Below are positions 1 to 64,000 of a stretch of DNA of 64,000 bases, piece after piece (the stretch's first letter is position 1; each line of letters begins with the position of its first letter). The position numbers and the translations under genes were made by a program. Where the stretch lies: contig NZ_SLYP02000002.1 of NCBI RefSeq assembly GCF_004341505.2, positions 124,001-188,000 on the forward strand. Direction: 5' to 3'. The notes under the pieces are model-generated. The model was not told the DNA's origin, did no database searches, and saw only the letters and a program-made list of their open reading frames with translations. Origin of the DNA: Sphingomonas sp. JUb134. Lineage in GTDB: Bacteria > Pseudomonadota > Alphaproteobacteria > Sphingomonadales > Sphingomonadaceae.

Positions 1-153
1 CTCAAGCGAGTCAGCCGGCTCGAATCCTTCAAGCTCGAGTTCCGCCACCGCCTCAGGATTGCGGTCGAAGACCACTGGCTGATGTCCGGAGCGTTGAAGC
101 CGACGGGCGATGTTGCCTCCCATCCGGCCGAGGCCGATCATTCCGATCCGCAT
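1..153 (-). CDS. gnd: 6-phosphogluconate dehydrogenase, N-terminal part only (cut by window edge)
   Basis: The reverse strand from an ATG at 153 reads [20 protein letters not shown], the NAD(P)-binding Rossmann start (GLGRMG) typical of decarboxylating 6-phosphogluconate dehydrogenases of the YqeC/Gnd type. About 51 residues are visible and the rest lies outside the window. It starts 16 bp after the stop of the transaldolase/glucose-6-phosphate isomerase fusion on the same strand, so it is probably the third gene of a pentose-phosphate operon. The N-terminus alone could also be a related beta-hydroxyacid dehydrogenase; the operon context decides for gnd. Confidence 0.8.
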
Positions 154-169
154 ATTTCCAGGCTCCCGC

Positions 170-2980
170 TCAATTCCGGAGTGCTTCGTCGAGCAATTCT
201 TCAAGGTCGCTCAGACTGGCGCTTTGGAGGTGGACCCGCAGGACGCGCTGGCCCCGGCTGGCGAGCACGTCGAGATCGCCTCGCGCTTGGGCGAGCTGGA
301 CCGTGCCGAAGCTGGCTTTACGTCCTGGGATCGGGACGTCGGGATCGGGCGTGCGGGTGATCTCGAGAAACACTCCCGAGCGCGGCCCTCCCTTGTACGC
401 CTGACCAGTCGAGTGGAGGAAACGCGGCCCGAAGCCCGCGGCGGTGGCGACGTGTCGCGCCTTCACGACCCGTTCGCGCATGCGTGCGACGAGAGCCTCG
501 TTCGCCGGGTTGCGTTCGACGTAAAGAAGGAACCCTACATAATCGCCGGGGCCGGGACGCGCTAAATGGGTGCGCAGGATCTGGACCGCGTTGTCGCCGG
601 AATGGCCTCGGTCGGCGGGCCCGAAGAAGGCCACCCTGCCATCCTCGAAAAATGGGGTCTCGGGCGCCAGGCTGCCGGTGGCTTCGTAGGCGTCGATCAG
701 CACCCGCGTCCTGATCTTGGCATCCTCGACGTCGGGCTGGTCGAAAGGGTCGATCCCGATCACCGCGCCGGCTACCGCGGTAGCGATCTCCCAGCGAAAG
801 AACTCCTGCCCGATCATCTCCTTTGACGAGAGCGCTATCCGCACGACCGGCTGGCCGGCGGTAACGAGCGCATCGGCATGGGCGTCGAGCCTGGCGTGAT
901 CGTCGCCCGTGAGCGACAGCAGTACGAAGAGGCGGTCCGATCCATAGTGCGCCGGCGGTACCGGCGGTTCCAGGTCGACGGGAACGATGCCCCTGCCCTG
1001 CTTGCCGGTGGACTCGGCCAACAGCTGTTCGAGCCACGCTCCGAATGCCCGAAGCGCGGGCGAGGTCAGCACCGTCACCTTGTCGCGCCCGCGGTTCGCC
1101 GCTTCCCCCAGGATCGCACCGAGCCGCACGCCAGGATTGAAGGCGGGCGGCGCGTCGGGCGCGCAGCTCTGCACCATCGGCGCAACCCTGGTGAAGAACT
1201 CGGCCACGTCCATGCCCATCACGGCCGCGGGCACCATCCCGAAGACGCTGAGAACCGAATAGCGGCCGCCAATCGTTGGATCGCCCAGGAAGACGCCCGC
1301 GTAGCCATGATCGTGCGCGATCTTTGCCAGGCGCGATCCCGGGTCGGTGATGGCGATGAAGCGACTGCCGTCCTGGCCCGCCAGATTCCAGAAATAGGCG
1401 CGCAGCAGTTCCGGCTCCATCGTCGAGCCCGACTTGGAGGCAACGATGAACAGCGTGTGCTCGGGGTCGATGGCCGCCGCCACTGCGGCGATTTGCTTCG
1501 GATCGGTGGTATCGAGCACATGGATCATCGGGCTGCCGCTCCGCGGCCCCACGATCTCGGCCAAGACCTCCGGGCCGAGGCTCGACCCGCCCATGCCGAG
1601 GAGCACCGCGGACCGATACTGGGCTGCCTGAGCGCCGAGAGCTTTCAATGCCTCGGGGTCGATCTGCTCGCCCTTACCTGCGGCAAGCCACCCGAGCCAC
1701 TTGGCTTCCTCGCCGCCGGTCCATAGCGTGGCATCGCCTGCCCATAGCCGTCTGGACCAGCTTTCCTGACGCATTCGCTCGAGCCGCGCCTCTACCGCCT
1801 CGTCGAGCTCCCGCGGCAGTGCCTCGTGCATGCTGTTCAGCCCGTCTCCGACAATGGCGGAGCGCCTGGCAGCAACGGCACCAAGGAGCGCATCGGCTGC
1901 GTCGGCGAACTGCTTCACGCCGTCTCGCACGAGCTCGTCCGCGACCGCTGGCAAGTCGAGCCCGAGACGGTCTACCTCGCGGAGAATCCGACGCGCGCTT
2001 TCCACTTCGGCGGTCAGGGACGGCGCGAGCGTGCCATGATCACGGAAGGCGTCCATCGTCTTGGGCGGCAACGTGTTGACGGTTTCAGGCCCGATCAGGT
2101 TGTCTACGTAAAAGGTGTCGGGGTAGCTCGGATCCTTGGTGCCGGTGGAGGCCCAGAGGAGCCTCTGCGGCATCGCCCTGCGCTCCACGAGCGCCTGCCA
2201 GCGTTCCGAAGCTACCAAGCCGAGATACCATTGATAGGCGAGCTTGGCGTTGGCGATGGCGACCTGTCCGCGCAGTCCCGTAAGCGCCTCGGCCTCCGCG
2301 TCAGCGCTTTTCAGGCGTTCGGCAATTTTCCTGTCGATCGCGGCATCGATCCGACTGACGAAGAAGCTCGCCACGCTTGCGATACGGTCGATCGGCTGGC
2401 CTTGGGCGAGCCGTGCTTCCAACCCCTCCACGAAGGCCATCGCAACCGCGGCATAGCTCTGCTGGCCGAACAGCAGCGTCACGTTGATGTTAATGCCATC
2501 TTCGATCAGCTGGCGGATGGCAGGGACACCCGCCTGGGTACCGGGCACTTTGATCATCAGGTTGGGACGGTCGATCTGTCGCCACAGCCGCTGTGCTTCC
2601 GCGACCGTCTCATCAGTGCTCTCAGCGAGATAGGGGGAGACCTCGAGACTGACGTAGCCGTCCCTCCCGTTCAGCCGGTCATAGACCGGCTGCAGCGTGT
2701 CGGCCGCGTCTTGGATGTCCTGAACCGCGAGCGCCTCATAGGCTTGGGTGATGCTCGTGCCGGGCCGGCTCTGGAGAAGAGCCAGGAGTTGCGCGTCGTA
2801 GGCATCGCCATGCGCGATCGCCTTCTCGAAGATGGATGGATTGGAGGTCACGCCGGTGACGCCGTCTTCCTCGACGAGCCTTTGCAGCCCACCTTCCTTG
2901 AGGAAGCGGCGGTCGACAAAGTCCAACCAGGGCGCCTGGCCAAAATCGTGCAGCTTCCTGACCCGGCTCGCCATCGTCAC
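170..2980 (-). CDS. tal-pgi: Bifunctional transaldolase / glucose-6-phosphate isomerase
   Basis: 936-residue fusion. Residues 1 to about 370 are transaldolase ([13 protein letters not shown] near the N-terminus, the Schiff-base lysine region IKVPGT); about 380 to 936 are glucose-6-phosphate isomerase ([27 protein letters not shown]). Transaldolase exchanges C3 units between sedoheptulose-7-P and glyceraldehyde-3-P, and the isomerase links fructose-6-P to glucose-6-P, so one cytoplasmic protein returns pentose-phosphate carbon to the oxidative branch. Such fusions are known in cyanobacteria and proteobacteria. The GTG at 2980 overlaps the tkt stop by 4 bp (GTGA), implying translational coupling; an ATG two codons in (2974) is the alternative start. 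It lies between tkt and gnd. Confidence 0.93.
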
Positions 2981-5049
2981 GCCTCCTGCAAGATCATCGA
3001 GCGCGCTGCCTCGACCACATGGTCGACGGTGAAGCCGAACTTCTCCTGGAGTTTAGCAAGCGGGGCAGACGCCCCGAACGTCGACATCGTGATTGTTCGA
3101 CCGCGAGCACCGACATAGCGGTCCCACCCGATCGCGCCGCCCTGCTCCACCGCCAGGCGCGCCTCTATGCCGGGGGTTAGGACCGACTCCTTGTAGGCGT
3201 CGTCCTGCTCCTCGAAGCGGGACCAGCTCGGCATCGACACGACGCGTGCGCGTACGCCCTCCGCTGCCAGCTTCTCATAGGCGCCGACCACAAGGCTCAG
3301 CTCGCTCCCGGTGCCGATCAGGATGAGCTCCGGATCATCGGCGCCGGCAAGGATGTACGCGCCCCTCGCGACCCCGGCGGCGGCGGCATAGCGGCTCCGG
3401 TCGAGGGTCGGCAGCGCTTGGCGCGAGAGGATCAGCGCGCTCGGCCGACGGGTCTGGCGGACGGCAAGTTTCCACGCCTCGGCCGCCTCATTCGCATCGC
3501 CCGGGCGGATGGTGTCGAGCCCGGGCATCGCGCGCAGTGTCGCCAGATGCTCGATCGGCTGGTGGGTCGGGCCGTCCTCGCCCACCCCGATGGAATCGTG
3601 CGTAAAGACAAAGGTGACGGGCAGCTCCATGATCGCCGCAAGCCGGACCGGCGCTCGCATATAGTCGGCGAAGACGAGGAAGGTGGCGGCAAAGGGCTTG
3701 ATGTAGGACAGCGCCATTCCGTTGGCGATCGCGCCCATCGCATGCTCGCGCACGCCGAAGTGCATTGTGCGCCCGCTAGGATTGTCCGCCTGGAACGAGC
3801 CGAATTTCTTTAGGTCGGTCTTGGTGGACGGCGACAGGTCGGCCGATCCGCCCACCAGCCAGGGCACGTTGCTGGCGAGCGCATTCAGCACTTTGCCGGC
3901 GGAATCGCGCGAGGCGACGCCCTTGGGATCCGGGTCGAAGCTCGGCAGGCCCGTCTCCCAGCCCGGCGGCGGCGCGCCCTTGCGCATCGCGTCCAGCTCG
4001 GCCGCCATGCCGGGATAGGTCTCACGATAGCCGGCGAAGGTCGCCTCCCACTCCTCGCGCAGCGGGCGCCCGCGCGAGGCGATCGCCTCGTTGAAGCGCT
4101 TGGCGACGCCGTCGGGCACGTAGAAGGTCTTGTCCTCCGGCCAGCCATACGCCTTCTTGGTGGCGACGATCGCGTCGGCACCAAGCGGTTCGCCGTGAGC
4201 CTTCTCGCTGTCCGCCTTGGGGCTGCCCCAGCCGATGATTGAGTGGACGACGACGAAGGTGGGTCGGTCGTCGGTCGCCTTGAAGCTTTCGATTGCGTGC
4301 GCGAACGCCTCAGTATCGTTGGCGTCGTCGACGTGGAGCACGTTCCAGCCATAGGACTGGAAGCGCTTGCCCACATCCTCGGTGAAGGCGAGGTCGGTAT
4401 GGCCCTCGATGCTGATACGGTTCGAATCGTAGATCCAGCAGAGGTTGGAAAGCTTGAGATGTCCGGCGAGACTTGCCGCCTCGCCCGACACGCCCTCCAT
4501 CATGTCGCCGTCGCCACACAGCACGTAGACGTCATGGTCAAAGAGGGTGAAGCCATCGCGATTGAAGTGCTGGGCGAGCCAGCGTTCGGCGACCGCCATT
4601 CCGACGGAATTGCCGCAGCCCTGGCCGAGTGGGCCAGTCGTGGTCTCGACGCCGGTCGTCACCCGATACTCGGGGTGGCCCGGCGTCCTTGAGCCCAACT
4701 GGCGAAAGTTCTTGATGTCGTCGAGGCTCACCGCAGGCAAGCCAGTGGCCCTGCCTTCCGCATCGACCTCCTTGATGCCGGCGAGGTGGATAAGCGCGTA
4801 GAGAAGCATGGAGGCATGCCCAACCGAGAGCACGAAACGGTCTCGATTGGGCCAGTCGGGCACGTCGGGATCGATCCGCAGGAACTGCGCCCACAGCGTG
4901 TGTCCCACTGGCGCCAGCGCCATGGGGGTGCCGGGATGGCCGGACTGCGCCTTCTCGACGGCATCCATGGCGAGCGTACGGATCGTGTTGATGGCTAGAC
5001 GATCGAGGGCCTCGGACGCGCCGCGTGCGCTGGCGGGCTGGCGCAACAT
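2977..5049 (-). CDS. tkt: Transketolase
   Basis: 690 residues, normal for the family. The thiamine-diphosphate motif starts with GDGDMMEG near residue 178 and ends at the Asn of the DSNRIS stretch; the N-terminal GHPGTPM loop and the central transketolase pyrimidine-binding domain (HDSIGVGEDGPTHQPIEHL) are present. It transfers two-carbon ketol units in the non-oxidative pentose-phosphate pathway in the cytoplasm. It is first in the tkt > tal-pgi > gnd operon, ends 4 bp inside the next gene, and follows a 95-bp gap after yfdX. It is probably a second, accessory copy beside a housekeeping gene (inference from the plasmid-like setting). Confidence 0.95.
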   Translation of the reverse strand: MLRQPASARGASEALDRLAINTIRTLAMDAVEKAQSGHPGTPMALAPVGHTLWAQFLRIDPDVPDWPNRDRFVLSVGHASMLLYALIHLAGIKEVDAEGRATGLPAVSLDDIKNFRQLGSRTPGHPEYRVTTGVETTTGPLGQGCGNSVGMAVAERWLAQHFNRDGFTLFDHDVYVLCGDGDMMEGVSGEAASLAGHLKLSNLCWIYDSNRISIEGHTDLAFTEDVGKRFQSYGWNVLHVDDANDTEAFAHAIESFKATDDRPTFVVVHSIIGWGSPKADSEKAHGEPLGADAIVATKKAYGWPEDKTFYVPDGVAKRFNEAIASRGRPLREEWEATFAGYRETYPGMAAELDAMRKGAPPPGWETGLPSFDPDPKGVASRDSAGKVLNALASNVPWLVGGSADLSPSTKTDLKKFGSFQADNPSGRTMHFGVREHAMGAIANGMALSYIKPFAATFLVFADYMRAPVRLAAIMELPVTFVFTHDSIGVGEDGPTHQPIEHLATLRAMPGLDTIRPGDANEAAEAWKLAVRQTRRPSALILSRQALPTLDRSRYAAAAGVARGAYILAGADDPELILIGTGSELSLVVGAYEKLAAEGVRARVVSMPSWSRFEEQDDAYKESVLTPGIEARLAVEQGGAIGWDRYVGARGRTITMSTFGASAPLAKLQEKFGFTVDHVVEAARSMILQEA

Positions 5050-5144
5050 GTTACCTCCCGTGGGGCGTTCGCCAGGTTGAACGCCCCCTTGTGCTTGTGG
5101 TGACCAGCCCGCCGCGCGGGAGACGATCGAATGCTGAGCGCTGC

Positions 5145-6077
5145 CTAGCGCGGGCGCTGGCTCGACCGCCTGGCCTCGTCGAACTTGGGACCAAAGGGAT
5201 CGAGCAACCCCTTGGCGTATTGCGAGCCGGCGGTCTTACGCTCGAGATCGTCGACCGAGGCGATCAGGTCGGTCATCTCGCTGTCAGTGGCATAGCCCAG
5301 CGCCTTGCCGAGCTGGAGCTGCGTGCGGGCCGTTCCCAACAGCTGGCGCATGCGGGCGCTTTCCGCATCGGTCCGCTTCCTTTTCTCGAGCAGGCTGCGC
5401 GCGTCCTCGAGCGCGAGCTGCGCGCGAACGAGAGGGAGCGGGATCACGATCTGGTCGATCACGATCGTGCCCAGTGCGGTCTGAAGGACCGCCTTGGCCT
5501 CCTGCGGCTTGCCCTGGTGCAGCAGCGCGGCCGCCTGCTTGAGTGCGGCGGGGTAGGTGCCGAGCGGGAGCTTGCTGATGTTCACGACCGTTTCGGAACC
5601 CAGGTCGGAGATGAGCTTGCGCGCCAGCTGCAGGCGACCTTGGGCGATCGCGGCGCCCACCTCTCCGCGGATTTTCTCGACGTCGGCCGGGGTTCCGATC
5701 ACGTCGTGCGTCACGACGCTCACATCGACCGGAGCGAGCGCAAGCGTCGGTGTGCGGGCGAGGACGATCTCGAGCTTGCCGGTCGCGCGCTCCAGCGCCG
5801 CGATCGCGTCGTCGTTCTTGTTCTGGTCGATTGCGGTCAACGCGTTCTGCGTCTCGCGCACCGCGGCGACCGCCTCGTCGACGAGCTTGTCCCGCTGCGC
5901 CTCGGGTGGATTGGTGGGATTCGACTGCGCTTGGGCTCCGCCCGGCGGAGCCGCTTGAGTCGAAGTCTGCGGCTGCGTTTGCTGACTGGCTGCAGAAGCC
6001 TGGGCCGCCGCGGCGCTCGACCACGCCGAAATGGCGAGGGCGCCGAGGGCTGTCGAGATGATTAGGTGTTTCCGCAT
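5145..6077 (-). CDS. yfdX: YfdX family exported protein
   Basis: 310 residues with a Sec signal peptide (MRKHLIISTALGALAISAWS, then AAAAQA) followed by a Gln/Pro-rich linker and a mostly helical domain. The middle (DKLVDEAVAAVRETQNAL through the GTPADVEKIRGEVGAA region) matches the YfdX family. E. coli YfdX is a periplasmic protein induced by the EvgAS acid/drug system, and yfdX genes recur in transmissible stress-tolerance loci; the biochemical role is unsettled. It is encoded upstream of and parallel to tkt, so it could lead the same transcript through a 95-bp gap. Confidence 0.8.
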   Translation of the reverse strand: MRKHLIISTALGALAISAWSSAAAAQASAASQQTQPQTSTQAAPPGGAQAQSNPTNPPEAQRDKLVDEAVAAVRETQNALTAIDQNKNDDAIAALERATGKLEIVLARTPTLALAPVDVSVVTHDVIGTPADVEKIRGEVGAAIAQGRLQLARKLISDLGSETVVNISKLPLGTYPAALKQAAALLHQGKPQEAKAVLQTALGTIVIDQIVIPLPLVRAQLALEDARSLLEKRKRTDAESARMRQLLGTARTQLQLGKALGYATDSEMTDLIASVDDLERKTAGSQYAKGLLDPFGPKFDEARRSSQRPR

Positions 6078-6747
6078 CGTCCATCCTCCGTTTGTGAGTT
6101 AAAGTTCGGATTTCACAACGCGTGCTGCCGAGTACGGCGAAGTGCTTTCGGACGGGACGGCAGTGCTTCGCTGCCCCTTCGAACCGGCAAGTTGTTGCGG
6201 CCTATCGTCGTCACTCGGCACCTGCTCTTGTTTGCAAAGCATCGCGCGAGCATTGCTATGGAGACGCCGTCTGCTAGCTGCGCTGACATATCTCAGCCCG
6301 GTTTCGGCAATCTCGCCGTGGTCAGGAAGCCGGCGCGCGCCTTGTTTTCGGCGCTGCGAGCTCCCGGGTTCAGCCGGCGACCCGGCCGATTTGCCGCACG
6401 GCGTAGATCGCGATCGCACCCGTCAGAGGGATGGAGTCCACGACAGTGTTCGAAATGGCCTAGGCGATGAGAGCGACGCCTGGGCCGGGTCTTTTCCGCG
6501 TGGTCAGCGCGCGCTCTCGCCGTGGCAGGAGAGTTTCAATGCCTGATCTTGACGCGCGATCGAAGCGGCGGCTCGTGCCCTTTGCCGTCTTGATGGGCAT
6601 CCCGAGAATATCAAGTTCGAGGGTAAGCCGATGTGGAGGAGCTATCTCAGCGGCGCCAGAACAGCGGTTGAGGCGGCGCTACCGCACATCCGGTCTGCGG
6701 ATGATCAAAGCCCATGATCACCGCGGCCCTGGCAGGGTGCGGTCCTG
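6078..6747. other. 670-bp stretch without a convincing gene
   Basis: No open frame here has family-like sequence. On the minus strand around 6360-6450 a frame with one stop near its start reads AISNTVVDSIPLTG then AIAIYAVRQIGRVAG, which looks like the end of a small membrane protein, but no start or upstream domain can be attached. It may be a relic. The 5' edge holds the yfdX promoter region and the 3' edge is the downstream flank of dnaE2. Confidence 0.4.
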
Positions 6748-9700
6748 TCAGTGGAAGTCATGGCTGCGGATGGGCAGAACCTCGGCTTCGTCGATCGCGG
6801 TTCCGAACGGCGCCGAGGCGAGCGTGCGGGCGCGCGCAAAATGCGGGTCACGCGGATCGGGGCCACCACCGTTCTTCGCCCCGTCGGCATGGCCGGCCGG
6901 AAAACGGAAGTCCATCCGGCCAACGGACCTCAGCAACTCGTCGTGGTCCGTGATGCGGTCGCAGATGATGTGGATGACCTCGCCCTCCTTCTGCAGCCGA
7001 CCGCGCATCGCGATCATCGATGCGGACATCACCGGATGCCGGTAGATGTCGAACCGGTCAGGCCACAGGATGCCGTTGGCGATGCCGGTCTCGTCCTCGA
7101 TCGTCACGAACAGCACGCCCTTGGCCGAGCCGGGGCGCTGGCGCACGAGGATGACGCCGGCGACCTCGACATTGCGCCCGTCGCGGATAGCGGCGAGATC
7201 GGCGCACCGCACGACCTTCATCCTATCGAGCTGGTCGCGCAGGAAGCTGACGGGATGCCCCCGCAACGAAAGCTGGGTCGAGCGATAGTCCTCGACCACC
7301 TCGCGGCCGTCGGTCATCGGTCGGAGAGCGACCACGGGCTCCAAGCCCTCCGGCGAGAATTTCGCTTCCCGCTCGTCAGCCGCGGCGAACAACGGTAGCG
7401 GTGCCTCGCCGAGACCCTTTACCTTCCATAATCCCTGGCGCCGGTCATGCGCGATGCAGTGGAACGCGTCGGCCTCTGCGAGCCGTTCGATCGCGGCGCG
7501 GGGCACACCGGCCCGGCGCCACACCTCCTCGACGCTCTCGAATGGCGCCGGCCCGCGCGCGCCGACAATCGCCGCGCCATGGACATTGGCGAGCCCGCGC
7601 ACCTGCCGGAACCCGAGCCGCACCGCCCTGTAGCCGCCGCTGCCGTGCTCGAGCGTGCAGTCCCAATGACTGGCGTTGATGGACACCGGCCGGACCTCGA
7701 CACCATGCTTACGCGCGTCGGCGACGATCTGCGCGGGCGCATAGAACCCCATCGGCTGAGCGTTGAGCAGCGCCGCGCAAAAGACGTCCGGATGATGGTG
7801 CTTCATCCAGCAGCTCGCATAGACGATCTTGGCGAAAGAGGCGGCGTGGCTTTCGGGGAAACCGTAGCTGCCGAACCCCTCGATCTGCTTGAATGTCCGC
7901 TCGGCGAAGTCCCTGGGATAGCCGCGCTCGACCATTCCGCCGACCAGCTTGTCATAGAAGTGGCTGACGCCACCGGTCAGCTTGAAGGTCGCCATCGCAC
8001 GGCGTAGTTGATCGGCTTCGGCCGGGGTAAAGCCCGCTCCTACGATGGCGACCTTCATCGCCTGCTCCTGAAACAACGGCACGCCCAGGGTTTTCTCGAG
8101 CACGGCGCGCAGCTCGGCCTTCGGATATTCAGGCTTTTCCTTGCCCTCGCGGCGGCGAAGATAGGGATGCACCATGTCGCCCTGGATCGGGCCAGGCCGG
8201 ACGATGGCGACCTCGATCACGAGATCGTAAAACTCCTTGGGCTTGATCCGCGGCAGCATCGACATTTGCGCACGGCTCTCGATCTGGAAGACGCCGAGCG
8301 TGTCGGCCTTCTGAATCATCGCATAGACGTCGGGGTCGTCATCCTGCAGGTCGGCCATACCAATCTCGATGCCCTTGCAGTCCCGCAGCAGATTGAAGGC
8401 GCGATTCATGCAGCCCAGCATGCCGAGACCCAGCACGTCGACTTTCATGAACTTCAGCTCGTCGATGTCGTCCTTGTCCCATTCGATGATCTGCCGGTCC
8501 TCCATCCGCGCCGGTTCAATCGGCACGAGATCGTCCAGCCGGTCCTGCGTGAGTACGAAGCCGCCTGGATGCTGCGACAGGTGCCGCGGCGTACCGATGA
8601 GCTGGCGGGCGAGGAGCAGGGTGAGCTTCAGCCGATGGTCCTCGGCGTTGAGGTTGAGGCTGGCGATCTGCTCGTCGGTGATGCCGTCGACCGACCAGCC
8701 CCAGACGAGGCCGGTCAGCAACTTGGTAAGATCGCGAGGGAGCCCCAGTGCCTTGCCGACTTCTGCCACCGCGCCGCGCGTTCGAAAGCGGGTCACGACG
8801 GCAGTCAGCGCCGAGCGGTCGCGGCCGTAGGTCTCATAAATCCATTGGATGATCTCTTCGCGGCGCTCGTGCTCGAAATCGACGTCTATATCGGGTGGTT
8901 CCTTGCGCTCGCCCGACACGAAACGCTCGAACAGCAGCTCATGCTTGATCGGATCGATCGACGTGATGCCGAGCACGTAGCAGACACAGCTATTGGCGGC
9001 CGACCCGCGGCCCTGGCACAGAATGCCGCGGCGGCGGCTTTCCGCAACGATCGAGTTGACGGTCAAGAAATAGGGCGCGTAACCGAGCTGATCGATCAAT
9101 CGCAGCTCATGGGTAATCTGATCGCGATAACGCTGCGGCACGCCCCCGGGAAATGCGCGGGCGGCCGCCTCCTCGGTCAGAAAGGTCAGCGCCTCCTGAG
9201 CGCTACGGCCGGCCATGGCTTGCTCATAAGGATATTGATACTGGATTTCGCCGAGGTCGAATGTGCATTGCGCGGCGATGTCGGCGCTTGCCCGAATGGC
9301 ATCGGGATATGCGGCAAACCGCCGTTCCATTTCCTGGGGCGACTTTAGGTCACGATCCATGAACCGCTCGCGGCGGAAGCCGAGCGCGTCGATCGTGGTC
9401 TTCTCACGGATCGCGGTCATCACGTCCTGCAGCGGCCGCGCCGCCGGTGTGTGGTACAGCACGTCGCCGGTCGCGACGCTGCGCGTGCCGATGCGCCGGG
9501 CCAGCTTATCCAGTTCGAACAGGCGCTGGGCATCATCGGGGCGGCGACGCAGTGACAGGGCTAAATAGCCACGCGGCCCGAACGTCTCGTGCAGCTCGGC
9601 GAGTTGCCCGGCGGTGGTGTCGTCGGGCACGTCCGGCACAAGTACCGCGATCAGTCCCTCGGCATGCGCGACGACATCGCTCCAGTCGAGAATGCAGCAG

Positions 9701-10008
9701 CCCTTGCCGCCGCGCGCTTTGCCGACCGAAAGCAGCCGCGTGAGCCGCGGCCACGCCGCCCGATCTGTCGGATAGACCAGCAACGCGCGGCCATCGGTCA
9801 GATCGAGCCGCGCTCCGGCAATCATCCGGACGCCGGTCGCTTTCTGGCCGCGCCAGCCGCGCACGACGCCGGGCACGCCGCCCCAATCGGTCAGGCCCAG
9901 CGCCTTGTGACCTAGCAGCGCGGCGGCCGAGAACAGCTCCTCCGGCGAAGACGCGCCGCGCAGGAACGAGAAATGGCTCGTGACCTGAAGTTCGACGTAG
10001 GTCCCCAT
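6748..10008 (-). CDS. dnaE2: Error-prone DNA polymerase (DnaE2 / ImuC)
   Basis: 1086 residues: PHP domain at the N-terminus ([17 protein letters not shown]), polymerase III alpha core with the GRGSAANS motif near residue 333 and the catalytic acid motif [15 protein letters not shown] near 370-380, and a C-terminal OB fold ([19 protein letters not shown]). This is the DnaE2 class that performs translesion synthesis in the SOS mutasome. I chose [11 protein letters not shown] at 10008 because its ATG shares a base with the imuB stop (TGATG) and family members begin at this motif; the open frame continues 26 codons upstream without similarity. It is the last gene of the LexA-controlled imuA-imuB-dnaE2 operon. 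Confidence 0.95.
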
Positions 10009-11849
10009 CAGCCGAACAGCCCGTGCATGTACCAGCTCAGATCGCCGGTGCTGCCTTCGACGCCATCGCCGCGACGGAACAGCCAAAAGCGTTCGCCGCC
10101 CTCAACCTCGACCCGGAAATAGTCGCGGACCGCCCACATTTCCCGCTCGGTTCGCCACCATTCGCCGTGGATGCGCTCGGGGCCATCGCCGGCGACCACG
10201 CGATAGGGCTGGCCGCGCCAGACGAACCGGCGCGGCGGATGATCAGGGAGCAGCGCCACGACGCTGGACAGCAGCTCAGGGCGGCGCAGCAGTCGCGCCG
10301 GCCGCTTCCACTTTGGCCAGCCCGCCGGGCACGCCAGCGCGGCGGCGCGCAGCGTGGCGCGCTCGGGTACGTCGCTTTCCTGCGCCCCGATGCGGAACAG
10401 CGCTCCATCACCAGCGCGGACGGTGAGCTGGTCGACCAGCGGCGCCAGATCGGGAACGCGGGGCTCGGCAAGCCCAGCGCCGAGCGACACGGGCATCAAA
10501 TCCTCGACCCGCGGCGCCGAGAGCGACATCGCCTCGATACCGAGATCGGGTTCGATCCGCTCGACCCGCATGGCGAGCATCCGCTTGAGATGCTTGGCCT
10601 CCCGCGTCGCCTTGGCCGCGCCGAGCCCGATCCGCTGTTCGACTCCATCGACGCGAACGCAGGTGAGAACCGCAGCCCTCAGACCGAGCCCCCGCGCCTG
10701 CAGCACGCAGACCAGATCGTCGACGAGGTCACCGATGACCTGCGTGAGCGTTTCGGCCGTGCCGATCGGTTCGAGCAAGCGGCGCTCGACGCGCGGCACC
10801 TCAAACGGCATCACCGGCACGATCGGCTCGGCCACCAGCCCGCGCGCTTGGTCGAGTCGGGTGACGGTCTTCATGCCCAGCCGCCGGGCAAGTGGTCCGC
10901 GCGCGATCGGATAGAGATCGGCCACCCGCTCCAGCCCGAAGCGTGCCGCAGAAGCCAGGGCGTCGGGCTCAAGCCGCAGCGCCGCCAGCGGCAGGTCGGC
11001 AATCGCCTGGGTCTCGGTGCCGGGCGGGAGGATGGTGACGCGTTCGCCGCCGTAGCGTGCGAGCGCATGCGCCGCGCCGGGCGAGCCGGCGATTGCGATG
11101 GTCGCTGTAAATCCGAGCCGGTGCAGGAAGCGGAGCAGCCGTCGGCAGAAGCGCTGCTCACCACCGAACAGGTGGGTCGTGCCCGTGAGGTCGAGCCACA
11201 GGCCATCGGCTCCGGCGACACTGGCGGTCGGTGTCCAGTGCCCGACCGCATGCAGCGCGAGGCGGTCGAGCACGCCGCGATCGTTCTTGGGCTCAGCGTC
11301 GCGCACATCGAGCTCGGCGACGAGCGCGCGGGCGTGCGCGGCTGCCATGCCGGAGCGTAAGCCGAGGTCCAGCGCTTGCGGACAGGCGGCGGTGACGACA
11401 TCGCGCTGGCCGACACGTTCGACCAGGATGGTCGGCCGCGCCCATGTCCCGATGAGGGCGGCAGCGACGGGCGCATCGCCGCGCGCGCCTTCGTCGGGCG
11501 GCATTGCCTTGAACGGATTGTCGGCGGCTTCGCTGCGTCGTCCCATCTCGCGCATGGTCGGCCGCTTGTGCGCCGGGAGTGCACCGCTCTCGCCCTGGCT
11601 AGGCTTGTCAGGCAGCGCGCCAATGCGCGGCCAGGTTGCGCCGCCGTGACTGGCGAGCGCCCATCGCGCGCCCGGCCGCCAGCCGCCGCCGCGCGGCACC
11701 GAGCAGGCGCCGGGATCGTCGTCGACCGGCGCTCGAGGTATGGGCTTTGATGGGGCCGGCAGCGCCTCAGGCGGCTTGGCTGGCCGCTCCAGCCGTCGCA
11801 GTCGCTCTATGGGCAGTTGCGGCAGGTAGAGCGAGGCGACCCTGATCAT
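10008..11849 (-). CDS. imuB: ImuB, inactive Y-family polymerase-like mutasome subunit
   Basis: 613 residues. The N-terminus [19 protein letters not shown] is the characteristic ImuB opening, in which the catalytic aspartate of Y-family polymerases is replaced; the usual SIDE motif is also altered ([19 protein letters not shown]). ImuB therefore probably does not polymerise; in Mycobacterium and Caulobacter it bridges the beta clamp, ImuA and DnaE2. A Pro-rich, low-complexity insert of about 100 residues follows the first 30. It overlaps the end of imuA by about 83 bp and is fused by TGATG to dnaE2. The start is set by the conserved opening; an upstream in-frame extension has no similarity. 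Confidence 0.92.
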
Positions 11850-12543
11850 CACATGCGTCGAGTTCGAGGGAAAAAGGATTGCCGTTCCGCTGGCGGACCA
11901 GCTCGACGAACCAGCGGGCGCGGCCGACACCGGGATAGGGCAGCCGCGCCGACGACGCACAGCCGATCCGCCAGCGCGTCATCGCCGACGAGGGCTGATC
12001 GAGCGGGCATCGGTCGCGAGTGCGGTGTCGGTGGTAGAGCAGCATCGGCGTCTTGCCGTCCGATGCCGCAAGCTGGAGGCGGCGTGTGGCGGTCTGATCC
12101 GCCGCCCTGACTTCGGCGATCACGCAGGCGACCGAGCCATCGCGCAGAGCGTCCTCTGCCATCGCCAGCACCTCGGCATCCTTGCGGCCTTGGGCATAGA
12201 GGATGCGATCGGGGCCGAGCCCGACCTGTTCGAGGCCAGGCGCGTACAAGTCGAATTTCGAGAGCGCCCACAGCACGGTGAAGCCGGGTTGCGATGCGAA
12301 GCGGGCGGCGATACCCGCTGCGAACAGCGTCGCGGCAGCGTCGTCACTCAGCGACGGCCGCGCCGGCGCGATCTCGTGGAGGCCTGCACCATCGAGGCCG
12401 TGATCGGCTAATCGGTCGTCGAGCGCCGCCAGCCCGAACGCCAGCGCCGGCCCGTGCCGGCTCTGGGCGTGCGCAAGCTGTGCGCGAAGCGCAGCGATTT
12501 GATCGGCGCGCGGCCGATCGAGAGGTGGCGGTTGGGCAAACAT
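11767..12543 (-). CDS. imuA: ImuA, RecA-like mutasome protein
   Basis: 258 residues with the RecA/SulA-like fold of alphaproteobacterial ImuA: GPALAFGLAALDDRLADHGL, then LHEIAPARPSLSDDAAATLF and VLWALSKFDLYAPGLEQVGL. It starts the imuA-imuB-dnaE2 operon, which carries out damage-induced mutagenesis. A perfect LexA-type site lies 23 bp upstream of its ATG, so it is directly SOS-controlled. The C-terminal residues are encoded in the overlap with imuB and are Ala/Thr-rich. Confidence 0.9.
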   Translation of the reverse strand: MFAQPPPLDRPRADQIAALRAQLAHAQSRHGPALAFGLAALDDRLADHGLDGAGLHEIAPARPSLSDDAAATLFAAGIAARFASQPGFTVLWALSKFDLYAPGLEQVGLGPDRILYAQGRKDAEVLAMAEDALRDGSVACVIAEVRAADQTATRRLQLAASDGKTPMLLYHRHRTRDRCPLDQPSSAMTRWRIGCASSARLPYPGVGRARWFVELVRQRNGNPFSLELDACDDQGRLALPAATAHRATATAGAASQAA

Positions 12544-12565
12544 CGGGCAAGCTAATGACTCATTT

Positions 12566-12580
12566 GTTCGCCCTATGTTC
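12566..12580. promoter_or_regulatory. LexA box (GTTC-N7-GTTC) of the imuA operon
   Basis: GTTCGCCCTATGTTC is an exact match to the direct-repeat LexA operator GTTC-N7-GTTC known from alphaproteobacteria. It sits just upstream of imuA, where LexA would block transcription of imuA-imuB-dnaE2. Confidence 0.85.
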
Positions 12581-12609
12581 CCCCTCTATCCGATCTTCGT
12601 CAAGCAGAG

Positions 12610-13035
12610 TCAGACGCCGCCAAGCAGCCGTAGCGTCATCTCGTCACGCTTGCCGCCGAACCAGCGGTCGAGTGCCGCCGCCAGCAATGCCGCCGGCCGG
12701 GCTGCCTCGAACAAGGTCAGCGACGAGCGCAGCTTCATCGCGTCGACTTCGCCGAACACCGCTACGGGGTCGCTGGTCGGCAAATCTTGTAGCGCGGCCA
12801 CGCACTCGAGATAGCGCGCTCCGAGCACCGGATGATCGAGATATGCGGCCGCTTCATCGGCCGAGCGGATGCCGAAATGCTTTGCTGTTGAGCTTCGACC
12901 GAGGTCGGCGAGCTGCGGGAAGATGTACCAGATCCAATGCGAACGCTTGGCGCCGCGACGGATCTCGGCAAGCGCGCCGGCATAGGCCAGTGTCTGTGCT
13001 TCGACGAAACGGTCGAGGGAGGTCGCGTCGGGCAT
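12610..13035 (-). CDS. DUF1810 family protein
   Basis: 141 residues, full-length for DUF1810 (calpastatin-like, function unknown): LDRFVEAQ, RSHWIWYIFPQL, the HPVLGARYLECV stretch and the end KRDEMTLRLL are typical. The ATG at 13035 is 2 bp after the SRAP stop, so the two are probably co-transcribed and the gene may belong to the SOS regulon through the shared LexA box. Biochemical role not known. Confidence 0.85.
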   Translation of the reverse strand: MPDATSLDRFVEAQTLAYAGALAEIRRGAKRSHWIWYIFPQLADLGRSSTAKHFGIRSADEAAAYLDHPVLGARYLECVAALQDLPTSDPVAVFGEVDAMKLRSSLTLFEAARPAALLAAALDRWFGGKRDEMTLRLLGGV

Positions 13036-13037
13036 CG

Positions 13038-13649
13038 TCAGAGCAGTGCCGGCTCGCTGGGCGGGAATACGCGCGTGACCGTCAGGGTGCCTTTCGGAAG
13101 CGCGGTCAGCACATCCGATGCCGGCACCGACGGGTCCAACCAATCCGCCCATTGATCGCGCTTCAACGGGATGATCTGGCGATGATGATACGGCCTCACG
13201 TCCTCGCCCGGCTCCATCGTCAGCATGGTGAAGGCTTCGCCGGCCTGGGGGTGCGAGCGCCAGATGCCGGCTATGCAGAACCAGTCATGATCGTTCATCG
13301 TGAACAGCCACTTGGTTTTCCGCTTCTGGCCCGGCTGGGGATCGGTGAATTCATAAAAGCCATCGGCCAATATGAGGCAGCGACCGCTGGTGAACTCGCG
13401 GCCCTCCGAGCGGAAATTATAAACCGGCCTGCCGCCTTGGCCTGGCCAGCTCCACTTGCGGTTGACCACTTCGCCAGCGCGGCGCTCGCCTTCGACGCTG
13501 CGCACAATCGGCGCGGTATCGCTGATCTTGATATCCTCGCGTGCCGGCACGTTCGGCGTGCCTTCGGGCATACTGATCTTGATCTTCAGATTGTCGAAAT
13601 CCTCGGCGATCGAGGCGATATCCACCTCCAGGCGATAATCGTTGCACAC
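13038..13649 (-). CDS. yedK: SOS response-associated peptidase (SRAP / YedK type)
   Basis: 203 residues. After the GTG start the second residue is Cys (MCNDYR), the nucleophile that in YedK/HMCES family members forms a thiazolidine crosslink with abasic sites in single-stranded DNA. The conserved Glu lies in LADGFYEF and the His in YHHRQIIPL. The protein shields abasic sites during replication. The GTG start is fixed by the need for Cys2. It is transcribed away from a second SRAP-like gene, with one LexA box between them, and leads into the DUF1810 gene. Confidence 0.93.
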   Translation of the reverse strand: MCNDYRLEVDIASIAEDFDNLKIKISMPEGTPNVPAREDIKISDTAPIVRSVEGERRAGEVVNRKWSWPGQGGRPVYNFRSEGREFTSGRCLILADGFYEFTDPQPGQKRKTKWLFTMNDHDWFCIAGIWRSHPQAGEAFTMLTMEPGEDVRPYHHRQIIPLKRDQWADWLDPSVPASDVLTALPKGTLTVTRVFPPSEPALL

Positions 13650-13680
13650 CGTTCGTCAGCCTTCCTTGCGACGCTTTATC

Positions 13681-13695
13681 GTTCCCATTATGTTC
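13681..13695. promoter_or_regulatory. LexA box between two divergent SRAP genes
   Basis: GTTCCCATTATGTTC matches GTTC-N7-GTTC exactly. It lies 32 bp upstream of the minus-strand SRAP start, and it covers the ATG (13690) of the plus-strand SRAP-like gene, so LexA binding could control both directions. The direct repeat is symmetric for neither strand, so no strand is assigned. Confidence 0.8.
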
Positions 13696-14220
13696 TTTGG
13701 CGTGGAACCGCCAACACCTTTCGATTCGGACGCGCCGCTGGGCGCTCGCCGCGCCATCATCCGGCGAAATCCGGACGATGCCAGCGAAATCGAGATGGTC
13801 GAGGCGACCTGGGGATCAAACCCGCGGTTCAGCGACGGCGACAGCTACCGCTTCGTGCGGGCGGAAGGGCGGACGTTCCCGGCCCATCGCTGTCTGATTC
13901 CGGCAAGCGAGTTCCATATGACCGTCGGACGGAAGCGCTATCGCGTCATGCTCGACGGCGGCAACCACTTCTATCTCGCTGCGGTTTGGGAGCCGCCGAT
14001 GGGCGATTGGCCGCTCTGCTATCGTGTCGTGACCGTCGCCGCGAACCCTGAGGTAGCGCGCTACCAGGAACGGCACGGCGCGATCATCCATCGCCGCCAG
14101 GTGATGCAGTGGCTCGACCATAGCGTGCCGGAGATCGATCTGCTTGAGACGCCCGCGGCGCGAACGTTCCTCATCGAAGAGATCGGAGCGGGACCGGTCC
14201 AGGAGATGCTGGCGCTGTAA
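13690..14220 (+). CDS. SRAP-like paralogue lacking the Cys2 nucleophile
   Basis: 176 residues, related to SRAP through RCLIPASEFHM (position of the conserved Glu) and the RHGAIIHRRQVMQWL region (the conserved His). It begins MFFGVEPPTPFD, so the catalytic Cys2 is absent and the N-terminus is short. It could be a DNA-binding or regulatory partner without crosslinking activity, or the true start could differ. The ATG is inside the LexA box, which leaves no room for a leader; a leaderless transcript or a later start is possible. No alternative in-frame start upstream carries Met-Cys. Confidence 0.72.
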   Translation: MFFGVEPPTPFDSDAPLGARRAIIRRNPDDASEIEMVEATWGSNPRFSDGDSYRFVRAEGRTFPAHRCLIPASEFHMTVGRKRYRVMLDGGNHFYLAAVWEPPMGDWPLCYRVVTVAANPEVARYQERHGAIIHRRQVMQWLDHSVPEIDLLETPAARTFLIEEIGAGPVQEMLAL

Positions 14221-14423
14221 GCGTGGTTGATCGGCTGCGCGCGGCTCGCATCCCGAGGCATCGGTTCAGCGTCTAAGGCAGCGGCGTTACAAGCGCCTGC
14301 GCCGAGAGGATCGCAGCCGTGTCTTTCCACTGCCCTCGCCTCTTGATCTGGTTCAAATCGCTTCCAAATCTCGGCGATAAGCTGAGCCTGAAGCTAGCCG
14401 CGACGAAGCGAAAGGAGGTATTC

Positions 14424-14657
14424 ATGTCGCAGCCTGTTTCCCGATATCTCCATCCGTTCGAGGTTGCGGGGCACCCGACGCTCGAACCGGAGGTGAAGCG
14501 CGCCATCCTCGCGTCCTGGGCATCCGATCGCGTCGCGGTCGAGGGCCAGCCGGCGCTCCGCCGGCCGCCAGGGGCCCGACAGCCCGTGTCCGTCGACGAG
14601 ATACTGGCGGCCCTACGATCGTTGGACGGTGAGGATGCAAGGCCGACCTTGCAGTGA
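14424..14657 (+). CDS. Small conserved-type hypothetical protein
   Basis: 77 residues (MSQPVSRYLHPFEVAGHPTL...). The start has a strong ribosome-binding site, AAAGGAGG, 5-6 bases upstream of the ATG. The sequence contains a basic, Pro/Arg-rich middle (PALRRPPGARQPVSVDEI). No domain recognised. It is coupled by GTGA to the next gene. Confidence 0.65.
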   Translation: MSQPVSRYLHPFEVAGHPTLEPEVKRAILASWASDRVAVEGQPALRRPPGARQPVSVDEILAALRSLDGEDARPTLQ

Positions 14658-15025
14658 AGCGCGGTCCGCTTAGGCGCTGGCGCGAGCGGGGCGGACGGGT
14701 CGTACGCCTCCTGCTGCCCTTCGAAGATATCATGGATGTCGCGCTCGCGCTCCTCGCACTCACGCCGGATGAGCTTGCCGCGCTGGGCTGGAGCTTCGCC
14801 GCCCGCAAGCGTCTGCTCGAGCACTTTCTCGTAGCCGGCAAAGAGGCGGATGCGATTGATCCGTCCGCGCTGGACCGGACGATCCTGACGTTGCGCCTGC
14901 CAGTGCGGGATGTGCGGCGGCTCCAGGATTTTGCGCGCCGCGAACTCCCCAAAATGGCGAGCCGGGCCGCAGTGATCGATCGACTTGAAGCGGCGCTCGA
15001 TGCCGCCATCGGTGGGGAGCGCTGA
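14654..15025 (+). CDS. Hypothetical protein coupled to the upstream small gene
   Basis: 123 residues from a GTG that overlaps the previous stop by 4 bp, so it is probably translated by coupling. The sequence is helical and charged (LPFEDIMDVALALLALTPDELA, then RRLQDFARRELPKMASRAAV). No family recognised; the pair of genes probably acts together. Confidence 0.6.
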   Translation: MKRGPLRRWRERGGRVVRLLLPFEDIMDVALALLALTPDELAALGWSFAARKRLLEHFLVAGKEADAIDPSALDRTILTLRLPVRDVRRLQDFARRELPKMASRAAVIDRLEAALDAAIGGER

Positions 15026-15044
15026 ACCGCGCCGGCTCGGCGGG

Positions 15045-15692
15045 TCACCTCCCCTTCCCCTCGGCGGGAAGCAAAGGCGGCGGGTCGCCTATCTTAACCC
15101 GGGTCTTCAACGTTCCATCGGGGCGTCGATGCAGGTCTATCCCTCCGAAATGCCGTCGGGTGAATGTCATGAGCTTCACGACGCTTTCATAAGTCGTCGA
15201 TGGTCCGAAGAACTTCACGGGCCCATGCCATTTGTCGCCCTCGATGACACGCATCCGATAGGTGCCAGACGGAACCGGGACAGTGACGTCATCGTCGCCA
15301 TGAACGTAGACTGAGATGACGTGGTGGTCGGATCCGGGGTCGAACAGTTGCACGACAGCATTGGCCGATGCCGTCACCACCCGCATGCGCGATGTGGCAT
15401 CGTGCGGGTCTATGGCCGCGTTCACCGTGACGCTTCCAGAGGGCGGAAAAGGCAAGGCTGCTTCCTGATCGGGGAGCCAGCCACTGCGCCTCGCTTCCCG
15501 GTACATCGGATAAAGGAAGGAGGCGGCGGAGAGCAGAATGATCCACTTCTGCATGGGGTGGGGACCGAACTGCACCTTGCGGCCCTTCTGATAGTCGAAA
15601 CCCCGGTTGGTACCATCGAACCACGGGGCGCCTCCGAAGCGTCCCTCCCTGCGCCGCCGTTCGCGCATATAGTCCCTGTCATCGAGGCCCAC
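15045..15692 (-). CDS. Hypothetical single-pass membrane protein
   Basis: 215 residues from a GTG at 15692, giving VGLDDRDYMRERRRREGRF. This DDRDYMRER opening is seen in short alphaproteobacterial membrane proteins, which is why I prefer it to the upstream ATG at 15842. One membrane segment follows (KWIILLSAASFLYPMYREA), then a beta-rich soluble part with HVISVYVHGDDDVTVPVPSG and a WHGPVKFFG patch. Function unknown. It lies tail-to-tail with the preceding plus-strand gene. Confidence 0.6.
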   Translation of the reverse strand: MGLDDRDYMRERRRREGRFGGAPWFDGTNRGFDYQKGRKVQFGPHPMQKWIILLSAASFLYPMYREARRSGWLPDQEAALPFPPSGSVTVNAAIDPHDATSRMRVVTASANAVVQLFDPGSDHHVISVYVHGDDDVTVPVPSGTYRMRVIEGDKWHGPVKFFGPSTTYESVVKLMTFTRRHFGGIDLHRRPDGTLKTRVKIGDPPPLLPAEGKGR

Positions 15693-15967
15693 GGCAACCC
15701 TCCCGTGGTGAGGTTCGGGGGACACGGCCGCAGCCGGCGCGCTTCGATATCGGCAGAGGCGCGGGGCGCATGCAAAAGGCTGCCGTCCGGCTCCAGTGGA
15801 TGCAAGGGTGCCGAAGCAACAGGATCGCGGGGCCGGGCCCACCCATCGCCTTCAAGTGTCGCTCCGATGGCATAGCGCGTGGCCGTGGGCGCGGAAGCTC
15901 AGGGGTCGCGGTAGGCTCGCGAAAACTGGTGCGCCGAGCGGGGAGCTTCGTCGGCGCCGGCCGCTGA

Positions 15968-16525
15968 TCAAGCATCGCCCGCCTGCCGGTCTTCAGCCGC
16001 CGAGATGCTCGTTCTCGACTGAAGGAGGGGCGCGAGCGCGAGCCGGACATCTGGAAGGGCCGGCTTGGCCCGGGCCGGAATGCGGATCGTCGTGTAGCCC
16101 GCGCGCTGCGTCATCGCATCGCGTTCCCGGTCGCGACGCGCGACGTGAGAGGAATCGTCGACCTCGACCAGGGCGACGACGGATCCGCTCAAGCGATCCT
16201 GCACGACGAAATCGACAATCTTTTGCGAGAAGCTGTTGCGATCCGCCGCGCTGGCCTTGCGTCCATCGCGGCGGGGTGCCCGCAGGAGCGCTCCCATGGA
16301 TACTTGGGCGTGGATGCGATGGCCGGGCAGTATCTGCTCGATCGCGGCCAGCATGGCCTCCTCCCTTTCCGTTAGGAACTGCCGCGCGACCGGTTCTGCT
16401 TGCGCTGGGACCGGCTCGGGCTGACCATCGGGACGCGACGAGCTGCTGTTGAGCAATATCAGCAGCGCGAACGCGCAGCCGAGGAATATGATCATCGCGA
16501 GGGACGATCCGATGAGGCTGGGCAT
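15968..16525 (-). CDS. DUF2726 domain protein, membrane-anchored
   Basis: 185 residues: an N-terminal membrane segment (AMIIFLGCAFALLILLNSS), then a DUF2726 domain with LTEREEAMLAAIEQILPGH, IHAQVSMGALLRAP, FSQKIVDFVVQD and ALVEVDDSSHVARRDRERD. DUF2726 has a restriction-endonuclease-like fold, and the VEVDDSSH part keeps acidic residues, but catalysis is not established. Such genes often sit near the relaxase gene on sphingomonad plasmids (general impression). It follows the traA-linked small gene by 58 bp of spacing on the same strand. Confidence 0.75.
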   Translation of the reverse strand: MPSLIGSSLAMIIFLGCAFALLILLNSSSSRPDGQPEPVPAQAEPVARQFLTEREEAMLAAIEQILPGHRIHAQVSMGALLRAPRRDGRKASAADRNSFSQKIVDFVVQDRLSGSVVALVEVDDSSHVARRDRERDAMTQRAGYTTIRIPARAKPALPDVRLALAPLLQSRTSISAAEDRQAGDA

Positions 16526-16582
16526 ATGTCAGGCTCCCTCATTGTGGGCGATGTCCAGGCGCAGCCGCGCCCGCTTTGAAAG

Positions 16583-16786
16583 TCAGCTCCAGCCGTCGCG
16601 GCGGCCCTCGCCGCTGTCCTTGAGCCCGCGCCGATCGAGGCTCGAGCGCCGGATCTCCAGTTCGACACCGTCCCGGGTGTCGCGCGTCCGGATGTCCCGC
16701 GGATCGACATCGTTGCGCTTGGCAAAATCCTCGGCGGCCTTGGCGCTCCCGAACTTACCCACCTCGTCAAAATCCCATCCACTCAT
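16583..16786 (-). CDS. Small hypothetical protein downstream of traA
   Basis: 67 residues, MSGWDFDEVGKFGSAKAAED..., rich in Asp and Arg, soluble. It lies 43 bp downstream of the relaxase stop on the same strand. An open frame extends upstream but overlaps traA in another frame, so I start at the ATG at 16786. Function unknown; the position suggests a plasmid transfer accessory gene. Confidence 0.6.
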   Translation of the reverse strand: MSGWDFDEVGKFGSAKAAEDFAKRNDVDPRDIRTRDTRDGVELEIRRSSLDRRGLKDSGEGRRDGWS

Positions 16787-16829
16787 CGTCGTCTCCATCA
16801 TCAAGCTCCGGCGTCCGGCCGGCCGGTCT

Positions 16830-19670
16830 TCACAGGTCGAGCCCCAGGCTCCGTTCCGGCAGCGGCGGCAGAGCGTCGCCACGGTCCGGCTTGAGGTCGG
16901 GCGGTGACTTGGAAGCGCCGGCAGCAGCGGCGGCGGCGCCTTGCGTGTGGGCCGGGGACGGCAGCTCACCCGGCAACGGCGGCAGGTCCGCCAGGTCGAC
17001 CGGGCCGACATGAAGCTTCTCGCGGGGTCCGCTGCTCTTGCCGCGTGTGCGTTCGTGATCAACGTCGAGGCGACCGACGGTTTCGAGTGCCGACGTCTTG
17101 TTGCCCGGATTGTTGTCGAGCTGGCGCTCGAGCTTCTCCTTGTCGTCGACCACCATCGTGAGCTCATCGCGCACGCGCGTCACCCCGACATTGAACAGGC
17201 GCTGGTTGGAGAGATTTCGCTCCTGGCTCGACATGACGGTGATCGCCTTGTCGGTCGTGATGCCCTGCGCCATGTGCATGTTAAGCGAGTAGGCAAGGTC
17301 GAGCCGCGACAGCATCGGGTCGCCGAGATCGAGCGTCAGCCGCTCCTTGCCGGCGGTCTCGACGGTCACGCCGTCGGCGTCGACCGCGAGCACCCGCGCC
17401 AGAGCCGAGTTGTGGAGCCCGCGTTCCTTGTCGTTGGCGGTCCAGCGGATGCGGTCGCCCTCACGCAGGTGGAGGTCCTTTTTCTCGCTGAGCTGCAGCC
17501 GGTCGCGCTTTTCGGTCGGCGACAGCTTCTGCGGATCAAAGCGTATGGACCGGTTGCCGAGCTTCAGGTCGACCTTGCCGTTCGGGTGGACCTTGGCGAC
17601 GTCATAGCGGCCAGCGGCCAGGCCGACGTCCTGGCCGCCGCCGCGGCCGACCTCGAGCGTCTGCCCGGCCTGATAGGTGGCCGCATAGCGCAGCTCCTCG
17701 CGCGTGGTGTTGACGCGCTCGTACACCGTGAGGTGGATGCCCTCCCCTCGCACGCTGCCTTCGGTCGCGAGGCCGTCCTGGATGCGCTGGTTGATGACCG
17801 CTCGCGCCGCGCGCCCCGAGGCGAACACGGCCGTCGCGTCGCGATCGGCCGGCGAAAGGCCGAGCCACATCTCGGCCGCATGGAGCGCCGGGCTCTGATG
17901 CTCGACGACGCTTTCGCCGAGCACCTTCATCGCTTTGGACGCTTCGCCGAGGTTGGCGAGCGCCGCGACGGTGCGGAGCTGATCCGTGCGCTGCCGGATA
18001 TTCTCGTCCATTCGCGCCATCGTGCCTCCACCCGCCTGGATGAGCGCGAACGACTTGCCGGCGTCGATTGAAGAGAGCTGCTGGCGGTCGCCCACGAGGA
18101 CGAGCTTGTCGACGCCGAGCGCGGCGGCGATCTGGTGGAGCTTCAGCATGTCGTCGGACGAGACCATCGAGGTTTCGTCGACGATGAGCATGGAGCCGGC
18201 GAGCGCGGCGCGAGCTTCGTCGTATGCGGGTCCCCCGGCCTGAACGTGGCGCTCGTTGGCGAGGATGAACGAGGCGATCGTCCGGGATCTGATCCCTGCC
18301 CCTTCCGCGAGATCGGCGACCATCTTGTTCTGGAAGGCCAGGCCTATGACGGCGCGGCCCTCGGCTTCCGCGACGCGCGCGACCGCCTGCAGCATGGTCG
18401 ACTTGCCGGCGCCGGCGATGCCCTGGATCGCGACGGTCCTGTCCTCAGAGGAAAGGATCAGCGCGGCCGCGCCGAGCTGGCCGGCGTTGAGCTCTCTGTC
18501 TGCGACCGCCTGGAGCCGCTCTGGAGCGTCCTGCGCGGCCAGGATGGGCGAGGCGAGCCCCCTGCCCTCCTCGACCGCCCCGAGGATCCGCTCCTCGGTC
18601 AGGAGGGCTTCGCGGGTCGTGACCATCCGCGGGCGCGTGTCGCCGATCCGCGCCTCGCCCGCGATGAGCTGGCCACGCCCGACAAGCTGCTCGATCCGCC
18701 GCTCGACATGGTCGACTGTCACTCCCTTCAGCCCGAGGTCGAGCGCGGTCTTGCCAAGCTGGTGGACGCTGAAGGCGGCTTCGCGTTCGGACAGCATCCG
18801 GACGGCGGAGGCGACCGCCAGTTGCGCGCGTGCTTCGGCCGGCGAGGTGGTCACTCGCGCAAGGCCGCGATCGACGAGAGGATCGTGCGCGCGCAGGGCA
18901 GACCCGAGCTTGTCCCATGCCGTCGACACCGCTTCCGATACGGCGCGGTAGCCGCGTTCGAGCGCGCTGCCGGGATCGCGTTGCGCCGCCCGGGCGAGGG
19001 CTGCGTCGAGGAGCGACTTGCCGTCGAAACCGAGCGCTGCCGCCTTGTCGATCCATGCCTGCCGCAGCGCCTCGCGATCCTCGACGTTGAGCTTGGGATC
19101 GCGCGTGTTGGTGGTGACGCCGTCCCGCCCCTTGGCCGATACAATGCCGAGCTCGGCCGCCTTTTCGAGTATCGCCTCGCGGCGCTGGCTGAACGCGTCG
19201 AGCACCGGCTTGGGCACGCCGGCGATCTCGAACGTGCCGTGCTTGCCCTTGAGCTCCACCTGGTAGCCGAGCTTCTCGAGCTCCTCGCGCAGGAAGGCAT
19301 GGTAGATCGAGCCGATCACGGAGTTGTTAGACCAGATCTTGTCTGCGTGGAGCGCCTGCCACTTGCCGTCGGGCATTTTGGTCAGGTTGGCGATGACGGC
19401 GTGGACATGGGCCTGCGGGTCGAGGGCGCGGCTCGTGTCGTGTTGGAAGAGCGCGTAGACGAGGTTCCCGCTCCGCATCGGAACCTTGCGGCCTTCGATG
19501 TCCTTGCGCCCCTCGGCGAGGTTGCTCTCTACCCAGGCCATTGCGCGGGTCACGGCTTTCATGTTGGCGCCGTCGGGACCGAGGATGCGCTTGTCGCCGG
19601 CGACATAGGCGAGCACCGAAACGGATTTCGGGGCCGAAAAGGTGTGAAGGGCGGTGACAAACCAGGCCAC
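16830..19670 (-). pseudogene. traA: MobF-family relaxase/helicase TraA, 5' end removed by IS21
   Basis: The readable frame gives 946 residues. Native similarity starts at TFSAPKSVSVLAYV (codon at about 19643), followed by the relaxase HUH motif region (PQAHVHAVIANL), a RecD-like helicase with Walker A GIAGAGKST near residue 420, DETSMVSSDDM, GDRQQL near 528, and a C-terminal UvrD-like part (MHMAQGITTDKAI). The first nine codons, including the apparent ATG at 19670, come from the terminal repeat of the adjacent IS21 element. The missing N-terminus, about 90-110 residues in the family, contains the nicking tyrosine, so transfer initiation should be lost. The helicase part might still be made. 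Confidence 0.88.
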
Positions 19671-19750
19671 AGGACCGCCGGCGCAGTGCCGTCGGGGGCG
19701 GAGTAAAATCCGGCCAGTTGGTAAGCTGCTCCCTTTGCGGAGCGGCGGGG

Positions 19751-21238
19751 ATGTTTGTCGTGGAGAGCTACGCAGCGGTCAGACGGTTTGTATTTGTCGA
19801 GGGGCATAGTCGCCGGGAAGCGGCGGAGGTGTTCGGGCTGAACCGGGATACGGTACGCAAGATGTGCCTGTATTCGGCGCCTCCTGGATACCGCCGGACG
19901 AAACCTCCGACCAAGCCGAAGCTCGGGACGCTGCTACCGGTTATCGACGCAATCCTGGCAGCCGACCGCGAGGCGCCGGGCAAGCAGCAGCACACGGCCA
20001 AGCGGATCTTTGAGCGGCTGCGCGACGAGCATGGCTATACGGGCGGCTACACGATGGTGAAGGACCATGTGCGGCTGTGCAGGGCCCGCGGGCGCGAGAC
20101 CTTCGTGCCGCTGGCGCACCCGCCGGGGCATGCACAGGTCGACTTTGGCGAGGCGGTCGCGGTCGTCGGCGGGGAGCGGATGAAGATCCACTATTTCTGC
20201 ATGTCGCTGCCGCAGTCGGATGCCTGCTTCTTCAAGGCGTATCCGCGCGAGACGACCGAGGCGTTTCTTGACGGGCACGTGTCGGCATTCGCGTTCTTCG
20301 GGGGCGTGCCGCTGTCCATCCTCTACGACAACACAACCATCGCCGTGGCAAAGATCTGCGGCGATGGAACGCGCGAGCGCACACGCGCCTTCACCGAGTT
20401 GGTCAGCCACTACCTGTTTCAGGACCGTTTTGCGCGTCCAGCGCGAGGCAACGACAAAGGCAAGGTCGAGGGGCTGGTGAAGTTTGCGCGCAACAACTTC
20501 ATGGTGCCCGTGCCGGTCGCTGCCAATTTCGATGTCCTGAACGCCAGGTTCGAGGAGTCCTGCCGTACGCGCCAGGGCGAGCATGCCGGTCAGCACGCGC
20601 AGACCATTGCCGAGCGGCTGGCGGCAGACGTATCGGCATTGCGCACGCTGCCGTCCGTACCACTGGAGCCATGCGAGAAACGCGCGGCGCGCGTGTCGTC
20701 GACCGCGATGGTGCGCTACCGGACCAACGACTATTCGGTGCCGACCGCGTACGGCTACCGCGACGTGATGGTGAAGGGGTTCGTCGACGAGGTCGTCATC
20801 ATATGCGCGGGCGAAGAGATTGCCCGGCACGCGCGTTGCTACGACGAAGGCGTATTCGTCTCCAACCCACTGCACTATCTCGCGCTCATCGAGACCAAGC
20901 CCGGTGCGCTCGACCAGGCGGCAGCCCTTCAGGACTGGAACCTGCCGGACATCTTCCAGCATCTGCGCCACCTGCTCGAGGCCCGGATGGGCAACAAGGG
21001 TAAACGCGAGTTCATCCAGGTGCTGCGGCTGCTCGAGGCGATGCCGCTTCCCATCGTCACGGATGCCGTGACCGAGGCAGTCCAGTTGGGCGCACCTGGT
21101 TTTGACGCGGTAAAACTCATCGCGCTGGCGCGTATCGAGCGCCGTCCGCCGCGCCTGGATTTAGCGGCGTATCCGCACGTGCCCAAGATGGACGTCAAAA
21201 CGACGTGCGCGGCCGACTATGCGGTGCTGGCAGCATGA
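19751..21238 (+). CDS. istA: IS21-family transposase IstA
   Basis: 495 residues: N-terminal helix-turn-helix (GHSRREAAEVFGLNRDTVRKM), then an RNase H-like DDE core (HAQVDFGEAVAV with the first Asp, LSILYDNTTIAVAK with the second, KGKVEGLVKFARNNF with the Glu) and a C-terminal beta-barrel region (RYRTNDYSVPTAYGYRDV). It cuts and joins the element ends. The ATG at 19751 gives the standard MFVVESYAAVRRF opening. The stop overlaps istB by 4 bp. Confidence 0.93.
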   Translation: MFVVESYAAVRRFVFVEGHSRREAAEVFGLNRDTVRKMCLYSAPPGYRRTKPPTKPKLGTLLPVIDAILAADREAPGKQQHTAKRIFERLRDEHGYTGGYTMVKDHVRLCRARGRETFVPLAHPPGHAQVDFGEAVAVVGGERMKIHYFCMSLPQSDACFFKAYPRETTEAFLDGHVSAFAFFGGVPLSILYDNTTIAVAKICGDGTRERTRAFTELVSHYLFQDRFARPARGNDKGKVEGLVKFARNNFMVPVPVAANFDVLNARFEESCRTRQGEHAGQHAQTIAERLAADVSALRTLPSVPLEPCEKRAARVSSTAMVRYRTNDYSVPTAYGYRDVMVKGFVDEVVIICAGEEIARHARCYDEGVFVSNPLHYLALIETKPGALDQAAALQDWNLPDIFQHLRHLLEARMGNKGKREFIQVLRLLEAMPLPIVTDAVTEAVQLGAPGFDAVKLIALARIERRPPRLDLAAYPHVPKMDVKTTCAADYAVLAA

Positions 21239-22086
21239 CGGACAAGGACGCCATGCCGGTGGGCACGACCGCAGGTACGCCACAGGTGCTGCTCGCCCAT
21301 CATCTCAAACAACTCAAACTGCCAACCGTTCTGCGCGAGTACGAAAAGGTCGCGCGCGAATGCGCGCAAGGCGGGGTCGACCACACGCGCTACCTGTTGC
21401 GGCTTATCGAGTTGGAGCTCATCGACCGCGAGCGCCGGACCATCGAGCGACGGATCCGCGCAGCCCGTTTCCCGGCTGTGAAGAGCTTCGACACCTTCGA
21501 GTTCACCGCCATCCCCAGCCTGAACAAGATGATGGTGGTCGAGCTCGCACGGTGCGAATATATCCTGCGCCGCGAGAACGTCATTGCGCTCGGCAACAGC
21601 GGGACAGGCAAGACGCATGTAGCCCTCGCGCTCGGCCTGGCGGCTTGCCAGAAGGGCTTCACAGTCGCCTTCACTACCGCGGCCTCGCTGGTGAACCAGT
21701 TGATGGAGGCGCGAGACGAGCGACGGCTGCTCAAGCTCCAACGCGAGATGGCGGCCGTGAAGCTGCTCGTCGTCGATGAACTCGGCTACGTCCCGTTGTC
21801 CCCGACCGGCGCCGAACTGCTCTTCGAGGTGCTGTCGCAGCGCTACGAGCGCGGCTCGACCATCATCACCTCCAACCTGCCGTTCGAGGACTGGACGCAG
21901 GTGCTCGCCTCCGAGCGGCTGACCGGCGCACTGCTCGACCGGCTCACCCACCATGCCACCATCCTGACCATGAACGGCGACAGCTATCGCCTCAAGCAGT
22001 CCACCGGACGCAAACGTCGCGGGGCGGAGCAAAACCAGGCCAGTGCCCTGTCCGACCCGGACACCGGTGAGATATTATCTTCCTGA
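21235..22086 (+). CDS. istB: IS21-family helper ATPase IstB
   Basis: 283 residues, AAA+ ATPase related to DnaC: Walker A GNSGTGKTHVALALG near residue 122, Walker B LLVVDELGYVPLSP, sensor I STIITSNLPFEDW. IstB assembles on target DNA and stimulates IstA. Its ATG overlaps the istA stop (ATGA). The last 20 codons cover an extra copy of the element's terminal repeat (22021-22042). Confidence 0.93.
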   Translation: MTDKDAMPVGTTAGTPQVLLAHHLKQLKLPTVLREYEKVARECAQGGVDHTRYLLRLIELELIDRERRTIERRIRAARFPAVKSFDTFEFTAIPSLNKMMVVELARCEYILRRENVIALGNSGTGKTHVALALGLAACQKGFTVAFTTAASLVNQLMEARDERRLLKLQREMAAVKLLVVDELGYVPLSPTGAELLFEVLSQRYERGSTIITSNLPFEDWTQVLASERLTGALLDRLTHHATILTMNGDSYRLKQSTGRKRRGAEQNQASALSDPDTGEILSS

Positions 22087-22106
22087 CCATCAGGCCGAGG
22101 ACGGCA

Positions 22107-22148
22107 ACGATATGAAAAGGGCCCCGATCGGGGCCCTTTTCATATCGT
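22107..22148. terminator. 42-bp perfect palindrome, probable bidirectional terminator after istB
   Basis: The sequence from 22107 to 22148 is an exact inverted repeat centred at 22127/22128. Its core is AAAAGGGCCCCGATCGGGGC followed by CCTTTT, a GC-rich stem ending in a T run on both strands. This is what a Rho-independent terminator working in both directions looks like, and it lies 21 bp after the istB stop. Confidence 0.8.
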
Positions 22149-22215
22149 CAGCGCGCGCCTCAAGTGGCCTGCTTTTACTCCGCCCCGCTGGCCTGGTTTT
22201 GCTCCGCCGTTGACA

Positions 22216-22454
22216 TCCGCCTCAGAGATGGTGCCGCGTTCTGCCAGGAGGCGCAGCGCGCGCCAGCGGCGGCCCCCGTCGAACACCTCGAAGGTGCCGC
22301 GCGGCTTCTTTGCCGGCGTGACGAGAAGGTTCTGCAGGACACCCTTGGCCTCGATGCTCGCGGCCATTGGGCCGATCTGAAGCTGCTCGTCCGGCGCGGT
22401 ACGAACGTTGATCGGCGAGAGACGCAGTTTGCTGAGTTTGACGGTCTGGATCAC
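22216..22454 (-). pseudogene. ParB-like nuclease domain protein, N-terminal fragment truncated by IS21
   Basis: From the ATG at 22454 about 80 native residues are readable: LRLSPINVRTAPDEQLQIGP, then IEAKGVLQNLLVTPAKK and FEVFDGGRRWRALRLLAERG, the ParB N-terminal domain with its GGRRWRAL box. At 22215 the frame enters the IS21 tip and runs on to about 22140 with element-derived residues. The central helix-turn-helix and C-terminal parts are missing. On related plasmids a large ParB-like gene sits beside the strawberry-notch helicase gene (family knowledge), matching the order here. Confidence 0.8.
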
Positions 22455-22555
22455 GGGGGGAACTCCTCATGGCGCCCGGCAAAATCCGGACACCATCCCC
22501 GCTTCCCCTTTCCTCTCGCCCTGATGCCGAGGCGGCACGCCGGCCGCCGTAGTGC

Positions 22556-23422
22556 CTACGGGAACAGCTTCGCCAACGGCACGAACGGCTCGCCCGTCTC
22601 AGCGGCATGTCTGAACTTGGCGCGGAGAATCTCAACCCAGGGGATTTGCCGATCGAGGCCTTCGTAAATGTCGCGACCCTCGACGCAGAACATGCGGCGG
22701 GCGGGACCAAACGCTGCGAGACCGACTTCGGTGAAGCCGTCATAACTGATGAACACGCCTCGGGTCCAAGCCGCTTTCTCGAGCTTGCCGTGGAAGGCGC
22801 GAAGATCCGCGACGCCGATTTCGGAGCGCGTCCACTTCGCCTCGAGAAGGTAGACCTCATTATCGAGGACGAAGCTGCCGTCGATTTGCTCGCCCACGTT
22901 TCGGAATGGCTGACGGGGAGCGAGACCAGCCTCGGCAAAGATGCGCTGCAGGAAGCTTTCGAAGGCATAGCCGCGACGCTGGGGCTCGAGATCCCGCAAT
23001 TCGTAAAGCTCAGACCGAAGTGCTTCGATCTTCGCCCGGTCATGAGCCGGCCGGGGTGGCTCCCCTGTGCCGGACGATGTGCCGTTAGCCAGCTTGCCCA
23101 CCAGCGTCAGATAGCGTCCCTCGGCATTGTGCACCGGATCGCTGTTGCCGGTGCTGGCGAGAAACTGGACACGGTGATCCCATAAGGCTTTGAGCGCACG
23201 AGCCGCGGCATCGTCATCGACGGTCGACAGGAAGGTGCGCAGTCGCTTGCCCTTCGAGCCGCCGTTCACGGCGTATATGGGATCATCGATGTCGACGTTC
23301 AGCTCGTCGGCAAAGAATTCCGAAAACGTCGCATCGGAGAGATCAAGCACGTAACCCCGGCCGCGGATGAACTCGACCAATTCCTCGATAAAGCGGAAGT
23401 CGGCCCGGTTGATGCTGCTCAC
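22556..23422 (-). CDS. PD-(D/E)XK nuclease-like protein, third gene of an AbiE-like module
   Basis: 288 residues. The C-terminal half carries QIDGSFVLDNEVYLLEAKWT, an Asp...Glu-x-Lys arrangement of the restriction-endonuclease (Mrr-like) fold, preceded by RRGYAFESFLQRIFAEAGL as in Mrr-type nucleases. The N-terminal half (FIEELVEFIRGRGYVLDLSD...) resembles no domain I recognise. The GTG start at 23422 overlaps the upstream stop by 4 bp (GTGA), which fixes it and implies co-translation with the nucleotidyltransferase. Probably a DNA-cutting defence effector; the target is unknown. Confidence 0.75.
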   Translation of the reverse strand: MSSINRADFRFIEELVEFIRGRGYVLDLSDATFSEFFADELNVDIDDPIYAVNGGSKGKRLRTFLSTVDDDAAARALKALWDHRVQFLASTGNSDPVHNAEGRYLTLVGKLANGTSSGTGEPPRPAHDRAKIEALRSELYELRDLEPQRRGYAFESFLQRIFAEAGLAPRQPFRNVGEQIDGSFVLDNEVYLLEAKWTRSEIGVADLRAFHGKLEKAAWTRGVFISYDGFTEVGLAAFGPARRMFCVEGRDIYEGLDRQIPWVEILRAKFRHAAETGEPFVPLAKLFP

Positions 23423-24288
23423 GAGGCCCTCTCGCCGTAGCCTATGGCTGCCAGCCATGCCTGGACCTGGCCCAACGCGTCCTGCTGCCATTCGTCCGGG
23501 GACCGGTCTTCGAGAATGTCCGTGCCCTCGACGAAACGTCGCACGCTGGTGGGACCGAAATCCTCGAAGCTGCGGAACTTGCCGGCGATCTTAGCGAAGC
23601 CTTCGGCCGCGCTGCGCTCTGATAGCAGGGGAACGCACGCAGCGGCCAGGGCCTCGATACCGCCTGGAAAGTTCCGGATTGAGAAGTAGACATCGTAGGC
23701 GTCTTTCGGCTTGTCGCGACCGTCGAGCGCATGTCCCTTCATGGCGAGAAGCGCCGGGATGGAGGCGACGGCGATCATCACCCGGTTGATGCCGCCGTTG
23801 GGCATTGCCCCTTCCACCGCGACCATTTCGTAGAAGCGCGTCGCGAGGTCCGCGCCGAAAGCGCGCTGGGTGGCGAAATCGGTCGTGAGGGGCGGCCTGT
23901 TCTTTTCGATCACCGAGTCATAGGGCCGCAAGAAGTCGACGACGATGGTGATGGGAGCCCCCCCATCACCGGGGTCGACGGTACGCATCATCTGGAAGTT
24001 CTTGAGGTCTTCACCCGGCGCATAGCCCTGCTTATGGAGGGACTCGACCAGACCGGCATATTCGGCGTCCTCGGCCAGCGCTTCCGCATCGAGGCTGAGG
24101 TCGATATCGGCGGTGCCGACATGGCGCATCTCGCTGTCCTCAAGGAGGAGCCATGGCACCGCACCGCCAATGACGGCAAATTTGCCGCGATAGCTGCCGA
24201 GCGTCTGGCCGATCTCGACGAGGACCGATCTCACCGCATTGCTGGTGCGGTCGTCATACTGGTTTGCAGACTGCAGATCGTCGGTCAT
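23419..24288 (-). CDS. AbiEii-like nucleotidyltransferase (putative toxin)
   Basis: 289 residues. An N-terminal nucleotidyltransferase fold has the GG...D-x-D signature: FAVIGGAVPWLLL then GTADIDLSLDAEAL, with a later acidic strand ITIVVDFLRP. A KxxDAYDVYFSIR segment (RDKPKDAYDVYF) corresponds to the conserved C-terminal motif of AbiEii/DUF1814-type toxins. Family members transfer nucleotides, in known cases to tRNA acceptor ends. The ATG overlaps the stop of the antitoxin-like gene (ATGA) and the stop overlaps the nuclease gene. Confidence 0.75.
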   Translation of the reverse strand: MTDDLQSANQYDDRTSNAVRSVLVEIGQTLGSYRGKFAVIGGAVPWLLLEDSEMRHVGTADIDLSLDAEALAEDAEYAGLVESLHKQGYAPGEDLKNFQMMRTVDPGDGGAPITIVVDFLRPYDSVIEKNRPPLTTDFATQRAFGADLATRFYEMVAVEGAMPNGGINRVMIAVASIPALLAMKGHALDGRDKPKDAYDVYFSIRNFPGGIEALAAACVPLLSERSAAEGFAKIAGKFRSFEDFGPTSVRRFVEGTDILEDRSPDEWQQDALGQVQAWLAAIGYGERAS

Positions 24289-25358
24289 GCGCGCCAGCCC
24301 AGCAGGCGGTGACGCAGTTCGGCCGCACCCTCGCTACCGCGGTCGCCCATCTGCATGAGGTCGAGGTAGGTCTGGACCGGACTGGTCACGAGGATGCCCT
24401 CGCCGACATGGACGGCGTCGTCGAGGACTCCGTCCTCCTCGGGGACCACTATCGTGACGTTGGCGCCCTTTGGGGCATCGCTGGCACCAAGCAGATCGTC
24501 GAGCGAGGCAAGGCCCATCTCGTCGGCGTAGAAATAGGTATTGGGGTGGCGGACATAGGGCGCCAGTTGCTGCGCCGCTGAGAAGGAAGCGAGCGCGACC
24601 CGCCCTTCCAAACTCGACAGCCCCTCAAGACGGTCCGCCAGCGCCTTGCCATGAAGGCTGGTGTAGCGACGATGTTCCTCGCCACGAGGGGGCTCGTAAT
24701 TGTCCGCCCAGCTGTCGAGCAGAGCGTCAGGGTCTATCAATGCGAGCCCCTCGTCGGTCTGCTCCGCCCAACCGCGTTCGCGAAGCGCCGATCCGACATT
24801 ACTGACGAGCCCGCTGCTGACCCCGGCCGCGTCGGCGAGTTCTGCGGTGCGCCAGCGACGATCTGGTTCGCGCAACAGCCGACGAAGAACGCGCGCTGAC
24901 TTGGGCTTGTAGAGCGAGCGAAGCGCGCGCCGTTCCGGCTCCGGCTGACCAGGTACCTCGCGTTCGATGTAGATCGTGCCCGAGGCAATCAGAGCATTGC
25001 CCATGAAATCCAGGTAACCGACGCCCTCTTCCCGACACACGTCTCGGGCCTGCTTCGAGAGATACGGCGCCATCACGACGGGTACAGCGTGCCCCGCATG
25101 GTTGCGCATGTAGCGGTGAAGCTGCTCGGCCGCGCTGCGCACCATGCGCGGTTGCCCACTGCTTTTCACCTCAACGATGAGGTGGAGAGGTTTTCCCGCG
25201 AAGCTGCCTTCGGCGACGAGGTCGACTCCGTCGTCCGGCTTGCCCGCGGTGCCATGACGCTCGACATGGCTACGGGTCAGGTTCGGCAGACCGGCCAGGA
25301 AGGCCTTCATCTCCTCGGCCGCCTGACGCTCGACGTTCAGTGAATTTTGCGCTTTCAT
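24285..25358 (-). CDS. AbiEi-like antitoxin / transcriptional regulator with nuclease-like N-terminus
   Basis: 357 residues. The N-terminus has DDGVDLVAEG then LHLIVEVKSSGQPRMVR, a PD-(D/E)XK-like core, then a winged helix (RRWRTAELADAAGVSSGLVS with NVGSALRERGW) and a C-terminal domain ending in TSPVQTYLDLMQMGDRG, the usual end of AbiEi-type antitoxins. In type IV toxin-antitoxin systems AbiEi represses its own operon by binding inverted repeats. Two such repeats lie 24-80 bp upstream. First gene of a three-gene operon. Confidence 0.75.
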   Translation of the reverse strand: MKAQNSLNVERQAAEEMKAFLAGLPNLTRSHVERHGTAGKPDDGVDLVAEGSFAGKPLHLIVEVKSSGQPRMVRSAAEQLHRYMRNHAGHAVPVVMAPYLSKQARDVCREEGVGYLDFMGNALIASGTIYIEREVPGQPEPERRALRSLYKPKSARVLRRLLREPDRRWRTAELADAAGVSSGLVSNVGSALRERGWAEQTDEGLALIDPDALLDSWADNYEPPRGEEHRRYTSLHGKALADRLEGLSSLEGRVALASFSAAQQLAPYVRHPNTYFYADEMGLASLDDLLGASDAPKGANVTIVVPEEDGVLDDAVHVGEGILVTSPVQTYLDLMQMGDRGSEGAAELRHRLLGWRA

Positions 25359-25381
25359 CAGCGCGTTGAATATACGTATTT

Positions 25382-25408
25382 AGTGAACGTGGCAACCCTG
25401 CGTTCACT
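25382..25408. promoter_or_regulatory. Operator-like inverted repeat 1 upstream of the AbiE-like operon
   Basis: AGTGAACG and CGTTCACT form perfect 8-bp arms with 11 bp between. It lies 24 bp upstream of the antitoxin-like ATG. AbiEi-type proteins bind inverted repeats in their own promoters, so this is a candidate autoregulatory site. Confidence 0.6.
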
Positions 25409-25417
25409 CAGAAGGCG

Positions 25418-25438
25418 CGTTCAACATCGCGTTGAACG
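25418..25438. promoter_or_regulatory. Operator-like inverted repeat 2 upstream of the AbiE-like operon
   Basis: CGTTCAAC and GTTGAACG are perfect 8-bp arms separated by ATCGC. The half-site (CGTT[C]A) is close to that of repeat 1, suggesting two binding sites for one regulator. A lone half-site GCGTTGAA is also present at the antitoxin start (near 25362). Confidence 0.6.
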
Positions 25439-25468
25439 TCGCGATATGATGAACATCCGCCAAGCGGA

Positions 25469-27262
25469 TCAGCCCGGCGCGGCGATTGCCGCCTGCGTGA
25501 TCCCTTCGACCACCGCGGCAGCTTGATCTACGGGGATGAAAACGCGTGTGCGATATTGGATGACCTCGGTGAAGCAGCCAACGGACTTGAGCCAGGACAG
25601 CTGCTGAACCGGCGCTCCAACCAGTTCGATCCTGCGGCTGCCGTTCACCAGCGAGCGCTTGATCGTCATGGCGAAGGGCCGAGCGACATCGACGTTACGC
25701 CCTGACCACACGGACTTGACGATGTCAGAGGCTGGCATGTTCTCGACGCGGTCGATGCCGAGCTTCGTGAAGAGCTGCACGACATGTTCGTCAAAGACGA
25801 GACGACCGAGCCAGCTGTTGCCGGCCTTGTCGGCAATCCGATTGACCACGAGATGATCGTTCGGAAGCGCCGACCAGATTGGGAGCAGCAGACCGGTGGC
25901 AAGTCGGATGGTCTCGGTGTCGACCTTGTTCGCCGCGATTCCGACCTCTTCGAGCCATTTTTCACAGAATGCGTCGCGGTCGATCGGCGTCCACGCACTC
26001 TCGAGCAGTTCCTGTTCCCGCATATATTGGCGCCGCGTCGGCCGCAGAAGCTCGAAGCGCGGAATGGGAGTCCCTTCCTTCTCCTCCATGAGTGCGCGGG
26101 CCCGGATCTGCAGCGCGACCCCGCCTGACTTGGCGTTGACCAGGGATTCGGCCGTGCCGTCGTTGTCGGCGATGTGGAGGATGCGGTCGAGGGAGAGCGG
26201 GGTCCTGCGGTGCGCGATCTCGATCGACAGGAGATGCGATGTCGCCCCGCTGACTGGATCGGTCCTCAGCACCGTATCATCGATCAGCGTCGCACTATCG
26301 ACGAGGATCGTCTCGACGCCGACATCGAGCCGGCCCGCATCGCGCGCGGCCGAGACACGAGTTTCGACGAGCGAGAGAAACTCGTCGAAGATCTTGTTCT
26401 GCAGAGCGATCGGCAGCGCCAGAATCCTATTGAGCCATCGCTGAATGGGCGGGAGCTCATCCTTCATCACGCCGTCCTTGTCGCAGAGCTCCAGGCCGGT
26501 GCGCCGTTCGAAGTCGCTGTGGGAGATGCTGGTCAACTTGCCGCCGACCAGCAGGTGGAACCAGCTGACCAGCGCCGCGCAGGCGTACTCGCTTTCCAGG
26601 TTATCCGCAGGATCGAAGAGATTCTGCCCTCCCGTCTGACGCTGCCCGCGAGTGAGAGCACCGAGGCTGTCGAGACGGCGCGCGATCGTGCTCGTGAAGC
26701 GAAGTTCGCCTTTGCAGTCGGTTGTCACCGGCCGGAACAGCGGGGTGCTCGCCTGATGCGTCCGGTGGGTGCGGCCGAGACCCTGAATGGCCCGGTCCGC
26801 GCGCCAACCTGGCTCCAGCAGGAGGTGAACGCGCTGCTCCTGGTTCGGAACGTCGCGCGATGCGTGATACGACCTGCCCGTTCCGCCGGCGTCGGAGAAT
26901 ATGAGGATCCGCTTGCGGCCCTGCATGAAGGCGGCCGCCTCGGCCTGGCTGGTCCGGGTCGAGCGGGTCTCGAGCTTCTGCCGGCCATCACCTGTCGAGA
27001 CGAGCCGCTTGGTCCGGCCGGTCACTTCGGCGACGGTCTCATGGCCGAACTGCTCGAGGAGACCATCGAGCGCGGAGGTGATCGGGGGCAACGCGCACAG
27101 GTCCTCGATGAGCTGTGCTCGTGCCGCTTCCGCCTCCGGATTGTAGACCGGGTTACCCGCCTCATCGACCATCGGCGTAGACCGCTGCGTGCCGGTGTCG
27201 TCGGTGAACACCTGCATTTGCCGGGTCGGGAAGGCGCGCTCGAGATAATCGATCACATATTC
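25469..27262 (-). pseudogene. Strawberry-notch-type helicase, 3' part (split by the RIT element)
   Basis: About 596 native residues from EYVIDYLERAFPTRQMQVF to the stop at 25469. It holds the strawberry-notch C-terminal helicase domain: RKRILIFSDAGGTGRSYHAS, then WRADRAIQGLGRTHRTHQAS with the arginine-finger motif. The 5' part is at 32399-34846. Through the inserted terminal repeat this half gains an in-frame ATG at 27325 with a GGAG site, giving 22 element-encoded residues (MENRRKPAPP...CDCKE) before native sequence. A separate C-terminal polypeptide could therefore be made. Together the two parts give about 1410 residues, normal for bacterial members. Confidence 0.85.
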
Positions 27263-27344
27263 TTTGCAGTCGCAGTTTATGTCGAGCGTGGCGGCGGGAG
27301 GCGCAGGTTTCCTTCGGTTTTCCATGATTTCACTCCAGATAATT
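27259..27344. repeat. RIT element left terminal inverted repeat (86 bp)
   Basis: Begins ATTCTTTGCAGTCGCAG and ends CTCCAGATAATT. It is the reverse complement of 32285-32370 except for one base. On the minus strand it encodes an outward-facing GGAG site, ATG and 22 codons that run in frame into the helicase 3' part. Confidence 0.9.
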
Positions 27345-27484
27345 GCCTGAAAAGGTTGAATGCTGGGGCCGTTAGGATTGTCGGCACCGCTGGAATGGTG
27401 CAGGTTGTAGAAAATCCCAGAGGCAGTCGTTCGTCGCTTTCAATCGAGGTCCCGATGCAAGGCTGTCCGCCATGGAGATCTGCC

Positions 27485-28789
27485 ATGCCGAGCAAACTGC
27501 CCAAGCGCTCCATTACCGTTTTTCTCGCAGGGATTTTTCTGGGCTTGCCCGGCGTCGCGGGCGCAGTGACATTGACGTCATTAAAGGGCATGGATCTCGA
27601 AGGAAGCTATGGCTCGTATGCGCCGCGTGGCGATTGCTCTCGAGGGGCGAGCCTTGAGATCAACGAAACCGGTTTTACTTTCAAAGCGTCTGGTCAGACT
27701 GTAAAAAGCACCCGGTTTGAGTACGCGGCTTCGTTTCTTGGCCCGACCTATGAAGGCATTAGTGCGGTCTTTTTTCCTTTTCCTGTCAATGCCAACGATT
27801 TCGGACGCGTGATCTTGACGGTTAATGACGACGAAAAGCGAGGCGTAGTCCGCCTTGAAGCAGACGTCGCGCCTGGACAGCGCCTGGATCCGTTCAAGTC
27901 AGCGCTCGTGTCGCAATCCCCACTGCTCTTATGCAAGGGGTCTGGGCCGGCATCTGCTGCTTCAAAAGCACCGCTGCAAGCAAGGCCAGTTTTAGGAAAA
28001 CCGACGCCGCTAGCCTGGACCAATCTTGCCAGTTCCATAGGGAAATTCCAAAGTGATTCCGATCCCAACGGAATAGATCTTTTGACAAGTGGTCCGATAG
28101 CTGACGCGATACGTTCGCGTTTGGGCCGCAAAATGGACCTGCTGGCCAGCAATCTTTCGGCGATATCCAGTCTCCAACGACAAGGGTCTCTCTATTGGGT
28201 TACGGGAAATGCGCCGCATCAAGGCGGTGTAGAGCAAGCCTATGTTTTGCTTGATGCAAATCGCCGTGCCGTTCAAATTGGCCTTTGGGAAAAGGGAAAG
28301 TTGACGGTCTATGCGCCTCAAGGAGGCCGCTTGCCCGTGCCCCAGGACATTGCTCGCCTGCTTATGGACAGCCCACCTGAGGACGCAGTGCCGCTGCCTG
28401 GGACTGCTTGGGAGGTCGTGCCGGTCCAAGGTCGCGCCCCAATGGCCTATGTCGATGTAGCTGCTTCGCCAAACATCAAGTCGTTTAGCCTGTTTTGTGA
28501 AGGCAACCGCCCCATGATGGCCATGCTCCTTAACAAGCCCGCGGCGGTGCAGCGCGTTACGGTTACATGGAATTTTGCTGGTCGATTAATTGACATTCCG
28601 ACCGGCCGCGCGAACGCTCAGAGCACGTTTTGGCAGGCCAACCTCACTGGTTCCCAACTCATTCCGATGCTTCTCCGTCAAAACGGTTCGGTTATGCTAC
28701 GCATCAACGGCCGCCTCGAAGGCGAAGCTTTGTTGGCGGGAGCGCCACTGGCGCTTCGGACTGCGATGCGGACCTGTGTCAAATTTTGA
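27485..28789 (+). CDS. Exported protein of unknown function, passenger of the RIT element
   Basis: 434 residues. MPSKLPKRSITVFLAGIFLG with GLPGVAGA is a signal peptide; a GGAG lies 7 bases before the ATG. The mature protein has an N-terminal part with cysteines (PRGDCSRGASLEINETGFTF), a middle with VTGNAPHQGGVEQAYVLLDA, and a C-terminal beta-rich domain (SFSLFCEGNRPMMAMLLNKP ... RTAMRTCVKF) whose two Cys could pair. No family recognised. It is convergent with the last recombinase gene and overlaps it by 11 bp. AT-richer codon use than neighbours suggests separate acquisition. The frame is open far upstream, but that part is antisense to the helicase. Confidence 0.7.
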   Translation: MPSKLPKRSITVFLAGIFLGLPGVAGAVTLTSLKGMDLEGSYGSYAPRGDCSRGASLEINETGFTFKASGQTVKSTRFEYAASFLGPTYEGISAVFFPFPVNANDFGRVILTVNDDEKRGVVRLEADVAPGQRLDPFKSALVSQSPLLLCKGSGPASAASKAPLQARPVLGKPTPLAWTNLASSIGKFQSDSDPNGIDLLTSGPIADAIRSRLGRKMDLLASNLSAISSLQRQGSLYWVTGNAPHQGGVEQAYVLLDANRRAVQIGLWEKGKLTVYAPQGGRLPVPQDIARLLMDSPPEDAVPLPGTAWEVVPVQGRAPMAYVDVAASPNIKSFSLFCEGNRPMMAMLLNKPAAVQRVTVTWNFAGRLIDIPTGRANAQSTFWQANLTGSQLIPMLLRQNGSVMLRINGRLEGEALLAGAPLALRTAMRTCVKF

Positions 28790-29795
28790 CATGACCTCCT
28801 GCACGTATTTCCTGAAGCATTGATAGTAGATCGTCGCTTTGCGGCTTGAAGCGCCCGGGCCTGATGGCAGGGGCGCCCTGCGCCGCGAGAATTTGCAGCT
28901 TTTCCTCGGGATCGGCGCGCAAATAGGTCTCGGTGCTCTGGATGCTGGCGTGCCCGAGCCATAATGCGACCTTGCGAATGTCCCCGGTCGCCGCGAGCGT
29001 GTGCATTGCGCAGGAATGGCGCAGCACGTGCGGTGTTACGCGCTTTCCAAAGATCGACGGCTGCTTCTCTGCCGCGGCCTTGACGTGCTCCGCCAAACGG
29101 AACGCAAATCCGTCGCGGGTCATGGGTTGCCCTTTGGCATTGAGGAATATCTCGGCAGCTTGCGCATCGGGGCGGATCGCAAGCCACGCGCGCAATGCGA
29201 ACTGAGTCTCCTTCCAGAGCGGGAGGACCCGTTCACGCCGACCCTTGCCCATGATGTGCACGGTGGACAGGGAGCGGTCCGGGAAATCGCGCAGTTGTAG
29301 CGTTACGAGTTCCGACACCCTCAGCCCGCCAGCATAGGCCAGATGCAGCATTGCGCGATCGCGGGTGCCAAGGCGTGTCCGGGGATCCGGGGCGTCGAGC
29401 AAAGCCTTGATCTCTGCCCGGTCGAGGTAGTCGATCAGCGCCTTGTCGGTCTTCTTGGTAGGGATCGATCTGACGCGAAGGGCCTGATCTAGGCAGGCCG
29501 GAATACGATACTCGATGTAGCGGAAGAAGGACCGGATCGCGGCGAGCCTGCCATTGCGAGTCCGAACACAGCTGCCGCGACCGTTCTCGACATGGTCAAG
29601 GAAGGCCATGATCATGTCGGTGCCGAGATCCTCGATCTCGAGATCGGTCGGCCGACGCTTCAGCCGATCGGCAGCGAACTGGACCAGGAGGACGAAGCAG
29701 TTGGCGTAGGTCTTCACCGTGTGCGGACTAACAGCACGTTCGCGTGGCAGATGTTCACGCAGGTAGGTCGAGAGATGCGGAGCGAGAGCCGTCAT
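28779..29795 (-). CDS. ritC: Tyrosine recombinase, third of the RIT trio
   Basis: 338 residues. SAM-like core-binding domain (HLSTYLREHLPRERAVSPHT) followed by a catalytic domain with Arg in AGGLRVSELVTL, Lys in IMGKGRRER, His/Arg in TPHVLRHSCAMH, His in WLGHASIQSTE and the nucleophile Tyr in STETYLRA, so all active-site residues are present. ATG overlaps the preceding stop (ATGA). An open frame extends 26 codons upstream without similarity. Confidence 0.9.
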   Translation of the reverse strand: MTALAPHLSTYLREHLPRERAVSPHTVKTYANCFVLLVQFAADRLKRRPTDLEIEDLGTDMIMAFLDHVENGRGSCVRTRNGRLAAIRSFFRYIEYRIPACLDQALRVRSIPTKKTDKALIDYLDRAEIKALLDAPDPRTRLGTRDRAMLHLAYAGGLRVSELVTLQLRDFPDRSLSTVHIMGKGRRERVLPLWKETQFALRAWLAIRPDAQAAEIFLNAKGQPMTRDGFAFRLAEHVKAAAEKQPSIFGKRVTPHVLRHSCAMHTLAATGDIRKVALWLGHASIQSTETYLRADPEEKLQILAAQGAPAIRPGRFKPQSDDLLSMLQEIRAGGHVKI

Positions 29796-30706
29796 GCCGC
29801 TTCTCCTCGGTAAAGTTGCTCGCTGGCGGCAGCGATATCGCGCAGCAGCACTGGAGTGGCCTCGAGATACCAATAAGTGTTGGCGACCGACGCGTGCCCC
29901 AGATAGACGCTGAGTCCGGCCATGTGGTGTGCGATCGCCTCCCTGTCAGGTGGGCAGGACTCAAGGGAACGCACGGCGAAAGTGTGCCGCAAGTCGTGTA
30001 GCCGCATCCCGGCCGTTCCAGTTGGTCCGCGGTATCCAAGCTGTCGGGCCAGCCTGACGAACACGATGTGCGCGCGCACTTTATGGGGGGCTCTTCCGCG
30101 GATGGTCACGAACAGGTCATTGCCCGTGGCGCCGAGCCTTGCCCGGGTGGCGAGATATGCTTCGAGCGCCTGACGGGTCGACGGCTGCAAGGCAATCAGC
30201 CGCTGCTTGCCGAACTTGCCGTTGCGGACGATCAAGCCATCCTCGACCAGATCGTTGCATTGTAATGCGAGGGCCTCAGAAATCCGGAGACCTGTCGCCG
30301 CCAGCAGCCCGAACAGGTAGTGGTACGTGTATGGGCTGATCGTGCCTTGGGGTGGAACGTCCAATGCAGCAGTCATGATCGCCCGCACTTGGTCCGGTTC
30401 AATGATCTTCGGCGTCGGGCGTGGCCGCTTGCCCCGGCCGAATACGCCGGCAGGCGGAACTTCGTGGCCTGAATCTTCGGCGTGCGCGAAAAGGCTGAAG
30501 TTACGTGCGGTGTCGAACCTCCGGCGAGCCACATATTGTGAGCTCGACGTGTGGCACCAGTCGTAGATGCGCTGGACCTGAGTGTGCTGATCGCCGAAAC
30601 CCTCGGCGTATGCAGCGTACTGGCGGAGCATCCGGTCCTGTTCGGAATACTTGCGACCCAGGTTGCGATGCAGCGTGACGTATCTGGAAATGTGGATGTT
30701 CAGCAT
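29792..30706 (-). CDS. ritB: Tyrosine recombinase, second of the RIT trio
   Basis: 304 residues. Catalytic residues visible: Arg in TGLRISEALALQ, Lys in FGKQRLIAL, His-x-x-Arg in RLHDLRHTFAVRS, His in YLGHASVANT and Tyr in TYWYLEAT. Overlaps the first recombinase stop by 7 bp and the third start by 4 bp, as expected for the coupled trio of RIT elements. Confidence 0.9.
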   Translation of the reverse strand: MLNIHISRYVTLHRNLGRKYSEQDRMLRQYAAYAEGFGDQHTQVQRIYDWCHTSSSQYVARRRFDTARNFSLFAHAEDSGHEVPPAGVFGRGKRPRPTPKIIEPDQVRAIMTAALDVPPQGTISPYTYHYLFGLLAATGLRISEALALQCNDLVEDGLIVRNGKFGKQRLIALQPSTRQALEAYLATRARLGATGNDLFVTIRGRAPHKVRAHIVFVRLARQLGYRGPTGTAGMRLHDLRHTFAVRSLESCPPDREAIAHHMAGLSVYLGHASVANTYWYLEATPVLLRDIAAASEQLYRGEAA

Positions 30707-32247
30707 GACTGCTCTCCCGGCCAGGGCTGCGCGATCTTCATGAGCATCGGCAGATCGACCTTGGCGTAGATGGCAGTGGTCTCGGGCGAGCTGTGACGCA
30801 GGATGGTCCCGACGGACTCCAGGCCTGCGCCTGCGCGCAGCAGGTTGGTGGCAAGCGAATGCCGGAATATGTGTGACCCGGTCGGCACTCCTTCGATTCC
30901 ACCGCGGTCGCGCGTACGAGCGACGATGCCCGCGATCTCAGCGGACGAGCGGAATGGCCGAAACGGTGCTTGTGCACGCAGGAACAGATGCTTTTCGGCG
31001 GTCTTCGGGCGGGCTGCCGCAAGATATGCCAGGATCGCGTCGCCAACATCCTGCGGCAATGGCAGGCGGTCCGGTCGACGCGTCTTGCCCTTGACCGTCA
31101 GGTGGCCGGATCGCCAGTCGATGTCGTCGAGACGCATGTCCTGAATATCGGCAGCCCGCAGGCCGAGCCTGGCGAGCAGGAGAATGATGGCCTTGTCCCG
31201 GACTTCCACCGGACGATCTGTCGGACAGGCCGCAATGATCCTCTCGATCGTTGCCGGGTCGACATGGCGCGGCAGCGTCGAAAGGCGGTAGCGCTGCACT
31301 GATGGAACTGCATGCAATAAAGCCGGCCGGCACTCGCCACGCACGACCAGAAACCGGATGTAGCTCCTCATTATCGTGACGAGCAGCGATGCCGAGCCCG
31401 GCGTCTCCTTGCTTCGTCGTTGGAATGCGCTCCTGAGTCCGGCGGCATCCCATTGCGCAGGCTCGCCCAGCATTGGCATGAGCCGTCTGATATCAGTCCG
31501 GTAGCGCCGGATCGTCTCGTCCGTGGCGCCGCGGTGTTGCTTGAGCCATGCCAAGTAAGCCGACATGTGCGGGTCATCGTCCGCCACCGGTTCAACCAAT
31601 GGGATGGCGCCCCGGCCTCGCAGGAACTCGACGAAGTGCCGTGCGCATCGCCGCCGCCGCTTGGTGCCCGTTGCGACCAGCTTGCCCCGCTTGCGCCAGA
31701 CCGGGCATCGGCAATCATGCGCTGCATAGTGGTCGATGATCGCGTCATCGATCTCGATCCATTGGCGCCGCGCCATGCGAAGCCAGGCCACGAAATGCTC
31801 GGCCTCGGACCGATAGGCCTGTGCCGGTCCCTCGGCAAGTTGCAGGCGATCGATCGCATCGGAATAGTCGGCGAGGTGCCGTGGCAGATCGTCGATCCCG
31901 TCGTCGACTTCGACGTAGCCTTGATCTTCCAGGAACCGGACGAAGCGCCTGACCCTTGCTGCTTGGTCAGCCTTGTAGTGCGCTTGCTGCGCCGAATACC
32001 GGTGGCACCGGCACCCATGCTTCTCGAACCGCCGGACAGCCCGATCGTCAATCGTGCGGATCGCGATCTTATGCAGGCCCAGCCAATGCAGGAAATGGCG
32101 GACCGCCGCGCCATACAGAACCGCACAGCCTGACTTCTCGTCGAGCGACAGAGAGGAGAGGAATGCGGTGAGAAGGGCGCCGTGACTGGGCGGGTCTTCG
32201 ACCCGGAGCGGGGCCGCTCGAAACGGCAATGATGATCTTGATCGCAT
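30700..32247 (-). CDS. ritA: Tyrosine recombinase, first of the RIT trio
   Basis: 515 residues, longer than the other two. The N-terminal 190 residues contain Cys/His-rich patches (KHGCRCHRYSAQQAHYK and HDCRCPVWRKRGK) that look like duplicated DNA-binding modules. The catalytic domain has Arg in LGLRAADIQDM, Lys in VKGKTRRPDRLPL, His-x-x-Arg in SHIFRHSLATN, His in LRHSSPETT and Tyr in AIYAKVD. It leads the overlapping operon and starts just inside the right terminal repeat. Confidence 0.9.
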   Translation of the reverse strand: MRSRSSLPFRAAPLRVEDPPSHGALLTAFLSSLSLDEKSGCAVLYGAAVRHFLHWLGLHKIAIRTIDDRAVRRFEKHGCRCHRYSAQQAHYKADQAARVRRFVRFLEDQGYVEVDDGIDDLPRHLADYSDAIDRLQLAEGPAQAYRSEAEHFVAWLRMARRQWIEIDDAIIDHYAAHDCRCPVWRKRGKLVATGTKRRRRCARHFVEFLRGRGAIPLVEPVADDDPHMSAYLAWLKQHRGATDETIRRYRTDIRRLMPMLGEPAQWDAAGLRSAFQRRSKETPGSASLLVTIMRSYIRFLVVRGECRPALLHAVPSVQRYRLSTLPRHVDPATIERIIAACPTDRPVEVRDKAIILLLARLGLRAADIQDMRLDDIDWRSGHLTVKGKTRRPDRLPLPQDVGDAILAYLAAARPKTAEKHLFLRAQAPFRPFRSSAEIAGIVARTRDRGGIEGVPTGSHIFRHSLATNLLRAGAGLESVGTILRHSSPETTAIYAKVDLPMLMKIAQPWPGEQSC

Positions 32248-32284
32248 GTTGGTTCCTTCGACTTGTTGAGGTCGAGGGAACCGT

Positions 32285-32370
32285 AATTATCTGGAGTGAA
32301 ATCATGGAAAACCGAAGGAAACCTGCGCCTCCCGCCACCACGCTCGACATAAACTGCGACTGCAAAGAAT
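32285..32370. repeat. RIT element right terminal inverted repeat (86 bp)
   Basis: Reverse complement of 27259-27344 with one mismatch. On the plus strand it also holds CTGGAGTGAAATCATG, a ribosome site plus ATG at 32304 opening a 24-codon frame outward; here that frame ends at TAA (32376) in the extra palindromic segment. Confidence 0.9.
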
Positions 32371-32373
32371 TCC

Positions 32374-32397
32374 TGTAATGTTGAGCTCAACATTACA
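32374..32397. repeat. 24-bp perfect palindrome at the right RIT end only
   Basis: TGTAATGTTGAG is followed directly by its reverse complement CTCAACATTACA. It lies between the right terminal repeat and the flanking ATATTC and has no counterpart at the left end. It supplies the stop codon that ends the helicase 5' part. Confidence 0.85.
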
Positions 32398-32398
32398 T

Positions 32399-34846
32399 AT
32401 ATTCGCGGGGCGAGAGGTCGATCTCGAGATCGGCCCGGTCATCCGGGCTCAGCGCATCGAGCCGGCGATCGAGGATAGACTCAGCGGTGGTCACGAGCTG
32501 GAGGACCACCGACTGGCCATTCGCCAGGTGGCGACGCACAGCCGCGATCACGGTCGGCAGCTTCATCGAAAGCAGGACCTGGCCGAAGAAACGCTGCTTG
32601 GTCGACTCGAAGCGCGATCTGGCCGACGCCTTGGCGCCGCTATTCAGTGTCGCGTTTTCCAGCCCGTCGACGATGCCGGTGAGTTCGAGGGCCCGTTCCA
32701 TATTCTGGTGGATGATCGACCATGCATCCGCATAGGTGTCGTAGATCTCGATCTGGGCGGGGGTCAGCTCGTGCCGGAGAATTTCATATTCGACGCCGGC
32801 GAAGCTCAGCGCGCGCGCCATGTAGAGGCCAGTCGCCTTGAGGTCGCGCGCGACCAGCTCCATCGCTGCGATGCCGCCTTGGCGGATACTGCTGATGAAT
32901 TGCTCGCGATCCGCGAAGGCTGTTTCGGGTCCCCAGAGGCCGAGGCGGACCGCATAGGCGAGGTTGTTGACGTCTGACGCGCCCGTGGCCGACGCATAGA
33001 GTACACGTGCGCCGGGAAGCTGGTTCTGGAGAAGGACGCCACAGATCCCCTGCTGCGAGCCCTCCTTGGCGCCAAGCGCCCCCTCCCCGCCGGCGACGCC
33101 GCCCATCTCATGGGCCTCGTCGAACGCCAGCACGCCCTGGAAGTCGGCGCCAGCCCAGTCGACGATTTGCCTCAGCCGGCTGTGGTTGCCGCGCATCGAG
33201 CGCAATGTCGGATAGGTGACGAGCAGGACGCCCTGGTCGAGCCTGATAGGTTCGTCGATCTTCCAGTTGGAGATCGGCTGAATGTCGCCGCTGACACCGC
33301 CCAATGCGGTCCAGTCGCGCCGCGCATCTTCGAGGAGCGGGGCATTTTTCGTGACCCAGATATTGCGCCGTCGACCCTGAAGCCAATTGTCGAGGATGCA
33401 GGCCGCAATCTGCCGGCCTTTCCCCGCGCCGGTGCCATCGCCCAGGAAGAAACCCTTGCGATAGATGTCCCCGTCTTCGGCAAGTGTCAGGCCAACGCCT
33501 TCCTTGTTCGGCTTGAATCTGCCCGGGATGGTCTGGGACCAGGCGTGCCCGGCATAGACGACCGTCTCGAGTTGGGAGGCGGAGAGGAGCCGCTCCGCGA
33601 CCGTACGCTCGGGGAGCGACGGGACATAGTCGGGGATCGGGGCCGGGATCGAACCCATCGCCACGGATTCTACGAGGGGAGTTGGATGCTCGCCGGCGGT
33701 GGCAAAGCTGATCCGGCTCGGACGGTAGGGAAGATAGACGCCCGTTTGTTCAAGGAGCGGCGCCGGGGTCGCGAGCTTTTCGTAGTCGACGGGGAGGACG
33801 TCGTTGCGAACGGGCGCGTGATAGGCGCGGGGCTCTGGGCGGCTGCTTTTGAGGGCGCGGAAGATCGAGATACCGGCCGATCGTCTCGGCGCAGGCATCG
33901 GGGCGTCGCTCTTGAGCGTCGATCTTTCGGGAACGCGTAATGCGGGCAGAAGCTCGCCGACGGAAGATCGTTGAATGATCGCCGGCGGTGCATTGCCGGG
34001 CGCCTTGTCGATCACGAACAGCCGAACGGCGACAGACGTGCCGTGCTTAAGGTAGCATTTCTCGAGGCGGATCGCGGTGCGGACGGTAACGTCGCGAAGC
34101 ACGGTCTCATATTGGTCGCGCATCCTGGCGCTCGGGCCGAACCAGTCGGGCATGATCGCAACCACTCGCCCGCCTGATCGGAGGCGACGGAGGGCCGCCT
34201 GGAGGTGGCGGACCGCCGCATAGTCATCGGCACCACGTCCGAGGGACCGCGAGAACGGCGGATTCATGAGAATGAGGGTTGGCGGTTCGGCCGCGGAAAG
34301 GGTCGAGTTGATCGTCGCACCGTCCTCACCCGAGATCGTGGCTTCCGGGAACACCCGATGCAGCCGCGCCCGCCTGACGGGGTCGAGTTCGTTGAGCTGA
34401 AGAACCTTGTATGAGCCCAAATGAGCGACGAGCAGGCCGTTGCCAGCGCTCGGCTCAAGGATGACGTCGTCCGCCTGTACGTCGGCCAACAGCACCGCAA
34501 CTGCGGCGATGTCGATCGGCGTCGAAAATTGCTGCCAGTCGAGTTGCTCCTCGCTCCGCACGGTCTGGGTAGGAAGGCGATCCGAGAGCGCGACAATGGC
34601 GCTCACATCGGCGAACGAGCGCAAGCCAGAGCCGGCCGCGCGAAGATGGAGAGCCAGCGCGTGCTCGAGAACCTCGAAGCTTGTTCGCTGTGTCCAGCGC
34701 CCGTCGGCGTCGGAGCCACCGTAGGCGGAGGCCATTACCTCGTTGAGCAGGCGGCGGGTGATCGGGCGGCCTGATCCGAGATGTGGAAGGAGCAGGCGCG
34801 CGGCATCATGGTCCGCCGTGGCGGCCGCGTGGAAGAGGTCGGTCAT
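32399..34846 (-). pseudogene. Strawberry-notch-type helicase with methyltransferase-like domain, 5' part
   Basis: About 816 native residues from MTDLFHAAATADHD (AGGAG site before the ATG) to ...DLSPREY, where the RIT element starts; the frame stops two codons later at 32393. The N-terminal 300 residues contain a SAM-methyltransferase fold with ILEPSAGNGLLVAHLG and the NPPF motif ILMNPPFSRSLGRG. The helicase part has Walker A GDGTGAGKGRQIAACIL near residue 470, DEAH-type LAFDEAHEMGG and YASATGASDVNNL. Family members are large plasmid/phage proteins of unproven role. Translation of a truncated protein is possible, but the second helicase lobe is detached. Confidence 0.88.
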
Positions 34847-34923
34847 TTTGGGATCTCCTGCGTGGCTGCACCCTCGGCAGCATCACGCTTTCGACCCCCC
34901 TCCCCTCTTCTGTCCGGGCGCAT

Positions 34924-35787
34924 TTAGGCGCGGGATTGCAGAGCCGCGGCGTCGAGCACCCTCGCCCAGTCCTTGTGTCTCGCGGGAGGCGGATCGCGAC
35001 GAATCGTGAGTCCGGGCCTGGCGTATTGGTCTTCGGCATTCTGCGCGGCACGGCGACCTTCGGCGTCGTTGTCCTCTGCAATGTACAGGGTCGTCACGCT
35101 CTCAGGGATGATGAGCTGATCCAGGCGGCGCGCGCCGAGAGACGCCCAGCAAGGAACCCCACGGAGACGACTATAGGCGTCGGCGGTCTCAAAACCTTCG
35201 GCGATTGCGAGGGTCGCACCGCCAGCTCTCCCCCGCCAGGCACCTGAGCCGGGGACACCGAGCATGAGCTTACGCACGTAGTCGGCGGTAGCGGGATCGA
35301 GAAAGATGCGCTGGATGGCGACCAGCCTCCGGACTTCGCGGACCGCAACCAGGAGCGCCGGCAGGAACACTGTTTTCGGCTTCGGTAAATACGGGCACCG
35401 TGGGTGAAAACGGACATCAGGCGGCGGTGGAAGAAGGTTGCGGCGGCCGAGATAGCGTTCCGCAAGGGTATTCCTGACATGGGCGGCCTCATTCCAGAGG
35501 TGCTCGCCAGTGGAAGAGCGGCTAGGCTGGGTTGCGAGAGGCATCGGGTGATGGCGACCGGGGCGGATGCGGCTGAGCTCACGCAGCACGTCCTCGCGAG
35601 CGCAACCCGCAAAGCAGGTCACCAATATGCCTCGATCGCCTTGCCGAATCGAAAGACTTGGTTCCGCATCATTGTGGGCTGGGCATCGGCACATGGCGAT
35701 GTAGCCGCTCCAGCGGCCGCGCAGAGCGCCGACGAGATCGACAAGTTCTTGGGATGGACGGTTCGCTACCAGCGGCATGATCTGCAC
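34924..35787 (-). CDS. Toprim-domain primase-like protein
   Basis: 287 residues. The N-terminus has a CHC-type zinc-finger-like segment (CRCPAHNDAEPSLSIRQGDR then CFAGC); the C-terminus is a Toprim fold with LAIAEGFETADAYSRL and LYIAEDNDAEGRRAAQNAED, the Glu and DxD metal ligands. Such DUF7146/Toprim proteins are found beside strawberry-notch helicases on alphaproteobacterial plasmids and are probably plasmid primases. It ends 77 bp upstream of the helicase gene on the same strand. An ATG three codons in is an alternative start. Confidence 0.82.
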   Translation of the reverse strand: MQIMPLVANRPSQELVDLVGALRGRWSGYIAMCRCPAHNDAEPSLSIRQGDRGILVTCFAGCAREDVLRELSRIRPGRHHPMPLATQPSRSSTGEHLWNEAAHVRNTLAERYLGRRNLLPPPPDVRFHPRCPYLPKPKTVFLPALLVAVREVRRLVAIQRIFLDPATADYVRKLMLGVPGSGAWRGRAGGATLAIAEGFETADAYSRLRGVPCWASLGARRLDQLIIPESVTTLYIAEDNDAEGRRAAQNAEDQYARPGLTIRRDPPPARHKDWARVLDAAALQSRA

Positions 35788-36041
35788 CTCATGTTCGCTG
35801 CCTCCCTCCCGCTCTCCTCCTCTGCGTGGCGCGCTCCCGGCAACTTCGAGATCTGCTCCGCCGTTCTCGTGGTTGGATCGTTCAACTTGATCCGATCACC
35901 GATTCCCGATCGAAGGATTCGGAAGCCGCCGATTCGGCGATGGCTGGCTGTTTCGGGTGCCGGTTTGACTTTTGCAGGTAGTTTTGCTCATGAAAGGCAA
36001 ACCGGATCGCGCTGGCTTGATTCGGAGGGAGGCACGCGGGG
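35788..36041. other. Divergent intergenic region between the primase-like gene and parA
   Basis: 254 bp between the diverging Toprim and ParA genes. It contains a short repeat of GATCCGATCACCGATTCCC and GATTCGGAAGCCGCCGATTC type (GATTCgg/CCgATTCgg), AT-richer than the surroundings, consistent with two back-to-back promoters. No defined operator could be assigned. Confidence 0.35.
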
Positions 36042-37241
36042 ATGTCCTTTACCGTAAACACGCTTCGGACGATGACCCGTTCGTGCGAAATGATGCGCGA
36101 TCGCGTGAAGTCGGTCGTGTTCAAGCCGGAAGACCGGAAGGTTCTCGATCTCACCTTTGGCCCGACGGCGGCGGCTGAACTGGTCGGGCGTACCCCCGAA
36201 GCGTTGGCGAAGGCTGAGAAGGAAGGCCGGCTCGCGTCGCCGAAGCAATTGGGCAACGGGCGGCGCTACTACACGCTCGAGGATTTGACCAAGATCCGCG
36301 AGGCACTGCACATTCGTCCGGGCAAAGCGGCAGATGAAGACGCTGTCGTAGTCGCGGTGCAGAACTTCAAGGGTGGCGTCGGCAAGAGTACGATTACGAA
36401 GCACTTCGCAGATTATTTGGCTCTTCATGGGTATAGCGTGCTGGTCATCGATTGCGATCCGCAGGCTTCCACCACCACGATGTTCGATATTCAGCCGGAA
36501 ACTCTCTTCGACGAAGATAAGACGCTCGGCAATTTCTTGTCGCCTCGCAGCACCTTCGACGATTTTCGGCAGGCGATTCATGAGACTGCATGGCCGACGA
36601 TCAAGATCGTCCCATCGAGCCTCGGACTTCAGGACGCAGAGTGGGACCTGACAGCCACATTGCGCGAGGGCGGTCAGGCCGTCCGTGAGGGTTTGCAGAG
36701 ACTACGCATCGGTATCCAAAGCATAGTCAAAGACTTCGACGTTATCGTGCTCGATCCGCCGCCCGCGATGGGCTTTCTGGGCCTTAATGTGATGGCAGCG
36801 GCGACCGGCCTCCTTGTCCCTGTTCCGGCTCGGCAACTCGATTATCTATCCACAATTCACTTCATGGACACGATCGCTGACAATATCGAGATTCTCGAAG
36901 AGAATGGCACTCCGGTCGATTATGGTTTTATTCGCGTAGTTTGCTCAGCCTACACGCCTAGCAAACCGGGTGAAGCGGACATGTGGAAGATGATGCAGGC
37001 AACCTATGCCAATTTCCTCCTGAGCCAGCCGATCCTTGCGTCGGAGGAGATCAAGAACGCGACGCAGGCGTTCCGGTCAATCTATGAGAGCAAGCCCTCG
37101 GCGGCGCACGCGACCTACCAGAGGTGCCGCGACAATCTTGACTCCGTATTCGGAGAGGTTCTGCAACAGATCCGCGAACAATGGCCGTCGCAGAGCATCT
37201 CCAAGCGCGCCAACGATTCCGTCGCGAGTGCAGCAGCATGA
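36042..37241 (+). CDS. parA: ParA/RepA-type plasmid partition ATPase
   Basis: 399 residues: N-terminal helix-turn-helix (FGPTAAAELVGRTPEALAKA, then YYTLEDLTKIREAL) and a deviant Walker A VQNFKGGVGKSTITKHFADY near residue 108, Walker B VIVLDPPPAMGFLG. This is the type Ia layout in which the ATPase also represses its own operon through the N-terminal domain. It positions plasmid copies with ParB and a parS site. The ATG at 36042 has a weak upstream site; the ATGs at 36072 and 36090 are alternatives. Its stop overlaps parB by 4 bp. Confidence 0.92.
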   Translation: MSFTVNTLRTMTRSCEMMRDRVKSVVFKPEDRKVLDLTFGPTAAAELVGRTPEALAKAEKEGRLASPKQLGNGRRYYTLEDLTKIREALHIRPGKAADEDAVVVAVQNFKGGVGKSTITKHFADYLALHGYSVLVIDCDPQASTTTMFDIQPETLFDEDKTLGNFLSPRSTFDDFRQAIHETAWPTIKIVPSSLGLQDAEWDLTATLREGGQAVREGLQRLRIGIQSIVKDFDVIVLDPPPAMGFLGLNVMAAATGLLVPVPARQLDYLSTIHFMDTIADNIEILEENGTPVDYGFIRVVCSAYTPSKPGEADMWKMMQATYANFLLSQPILASEEIKNATQAFRSIYESKPSAAHATYQRCRDNLDSVFGEVLQQIREQWPSQSISKRANDSVASAAA

Positions 37242-38272
37242 GCCGGCGCTCCGCAATCAGTGAAGCCTTGGCAGCCCCAGCGCCGACGCCGGCCTCCGAG
37301 CTTGCTCCCGAACAGGTCGACGCAGCGCAAGGCGGAGCGGCCCGCAATTTCACGGCACGGCGGCTTGAGGGCTTCACCGAGGCCGCTCGGATGGTGAAAC
37401 GGCCGACCATCCGGCTGAAGCCATCTGAATGTTCGATCTGGCCTGGGAATGCGCGAGACTATGCGCTGCTGACCGAGGATCGTGTCCGAAGTCTCATAGA
37501 CTCGATCCAGGCGGAGAATGGCAACCGGATCCCGGTCGTGGTCCGGCGGGTGAAGAATGCCGCGCTGGAATATGAGCTCGTCATCGGCACACGGCGCCAT
37601 TGGGCTATCTCGTGGCTCAATGCGAACCACTATCCCGATATCGAGCTTGTCGCGATCATCGAGGATCTCGACGACGAAGCCGCCTTCAGGCTTGCCGATA
37701 TCGAAAACCGGGAACGAGAGGACATTTCCGACCTCGAACGCGGTACCAACTACAAGGCAGCCGTCGATGCCTATTATGATGGCGTACAAGCCCGGTTGGC
37801 GGACCGTGTGAAACTCTCGAAATCCATGTTGTCGCGGTACATCGGGCTCACGGAAATTCCGCAATCGATCGTCAGTGCTTTTAGCTCGCCGATGGACCTT
37901 CAGGTGCGTCACGGTGACAAGTTGCTTCCCCTGGTCCGCACGCCCGCGATGCGGGAGAAGATGGAGGCGGCCGCCAAGGACATTGCCGCGGAACAGAGCT
38001 TTCGACAGTCGGGTGACGAAGAGCCTATCAGTGGTGCTGAAGTCGTCGCGCGTTTGATCAAGGCGACGACAACCAGCCGGAGCAGCCGTCTCCAGAAGGC
38101 TTCTATCGAAGCCAAGGGGATGACGATTGGACAGGTTGATCGAGATCGGGCGCGAGGGCTGACTATCACCATCAACCCGACCGACCTGTCGGCTGACGAT
38201 ATCCTGGAGGCTATCCGCCCGCTCGTCGAGAGGGCAAAGATTCTGAAAAAGCGGGTCTCTGATGGGGCCTGA
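37238..38272 (+). CDS. parB: ParB/RepB-type centromere-binding protein
   Basis: 344 residues. ParB N-terminal domain with ECSIWPGNARDYALL, ELVIGTRRHWAISWLNA (the arginine CTP-binding box) and ENREREDISDLERGTNYKAA, then a helix-turn-helix (RVKLSKSMLSRYIGLTEIPQ) and a C-terminal dimerisation part. It binds parS and works with ParA. The ATG at 37238 overlaps the parA stop (ATGA); an upstream in-frame ATG at 37181 lies inside parA and is less likely. A GTCCCACG palindrome 78 bp downstream is a possible binding site. Confidence 0.92.
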   Translation: MSRRSAISEALAAPAPTPASELAPEQVDAAQGGAARNFTARRLEGFTEAARMVKRPTIRLKPSECSIWPGNARDYALLTEDRVRSLIDSIQAENGNRIPVVVRRVKNAALEYELVIGTRRHWAISWLNANHYPDIELVAIIEDLDDEAAFRLADIENREREDISDLERGTNYKAAVDAYYDGVQARLADRVKLSKSMLSRYIGLTEIPQSIVSAFSSPMDLQVRHGDKLLPLVRTPAMREKMEAAAKDIAAEQSFRQSGDEEPISGAEVVARLIKATTTSRSSRLQKASIEAKGMTIGQVDRDRARGLTITINPTDLSADDILEAIRPLVERAKILKKRVSDGA

Positions 38273-38350
38273 AGCAATCTGTAATTCTTTGGATTTTGCC
38301 ACTCTGAAAAGTGGGGTATTCTGGTTTGTTTCCAGTGGCTTAGCGCCTTT

Positions 38351-38366
38351 GTCCCACGCGTGGGAC
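38351..38366. promoter_or_regulatory. parS-like 16-bp palindrome
   Basis: GTCCCACGCGTGGGAC is a perfect palindrome in the gap between parB and the replication initiator gene. Its size and GT...AC ends resemble centromere sites bound by ParB/RepB proteins (typical core GTT-N4-GC-N4-AAC or TTTCACGTGAAA). It could equally be an operator for the initiator gene, whose ATG is 6 bp downstream. Confidence 0.5.
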
Positions 38367-38371
38367 GCGGC

Positions 38372-39715
38372 ATGAGCCAGGGCGAGAACGAGGCTGTTGC
38401 GACGGTGGTCGGCGGCCGCCGCGTGCAGTTTGAGATGTTCTTCACGCTTCCCGACTTCAGCGAAATCTCCCTGCGCGATTATCAAGAAACGATGCAGCGC
38501 CCCTTCTTCAGCCTTTCGAAGAAGAAGCGGGTCAAACCGATCGAATATGTAAGCCCAGACAAGCAGGTCACCGTCCATGTTTCGGCCAATCCGGAATATG
38601 GCATGGCGACGATCTGGGATGCGGACATCATGATCTACCTCGCCTCTCATCTGAATGAGCTGCGCGAGCGCGGAGACAATGATCTCTCGCCGACGATCCG
38701 TGTTCAACCAGGCGACTTGCTGAAGCGCATCTGCTGGGGCGTCAGCGGACGTGCTTACGAACGCCTTATCGGAGCGCTCGACAGGCTGCAGGCAACCACG
38801 ATCAAGACGAACATCCGGGCCAACTCGAAGACCCGTGAGACAACGTTTTCGTGGATCGACAGCTATACGCACCTCGTAGACGAGCGAACCCAACGGTCCC
38901 TTGGAATGGAGATCACCCTTTCGAAGTGGTTCTTCGACGGCGTGATGGACAAGCGGAACGTACTCGCGATTTCTCCGCTCTATTTCGAGATCACAAGCGG
39001 GCTCGGTAAGTGGCTGTACCGCGCCAGCCGCAAGCACGCCGGCGGCAACGGCGCCGAAGGGTTCACGATCGGGTTCGAAACGCTTCACCAAAAAAGCGGA
39101 AGCGAGAGCTCGCTGCCGTCCTTCAAGAATAAGATCCTTGAGCTGGCGCGGGCCAACACCCTGCCCGAGATCAACTTGGAGGTGATCGGGGCGGAAACAC
39201 CCCGACCAAAGCTGAAGATGGTGATGCGTCGCTTCATGGGAGGGCACCAGGAGGTCCCCTCCCGCAAGCGCGCCACACCCCCCTCCCCCGCCCGCTCAGC
39301 CGAAAGTTCGAAGACTGTCGGCTCTTCCAAGCAGCTCCAGCAACGGCCGGCCGAGGAAGCCGCAGAAATGCCCGTTGACCCGAGCCTCGTTCGCAGCCTG
39401 GTGCAGCGTGCAGTCGCAGATCTCAAGGCCACCGATCCAAAGCCTAGCCAAGATCCGCACGACCAAAGCTACGCTGCCGCCGCAGTTTCCACGCCGCGCC
39501 GCCGGGGTGGACGGGCACATGAGGTACTCGATCCCGAGACCTATGCGGCGATCAAGGCGGAATGCCCTGGCTGGGATCTGGACGTCCTGATCAAGCAGTT
39601 CGACGCTTTCCTGAACAGCAATCCCGACGAGATGCCCAGGAACTACTCGAAACGGTTTTATGGCTTCATGAAGAAGCACCACGAGCGCAATAAATATACG
39701 CTCCCAGGCTTCTGA
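38372..39715 (+). CDS. repA: Plasmid replication initiator protein A (RPA family)
   Basis: 447 residues matching the RPA/PF10134 initiators of alphaproteobacterial plasmids: FFSLSKKKRVKPIEYVSPDK, ATIWDADIMIYLASHLNEL, CWGVSGRAYERLIGALDRLQ (winged helix), ISPLYFEITSGLGKWLYRAS. A Ser/Lys/Gln-rich linker joins this to a C-terminal module ending in RNYSKRFYGFMKKHHERNKY. It should open the origin by binding iterons; 22-bp iterons lie about 0.9 kb downstream. The ATG at 38372 is chosen over 38360 because it follows the conserved MSQ opening; both are possible. Confidence 0.9.
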   Translation: MSQGENEAVATVVGGRRVQFEMFFTLPDFSEISLRDYQETMQRPFFSLSKKKRVKPIEYVSPDKQVTVHVSANPEYGMATIWDADIMIYLASHLNELRERGDNDLSPTIRVQPGDLLKRICWGVSGRAYERLIGALDRLQATTIKTNIRANSKTRETTFSWIDSYTHLVDERTQRSLGMEITLSKWFFDGVMDKRNVLAISPLYFEITSGLGKWLYRASRKHAGGNGAEGFTIGFETLHQKSGSESSLPSFKNKILELARANTLPEINLEVIGAETPRPKLKMVMRRFMGGHQEVPSRKRATPPSPARSAESSKTVGSSKQLQQRPAEEAAEMPVDPSLVRSLVQRAVADLKATDPKPSQDPHDQSYAAAAVSTPRRRGGRAHEVLDPETYAAIKAECPGWDLDVLIKQFDAFLNSNPDEMPRNYSKRFYGFMKKHHERNKYTLPGF

Positions 39716-40566
39716 CTGGATCGATCTGATCCGGCCCCGCGAAAAGCCGATCGAGGGCGCGCGGGGATAAATGACCCTGCCACCAATCCGATGCCGCGCT
39801 GATCGACGGCGGATCATGGCACGATCATCGACGGCTATTGTTGGAAAACGATGGCGGCCCTTCCACCTAAACTCGAACGCCTGGCTGCACCTTCGAGCGG
39901 GACGAATGCCGCGGCCGCTCCGATTTACGGTAGTGCCGCGGGCGGCCTTCATGTCGAGCCAAGATGACCGATTTTGATACGGCTTGAGTCAAACATCCGG
40001 CCGGGACGACCGTCAGCTGAGCCCCGCGATCGTCAGCTGGAGACCGGATTATCAGCCTGGCAGCGCGAGAGGACGGTTGGCATCGCGTCCCGCGGCGACA
40101 ATTGCCGCTCTGGGTCGCGACGTGTTTTCAGGAATTGGTTCAAAGCGTCATCTTGCAAATGGACAATTTGCGAAAGAGGCTGAAATCCGGGGCTTTAGGG
40201 CGGACGCGGAAATCCATGTCGCTGATTCTAAAAACACGATCGCGCGACGGGGTGCCAGTCGCCAATTGCGGACCTTGGGTGAGCGTGGATACGGTCTCAG
40301 TGATGAGGCCCCGGCGAAGTTCCAGCACGTCTACAGGCCTATCTCACTGCATCGAAGCATAGGGCTAGATGCGGCGCTCGGGGAAGGGGGCCGAAAAGCC
40401 ATTCCCAAAAACACGTTGAAGGAGGTACGCGACATTTCCGATAACACGCCGGACCCGCGCAACGATCTCGGATGGACAATTACTGGTTTGGGGTTGAAGC
40501 ACGAAAAGCGAATCGGAACGCTAACTGCTGCCAACACGGGTAGGCGCAGCCCCGACCGAGACCGGG
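39716..40566. other. Gene-free region between the initiator gene and the iterons
   Basis: 850 bp without a supported gene. A plus-strand frame from 39984 stays open to 40742, but it runs through the DnaA box and iterons and shows no domain, so I treat it as non-coding. The stretch has a repeated CGTCAGCTGA/G motif near 40010-40040. It probably forms part of the origin. Confidence 0.4.
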
Positions 40567-40575
40567 TTATCCACA
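40567..40575 (+). promoter_or_regulatory. DnaA box
   Basis: TTATCCACA is a perfect DnaA consensus box, placed 17 bp before the first (degenerate) iteron. This is the normal arrangement at iteron plasmid origins. Confidence 0.75.
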
Positions 40576-40591
40576 GCCCCCAAGTGGTGGC

Positions 40592-40679
40592 ATCGTGGTA
40601 TCAGAGCGAAAGTGTCGTGTTATTAGAATCTGACCGTCGTGTTATCGGAGCTCGGCCGTCGTGTTATCGGAATCTGTCC
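40592..40679 (+). repeat. oriV: Iteron array of the plasmid origin (four 22-bp units)
   Basis: Three units start GTCGTGTTAT at 40614, 40636 and 40658, spaced exactly 22 bp (GTCGTGTTATCGGAATCTGT is the clearest). A fourth, diverged unit precedes them at 40592 (ATCGTGGTATCAGAGC). Exact helical-turn spacing, the adjacent DnaA box and the nearby initiator gene identify an iteron-controlled origin. The region after it (40740-40760) is AT-richer and could be the unwinding site. Confidence 0.8.
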
Positions 40680-40801
40680 ACAGGCAGCGAATCGCCGGAT
40701 TCACTAGCTTTTTCCGGGAACGCCGCGGCAGTAACCTTTTAACTCAAAGATATAACCCGCTTAACGCTTACGCCTTCGGCGGATTCTGAGATTTCTTATT
40801 G

Positions 40802-41818
40802 TTAGAGGGAAATGGAAGGGGAGGGACGCCATTCCCGACCTGGCCCCATCCGGTCGAGCCGGCTGCTATCCTTTAACGCCCTGGAGCGCACAGCGAGCTT
40901 GGCCGCGGCCTGCGGTGTCACACCCAGCAGGCGTGCGATGGCCGGCACCCGAAGTCCGGGATAGGCCAGTTCCAAACGCAACAGCTCCGGAAGCCGGCTG
41001 CGTTTGGTCACCTCAACGACGCGCGGGAGATTTTCAAGCCTTCCCTCGAGCCTGTCGAGCTCCGCCAGGCCCTGCCTGCTTGCCAACCCGATCGTGCTTT
41101 CAAGCTCGCGCATGAGTTCCCCTGCGGAGTTTGGAAGATACCGGGGAAGGTGGACAGCGGACGGAAGAATCTGCGTTGCCATGCCGGCCGCAACCAATGC
41201 TCGAGGCAGCTGGCAGGCGATCATCCATGTCGTACCGAAGCTCACCGGTTCAAGGCTCATTCGACGGCCATCGATCGTCGTGACAGTTCGGTCCGAGGCC
41301 GGTGAGACCTCCAACGCTGAATGGACCTCCAGGAGACGCTCAGCGACCGCGAGGAGGGTAGGGGAAGGGTAGGGGGCTGCAATGGCCACCTGAGCCGCCC
41401 TGAATGCGCCTGAGCAGCGAGCAAGGTCCTCCGGACCCCAGAGCTCGGCTTCGGCCCGATCGTCGAGCAGCGTGCGCAGAATCCTGAACGTGGCTGCGGT
41501 AAGATCGTCCGCCGGCGTTTGCTGAGCCGCTAGAGCGAAGTGCATCACGGCTGCCACAGACATCGGATCGTTCAAGCCCTCGCTGTGGCGCGGCGGTGGC
41601 GTTCGTCCGCAAATCCAATTCATGATATCGTCAATCGATACGGGAACCCCGGCGATTCCCGCGATGGTCGCGGCGCCACTGACCCTTTCCCGCGCCAGCC
41701 AAATGTCTCGAGCCGGGCTGTTGGCGAGACGCCCATCGAGGCGGCCGAGGGCGAGCAGAGTAGGTAACGGGGGTGAAGTGCTCACAATTTCTGATATCAC
41801 GTTCTCAACGTAAGTCAC
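40802..41818 (-). CDS. DUF1612 / RHE_PE00001-type helix-turn-helix protein
   Basis: 338 residues. The N-terminal LLALGRLDGRLANSPARDIW and the pattern VSIDDIMNWICGRTPPPR match the plasmid-borne DUF1612 family of rhizobia and sphingomonads. The C-terminus has a helix-turn-helix (VPAIARLLGVTPQAAAKLAV). Function unproven; members lie near replication genes and may regulate copy number or transfer. It is convergent with the origin region. Confidence 0.72.
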   Translation of the reverse strand: MTYVENVISEIVSTSPPLPTLLALGRLDGRLANSPARDIWLARERVSGAATIAGIAGVPVSIDDIMNWICGRTPPPRHSEGLNDPMSVAAVMHFALAAQQTPADDLTAATFRILRTLLDDRAEAELWGPEDLARCSGAFRAAQVAIAAPYPSPTLLAVAERLLEVHSALEVSPASDRTVTTIDGRRMSLEPVSFGTTWMIACQLPRALVAAGMATQILPSAVHLPRYLPNSAGELMRELESTIGLASRQGLAELDRLEGRLENLPRVVEVTKRSRLPELLRLELAYPGLRVPAIARLLGVTPQAAAKLAVRSRALKDSSRLDRMGPGREWRPSPSISL

Positions 41819-41861
41819 CGGTTTGTTGTTGCGCCAATCACGATGCCCGCAGGGGACTTCT

Positions 41862-41877
41862 GATAATTGCAGTTATC
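41862..41877. repeat. Inverted repeat upstream of the integrase gene
   Basis: GATAATTGCAGTTATC: arms GATAA and TTATC around TTGCAG, followed by TTATCGCATAA (a second short dyad sharing the TTATC). This is a possible recombinase core or repressor site 66 bp before the integrase GTG. Function inferred only from position. Confidence 0.35.
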
Positions 41878-41943
41878 GCATAAGCGGAATTGACCGTTCT
41901 TTATATGGTGCGCTACAAGCGGGGCTGAGGAGCGAGGCGCGTC

Positions 41944-43182
41944 GTGAGCACCGAAACCGCCCGGGGAGGGCCAGAATCCGCTGTAGCGCCTTCTGAGGCG
42001 GCCCTGCCGGCTGTCCCGGCGCCGAGCGACCTTGGCTGGGCGATCGTGCAGATGCGGGCGGGCTAGCGGATCATCATCAATGAGGCGCTGATTGCGGCTT
42101 ACCAGCGCGCGTCATCGCCCCACAGCATCCGCGCGCTGAAGTCCGATATTAAAGCGTTCGATGCCTGGTGCCGTCGCACCAATCGGATCGCTCTCCCGGC
42201 GACGGCCGAGACGGTCGTCGATTATCTCGATGCGCGGGCCGGTAAGGGGAGCCGCCCGGCCTCGCTATCCCGCTACAAGGCGTCGATCGCCAAGATCCAC
42301 CAGCTGCTCGATTTGAAAGACCCAACGCTGGCCCCGCTGGTGAAGCTACGGCTGCAGGCGGTGCGCCGCGAAAAGGGGGCGGCGCAGAAGCAGGCGCGGC
42401 CGCTGCGGTTCAAAGGGCCGGTGCGCGACGTCGAGCGCGATAAGGCGCGCGGGCTCAACATCCGTGCGCTGCTTGAGAGCTGCGGGGAGGAACTGCCCGG
42501 GCTGCGCGATCGGGCGCTGCTGTCTGCCGCTTATGACACCGGCCTGCGCGCTTCCGAGCTGGTGGCGGTCGCCGTCGAGCATATCGAGGAAGCGATCGAT
42601 CCCGACGCCCGCCTGCTGCGGATCTTGCGGAGCAAGGGCGATCAGGAAGGGGAGGGGGCGACCGCCTACCTGAGCCCGCGCACGGTCGCGGCGATCGCGG
42701 CCTGGACGGAGGCGGCCGAGATCACGGAAGGGCCACTGTTCCGGCGGGTGCAGGTGCGGCGCTACAAGGCCCGCGCCGCCGTGCGCGGGCGCCCGATCGA
42801 CAGCATATCGGGCCGGGAGACTTGGGATCTCCGCAAGACCCTCTCCAAGCCCGCCGTGCAGGCACGTGTCGAATATGACATCGGCACCGTCGCGCTGCAT
42901 CCGGGCTCGATCGGGCCGATCTTCCGGTCGATCACCCAGCGGGCGTTCAATCTCGGCGGGCTTCCCGATCTGACGGCCGAGGATCTGGCCCGGCTCCTCA
43001 AAGGGATCAGCGCGCACTCGACGCGGATCGGGCTCAACCAGGATCTGTTTGCGAGCGGCGAGGATCTCGCCGGGATAATGGACGCGCTGCGGTGGAAGTC
43101 GCCGCGAATGCCGCTCGCCTATAATCGCAACCTTGCTGCAGAGCAGGGCGCAGCGGGCCGGCTGATGGCGAAGATCGGCTGA
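41944..43182 (+). pseudogene. Tyrosine-type integrase with an in-frame TAG
   Basis: From the GTG at 41944 the frame gives VSTETARGGPESAVAPSEAA, then reaches TAG at 42064-42066 after 40 codons and continues in the same frame as a complete integrase: core-binding helices (SPHSIRALKSDIKAFDAWCR), then GLRASELVAVAVEHIEE with Arg, LRSKGDQEGEG with Lys, SAHSTRIGLNQDLFA in place of the usual His-x-x-Arg, and SPRMPLAYNRNLA with Tyr. With the stop, only a shortened protein from 42313 (289 residues, no core-binding domain) could be made. A single substitution such as TGG to TAG explains it. Confidence 0.75.
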
Positions 43183-43304
43183 TGGGGTCGCTGGTCGACT
43201 CGATTGCGGGAGGGCGTCGCTCCCCAAGCAACCTCATCGGACCGGCATGAGCTTATGGAGCTGGCCGGTGGCCCTTGCCCGCAGCGGCACGATTGGTCCG
43301 TGTT

Positions 43305-44615
43305 TCAGGGAAGGGGGCTTGAGATTGCCTTGATGGCCTTCAATCCCGTTCCAAAACGAGCGATCGCGTCCCTGTTTCTCTCCAACTCGTCATAGGGCAG
43401 ATAGGCGAAGTCGAGATCGGCAATACGGCTGAAGGCCGGGCGACGGAGTTGCGCGCGAACGTCCTGCTCGCGCGCATTCGGTGCGACCAGGAACAGCCCG
43501 GCGGCAGCGTGCAGATCGCTCCCCGACAGCGCCAGATCGAGCATGCGCACGATCCCCGAGTAGATCGAGGTCGAATGTTCAACCTCGAACGCGGCGGCGA
43601 CGCCGTCGCCACCCTTCGCCAGCCACAACACGTCGATGAGGCGGATCGAGTCCGCTCCGGGAGAGGTCGCAATGGCGTCTGGAAGGCGCTCGAGGCATCC
43701 CTGTCCAAGGGGACAGCCGGCGTGAAGCCGACCGCGGTCATTGGCGGCGATCCACACATCGTAACCGAGGGCATGGCCGAGATCGCGCAGCCATGCCTGG
43801 ATCTCGGCGTGCGTGCGATCGGTTTCGCCCTGCGCGGCGGCTGTCTTGTCGAGCCGGCTTGCCTCCGCTCTGGCATGTTCCAATCTGCCGAGCCAGTGGT
43901 CGGCCGCCGTTGCGTCATCCTGCAGCGGTGGCGCCGGATAGCGGCCCGAGCCGATGTCGAACAGCAGTCCGCCGATCGCGCCGAGATCGTTGGAGAGCAA
44001 CTCGCGGTAACGGTCGTTGAGGTCGAGGATGCCGGCGCGCATGGCGAGAAAATGATCCCATGACCCGAGCTTCACCTTGGCGCCGGTGACGGCATTGTAG
44101 CCCTTCACGATCGCGGTATTGAAGGGCGGCACCAGCGTCGGGTGAAGGAAATAGAGCAGGTTGGCCGCCGCCGGCCCCAGCCCCTTGATCTTGAGCGCGT
44201 CTATGCTGCGGATGTGGCTGATGATCTCCTCGGCGGTATCGCAGCACGAGCAATTGTCGAGCAGGCGGCCGAACGCCCGCTGATTGTCCGGGCTTTCGTA
44301 AATGTCGGGAATGCGCAGCTTGGGCTTCCACAGCCAGGCATGGTCGGCGCCCTTGAAGATCTGCCGCTGTTCGGCGATCGAGTGGACAACCGTCTCCAAT
44401 GACGAGCCGCGATAGGCGACGCCGAACCGCCCACTTTCGATTTCCGCGACCACCTGCTGCAGCCCGCGACGGATGGAGCGGAAGTTTTTCAGCCGTTCGT
44501 CCCAAAGAAACCAGGAGCGATAGGTGGCGCCGGGATCGTCTCGCCAACGACGGACAAGCTCGCTCACGAGATCATGATGTGTCGTGGGTAACAAGTTCGG
44601 TACTGGCTGGGTCAT
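43305..44615 (-). CDS. Putative nuclease, possible helix-hairpin-helix plus PD-(D/E)XK-like protein
   Basis: 436 residues, function not established. The middle (DALKIKGLGPAAANLLYFLH then PPFNTAIVKGYNAV) looks like a helix-hairpin-helix of DNA glycosylase type. The C-terminal part has RLIDVLWLAKGGDG followed by VAAAFEVEHSTSIYSGIVRM; this E-V-E-H-S/T-T-S-I-Y-S-G pattern recurs in restriction-enzyme-like proteins. It stands alone beside the integrase relic. No partner methylase is visible nearby. Confidence 0.5.
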   Translation of the reverse strand: MTQPVPNLLPTTHHDLVSELVRRWRDDPGATYRSWFLWDERLKNFRSIRRGLQQVVAEIESGRFGVAYRGSSLETVVHSIAEQRQIFKGADHAWLWKPKLRIPDIYESPDNQRAFGRLLDNCSCCDTAEEIISHIRSIDALKIKGLGPAAANLLYFLHPTLVPPFNTAIVKGYNAVTGAKVKLGSWDHFLAMRAGILDLNDRYRELLSNDLGAIGGLLFDIGSGRYPAPPLQDDATAADHWLGRLEHARAEASRLDKTAAAQGETDRTHAEIQAWLRDLGHALGYDVWIAANDRGRLHAGCPLGQGCLERLPDAIATSPGADSIRLIDVLWLAKGGDGVAAAFEVEHSTSIYSGIVRMLDLALSGSDLHAAAGLFLVAPNAREQDVRAQLRRPAFSRIADLDFAYLPYDELERNRDAIARFGTGLKAIKAISSPLP

Positions 44616-44848
44616 CTGAACTGGGCTCCTTGCCGTTCAGGCTATCGCGGGCAAGGGCGGCTTGCACGTTCAATGTGCGATCCGCGAAGCGTGCTCAAAC
44701 TGCCGGTCATCGTGCAGGGAAACGGCGCTGGCATGGGTGTTGCCGGTCGCATCCGTAGACCGGGCGCACGGCCAGGCAGACGGCCGGCACGGGCGCCGCC
44801 GCCCGGGAGCGGCGACGCAACCAGCTTTTTCCGGTCGAATTTAGCGGA

Positions 44849-45238
44849 TCACTGTTTTGCGATCGCGGTGACCTCGCCATCGCTACCCTTGAGCGAGAGG
44901 TCGAAATCGACCTTGTCGCCGACCTTGACCGCATCGGTGATCGACGGCGCCGCCTTGAACGCCATCGTCATCGCGGGCCACTTGGCCTGTGGGATCGGAC
45001 CATGATCGAGCGTGATGGTGCCCGCCGCCTTGTCGATCGCGGTGACGGTGCCATGGCCCTTGGCCTTGATTGCGCCGCTCACGCCAGACACCGTCGTGCT
45101 ATTGTCGATATCGCCGTCCATCGTCGCAGCCGCGGCCGCCTGGTTGGTCTCGGCCGCAACCGGCGCCTCGTCCTTCTTGCCGCAGGCGGCGGTCAGGGCG
45201 GCGAGGCCGAGGGCAATGGTCAGTCGTGCATGGTTCAT
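44849..45238 (-). CDS. cusF: CusF-like periplasmic copper-binding lipoprotein
   Basis: 129 residues. Signal sequence MNHARLTIALGLAALTAACG with a lipobox ending in Cys, then a CusF fold with VTAIDKAAGTITLDHGPIP and the metal site KWPAMTMAF (Trp and two Met, plus the upstream His). CusF hands Cu(I)/Ag(I) to CusB. I start at 45238 because AAGGAG precedes it by 6 bases; an ATG at 45253 that overlaps the cusA stop is the alternative. Last gene of the cus operon. Confidence 0.88.
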   Translation of the reverse strand: MNHARLTIALGLAALTAACGKKDEAPVAAETNQAAAAATMDGDIDNSTTVSGVSGAIKAKGHGTVTAIDKAAGTITLDHGPIPQAKWPAMTMAFKAAPSITDAVKVGDKVDFDLSLKGSDGEVTAIAKQ

Positions 45239-45249
45239 CGTCTTCTCCT

Positions 45250-48200
45250 TCATGATGAAGCGGGTTGAAGGATAGGATCGGTCTTGGGCCGGCGCAGCAG
45301 CAGATAGGCGGCGGGCAGCACCAACATGGAGAGCAAGGGCGCGGTCAGCATGCCGCCGATCATCGGTGCCGCGATCCGGCTCATGACCTCCGAGCCTGCA
45401 CCCGATCCCAGCAGGATCGGCAGCAGGCCGGCGAGGATCACCGCGACCGTCATGGCCTTGGGCCGGACGCGCAGCAGCGCGCCTTCGCGCACGGCGGCCT
45501 CGACTTCGGCGGCGTCCGGATTTGCGGTGTGCTCCGCCAGCGCGTTCTTGAGATAGATCAGCATCACCACGCCGAACTCGGCGGACACGCCGGCGAGCGC
45601 GATGAACCCGACCCCGGTGGCAACCGACTGGTTGAACCCCAGCAGATAGAGCGTCCAGATGCCGCCGGTCAGCGCGAACGGCAGCGTGCCCATGATCAGC
45701 GCAGCCTCGTCGAAGCGGCCGAAGATCAGGTAGAGCAGCACGAAGATGATCAGCAGCGTCGCGGGCACGACCAGCTTCAACCGGTCGACTGCGCGCTCGA
45801 GATATTCGAACTGGCCCGAATAGGCGATGCTGACGCCCGGCGAGAGCCTGACCTGTTTCGCCACCGCACGCTGCAGATCGCCGACCACCGAGGCGAGATC
45901 GCGCCCGCGCACATCGACATAGACCCAGGTCGAAGGCCGGGCATTCTCGGTCTTGAGCATCGGCGGGCCCTCGGCGATCGAGACGTTTGCCACGGTGCCC
46001 AGGGTGATCTGCTGGCCCGCCCGCGTCAGGATCGGTAGCGCCCGCAGCCCTTCGAGGCTGTCGCGCAATTCGCGCGGATAGCGCACGCTGATCGGATAGC
46101 GGGCGAGGCCCTCGACCGTCTCGCCGATCGTCTCGCCGCCGATCGCGCCCGAGACGATGGCCTGCACGTCGGCCATGTTGAGCCCGAACCGCGCGGCGGC
46201 GGCGCGGTCGATGTCGACATCGACATAGCGTCCGCCAGTCAGCCGCTCGGCGAGCGCCGAGCTGACGCCGGGCACGGTCCTAGCCACCGTCTCGACATCA
46301 TGGGCGATCCGGTCGAGCTCGGCGAGATCACTGCCCGACACCTTGACCCCGATCGGGCTCTTGATGCCCGTCGCGAGCATGTCGATGCGGTTGCGGATCG
46401 GCGGCACCCAGATATTGGCGAGGCCCGGGAGCTTCACCGTGCGGTCGAGCTCGTCGACCAGCTTCTCAGGCGTCATACCCGGCCGCCATTGGTCGCGCGG
46501 CTTGAACTGGATCGTTGTTTCGAACATTTCGAGTGGCGCGGGATCGGTCGCAGTCTCGGCGCGACCCGCCTTGCCGAACACGGTCTCGACCTCGGGCACG
46601 GTCTTGATCAGCCGGTCGGTCTGCTGAAGCAGCTCGCTCGCCTTAGCCGCCGAGAGGCCGGGCAATGCCGAGGGCATGTAGAGTAGGTCGCCCTCGTCGA
46701 GGTTGGGCATGAACTCGCCGCCGAGCCGCGACAGCGGCCAGGCCGTGGTCGCGAATACCAGCGTCGCGATCAGCAGCACCGCCTTGGGCCGCCGCATCGT
46801 CCAGTCGATCGCGGGCCGGTAGAGATCGGTCAGCCAGCGGTTGACTGGGTTGGCCTGCTCGGCCGGAATACGTCCCCGGATCAGCCAGCCCATCAGGATC
46901 GGCACCAATGTCACCGACAGGATCGCGGCGGCGCCCATCGCATAGGTCTTGGTGAAGGCGAGCGGCGCGAACAGCTGGCCTTCCTGGGCTTCCAGCGTGA
47001 ACACCGGGATGAAGGACAGCGTGATGATCAGCAGGCTGAAGAACAGCGCGGGCCCGACCTCGGCCGCCGCCTCGGTGACGACGATCCAGCGCGTCTCGCG
47101 GTCGAGATGGGTGTCCGGATGGTCCTGTTCCCAGCGCTCGATCTTCTTGTGGGCGTTCTCGATCATGACCACGGCCGCATCGACCATCGCGCCGATCGCG
47201 ATGGCGATGCCGCCCAGCGACATGATGTTGGCGTTGACGCCCTGGTAGCGCATCACGACGAAGGCGGCGAGCACGCCCAAGGGCAGCGTCAGGATCGCGA
47301 CCAGCGCCGAGCGGACATGCCAGAGGAACAGGCCGCAGACCAGGGCGACGACGATGAACTCCTCGACCAGCTTGTGGGTGAGGTTCTCGACCGCGCGATC
47401 GATCAGTTGCGAGCGATCATAGACCGTCACCACCTCGACGCCGGGCGGCAGGCTCTTCCTGAGATCGGCGAGCTTGTCCTTGACCGCCGCGATGGTCTCG
47501 CGGGCATTCTTGCCCGAACGCAGGATCACGACGCCGCCGGCGACCTCACCCTGGCCGTTCAGTTCGCCGATGCCGCGTCGCATTTCGGGACCGACCTGGA
47601 TCGTGGCGACGTCACCGAGACGGACCGGCACGCCACCGGCCGCCGTCTTCAGCGGGATCGCGCCGAAATTGTCGAGCGTCTTCAGATAGCCCGAGGCGCG
47701 AACCATATATTCGGCTTCGGCCAGCTCGAGCACCGAGCCGCCCGCTTCCTGATTGGCCTGCCGGATCGCCTCGACCGCCTGGGCGTGGGTCACCCCGTAG
47801 GCGGCGAGCTTCACCGGATCGAGCAGTATCTGATACTGCCTGACCATGCCGCCGATGCTGGCGACCTCGGCGACGCCGGTCACGGTCTTGAGTTCATAGC
47901 GCAGGAACCAGTCCTGCAGCCCGCGCAGCTGCGACAGGTCATGCCGGCCGGTGCGGTCGACCAGCGCATATTCATAGACCCAGCCAACCCCGGTCGCGTC
48001 GGGACCGAGCGCGCTGCGGGCGTTCGCCGGCAGGCGCCCCTGCACCTGGTTCAGATATTCGAGCACGCGGCTGCGCGCCCAATAGAGATCGGTGCCATCC
48101 TCGAAGATCACATAGACGAAGCTGTCGCCGAAGAAGCTGTAGCCCCGCACGGTCTTTGCCCCGGGCACCGACAACATGGTGGTGGTGAGCGGATAGGTGA

Positions 48201-48393
48201 CCTGGCTCTCGACGATCTGCGGCGCCTGGCCGGGATAGCTGGTGCGGATCACGACCTGCACGTCCGAGAGATCGGGGAGGGCATCGATCGGGGTCGAGCG
48301 CACCGCCCACAGGCCCGCGCCGATCAGCGCCAGCATCCCGATCAGAACGAAGAAGCGGTTCCTGACCGACCAGCGGATGAGATGGGCGATCAT
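45250..48393 (-). CDS. cusA: CusA-type heavy-metal RND efflux pump
   Basis: 1047 residues, full-length for the HME-RND family. The N-terminal helix begins [20 protein letters not shown]; the TM4 motif [19 protein letters not shown] is that of Cu/Ag pumps (E. coli CusA), which carry Met/Ala instead of the acidic residue of Co/Zn/Cd pumps. The inner-membrane trimer exports Cu(I)/Ag(I) from periplasm and cytoplasm through CusB and CusC. Overlaps cusB by 4 bp and is followed by cusF. Confidence 0.95.
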
Positions 48394-49880
48394 CGGCCCG
48401 CCACCTTCGCCATATGCCGCAGCGTCGGTCCCGCCGGGGGCCGGTCGAACCCGAACCGAACCCGGTCACCCGCCTTGAAGCCGCGCGCGATGCCCGGATC
48501 GGCGAGTGCGAAGGTCATCGTCATCGCTGGCCAGTCGAGCGCGGGGACCGGCTCGTGGCTGAGCGTCACCGAATTGGCCGTGATCCGCTCGATCTTGCCC
48601 GTCGTCTCGTACAGCGTGGCTTTCGACGCCGGCGCGGCGAGGGTCGCCGATGCCGCACCGCCGCCGATCGGCCGCGCCTCGATGCCCGACAGGCTCGCCT
48701 CGGAATCGATCAGGAACTGCCCCGAGGCGACGACGTTCTCGCCGGGCGACAGGCCGGCAAGGATCTCGGTCTCGCCGCCCGCCTCGCGGCCGATACGGAC
48801 CTCGGCGGGATGATAGCGCCCGTCGCCTGCGGCGAGCATGACGAGCGTGCGCTTGCCCGTGCGGATCACCGCCTCGCTCGGCACCAGCAGCGCCGGCTTG
48901 GCATCGCCGCCAAGCGCGACGGTGGCGAACATGCCCGGCCGCAACCGGCCGTCGCGGTTGGGCAGCGCGATCCGCACGGTGAGCGTGCGGCTGTCGGCCT
49001 GCGTGGTCGGCAGGATCGCGATCACCCGGCCGGCGAAGCGCTCGCCGGGGAAGCTCGCCAGCGTGGCGCTGGCATTCTGGCCGACGCGGACATCGCCCGC
49101 GCGCGCTTCGGGCACCGCGGCGTTGAGCCAGACGGTGCCGAGCCCGCTCACCTGGGCGAGCGTCTGGCCCATGGCGAGCGTCACGCCGGCACGGGCGTCG
49201 AGCGTCTGGATGGTGCCCGAGATCGGCGTCGTGATCGTCACCACGCCGTTCGGTCGACCGCTCCGCTCGACGCTGGCGATGAGGCCGTCGGACATGCCCA
49301 TCAGCCGCAGCCGCTGGCGCGCGGCCGCGGTGAGATCGGGCTTGCCGAGCCGCCTGACGCTCAGATATTCGGTCTGCGCGCCGCCCCATTCGGGCAGGAG
49401 CAGGTCCGCGATCGGCGCGCCGGCGCGGACCACGTCCCCGGGCGCTCGCGCATAGACGCGGCTCACGAACCCGCCCGAACGCGCCTGGATGACGGCGACG
49501 TCGCGCTGGTTGAAGTCGATCGTGCCGGTGACCTCGAGGGCCGAGGCAAGGCTGCCCATCTTCGCCGCGACGACCCGCAATCCCAGGCTCTGCCGCGCGG
49601 CGGGATCGACGGCGACCGTGGGGGCCGCGCCGGCGCTTCCTCCGTCCGCGTATCGCGGCACGAGCTGCATATCCATGAAGGGCGACTTGCCGGGCTTGTC
49701 GAACTTCTGGTTGGGGAACATCGGATCGTACCAGTAAAGGACTTTGCCTGCCCCGGCGGGCGTGGTCGCCTCCGATTGCGGTGCCTGGCGATGGCCTGCC
49801 CAATAGCCTGTGCCGCCGGCCAGCAGCGCGACAGCCAGGATCGATGCGCCCCAGCGCAGTGCGGATTTATCGAGCGTCAT
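48390..49880 (-). CDS. cusB: CusB-type adaptor with N-terminal metal site and C-terminal CusF-like domain
   Basis: 496 residues. An N-terminal membrane anchor is followed by a heavy-metal-binding segment ([20 protein letters not shown] with MDMQLVPRY, about residues 48-76), the barrel-sandwich and hairpin domains of periplasmic adaptors, and from about residue 420 a CusF-like domain ([20 protein letters not shown], then [11 protein letters not shown]). It connects CusA to CusC. Having a fused CusF domain beside a separate cusF gene means two metal relay sites. Overlaps cusC by 4 bp. Confidence 0.93.
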
Positions 49881-51139
49881 GGCCGCTCCTCCCCATAGGT
49901 GATGGTGATGCGGACCGCGTCGCGCGCGACGTCGGCTTCGCGGTTGAGCGCCTCGACCTCGGCCTCCGCGAGCCCGAGCGTCGTGAGCAGCGCGGCGCCA
50001 AGGTCGAGCTTGCCGGCGCCATAGCTGTCGCGGTCGAGCTCGGCGCGGTGCCTGGCGAGGGGCACCAGCGTCTCGCGGGCATTGCGCAACCGGGAGAGAT
50101 GCATGGCATGATCGGCAAGGTCGGCGTCGAGCTGCGCCACCAGTTCGCGGCGGATCGCCTCGCGGTCGAACCGCCCCCCTTGCACGAGGCTCTCGCTGGC
50201 AGCGATCCTGGGATTCTGGCGCTTGCCGGCGAACAGCGGCAGGTCGATCGACACGCCGACCGAGGCCATGTCGCCGTACATGGAATCGCGCCGGCCATAG
50301 GTGACGCCGACCTTCCAGTCGGGGCGCTTGTCGGCGCGCGCGAGGCGCACGTCCGCTTCGGCGACTGCGATCCGCGCGTCCTGCGCGCGCAGGGCGGGAA
50401 GCGCATCGATCCCGGCCCGCAGCCGGATCGGATCGACATCGAGCATCGGCGGGTCGCCCATCGCCTGCGGGTCGGGGTCGCCGGTATAGCGCGCGAGCCG
50501 GGCCCGCGCCTGCGCCACCACCGCAGCCATCTCGGCGCGGCGATCGGCGATGGCGGCGCGGAGCTGGTCGGGCTCGAGCGCCTGGCTCGGTCGGGCGCTG
50601 CCCGACGCCAGGCGCGCGGTCACGGTCTTCTGCAGGTCGTCGAGGCTGGCATCGAGCAGGTCGAGCTGCCGGAGCCGGCGTTCGCCATAATAGAGATCGA
50701 CCCAGGCGAGGGCGGTCTCGAGCCGCACGTTGCGGCCTTCGACCAGCTCGCCGGCCTCGGCGACACCGATATCGGCCGCGGCGCGCGCGGCGCGTGCATG
50801 GCGCTTGGCAAGATTGGGGAAGGCCTGGCTTAACCCGATCGTCGCCATGGTGAAATCGTCGCGCGTGAAGCTGCCGGCATTGGGGCCGCTCACCGGGAAG
50901 TTCTGCAGGCCCAGGTCGAGCGTGGGATCGGGCAGGCGATGGGCGGCGACCGCCGACGAGCGGGCGCCAGCTGTCGCCGCCGCGCGCGCCTTGAGGCTCG
51001 GCGCATTGGCGGCAGCGAGCCTCAGTGCCTGCTCGTAGGTGAGCGGGCCGGCCGACACCGGCACGGCCCAGGCGCTCGCAAGCGTCGCACCGAGAGAGAG
51101 CAACAGGCGTCGCACAGCGCGCCTCGGCATCATGATCAT
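49877..51139 (-). CDS. cusC: CusC-type outer-membrane efflux protein
   Basis: 420 residues, TolC family: signal peptide (RAVRRLLLSLGATLASAWAV), first repeat LTYEQALRLAAANAPSLKAR, second ITYGEERP end. It forms the outer-membrane exit duct. A GAGGGG lies about 9 bases before the ATG at 51139; the frame is open upstream but without similarity. It is the first pump gene of the operon and overlaps cusB by 4 bp. Confidence 0.88.
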   Translation of the reverse strand: MIMMPRRAVRRLLLSLGATLASAWAVPVSAGPLTYEQALRLAAANAPSLKARAAATAGARSSAVAAHRLPDPTLDLGLQNFPVSGPNAGSFTRDDFTMATIGLSQAFPNLAKRHARAARAAADIGVAEAGELVEGRNVRLETALAWVDLYYGERRLRQLDLLDASLDDLQKTVTARLASGSARPSQALEPDQLRAAIADRRAEMAAVVAQARARLARYTGDPDPQAMGDPPMLDVDPIRLRAGIDALPALRAQDARIAVAEADVRLARADKRPDWKVGVTYGRRDSMYGDMASVGVSIDLPLFAGKRQNPRIAASESLVQGGRFDREAIRRELVAQLDADLADHAMHLSRLRNARETLVPLARHRAELDRDSYGAGKLDLGAALLTTLGLAEAEVEALNREADVARDAVRITITYGEERP

Positions 51140-51201
51140 GGATATCCGCCCCTCATGACAGAGGCGGCGCGCCAACATGTGACGCGCCGCTCTGGAGTGG
51201 G

Positions 51202-51459
51202 TTAACCCTTGTCCGACCTGACTGCACCGCGCATGCAGTCGGCGGCGCTTGCCTGCATCATCGCGCAATCGCAGCTGGCGATGTCCCGGCTCTGGGGCAC
51301 CCATATGCGGACACGCGCAGGGCCGGTCGCCCGCGGACCATATTGCGGCGCCGACCGCCATTCCCAATGGCCTTGCGGCGTGCTGCTCGCGTCGGCTGCA
51401 AGCGCAGGCGCGGCGAGACCGAGGGCCGCCACAAGGGCGGCCGGAAGCATTTTGATCAT
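51202..51459 (-). CDS. Small exported protein with a CDC motif
   Basis: 85 residues from MIKMLPAALVAALGLAAPAL, a signal peptide, with a short mature part rich in Trp, Arg and Cys (HWEWRSAPQYGPRA, then CDCAMMQASAADCMRG). The CDC plus C-terminal Cys and two Met could bind metal. Unknown family; it lies between cusC and the first gene of the same strand, so it probably belongs to the cus transcript. Confidence 0.6.
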   Translation of the reverse strand: MIKMLPAALVAALGLAAPALAADASSTPQGHWEWRSAPQYGPRATGPARVRIWVPQSRDIASCDCAMMQASAADCMRGAVRSDKG

Positions 51460-51536
51460 CACGAAGACCTTTGACTGAAAAGAAGGAAACCGGGCGCGCA
51501 CGCATCGATCGATGCGCGCAGCCCGTGCTCGTTCAA

Positions 51537-51899
51537 TCAGGCAAGGCTGGTGGGAGGATCCGGCTCGGGCACAACCGCCTTGCCGGTCAATATCGTGTCG
51601 GTCGTCCAGAAGCTGGGCGCGTCGTAGAGACGCGCAGGCGCAACGCCGCCTGCCAGGTCAGCTGCGACCAGCGGGATCACGCACCCCATCGCGGCGATGC
51701 AATCGAGCGTCAGGCCCTTGCAAGGCTTTTCGCTGGGCGCAGGCTGCTGCTTGGCCATCATCGCCATGCAGTCCGCATCCATACCCTTGGCCAGCGGCGC
51801 GCTTGCCGCCTGGGGCACGCTGTGTGCGGCCGCCATCTGGGCTCCGAAGAGACCGGACAGCGCTCCGATGACGAGCAGAAGGGCGAGCAGGCGTTTCAC
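51537..51899 (-). CDS. Small exported Cys/Met-rich protein, first gene of the cus transcript
   Basis: 120 residues: signal peptide (MKRLLALLLVIGALSGLFGA), then DADCMAMMAKQQPAPSEKPC and LTLDCIAAMGCVIPLVAADL, four Cys and many Met suited to copper. No family recognised with confidence (resembles short DUF2946-like proteins). It heads the minus-strand cus cluster and is divergent from the plus-strand copper genes. Confidence 0.6.
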   Translation of the reverse strand: MKRLLALLLVIGALSGLFGAQMAAAHSVPQAASAPLAKGMDADCMAMMAKQQPAPSEKPCKGLTLDCIAAMGCVIPLVAADLAGGVAPARLYDAPSFWTTDTILTGKAVVPEPDPPTSLA

Positions 51900-51970
51900 G
51901 AGCCTTGATATCTAGCGGGTTTCGCGGGCGCAGCCAACCAAAGTCTCGCGCCGCGCGGATTTTGAAGTGC

Positions 51971-51988
51971 TGACGGCCGATTCCGTCA
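51971..51988. promoter_or_regulatory. Inverted repeat in the cus promoter region
   Basis: TGACGG and CCGTCA flank CCGATT. On the minus strand it follows ATTGACGCGGAG, which could give a -35 element. It is a candidate binding site for a response regulator or repressor of the cus cluster; no specific family is implied. Confidence 0.4.
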
Positions 51989-52053
51989 ACTCCGCGTCAA
52001 TAAAGACCCGGCCCGGGAAAGAAGACCGGCTGCGGCCTCTACGTATATCGAGG

Positions 52054-52085
52054 CTGGACCCGGGACCGTAGTCCCAAGCCTGAAG
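52054..52085 (+). promoter_or_regulatory. MerR-type operator upstream of the 52142 gene
   Basis: CTGGACCCGGGACCGTAGTCCCAA: arms GGGAC and GTCCC around CGTA, after a -35-like CTGGAC. It aligns with the operator of the merR gene at 52597 (TTGACCCTGGACCATGGTCC), so one regulator probably controls both promoters. Confidence 0.55.
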
Positions 52086-52141
52086 AGACGCTCTTCCCCT
52101 CGGCAGGTCCGGGCGGTGGCTTACCATCCAAGGAGGTGAAT

Positions 52142-52498
52142 ATGGTCAGAAAAACTCTCATGGTCGCGCTTGCCGGCGTTTCGATGCTTGCTGCCGTCCC
52201 CGCTATGGCCCAGGGCATCGGGCACAGCTTGTTCATGCGCGGCTCGATCGTCGACACGGGCAGCAACGGCACGGTCGTCTGCATCGGCAAGGCCGATGGC
52301 GCCGAGGTCGGCCAGAAGCTCGAGGTCTATCGCGTCGTGACCCATCCGGGTCCGTCCAAGGGCGTGGCGCCGACCTACCACCGCCAGCTCGTCGGCCATG
52401 TGACGATCGATCATATCTTCGATGATCACTTCGCGCACGTGTCCGTCGCCGACGGTACGCCTGCCAAGCACGACATCGTCGAGCTTCGCAAGAACTGA
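52142..52498 (+). CDS. Exported hypothetical protein of the copper region
   Basis: 118 residues. Signal peptide MVRKTLMVALAGVSMLAAVP, then a compact beta-rich domain (IVDTGSNGTVVCIGKADGAE, VGQKLEVYRV, HVTIDHIFDDHFAHVSVADG). It contains several His (GHSLF, HRQLVGHVTIDHIFDDHFAHV) that may bind metal. AAGGAG 6 bases before the ATG at 52142 fixes the start. A MerR-type operator lies about 60 bp upstream, implying metal induction. Conserved in sphingomonads by impression only. Confidence 0.65.
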   Translation: MVRKTLMVALAGVSMLAAVPAMAQGIGHSLFMRGSIVDTGSNGTVVCIGKADGAEVGQKLEVYRVVTHPGPSKGVAPTYHRQLVGHVTIDHIFDDHFAHVSVADGTPAKHDIVELRKN

Positions 52499-52596
52499 CG
52501 CGCCGGTGGCCCGGCGGCACACGCTGCCGTGATGCGAGGCGTCGGGGCAGCGGGTTGCCGGCGGCATGGGACCGTTCGGGCTCGAGGCGAAACCGC

Positions 52597-52628
52597 TTGA
52601 CCCTGGACCATGGTCCAACCGGCATGAT
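52597..52628 (+). promoter_or_regulatory. MerR-type operator/promoter of the merR gene
   Basis: -35 TTGACC, then the perfect palindrome TGGACCATGGTCCA (52604-52617), then CATGAT about 20 bp after the -35. An over-long spacer with a centred dyad is how MerR-family activators work. The regulator gene starts at 52641, so it probably controls itself and the genes downstream. Confidence 0.7.
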
Positions 52629-52640
52629 CGAGCGGATGAC

Positions 52641-53120
52641 ATGGGCAATTTCAAGATCGGCGAACTCGCCGCCGCCGCGGGCGTGGGCCGCGACACGATC
52701 CGCTATTATGAGCGGATGGGCTTGCTGCGCGAGCCCGCGCGCACGGCGGCGGGCTACCGGCTCTACGACGCGACCGACCTCGAGCGCGTCAATTTCATCC
52801 GCTCGGCGCAGGAGCTTGGCTTCACACTCGAGCAGGCCCGGAAGTTGCTGGCGCTCAGGGCGTCGGACACCGCGCATGCCCAGGCCGTGCTCGATATCAC
52901 GCTCGCCAAGATCGCGGATGCCGAAGCCCGGCTCGAGCGCCTGTCCGATATCCGCGACATGCTGCGGATGCTCGCCGATGAATGCCCGGGTGAAGTACCC
53001 GTCTCCGATTGCCCGATCCTCGCCTTCCTGACGGCGCGGCGGAAAGACCAGCAGCATAACAAGAAACTTCAGGCAGCGCAGGACGAACGATCATCACTAG
53101 CGAAAGGGGTTTTGTCATGA
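52641..53120 (+). CDS. MerR-family copper-type regulator (CueR-like)
   Basis: 159 residues. Winged helix FKIGELAAAAGVGRDTIRYY with ERMGLL, then the long dimerisation helix and a C-terminal metal loop ECPGEVPVSDCPIL with two Cys, as in Cu/Ag and related MerR regulators. The start MGNFKIGEL at 52641 is the family opening; the frame extends 25 codons upstream across the operator. It leads the plus-strand operon; the next gene overlaps by 4 bp (ATGA). Confidence 0.85.
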   Translation: MGNFKIGELAAAAGVGRDTIRYYERMGLLREPARTAAGYRLYDATDLERVNFIRSAQELGFTLEQARKLLALRASDTAHAQAVLDITLAKIADAEARLERLSDIRDMLRMLADECPGEVPVSDCPILAFLTARRKDQQHNKKLQAAQDERSSLAKGVLS

Positions 53121-53338
53121 CGAAAATGCGTTTGATCGCCGTCCTCACGCCGGCGCTGCTTCTGGGCGCCTGTGTGACCACGCGGCCGACCTCGGCGCAG
53201 GTCGAGAGTTGCCGGGCGATGGAGGGCAATATGGGTCTCCAGACGCCGCATGATCATGGCGAGATGAAGGGGCAGGGGCGCAACCCGATGAACCTCTCGC
53301 ACGACCGGTGCCTTCAGATCCTGCGCAACGCGCAATGA
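53117..53338 (+). CDS. Small lipoprotein, His/Cys-containing
   Basis: 73 residues: signal ending in LLLGAC (lipobox), then a short polar region with ESCRAMEGNMGLQTPHDHGE and MNLSHDRCLQI. Possible metal ligands (His, Cys, Met). It overlaps the merR stop (ATGA), so it is co-translated. Function unknown. Confidence 0.65.
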   Translation: MTKMRLIAVLTPALLLGACVTTRPTSAQVESCRAMEGNMGLQTPHDHGEMKGQGRNPMNLSHDRCLQILRNAQ

Positions 53339-53343
53339 TCGGG

Positions 53344-53369
53344 TCCGGGCGCCATCCCTGGCGCCCGGA
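53344..53369 (+). terminator. GC-rich stem-loop between two lipoprotein genes
   Basis: TCCGGGCGCC and GGCGCCCGGA are perfect 10-bp arms around ATCCCT, followed by CACAGTTTTC. The stem is strong but the T run is short, so it could be an attenuator or an mRNA-stabilising element rather than a full terminator. Confidence 0.55.
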
Positions 53370-53396
53370 CACAGTTTTCAAGCCAAGGAGCAAGCT

Positions 53397-53717
53397 ATGA
53401 TCAACCATGCGAAAAAAGCCCTTCCGCTTGTCGGCGGAAGCCTGTTGCTGGCGCTCGCGCTTTCGGGCTGCGACCGCCAGGCCGACCAGACGGTGCCGCC
53501 CGCGGCGAACAGCGTCGCCGCCACCCCGGTCCTGACCGACAGCGGCAACGCTGCAGACGCGGCGCCGATGGACGCGATGAGCAACCAGGCCGAGATGGAG
53601 CGGCATCACCGTCAGGCGATGGACCATGACGCGATGCGCGCCGGGGCCGGCAACCAGACCGTGCCGGCACCCGATCCCGCGCCGAGCAATTCGGCGATGC
53701 CGATGAAGGATATGTAA
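53397..53717 (+). CDS. Met/His-rich lipoprotein
   Basis: 106 residues: lipobox LALSGC after a signal peptide, then a low-complexity chain rich in Ala, Pro, Met and His (MDAMSNQAEMERHHRQAMDH, then AMPMKDM). AAGGAG precedes the ATG by 8 bases. The composition suggests a periplasmic copper chelator. It is 17 bp before the electron-transfer module. Confidence 0.65.
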   Translation: MINHAKKALPLVGGSLLLALALSGCDRQADQTVPPAANSVAATPVLTDSGNAADAAPMDAMSNQAEMERHHRQAMDHDAMRAGAGNQTVPAPDPAPSNSAMPMKDM

Positions 53718-53734
53718 GCGCGCTGAAAAAGGGG

Positions 53735-55651
53735 ATGAGGATGTCCAGGCGGATCAGCCTTCGACGCTTGAGCCTCGGCTGCGCAATCGCTCTCAGCCTG
53801 TCCGCGAGCGCGGGCGCGCAGGAGGGCGGGGATCATGCCGCGCATCATGGCGCAGGCATGCCGGCCGGCGGGGGCATGTCCGCACCGGCAGAGCCGGGGT
53901 CGTCGGACATGGCGAAGATGATGAACCCCATGATGGATCGCATGATCAATGGGGAAGGGGAGAATGAGCACGGCCACGAATCGCGCCGGACCGGCTTCAT
54001 CTCGCAGCTGCTCGCCTTTCCCGCGCTCGACGAAGCGGCAAGGCAGCGGGTCGCTGCGCAGGCTGGCGAACGGGTAAGCACGGGCCTGGCGATGATCAAC
54101 GCCGCCTCGGCCGACGGCGCGCGTGCAACCACGGTCTCAGCCCGGCTCGATGCGGCGCGGCGCCTGCGCGAGGGAACCGACCTGTTCCGCTCCGGCACCG
54201 CCGCGCAGGGCGCGATCGGCGGCTTGCAGCCGCCCCGGGAGGTCGGGCTTGCCTGGCTGCGCGATCAGCTCGACATCGACCAGGCCGCGCCCGGCCATGC
54301 CGGTCACTGGTTCGGCATCTCGCCCTCGCACCTGCTTCTCATGCTGTTCCTGGGGCTGGTGAGCGCCACGCTGATCGCGCTGCAGATCTTCCGCCTGCGG
54401 CGGATCGGAGCGATCGCCGGCGGTGTCGCCACCGCCAAGGTTCCAGCAAAACCGGAGCCGACGGCTGCCCCTCCCGCTACCAGGGTTGCGCCCGCGCCTG
54501 CACCCGTTGCCGACAGCGCTGGGCTCGCGCCGAGCAATGCGGCCGCACCCGGTGGGGCTTCGCTGCGCAAGCCCAAAAGCTGGGCGGGGCAGCTGCGCGT
54601 GGTCCAGATCGTGCGAGAGACGCCGAGCGTGCTGACCTTCCGGCTCGCGGACCCGGCCGCCGACCGGCTGCCGTTCGACTTCCTGCCGGGCCAGTTTCTG
54701 CAGGTTGAGGTAGAGCCCGAAGCGGGCAAGACCGCGCGCCGTTCCTACACGATCGCCTCTTCGCCGACCCAGCGGGCCTATGTCGAGCTGACGGTCAAGC
54801 GCGAGGAGCAGGGCGTGGTCTCGCGACATCTGCACGACAAGGTCGTCGCCGACGATCTGCTGAAGGTCAGCGGACCGTTCGGCGCCTTCACCTTCACGGG
54901 AACGGATGCGCAGAGCATCGTGCTGATCGCGGGCGGGGTCGGCATCACCCCGATGATGTCGGTGCTGCGCTATCTCACCGACACCGCGTGGAAGGGCGAT
55001 ATCTTCTTCTTCTACGGCGCACGGTCGACCGAGGAATTCGTGTTCCGCGACGAGCTCGAGCGGCTCGAACGCCGCTTTCCCAACCTCCATGTCGTCGCCG
55101 CGATGCAGCGCGCGCCCGGCACCGTCTGGATGGGCCCCGAAGGGCCGATCACCCGCGAGATGATCCTGGCTGCGGTGCCGGAGATCGCGAGCCGGCGGAT
55201 CCATATGTGCGGCCCGCCGGCGATGATGGGCGCGATGCGCGGCGTGCTGGCGGAGCTCGGCGTCCCCGAAGCGCAGCTGCACACCGAGGCGTTCGGTCCG
55301 GCCTCGCTGCCGGCCGACCACGAGGATCTCGAGGTCAAGCCCGCGCCCGCGCCAGCGGATAAGCCGGCCCCGAGCGCCGAGGTGGCGCCGAGCACGGTGA
55401 CCTTCTCCGTGTCGGGGGTGTCGGCGGCCTTGCCCGCGGACGAGACCGTGCTGGAGGCGGCCGAGGGCGCGGGCGTCGAGATCCCCTATGCCTGCCGTGC
55501 GGGCACATGCGGCGCCTGTGTCGTCAAGCTACTGCAGGGCGAGGTGACGATGGAGGTCGAGTCCGGCCTTGCGCCCGCCGACAAGGCGCAAGGCTATGTG
55601 CTCGCGTGCCAGGCGAAGGGAACGGGCACGCCACTCGTGGTCGAAGCCTGA
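53735..55651 (+). CDS. Membrane-anchored FAD/NAD(P)H reductase with C-terminal 2Fe-2S ferredoxin domain
   Basis: 638 residues. Signal or anchor, then a His/Met-rich extracytoplasmic part (GGDHAAHHGAGMPAGGGM, MAKMMNPMMDRM), a membrane helix (HLLLMLFLGLVSATLIAL, about 200-220), an Ala/Pro linker, a ferredoxin-reductase module (RRSYTIASSP for FAD, GGVGITPM and CGPPAMMGA for NAD(P)), and a plant-type 2Fe-2S domain with CRAGTCGACVVKLL and a fourth Cys in VLACQAKG. The reductase should face the cytoplasm and the metal-rich part the periplasm. It starts the electron-transfer operon; the stop shares bases with the next ATG (TGATG). Confidence 0.85.
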   Translation: MRMSRRISLRRLSLGCAIALSLSASAGAQEGGDHAAHHGAGMPAGGGMSAPAEPGSSDMAKMMNPMMDRMINGEGENEHGHESRRTGFISQLLAFPALDEAARQRVAAQAGERVSTGLAMINAASADGARATTVSARLDAARRLREGTDLFRSGTAAQGAIGGLQPPREVGLAWLRDQLDIDQAAPGHAGHWFGISPSHLLLMLFLGLVSATLIALQIFRLRRIGAIAGGVATAKVPAKPEPTAAPPATRVAPAPAPVADSAGLAPSNAAAPGGASLRKPKSWAGQLRVVQIVRETPSVLTFRLADPAADRLPFDFLPGQFLQVEVEPEAGKTARRSYTIASSPTQRAYVELTVKREEQGVVSRHLHDKVVADDLLKVSGPFGAFTFTGTDAQSIVLIAGGVGITPMMSVLRYLTDTAWKGDIFFFYGARSTEEFVFRDELERLERRFPNLHVVAAMQRAPGTVWMGPEGPITREMILAAVPEIASRRIHMCGPPAMMGAMRGVLAELGVPEAQLHTEAFGPASLPADHEDLEVKPAPAPADKPAPSAEVAPSTVTFSVSGVSAALPADETVLEAAEGAGVEIPYACRAGTCGACVVKLLQGEVTMEVESGLAPADKAQGYVLACQAKGTGTPLVVEA

Positions 55652-56379
55652 TGCGCGAACGCAGCGACATCGCCGTCGGCCTGCTGGTCGCGTTCCTGCT
55701 GCTGTTCCCGTTCGGCTACCTCGTGCATGTGTCACCGCGCTTTCCGGGCAGCCTCGCTGGCGGGATCATCGGGATCGCAGCGCTCGTGCTGATGCTGCTG
55801 ACGCTTCCCTATGTCGCGGCCAAGCACATCGCCTGGGTCGACAAGCTGCTCTCCCGGCTCGTCAGCAAGCCGACCCTGCTCGCCATCCACATCTATGCCG
55901 GCGTGCTGGCGCCGATCCTGGGTCTGGTCCACGCCGCGCACAAGCTCGAAAGCCCGGTCGGACTGCTTCTGACCGTCCTCCTGCTGATGACGGTCATCAC
56001 CGGCTTCATCGGCCGTTACCTGCTTGCCCAGCTTGGTCGGGCGCTGCGCGGACGCAGGTCGGAACTGGCCTCGCTTCGCGCCGCCTTCCTCGAGGAGCCG
56101 GCGGCGCCGACGCAGGCCGATACCGCAGCCGCGCCGCTGTCGGGCTGGAAGCGCTATCTGTTCGTCGCCGGGGATGCGCCCGCGGGCCAGCACCCCCAGG
56201 ACAAGGCGGGGATCGCCGCGGCGCTGGCCGATACCGAATTCGCGATCCGCGCCGAAGAGGCAACCAACACCCTGTTCGCGCGATGGCGGTTCCTGCACAT
56301 CCTGCTGGGCTGTCTCATCTTCGCGCTGCTCGCGCTCCACGTCGGCGCGGCGATCTATTACGGGCTGCGCTGGCTATGA
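55651..56379 (+). CDS. Polytopic membrane protein, probable b-type cytochrome (ferric-reductase-like)
   Basis: 242 residues with five or so hydrophobic helices. His pairs lie in helices: LLAIHIYAGVLAPILGLVHA and FLHILLGCLIFALLALHVGA, a spacing suitable for two b haems as in ferric-reductase-like membrane domains. Between them is a loop of about 90 residues (RGRRSELASLRAAFLEEPAA...). It probably carries electrons from the flavoprotein across the membrane to the cytochrome c. Overlaps both neighbours by 1-4 bp. Confidence 0.7.
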   Translation: MRERSDIAVGLLVAFLLLFPFGYLVHVSPRFPGSLAGGIIGIAALVLMLLTLPYVAAKHIAWVDKLLSRLVSKPTLLAIHIYAGVLAPILGLVHAAHKLESPVGLLLTVLLLMTVITGFIGRYLLAQLGRALRGRRSELASLRAAFLEEPAAPTQADTAAAPLSGWKRYLFVAGDAPAGQHPQDKAGIAAALADTEFAIRAEEATNTLFARWRFLHILLGCLIFALLALHVGAAIYYGLRWL

Positions 56380-57098
56380 GCTGGCAGCGTCTTTCCTACG
56401 CCGTCTTCATCGCAGCCCTGCTGGTGATGGTCGCCGCGGTCGCGATCCGGATGCGATCGGACGCGCCTAGGGATGCCGGCCTGGTGGCGCAGCTCGTCTC
56501 GCCCGGCCCGCTCTCGAGCGCGCACCAGTCCTTCGCCGGCCAATGCACGGCCTGTCACACGCCGGGCAAGGGCGTCGAAACCCGGACCTGTCTCACCTGC
56601 CATGCAGGCACGGATTTCGGGACGAAGCAGTCGACGCAGTTCCACGCGAAAGCGACGCAGTGCACCTCCTGCCACGTCGAACATGAGGGAGAGCGCGGCA
56701 TCATCCGCATGGATCACGCCGCGTTGCTCGACATGGCGAAGTGGCGGCAGCCGTTGGCGGGCATGTCGACAAACATTCGAAGCCTGACCCCCGAGACCGC
56801 GCTCAATTGCGCGAGCTGCCATGCGTTCCGCGATCCGCACCAGGGCCTGTTCGGCACCGACTGCGCGAGCTGCCACAAGACCGACAGCTGGAAGATCGCC
56901 AATTATCGCCATCCGTCGGTCAATTCGACGCAGTGCGCCGAGTGCCACAAGGCGCCGCCCAGTCACTTCATGGAGCATTTCAGCATGGTCTCGCAGCGCG
57001 CAGCCGGATCGAAGGCGCGCGTCGACCAATGCTATGCCTGTCACGCCACCGACAGCTTCAACAATATCCGCAAGCGAGGCTGGTATGATCACCATTGA
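56376..57098 (+). CDS. Membrane-anchored multihaem cytochrome c (seven CxxCH)
   Basis: 240 residues. N-terminal anchor (SYAVFIAALLVMVAAVAIRM), then seven CxxCH motifs: CTACH, CLTCH, CTSCH, CASCH, CASCH, CAECH and CYACH, with extra His residues that could be sixth ligands. It belongs to the NrfH/NapC/cytochrome c7-like set of periplasmic electron carriers by motif, though no closer family is recognisable. The ATG overlaps the membrane protein stop (ATGA). It would receive electrons from the membrane cytochrome and reduce an unidentified periplasmic acceptor. Confidence 0.8.
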   Translation: MSWQRLSYAVFIAALLVMVAAVAIRMRSDAPRDAGLVAQLVSPGPLSSAHQSFAGQCTACHTPGKGVETRTCLTCHAGTDFGTKQSTQFHAKATQCTSCHVEHEGERGIIRMDHAALLDMAKWRQPLAGMSTNIRSLTPETALNCASCHAFRDPHQGLFGTDCASCHKTDSWKIANYRHPSVNSTQCAECHKAPPSHFMEHFSMVSQRAAGSKARVDQCYACHATDSFNNIRKRGWYDHH

Positions 57099-57528
57099 GG
57101 CCGACTGGCTGAGCGCCTTCTTCCGGCTCGCGGTGATCGGCCTGGAACTGGCGGGTACGCTGACCATCCTGGTCGGCGCGGGGCTCGCAACCTTTCTGTT
57201 TGCGCGGCGGGCGAGGGCGGGCGACCGGACCGAGGCCTATAGCGCGTTCCGCTCGGCGCTCGGCCGCAGCATCCTGCTCGGCCTGGAATTCCTGGTCGCC
57301 GGCGACATCGTCAAGTCGCTGGTGATCAACCCGACGCTCGACGATCTCATCGTGCTGGCAGGGCTGGTGCTGGTGCGGACCTTCCTGAGCATCTCGCTCG
57401 GGGTCGAGATCAACGGCCACTGGCCTTGGGAGGAAACCCGGATGGCGCGGGAGAAGGCACGCGCGGCGTGGGATGGGTCGCCTGCGACGGCTGAGGCCGC
57501 CGGATGCGGTACAGCGCTCAAGGGATAG
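57085..57528 (+). CDS. DUF1622 membrane protein
   Basis: 147 residues: membrane helices (FFRLAVIGLELAGTLTILVG with AGLATFLF; SILLGLEFLVAGDIVKSLVI; DLIVLAGLVLVRTFLSISLG) and ending in a soluble tail, matching DUF1622. Function unknown. The ATG lies inside the cytochrome gene (14-bp overlap), so it is in the same operon. Confidence 0.85.
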   Translation: MITIEADWLSAFFRLAVIGLELAGTLTILVGAGLATFLFARRARAGDRTEAYSAFRSALGRSILLGLEFLVAGDIVKSLVINPTLDDLIVLAGLVLVRTFLSISLGVEINGHWPWEETRMAREKARAAWDGSPATAEAAGCGTALKG

Positions 57529-57542
57529 CAGATGGGAGGTGC

Positions 57543-57983
57543 ATGATGATCGAGAGACGCGAATTGCTGATGGCCGGCGCCGGCCTTGCCGCCGCTGGAA
57601 CGCTGGCTGTGCCGGCGGCGGGGCAGCAGCATCCAATGGAAGGGATGGCGATGTCGATGACGGACTGCATCGACGATTGCGTGGCTTCGCACCGCATGTG
57701 CCTGGAGACCGCCACCTGGCTGACCAAGCGAGGCGGCGCGTCAGCCACGGCGTCGCTGATCGCCATGCTGAACGACTGTGCGGAACTGTGCCAGGCGTCC
57801 GCCAACTCGATGCTGCGCGAATCCCCCCTCCATACCATCCTGTGTCGCGCCTGCGCTGACGCCTGCGAACGATGTGCGCGGGAATGCCTGAGCCACGTCG
57901 TGGACGAGCGGATGAAGCGTTGCTCGGCTACCTGCAAGGACTGCGCCGCCAGCTGTCGGATGATGGCGGACATGGCGAGCTGA
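57543..57983 (+). CDS. Exported four-helix-bundle copper-binding protein (Csp-like, DUF326)
   Basis: 146 residues. MMIERRELLMAGAGLAAAGT is a Tat-like signal. The mature protein is Cys-rich with spaced CxxxC pairs (TDCIDDCVASHRMC, CAELCQASANS, CRACADACERCARECLSHV, CSATCKDCAASCRMM), as in Csp copper-storage proteins that hold many Cu(I) ions inside a four-helix bundle. An exported version could store periplasmic copper. GGGAGG precedes the ATG at 57543 by 5 bases. Confidence 0.88.
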   Translation: MMIERRELLMAGAGLAAAGTLAVPAAGQQHPMEGMAMSMTDCIDDCVASHRMCLETATWLTKRGGASATASLIAMLNDCAELCQASANSMLRESPLHTILCRACADACERCARECLSHVVDERMKRCSATCKDCAASCRMMADMAS

Positions 57984-58129
57984 GTTTCCTCGGACACGCC
58001 CAGGCGTAGTGGGGTCAAGCAGATCCGGCACTATTGAAGCGATCCGTCGGCTCCACAATGTGGGGCCGCTGCGAAGCTGGGTCGTATGGGTGCGAAAGCG
58101 GGACTGGTTAAGGATCGGCGGTAGCGCAT

Positions 58130-58876
58130 CTAGACCAGCCAGGCAGCGATCGCGCCAACCACCGACTTGGTTTCGGCAACGTCGCGGACTCGCACGGTAT
58201 CCAGCCCGAGGTGCTTGGCCGGATAATCATTTCCGCCCGGGAAGATCGCGTCACCGAAGAAGATCATCTCGTCGAGTGCGACGCCGGTCTGCTCGGAAAG
58301 GCGCTTAAGGCCATAGGCCTTGTCTATGCCTTCGCGGGTGATGTCGATCGATGTCGCCCCGCCGATATTGATGGCAAAGCCTGGCAGCAACGGCTGGAGC
58401 AGGGCCTGCAATTTCTTGCGCTTGGCGTGATCCGGATCCCACGTGTCCTTGGCCTCGAGCGGCGCCTGCTGACCGAGCGCGGAGAATGTGATCTGGCTGC
58501 CGCGATCCTCGATCTGCTCGCCCCAGATGTTCTCGTTTGCATAGCCCGCCTGCTCGACCGCCTTGGTCAGTGCTTCGCGGATGCGCTGGCTTTCGTCGCC
58601 GGTGAACAGATCGGCATAGATACGCGTCCATTGGCCGTCGGCGTGACGATAGAGCTTGGTGCCCGTGGTCGGCTGGATGATGAAATTGTCGAGCCGCGCC
58701 CGGGCAGGCATGCGTGACACCACCTGTTTCTCGAATTGCGGCCAGTCGCCTCCGGAGATGATCGCTACCATCGTCACGTCGAGCAGGCGGGTAAGCAGAT
58801 CCGCCATTTCATCGTCGAGCGGCTGCTTGCTGAGCGCGAGCGTTCCGTCGAGGTCGAAAGCGGCCAGTCGCTTCAT
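58130..58876 (-). CDS. HAD-superfamily phosphatase
   Basis: 248 residues, HAD IIB type: FDLDGTLALSKQPLDDEMAD is motif I, ISGGDWPQF motif II, FFGDAIFPGGNDYPAKHLGL motif IV. Resembles phosphomannomutase-like or sucrose-phosphate-like HAD hydrolases; substrate not clear. The ATG at 58876 follows a GATGATC stretch; the frame opens 18 codons upstream. It follows a HAD pseudogene of different type. Confidence 0.8.
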   Translation of the reverse strand: MKRLAAFDLDGTLALSKQPLDDEMADLLTRLLDVTMVAIISGGDWPQFEKQVVSRMPARARLDNFIIQPTTGTKLYRHADGQWTRIYADLFTGDESQRIREALTKAVEQAGYANENIWGEQIEDRGSQITFSALGQQAPLEAKDTWDPDHAKRKKLQALLQPLLPGFAINIGGATSIDITREGIDKAYGLKRLSEQTGVALDEMIFFGDAIFPGGNDYPAKHLGLDTVRVRDVAETKSVVGAIAAWLV

Positions 58877-59210
58877 GATGATCTCCCACAAGCGGCAGCA
58901 GAAATGCGTCGATGGCATCGGCGATGCCATCTTTGTCGTTGCTGGTTGAAATGTAGTGCGCTGCGCTACGGATCTCCTCAGGCGTCTTGCCCATGGCGAT
59001 CGATAGCCCGGTGCGCACGAGCAAAGGGCAGGTCATTGGGCATGTGGCCGAGCGCCCGCGCCAGGGCATCGACGCCAGCTCGCTTGTTGGCATAGGAGTT
59101 GGTGATGTCCAGATAGTAGGTCCGCGACCGGGCAGTCGTCGCCGACGCCAGGCTCTTGTCCTTGCGAACCAAAGTCCGTCGATGTCGGAGATGACGAGGC
59201 CAAGCATCAT
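58870..59210 (-). pseudogene. Cof-type HAD phosphatase, shortened and frameshifted
   Basis: The ATG at 59210 overlaps the zwf stop by 4 bp (ATGA). The start MMLGLVISDIDG is motif I; one base is missing directly after it (near 59175), and the next frame continues LVRKDKSLA. Then an internal deletion joins to YYLDITNSYANKRAGVDALA, and a second frame change leads to GLSIAMGKTPEEIRSAAHYI and STSNDKDGIADAIDAFLLPL, the usual Cof C-terminus. About 160 residues of the core are missing, so it is non-functional. Confidence 0.8.
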
Positions 59211-60562
59211 TGGCCGATCCTGTGCCAGAAGCGGCCATCGCGTTCGAGTAGGGCATCTGCGCCGGCCGGGCCGGCGCTGCCTGGTGCATAGGATTCAAGC
59301 CTGCCCTTGCCCTTGGCCCAGCGATCGAGGATCGGCTGGACCGCGGCCCAGCCCGCCTCGATCTGCTCGGCGCGCTGGAACAATGTCTGGTCGCCGGTCA
59401 TCATGTCATAGAGCAAGGTTTCGTAGCCGGTCCGGCCCGACAGCTTGAAGTGGTCGGCATAAGTGAAATCGAGCGTTGTTCCTGCGGTCTTGATCACTGG
59501 ACCCGGTTTCTTGACCAGCATGTCTAAGACGATGCTTTCGTCCGGCTGCAGCTGGAAGATCAGGCGATTGGCTGGCAGGCGGTCGATCGGACAATCGCGG
59601 AATAAAGCGTAGGGCACTGCCTTGAACGTGACGACGATCTCCGTATCGCGCGCTGCCAGCGCCTTGCCGGTGCGCAGGTAGAAGGGCACGCCGGCCCAGC
59701 GCCAGGTGTCGACTTCCAGCTTCAGTGCGACATAGGTCTCGGTCCTGCTGTCGGCAGCGACATCCGGGACCTTACGATAGGCCGGCACGTTGCGGCTGCC
59801 GACACGGCCCTTGCCATATTGGCCGCGCACTGCGCAGACTGCGGTGGGCTTGCGGATCGCGCGCAACACCTTGGCCTTTTCGTCGCGGATCGCGTCGGCA
59901 TCGAAGCTGTTGGGCGGCTCCATCGCGATCATCGCCAGCAGCTGGAACAGATGGTTGGGGACCATGTCGCGGAGCGCGCCGGTTGCATCGTAGAAAGATC
60001 CGCGCGATCCGACCTCGACCGTCTCGGCGGCGGTGATCTGGACATGGTCGATATAGCGATTGTTCCACACCGCTTCGAACCATTGGTTGGCGAAGCGCGC
60101 GACCAGGATGTTCTGGACAGTTTCCTTTCCCAGGAAATGGTCGAGCCGGTAGATCTGGCTTTCCGGGAGCAAGGCGAGGATTCGGGCGTCAAGCGCCTTG
60201 GCCGAGGCGAGGTCGTGGCCGAACGGCTTTTCGATCGCGACGCGGCGGAACCGACTGCCCGCTTCCGCCATCAGGCCTTTGGCGGCAAGCTTTTCGACGA
60301 TGGCGCCGAAGAATTGCGCCGGCGTGGCAAGGTAGAAGACCGCGCTTCGGTCGCCCAACGCCTGGGCGACATCGTCGAACACCCGGTCTGCGGTGAAATC
60401 GCCCTGGAGGTAGGCGATGCGCTTGCGCAGATCACGCCAGCAATCGCCCTCGGTCGCGAACTTATCCAGGCTGGCGCGCAACGTCTCGTCATCGCCATCG
60501 CTGCGGCCGATGCCGAGGATGGTGAATTCCTTTCCCAGTAATCCGTCGGTGCACAGATGGCG
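59207..60562 (-). pseudogene. zwf: Glucose-6-phosphate dehydrogenase lacking its N-terminus
   Basis: Similarity begins at HLCTDGLLGKEFTILGIGRS (from 60559, directly after an in-frame TGA at 60563-60565) and continues to the normal end, including the active-site region RLDHFLGKETVQNI and EKPFGHDL. The first 30-40 residues with the GxxGDLA NADP-binding loop are missing, so catalysis should be lost even if the TTG at 60481 starts translation (424 residues against about 490). No N-terminal remnant is visible upstream. The gene ends in the Cof-type pseudogene; the pair probably moved together with the pentose-phosphate genes at the other end of the window. Confidence 0.8.
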
Positions 60563-60674
60563 TCACCTCAAGGTTTGTGCGCCAGACAACGATTTGGCAG
60601 ACATAATGCGAACATCGGCTAATTAGCGAGCTTGAGGCGCGACATGGGATCGTTGAGCTGGCGGAATTCACCGC

Positions 60675-60693
60675 CAGGCGGACGCTCCGCCTG
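60675..60693. terminator. Short stem-loop between zwf and the Rap1a-like gene
   Basis: CAGGCGGA and TCCGCCTG form a perfect 8-bp stem with a CGC loop. It lies downstream of the Rap1a-like gene on its strand. No T run, so the terminator call is weak. Confidence 0.35.
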
Positions 60694-60738
60694 CCCTCAA
60701 AGGCAGCCGCCGGGCAGGCTACGCCGCGGGGTACGATG

Positions 60739-61065
60739 CTACTGACATGGCCAAGCCTTCGCTAACGAGCGTTCAGCTCCGGCCACCATATGAACACTCA
60801 TAAAATAGCTATTCTGCTCCGCCCAGCGTAAATATGCCGCGCGCAGCGCCGATCGGTCATAGCGTGGAGCGCGGCATTCCGCTTTTCGCGCGACGATCAT
60901 CATGTCGAGCACGCCTTGGAGGTAAGCGCCGCATCGCGGCTCATTCGCTTGACAGCTTACGAACAACGCCGAGCCCGTCGCCGACGCGGGTTCGGTTTGG
61001 CCGATCGCACTATCAGGCAGGGCGGCCAAAGCGGCGCATAACAATATCCATCGCCTTGGCCGCAT
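60739..61065 (-). CDS. Rap1a/Tai-like small exported protein
   Basis: 108 residues: signal peptide (MRPRRWILLCAALAALPDSA), then CQANEPRCGAYLQGVLDM, a Cys near RKAECRAPRYDRSAL and a C-terminal AWPC. Four Cys and the YLxGVxD pattern match the Rap1a/Tai family, first known as type VI secretion immunity proteins. No toxin or secretion gene is nearby, so the role here is open. Confidence 0.65.
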   Translation of the reverse strand: MRPRRWILLCAALAALPDSAIGQTEPASATGSALFVSCQANEPRCGAYLQGVLDMMIVARKAECRAPRYDRSALRAAYLRWAEQNSYFMSVHMVAGAERSLAKAWPCQ

Positions 61066-61098
61066 TTTCGTCTCCTATTCCGCAGTATCATTTCGGAA

Positions 61099-61129
61099 GG
61101 GGCGCACGGCCCTCGACGGCCGGCGCCCC
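61099..61129 (-). terminator. GC-rich stem-loop after the PepSY gene
   Basis: GGGGCGC and GCGCCCC arms with a further inner GGCCG pairing. It lies 12 bp downstream of the PepSY stop on its strand. No clear T run. Confidence 0.4.
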
Positions 61130-61140
61130 GTGCTGATCCA

Positions 61141-61464
61141 TCATTCGCGGCCGAGCACCTGGCCTTCGGGCGTGACGAACAGTTCGATCGTCTTTCCGTC
61201 GCTGTTCTTGCCCTTGATTTCATAGAGCGTGCTTCCGTCCGCCTTTCGGGTGACTTGCTCCGCTTTGCTTATTGACGCGAGTTGCGCGCGTGCCGCGTCC
61301 ATCGCGGCCTCGGGCACCTGAGCAAGCGGGATGTCTCGTTCGCTGTGCTTGCCGATTATCCGGTTTTCGTTCGCCTCGTGGTTTTGCGCGATCGCCACGC
61401 CCGCGATCGCCAGCGCGGCCGCGCCCACGCCTGCGACAACAGTGAGAGTTCGTTTGCTAGCCAT
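61141..61464 (-). CDS. Exported PepSY-domain protein
   Basis: 107 residues from MASKRTLTVVAGVGAAALAI (signal peptide), followed by a PepSY domain (QVPEAAMDAARAQLASISKA, then LYEIKGKNSDGKTIELFVTP). PepSY domains are often peptidase inhibitors or metal/redox sensors in the periplasm. The ATG at 61464 is preferred because it begins the signal peptide; the frame continues upstream. Confidence 0.78.
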   Translation of the reverse strand: MASKRTLTVVAGVGAAALAIAGVAIAQNHEANENRIIGKHSERDIPLAQVPEAAMDAARAQLASISKAEQVTRKADGSTLYEIKGKNSDGKTIELFVTPEGQVLGRE

Positions 61465-61541
61465 GTTCCATTCCACTTCCTGCATAAGGGCCGTGGGGTC
61501 GGGCGGGCGGCGGTTACGGCCCAATGAGCCGTCGTCCGAGT

Positions 61542-62432
61542 TCAACTCCTCTGATTGTTCATCCTGTCGAGCGCCGCGCGCAGCCCACGGGCGAGCTTGG
61601 CTGCGTCGTCGTTGGCCCAGAAGTGCATGAAGAACAGCCGCGGCTCGTCGTTTAGCATATGATTATGCAGCGCCGTGACCTCGATCCCGTTCGTCCGCAG
61701 CACGCGCAGGACCGGATCGACCTCGTTTGCGACAAGTACGAAATCGCCGGTGATGGCGGCTCGGCCGTCCCCGGTTGGCTGAAAGTTGATCGCGGTCGCC
61801 GTGCCCATCGTCGGCGGAGTCTCCATATCGCCGTCCATCAGCCGCTCGGCGCGCGGAAAGCTGTATTGGAGGATGCCACCGGCCGTCTTGCCCTCACCGC
61901 CCATCAACCGGTTGAGCGCGGCCACATCGAGGTCGAGCCGCGATGCGGCTGCGCTGGCCGAAGGCGATTGCGGCGCGGCGAGCGGGGTCCGACTGGCTGA
62001 TAGCGCTTGCCGGAGCGCGGCCGCGAGCTTCACCGGGTCGCCGTGGCCGGCAATGTGCATGTACATGGTCGCAGGCGAAGAGCGGAGCAGGTGATTGTGG
62101 AGCGCGGTGATCGTAAAACCGCTTGCGAGCAGGCGGCTCAAAACGGGGTTCACCTCGTCGTGGGTCAGCACGAGATCGCCCATCACCATCGCCTCGTCGC
62201 CCATCGGCTGAAACGCCGCCCAAGAGCCGAGCGCGAGGGAGGGCTTGATCGTCACCCCATCCAGCGTGACGCTCAGGTCCGAACGCGGGAAGCTGTAGCG
62301 GTGAACGCCCCCCGGCTGTTCGGCCCCCGCTCGTCCTATCGCCCGGTCGACAGCCGACCAGTCCGGCGCTGCCCATGCCGGGCTTGCCAGCAGGAGGCTG
62401 GCGAATCCCAAGGCGATGGTCTTTTTCAGCAT
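61542..62432 (-). CDS. DUF1259 family exported protein with two repeats
   Basis: 296 residues. Signal peptide MLKKTIALGFASLLLASPAW, then two similar DUF1259 (LppY/LpqO) units, about 28-140 and 165-290: FPRSDLSVTLDGVTIKPSLA with HDEVNPVLSRLLASGFTITA and the matching FPRAERLMDGDMETPPT with ANEVDPVLRVLRTNGIEVTA; each ends LHNHLL/LHNHML. Function unknown; members occur with metal and chromate genes. Divergent from chrB with 168 bp between. Confidence 0.85.
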   Translation of the reverse strand: MLKKTIALGFASLLLASPAWAAPDWSAVDRAIGRAGAEQPGGVHRYSFPRSDLSVTLDGVTIKPSLALGSWAAFQPMGDEAMVMGDLVLTHDEVNPVLSRLLASGFTITALHNHLLRSSPATMYMHIAGHGDPVKLAAALRQALSASRTPLAAPQSPSASAAASRLDLDVAALNRLMGGEGKTAGGILQYSFPRAERLMDGDMETPPTMGTATAINFQPTGDGRAAITGDFVLVANEVDPVLRVLRTNGIEVTALHNHMLNDEPRLFFMHFWANDDAAKLARGLRAALDRMNNQRS

Positions 62433-62600
62433 AATTGATCCTTCAGCAGCGCACTCGACACGGAAAGCCTCACGTCATGCGAGCGCGCCGCCGGCGAGCC
62501 GCGACATTGCGCTCCGGTTTCTTTCTTCGGGATAAGCAGTCCTATGCTCATGAGGCTTGTGATGCAACCCTTACACTTGTAGGCTAGTGACGATACAACT

Positions 62601-63551
62601 ATGACAAATACACAAGCTTCCCCTTGGTTGCTCCTGATCCCGCAGCTTCCGGCTAAGCCTGCCTATTTGCGGGTGAAGGTCTGGCGGCGTTTGCAGGCGA
62701 TCGGGGCCGCGCCGCTCAAGAACGCCGTCCATGCGCTCCCCAATCGCGAGGACACGCGCGCGCTGTTCGAAGAACTGCATCGCGAGATCACCGAAAATGG
62801 CGGCGAGGCGCTGATCCTCGAAGCGCGCCTTGTCGGCGGCATGGGCGATGCGGAGCTGCGCGGAGTGTTCGACGCTGCGCGTGACGCCGACTATGAGGAG
62901 TTGGCACGCGAGGCGCGCGCGCTGTGTGAGGGCGAGTATGTCGCGGCGGCGGATGTGGGCCGCCTGCGCAAACGCCTGAACGAGGTCGCCGCGATCGACT
63001 TTTTCGGTGCGCATGGTCGGCAGGCGGCACAGGCCGCCATCACCGAGGCGGACCGCCGCTCTCACCAACATCCCGATGTGAGCGGCCCCGGTGCGCCCGA
63101 GCTGACCCCGGCGGAGCTAAAGCGCCGCGTTTGGGTGACGCGCCGCCATGTCCATGTCGATCGCATCGCGTCCGCCTGGCTCATTCGCCGCTTCATCGAC
63201 CCCGAGGCGAGCTTCAAGTTCGTCGAGGGCAAAGGATATGTGCCGGAGCCTGACGAACTGAGGTTCGACATGGCGGACGCTGAGTTCACCCACGAAGGCG
63301 ACCGCTGCTCCTTCGAGACCTTGGTGTTCCTCACCGGTCTCGAGACCGACCCCGCGCTGCGGGCGCTCGGCGAAATTGTTCACGACCTTGATATTGCCGA
63401 TGCTCGGTTCGAGCGCCCGGAAACTCCGGGAGTGAGCGCGCTTATCGCCGGCATCTGTGCCGGCACCGACGACGACGAGGAGCGGATCGCGCGCGGATCG
63501 ACCGCGCTCGACGGATTCTATGCTCACTTCACCCGGCGAAAAGAGGACTAA
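62601..63551 (+). CDS. chrB: Chromate resistance protein ChrB
   Basis: 316 residues, full-length ChrB: N-terminal [40 protein letters not shown], and a C-terminal domain from [20 protein letters not shown] with [11 protein letters not shown], the region required for chromate-dependent regulation. ChrB is a chromate-sensing repressor of chrBA operons in Ochrobactrum and related bacteria. It is followed after 2 bp by chrA. Confidence 0.92.
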
Positions 63552-63553
63552 AG

Positions 63554-64000
63554 ATGGAGGCCAGCGCACGCGCTGAAATCGCAGTCGAGACGCTGCACGA
63601 GCACGGCATCAGCTTTGGCGAGGCGGTGCGCGTCTGGATCAGGGTCGCGCTGCTCAGCTTCGGCGGACCGGCGGGCCAGATAGCGGTGATGCATCGCATC
63701 CTGGTCGAGGAGAAGCGCTGGATCGGCGAGGAGCGGTTCCTCCACGCGCTCAACTATTGCATGCTGCTGCCCGGCCCTGAAGCGCAACAGCTAGCTGTCT
63801 ATATTGGCTGGTTGCTCCATAAGACCAAGGGCGGCCTGGTCGCGGGCGCGCTATTCGTGCTGCCCGGCTTCCTCGCGATTTTAGGGCTCAGCTATGTCTA
63901 TGTGCTGCTCGGCGAAGTGCCGCTGGTCGAGGGATTGTTCTTCGGATTGAAGGCCGCCGTGCTGGCGGTGGTGCTACAGGCGGTGGTCCGGGTGGGTTCG
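63554..64000 (+). CDS. chrA: Chromate transporter ChrA, N-terminal part (cut by window edge)
   Basis: 149 residues readable from the ATG at 63554. [20 protein letters not shown] with [20 protein letters not shown] is the CHR-family signature of the first half; membrane segments follow ([38 protein letters not shown]). ChrA exports chromate using the proton gradient. Downstream part outside the window. Confidence 0.93.

Follow-up and report, generated by a model that had tools for sequence, protein, structure and literature searches.

Where do the electrons go that a copper-resistance island of Sphingomonas sp. JUb134 appears equipped to send across the inner membrane? In the 64,000-nucleotide stretch of DNA analysed here (the window), the genes for a reductase (RED), a membrane protein (CYB), a cytochrome (CYC) and a DUF1622 protein overlap one another on the forward strand between 53735 and 57528 (by 1, 4 and 14 bases), with a Csp1-like gene following after a gap of 17 bases and a MerR-type regulator gene ahead (Table 1). 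All the genes described in the original prediction were found (open reading frames, translations, Pfam/NCBIfam matches), and the tight coupling and leading regulator that it described are borne out by these coordinates and by the MerR_1 match. Two small lipoprotein-like genes upstream of RED were absent from it. The 73-aa product matches nothing in Pfam and nothing useful in NCBIfam, and the 106-aa product matches no family of either collection above cut-off. The divergent Cus-like genes were named by sequence and served as CusA, CusB and CusC seeds. The zwf gene of the window, a possible NADPH source, exhibits similarity to the zwf of a related locus (L004) starting at residue 29 of the latter.

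Table 1. Features of the module and its surroundings, in window positions.
Feature	Position	Strand	Basis
Divergently oriented neighbours: Cus-like genes for an RND efflux pump, its adaptor and an outer-membrane factor (last gene with approximate 5' end)	45250..51100	-	ORFs
Candidate MerR-type promoter	52597..52628	+	TTGACC 52597-52602, 14-base perfect dyad 52604-52617, CATGAT 52623-52628, 20-base spacer
MerR-family regulator, cluster head	52641..53120	+	Pfam MerR_1, E = 5.1e-20
Lipoprotein-like protein, 73 aa (LLLGAC), His/Met-containing	53117..53338	+	ORF; L004 gene in similar place
Lipoprotein-like protein, 106 aa (LALSGC), His/Met-rich	53397..53717	+	ORF; L004 gene in similar place
RED, membrane-anchored NAD(P)H/FAD/2Fe-2S reductase	53735..55651	+	Pfam, NCBIfam
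RED His/Met-rich stretch, residues 30-90, predicted exported	53822..54004	+	5 His and 8 Met in 61 residues
RED putative single membrane span, about residues 195-217	54317..54385	+	Hydrophobic stretch seen in translation
RED FAD- and NAD-binding domains, residues 288-502	54596..55240	+	PF00970, PF00175
RED 2Fe-2S domain, residues 560-628	55412..55618	+	PF00111; CRAGTCGAC in translation
CYB, haem-b-type membrane protein, about five spans (judged by eye)	55651..56379	+	40-row alignment A6
CYC, seven-haem c-type cytochrome, N-terminal anchor	56376..57098	+	Seven CXXCH in translation; Cytochrom_c3_2, E = 1.6e-7
CYC signature SHxMxHFxM (His197, Met199, His201, Met204)	56964..56987	+	Invariant in alignment A7
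DUF1622 membrane protein	57085..57528	+	PF07784, E = 1.4e-21; 76.7 bits against gathering 24
Csp1-like four-helix copper storage protein, predicted exported, 14 Cys	57546..57983	+	6zif; TIGR04401 below cut-off
zwf, glucose-6-phosphate dehydrogenase, 5'-truncated	59207..60481	-	G6PD_N profile positions 20-183

RED exhibits the three expected domains (FAD_binding_6, E = 7.7e-15; NAD_binding_1, E = 1.2e-18; Fer2, E = 5.9e-18), and its relatives of solved structure are flavohaemoprotein, phthalate dioxygenase reductase and NqrF. An HxxHH motif is typical of the family (alignment A8) and is present in the N-terminal part of 79 of the 93 RED frames; 11 of the 14 frames without it are at most 444 residues long, their N-terminal part lying outside the comparison. 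CYB does not reach the cut-off of any Pfam family (Ni_hydr_CYTB, 19.2 against 30.1 bits; Ferric_reduct PF01794, 16.7 against 28), so its "b-type" label rests on invariant histidines: residues 26, 80, 94, 97, 216 and 230 are all conserved in 40 aligned rows. In the AlphaFold model of CYB (pLDDT 82; helices 2-25, 35-49, 52-59, 73-98, 102-146 and 185-241), His80/94 and His216/230 form two pairs, each 14 residues apart, in helices 73-98 and 185-241. Two-haem b reductases carry two His pairs about 13-14 residues apart in two helices, and CYB may bind haem in the same manner. A credible sequence relative of CYB was not found among the solved chains, and its fold comparison with ferric reductase-type proteins gave scores not above the helical background.

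The seven CXXCH motifs of CYC are accompanied in its family by eight invariant histidines outside these motifs; the sole confident part of the CYC model is the N-terminal helix 3-28. The signature SHxMxHFxM is invariant in A7, a biased set of CYC sequences, and it is present in 24 of the 26 loci that were not selected by it and in none of 12 other multihaem loci. We regard it as a candidate metal site, although its histidines may be plain haem ligands instead. The route of the original prediction, from NAD(P)H over FAD, 2Fe-2S and haem b to a seven-haem cytochrome, is supported as anatomy by the domains, the invariant histidines and the CXXCH motifs. The module of the window fits the seven-haem family: RED, CYB and CYC follow one another on one strand, and CYC has both the seven CXXCH motifs and the signature.

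The order RED, CYB, CYC on one strand is found in 92 of the 97 loci that we collected. Four of the five exceptions, L059, L078, L038 and L053, come from contigs of 5.5-7.3 kb; in the fifth, L071 (20.7 kb), neither partner was scored. These three genes form the conserved unit, and their order is not due to chance. The co-occurrence of all five proteins, on which the original prediction invited a search, holds for this unit and is partial for the remaining two: DUF1622 (28 of 97 loci) and Csp (15 of 97) are optional neighbours. The specific tie to copper storage is also not upheld, since Metal_resist (44 loci), multicopper oxidase (26), CopB (24) and P1B-ATPase (22) are all commoner neighbours than Csp. 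The Csp-like protein of the window itself is related to the Cys-rich four-helix bundle of the solved RkCSP3 (6zif; E = 9e-14, residues 37-142), and its relative in L004 is annotated as a four-helix bundle copper-binding protein. It matches the Csp1 model TIGR04401 with E = 6.9e-7, yet with 29.6 bits against a cut-off of 100; by eye, its start resembles an RR signal. In some loci the neighbours are of another kind: a hydrogenase follows the module on some plasmids, hydrogenase neighbours are seen in Alteromonadaceae, and F-type ATP synthase genes precede the module in Legionella.

Several bacterial phyla have relatives of the seven-haem module, most of them close to genes for copper resistance, and the module therefore probably handles copper. 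Of the 82 module loci of at least 12 kb, 53 contain one or more of multicopper oxidase, CopB, P1B-ATPase and Csp; none of 22 other 20-kb stretches and none of 12 other multihaem loci does. When CusA, CusB and DUF411 are added, the counts become 65 of 82, 2 of 22 and 1 of 12. The copper-resistance link of the original prediction also survives genome-wide controls. Of 20 module copies in 17 genomes, 18 have a multicopper oxidase within 40 kb (1.1 expected) and 9 have CopB nearby (0.39 expected), whereas ChrA lies near 1 (0.36 expected) and SBF/ACR3 (arsenite) transporters near none (0.61 expected). The copper context is well supported, beyond what a single cluster could reveal. On the cytochrome tree the copper label is present in each larger branch but clustered (13 changes, where shuffling gives 21.3 on average), and 17 of the 82 loci lack all seven copper-gene types; whole sub-branches may accordingly have another use.

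The original prediction held that the copper link would fall if homologous clusters without copper genes were the commoner ones. This is so to a limited extent: among 398 Pseudomonadota genomes, matches outside the seven-haem family occur in 26 and the family itself in 7. Twelve of these 26 were read; all 12 have the cytochrome beside a b-type relative, four beside a reductase, and none has a multicopper oxidase, CopB, P1B-ATPase or Csp nearby, a CusB/CusC-like pair being present in one (L148). This sister module (L148-L154) shares the b protein and the multihaem cytochrome, with RED alongside in L149, L150, L152 and L154. It differs in having 8 to 12 CXXCH motifs, no SHxMxHFxM, and RED frames of 403-434 residues, too short for the His/Met domain. 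Since the seven of these loci that were placed on the cytochrome tree form a separate clade, they bound the copper claim to the seven-haem branch rather than sink it. Given the scant or absent copper context of the sister module, copper was probably not the ancestral acceptor.

The regulator matches the solved chains 4ua1 ("Regulatory protein", E = 2.5e-31), CueR 6ldi (E = 2e-21) and the mercuric regulator 5crl (E = 6.3e-19), and remains below the NCBIfam cut-offs for both CueR (108.2 against 147.4 bits) and MerR (115.6 against 150.85). In the alignments it exhibits an alanine where CueR has a serine, which we take to be Ser77, and where 5crl and 4ua1 have a cysteine; the CueR type presumably lacks a cysteine there. 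Its loop CPGEVPVSDCPI resembles the CPG..DCPI of CueR and is one residue longer. The alanine, in place of the cysteine of mercuric MerR, and the CueR-like loop would favour a copper-related role. The promoter evidence is weak because the dyad is not kept in L004, a 97%-identical relative.

From these features we tentatively propose, holding it nearly as probable as its contrary, that the module is an NAD(P)H-driven membrane electron exporter of copper-resistance islands, with CYC handing electrons to periplasmic Cu(II). The three-protein wire probably carries electrons from cytosolic NAD(P)H over the inner membrane to the seven-haem cytochrome. NAD(P)H would reduce the cytosolic FAD/2Fe-2S domain of the membrane-tied RED, whose His/Met-rich stretch would lie on the periplasmic side. 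Electrons would pass to CYB, where two b haems, stacked across the membrane, would be held by the two His pairs, and on to CYC, a putative periplasmic wire of seven bis-His haems. CYC would reduce Cu(II), perhaps at SHxMxHFxM or through the His/Met stretch of RED, and the resulting Cu(I) would be taken by the encoded Cu(I)-handling proteins (Csp, Cus-type efflux, copper ATPase, chaperone-like lipoproteins), which may benefit the cell under copper stress. Genes that make reductant (zwf, gnd, tal, adhP, ALDH, GAPDH, GDH, glgP, hydrogenase) are present in half of the module loci (41 of 82), but in only 2 of the 22 other stretches and 1 of the 12 other multihaem loci; genome-wide they lie near a minority of module copies (zwf 4 of 20, GDH 4 of 20).

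Several observations count against Cu(II) as the acceptor. PcoA-type multicopper oxidases are thought to oxidise Cu(I), the opposite reaction; seven haems are not needed to reduce Cu(II); and the hydrogenase and ATP synthase neighbours, the loci without copper genes and the probably different ancestral acceptor also weigh against it. CYC could instead feed NAD(P)H electrons to a neighbouring multicopper oxidase or a respiratory oxidase, removing oxygen or keeping electrons flowing under copper poisoning, with copper as the setting and not the substrate. The multicopper oxidase is indeed the best-linked gene genome-wide, seven haems capable of bis-His ligation suit a wire that feeds another protein, and NAD(P)H-producing genes recur nearby. 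However, an oxidase was scored in only 26 of 97 loci within the stretch read, the nearest in the window's genome is 14 kb from the module, and Csp, P1B-ATPase and Cus genes occur without one in several loci; we consider this rather unlikely.

Reduction of another metal or an oxyanion, or a general electron sink that merely rides in multi-metal islands, is also unlikely, if slightly less so. The sister loci, the hydrogenase neighbours in Alteromonadaceae, the 17 loci without any of the seven copper-gene types and a ChrA gene 6.5 kb from the module in the window's genome are consistent with it, but chromate and SBF/arsenite transporters are not clearly enriched near the module, whereas multicopper oxidase and CopB are. 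We find it improbable that the electrons serve, in an MsrPQ/DsbD-like fashion, to maintain reduced thiols or methionines in copper proteins of the periplasm (Csp, Met-rich chaperones). An exported Csp would need many reduced cysteines outside the cytosol, and the flavin-to-haem-b-to-periplasm layout resembles MsrPQ; but Csp is infrequent, and a non-exhaustive survey of 20 annotated neighbour clusters revealed no Msr or thioredoxin-fold gene, a DsbE belonging to the Ccm set of L007.

Delivery of electrons to Cu(II) thus remains the reading that we favour, and it can be set against known systems. The original prediction knew of no named system of this composition, and we found no paper on the RED-CYB-CYC gene set in the literature searched. 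MsrPQ with the flavin reductase Fre likewise leads from a cytosolic flavin reductase over a haem-b membrane protein to a periplasmic protein, which there is a molybdoenzyme and here a multihaem cytochrome. CymA, MtrCAB and NrfH also place a multihaem c-type wire outside the inner membrane, and the module weakly matches MtrC/MtrF-like, DmsE-family and NrfH models (Pfam/NCBIfam). These systems are fed by quinol, whereas the module would be fed by NAD(P)H via flavin and haem b, in a copper context. The eukaryotic Fre/STEAP/Dcytb (ferric, cupric) metalloreductases differ from its three separate proteins, added 2Fe-2S centre and seven-haem cytochrome. As far as the consulted part of a 2026 paper goes, CrpH, whose invariant histidines match the two-haem ligands of FoxB, is proposed as a periplasmic copper reductase for respiration (PMC13038864). 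CrpH is connected with copper starvation and the function of an oxidase, the module with copper-resistance genes, and CYB, unlike the PepSY_TM reductases CrpH and FoxB, has no PepSY or PepSY_TM match at E <= 1 in Pfam. In the portion consulted of a 2020 review, CcoG is described as using a pair of tetranuclear Fe-S clusters and as working alongside the assembly of cbb3 oxidase, and the table of known bacterial cupric reductase activities gives CcoG, NDH-2 and two uncharacterised ones (PMC7558416); Pfam revealed no CcoG-type 4Fe-4S domain among the scanned module proteins.

A fuller claim, which we hold possible but somewhat doubtful, is that the module represents a class of periplasmic Cu(II) reductase not described before, driven by NAD(P)H and found in several phyla, on plasmids as well as chromosomes. 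It would employ a two-haem b membrane protein and a seven-haem cytochrome with the conserved SHxMxHFxM as copper site, Cu(I) would be made deliberately for storage and efflux proteins that take Cu(I) alone, and co-carried pentose-phosphate and other dehydrogenase genes would pay for the reductant in part of the islands. Cu(I) is the form bound by Cus pumps and by Csp proteins, yet its source in aerobic periplasms is unsettled, and the module is a concrete candidate with named residues. Conserved and often plasmid-borne, it would link NAD(P)H with the periplasm within copper islands, and it might explain the spare zwf, gnd and other dehydrogenase genes that some of these islands carry.

Genes of the cluster at 52641-57983 in the window
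Gene product	Strand	Length	Remarks
MerR regulator	+		first gene of the cluster
Two lipoprotein-like proteins	+	73 and 106 aa	His/Met-rich tails; after the MerR gene
RED, NAD(P)H/FAD/2Fe-2S reductase	+	638 aa	
CYB, haem-b-type membrane protein	+	242 aa	
CYC, seven-haem cytochrome c	+	240 aa	
DUF1622 protein	+	147 aa	family PF07784
Csp-like protein	+	145 aa	

Every gene of the cluster is encoded on the same strand. The window occupies positions 124001-188000 of contig C2, which measures 411 kb in a genome of 4.1 Mb. RED and CYB overlap by 1 base, CYB and CYC by 4, and CYC and the DUF1622 gene by 14; a gap of 17 bases precedes the Csp gene. The regulator exhibits an alanine at the position held by cysteine in mercuric MerR. 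Reading a promoter dyad as the MerR operator is weak, the dyad being broken in the 97%-identical relative (L004). The block common to the window and this relative extends from 52129 to 60558, where its end looks like a recombination edge. The zwf gene adjoining the module (59207-60481) is shorter at the 5' end than that of L004, by about 28 codons. The genome has three G6PD genes (C2:122625, C2:184110 and C1:2319303), two of them on the 411-kb contig, and two further DUF1622 matches (L001 and L003, chromosome C1).

The cluster originally predicted at 53735..57983 is confirmed. RED, CYB and CYC are found in this order on the same strand in 92 of the 97 loci read (profiles built here). The other two proteins are optional: DUF1622 is present in 28 loci and Csp in 15, which reduces the predicted copper-storage link to an optional neighbour. 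MerR-family genes are found in 10 loci, and in 5 of the 26 near-identical plasmids from sphingomonads the match starts only at query base 1095, leaving out the window's regulator. Since DUF1622, Csp and MerR are absent from most loci, the unit needing explanation is the three-gene chain. Searching with the CYB protein yielded 49 plasmid records, of which 26 come from sphingomonad genera and match at 95-99% identity. At the DNA level, 26 plasmids retain 80% or more of the 5.5-kb block, with 91-97% identity. Scanning genomes with the cytochrome gave 385 loci; the best 80 of these were read. By record titles, the genome loci belong to Pseudomonadota, Planctomycetota, Verrucomicrobiota, Chloroflexota, Nitrospinota, Myxococcota, Binatota, Elusimicrobiota, Bacteroidota and Actinomycetota, although many are metagenome bins and single phylum labels may be wrong. 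The seven-haem family is present in 7 of 398 evenly sampled Pseudomonadota genomes and in 2 of 385 genomes of the window's class (E-value ≤ 1e-40), the window's own being included in both counts. With so few carriers the family is scattered, as expected for an accessory, mobile system.

The N-terminal part of RED comprises a signal-like start, a stretch rich in His and Met and a single hydrophobic span; the FAD, NAD and 2Fe-2S domains come after it. The signal-like start and single span suggest that the His/Met part lies outside and the reductase domain inside. Among solved structures, RED is related to flavohaemoproteins, dioxygenase reductases and NqrF. A relationship of its N-terminal domain to the neighbouring Metal_resist proteins found no support (hhalign probability 0.9%). 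For CYB, Foldseek gave no confident relative and a second look put no family clearly ahead; against solved chains, both CYB and CYC gave weak matches only.

Seven CXXCH motifs were identified in all 10 plasmid relatives read first and, by automatic count, in 93 of the 97 cytochromes. Closer inspection of the exceptions found seven in L128 and L129 and six in L027 and L127. Besides these motifs, CYC contains eight invariant histidines (50, 90, 103, 114, 155, 179, 197 and 201) across 34 aligned rows, 33 of which came from pattern-selected loci; a second ligand could therefore be available for each haem. The signature SHxMxHFxM (His197, Met199, His201, Met204), a candidate metal site, is located between the sixth and seventh haems. 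Among the 97 cytochromes 96 carry it, a count that is not independent because the genome-scan loci were found with patterns covering this region. It is also found in 24 of 26 loci obtained otherwise (18 plasmid records matched by the CYB protein, 7 genomes found with a profile, and the window), where the profile used for the 7 includes the region and near-duplicates occur (L004/window, L013/L124, L006/L165 and four Alteromonadaceae). The two lacking it are L008, which reads SHYSEHFSM, and L168, a Roseomonas mucosa plasmid whose cytochrome frame is broken; in L168 the annotation also splits the reductase into two frames. The signature is absent from the 12 other multihaem loci examined. AlphaFold produced no usable model of CYC (pLDDT 55.6).

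The predicted copper link is confirmed and widened. Neighbours were identified with profiles in the 82 loci that span 12 kb or more (15 of the 97 are shorter and were omitted). The RND label of one neighbour cluster was replaced, Pfam giving multicopper oxidase and CopB. At least one of multicopper oxidase, CopB, P1B-ATPase and Csp is present in 53 of the 82 loci, versus 0 of 22 other 20-kb stretches and 0 of the 12 other multihaem loci. With CusA, CusB and DUF411 added, the counts become 65 versus 2 and 1; Metal_resist proteins occur in 39 versus none in either control. After removal of the over-represented Legionella, at least one of the four main copper genes is found in 40, and at least one of the seven types in 52, of 68 loci. 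The 22 stretches were hand-placed in seven Pseudomonadota genomes, and the contig of the window supplied two of the stretches. As all were from Pseudomonadota, each genome was also taken as its own control, for 20 module copies in 17 genomes (ten named genomes picked non-randomly for long contigs, and all seven carriers in the 398-genome sample), with expectations calculated from genome size and the number of genes. Of the 20 copies, 18 have a Cu-oxidase_3 gene within 40 kb, versus 1.1 expected, the exceptions being in genomes G159 and G187; in a planctomycete (G399), an oxidase lies within 6 kb of all three copies. CopB is near 9 copies (0.39 expected), the chromate transporter ChrA near 1 (0.36 expected) and an SBF/arsenite-type transporter near none of the 20 (0.61 expected). 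The chromate transporter gene, the sole one within 40 kb of any tested copy, is in the window's own genome at C2:187626 (window position about 63626), 6.5 kb from the module. The 20 copies exclude a stop-containing cytochrome fragment in G398 as well as cytochrome matches that are short or partial (e.g. in G187). Further cupredoxin-domain matches inside an already counted frame were removed by hand, and second ChrA halves, one short ChrA fragment, one sub-cut-off CopB match and weak glutamate-dehydrogenase-family matches (8.9e-14 and weaker) were not counted.

Every larger branch of the cytochrome tree includes loci with the copper label (carried by 65 loci and lacking in 17), so that the copper link is not an accident of one lineage. 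The label is nevertheless clustered (13 changes versus a shuffled mean of 21.3), and in one branch of planctomycetes, with 16 rows, 8 lack it and 4 have it. Among the 17 loci with none of the seven copper-gene types, 10 have a Metal_resist protein (L011, L035, L049, L066, L068, L074, L075, L079, L083, L087) and 7 have neither (L015, L036, L047, L057, L063, L076, L126). In Alteromonas and Glaciecola plasmids (L011, L170, L172), a single hypothetical gene separates the module from a [NiFe] hydrogenase set downstream, and hydrogen could supply their cytochrome. A related Salinimonas plasmid exhibits a P-type ATPase, a cupredoxin and DUF2933 in the place corresponding to the hydrogenase area. In all 13 Legionella genome-scan loci (within L028-L065), RED is preceded by F-type ATP synthase genes of the same orientation, a name taken from the L009 annotation; in three of the loci, one small frame on the opposite strand comes between them. 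In a Methylophaga plasmid (L007), cytochrome c maturation (ccm) genes lie about 3 kb downstream of the module (13751-18753).

At least one gene with a role in supplying reductant (zwf, gnd, tal, adhP, ALDH, GAPDH, GDH, glycogen phosphorylase or hydrogenase) is present in 41 of the 82 loci, versus 3 of 34 controls; the Bradyrhizobium BTAi1 locus has zwf, gnd and tal. In the own-genome check, zwf is near 4 of the 20 copies (0.37 expected) and GDH near 4 (0.47 expected); genome-wide, a pentose-phosphate supply holds for a minority of copies only. Glutamate dehydrogenase is near the module in 19 of the 97 loci (L047, L068, L075, L079, other planctomycetes and several Legionella).

Matches outside the seven-haem family were found in 26 of the 398 Pseudomonadota genomes, and 12 of these sister loci (L144-L155) were read. 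A CYB relative adjoins the cytochrome in all 12, and a RED-like frame is present in 4, of 403-434 residues and thus too short for the His/Met domain. CXXCH motifs number 8 to 12 in L148-L154, 24 in L144-L147, and 10 in a 596-residue frame of L155. Multicopper oxidase, CopB, P1B-ATPase, Csp, Metal_resist and DUF1622 were found in none of the 12; L148 has a CusB/CusC-like pair, and L150 belongs to the window's genus. On the tree, which included seven sister rows, the seven-haem family forms a separate clade (SH-aLRT 100); several of the sister rows are long-branched. The absence of the main copper genes from the sister loci indicates that the device of reductase, b protein and multihaem cytochrome is wider than copper. 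The copper-linked branch is this device plus the His/Met domain and SHxMxHFxM.

Our literature search, limited to titles and the start of abstracts of open-access papers, found none on this gene set, which may still be published, and no open-access paper joining DUF1622 with copper. A 2026 paper proposes that CrpH, a PepSY_TM protein, acts in the periplasm as a copper reductase and serves respiration (PMC13038864); a Gallionellaceae paper treats different multihaem cytochromes (PMC10734462).

The sequences support a path by which electrons would pass from NAD(P)H to the periplasm; for the terminal acceptor, we infer Cu(II) as the best of several candidates. Several points favour it: Cu(I) proteins are among the neighbours; the additions specific to the copper-linked branch are His/Met-rich; the regulator has alanine and not the cysteine of mercuric MerR; and genes for chromate and arsenite show no clear enrichment near the module. 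However, a PcoA-type oxidase, the gene best linked to the module, would re-oxidise Cu(I), a reaction opposed to Cu(II) reduction, so that the electrons may instead feed this oxidase or serve a repair role. Reduction of periplasmic Cu(II) is nonetheless the reading that best suits the copper-linked family, in which the module would act as an NAD(P)H-driven electron exporter.
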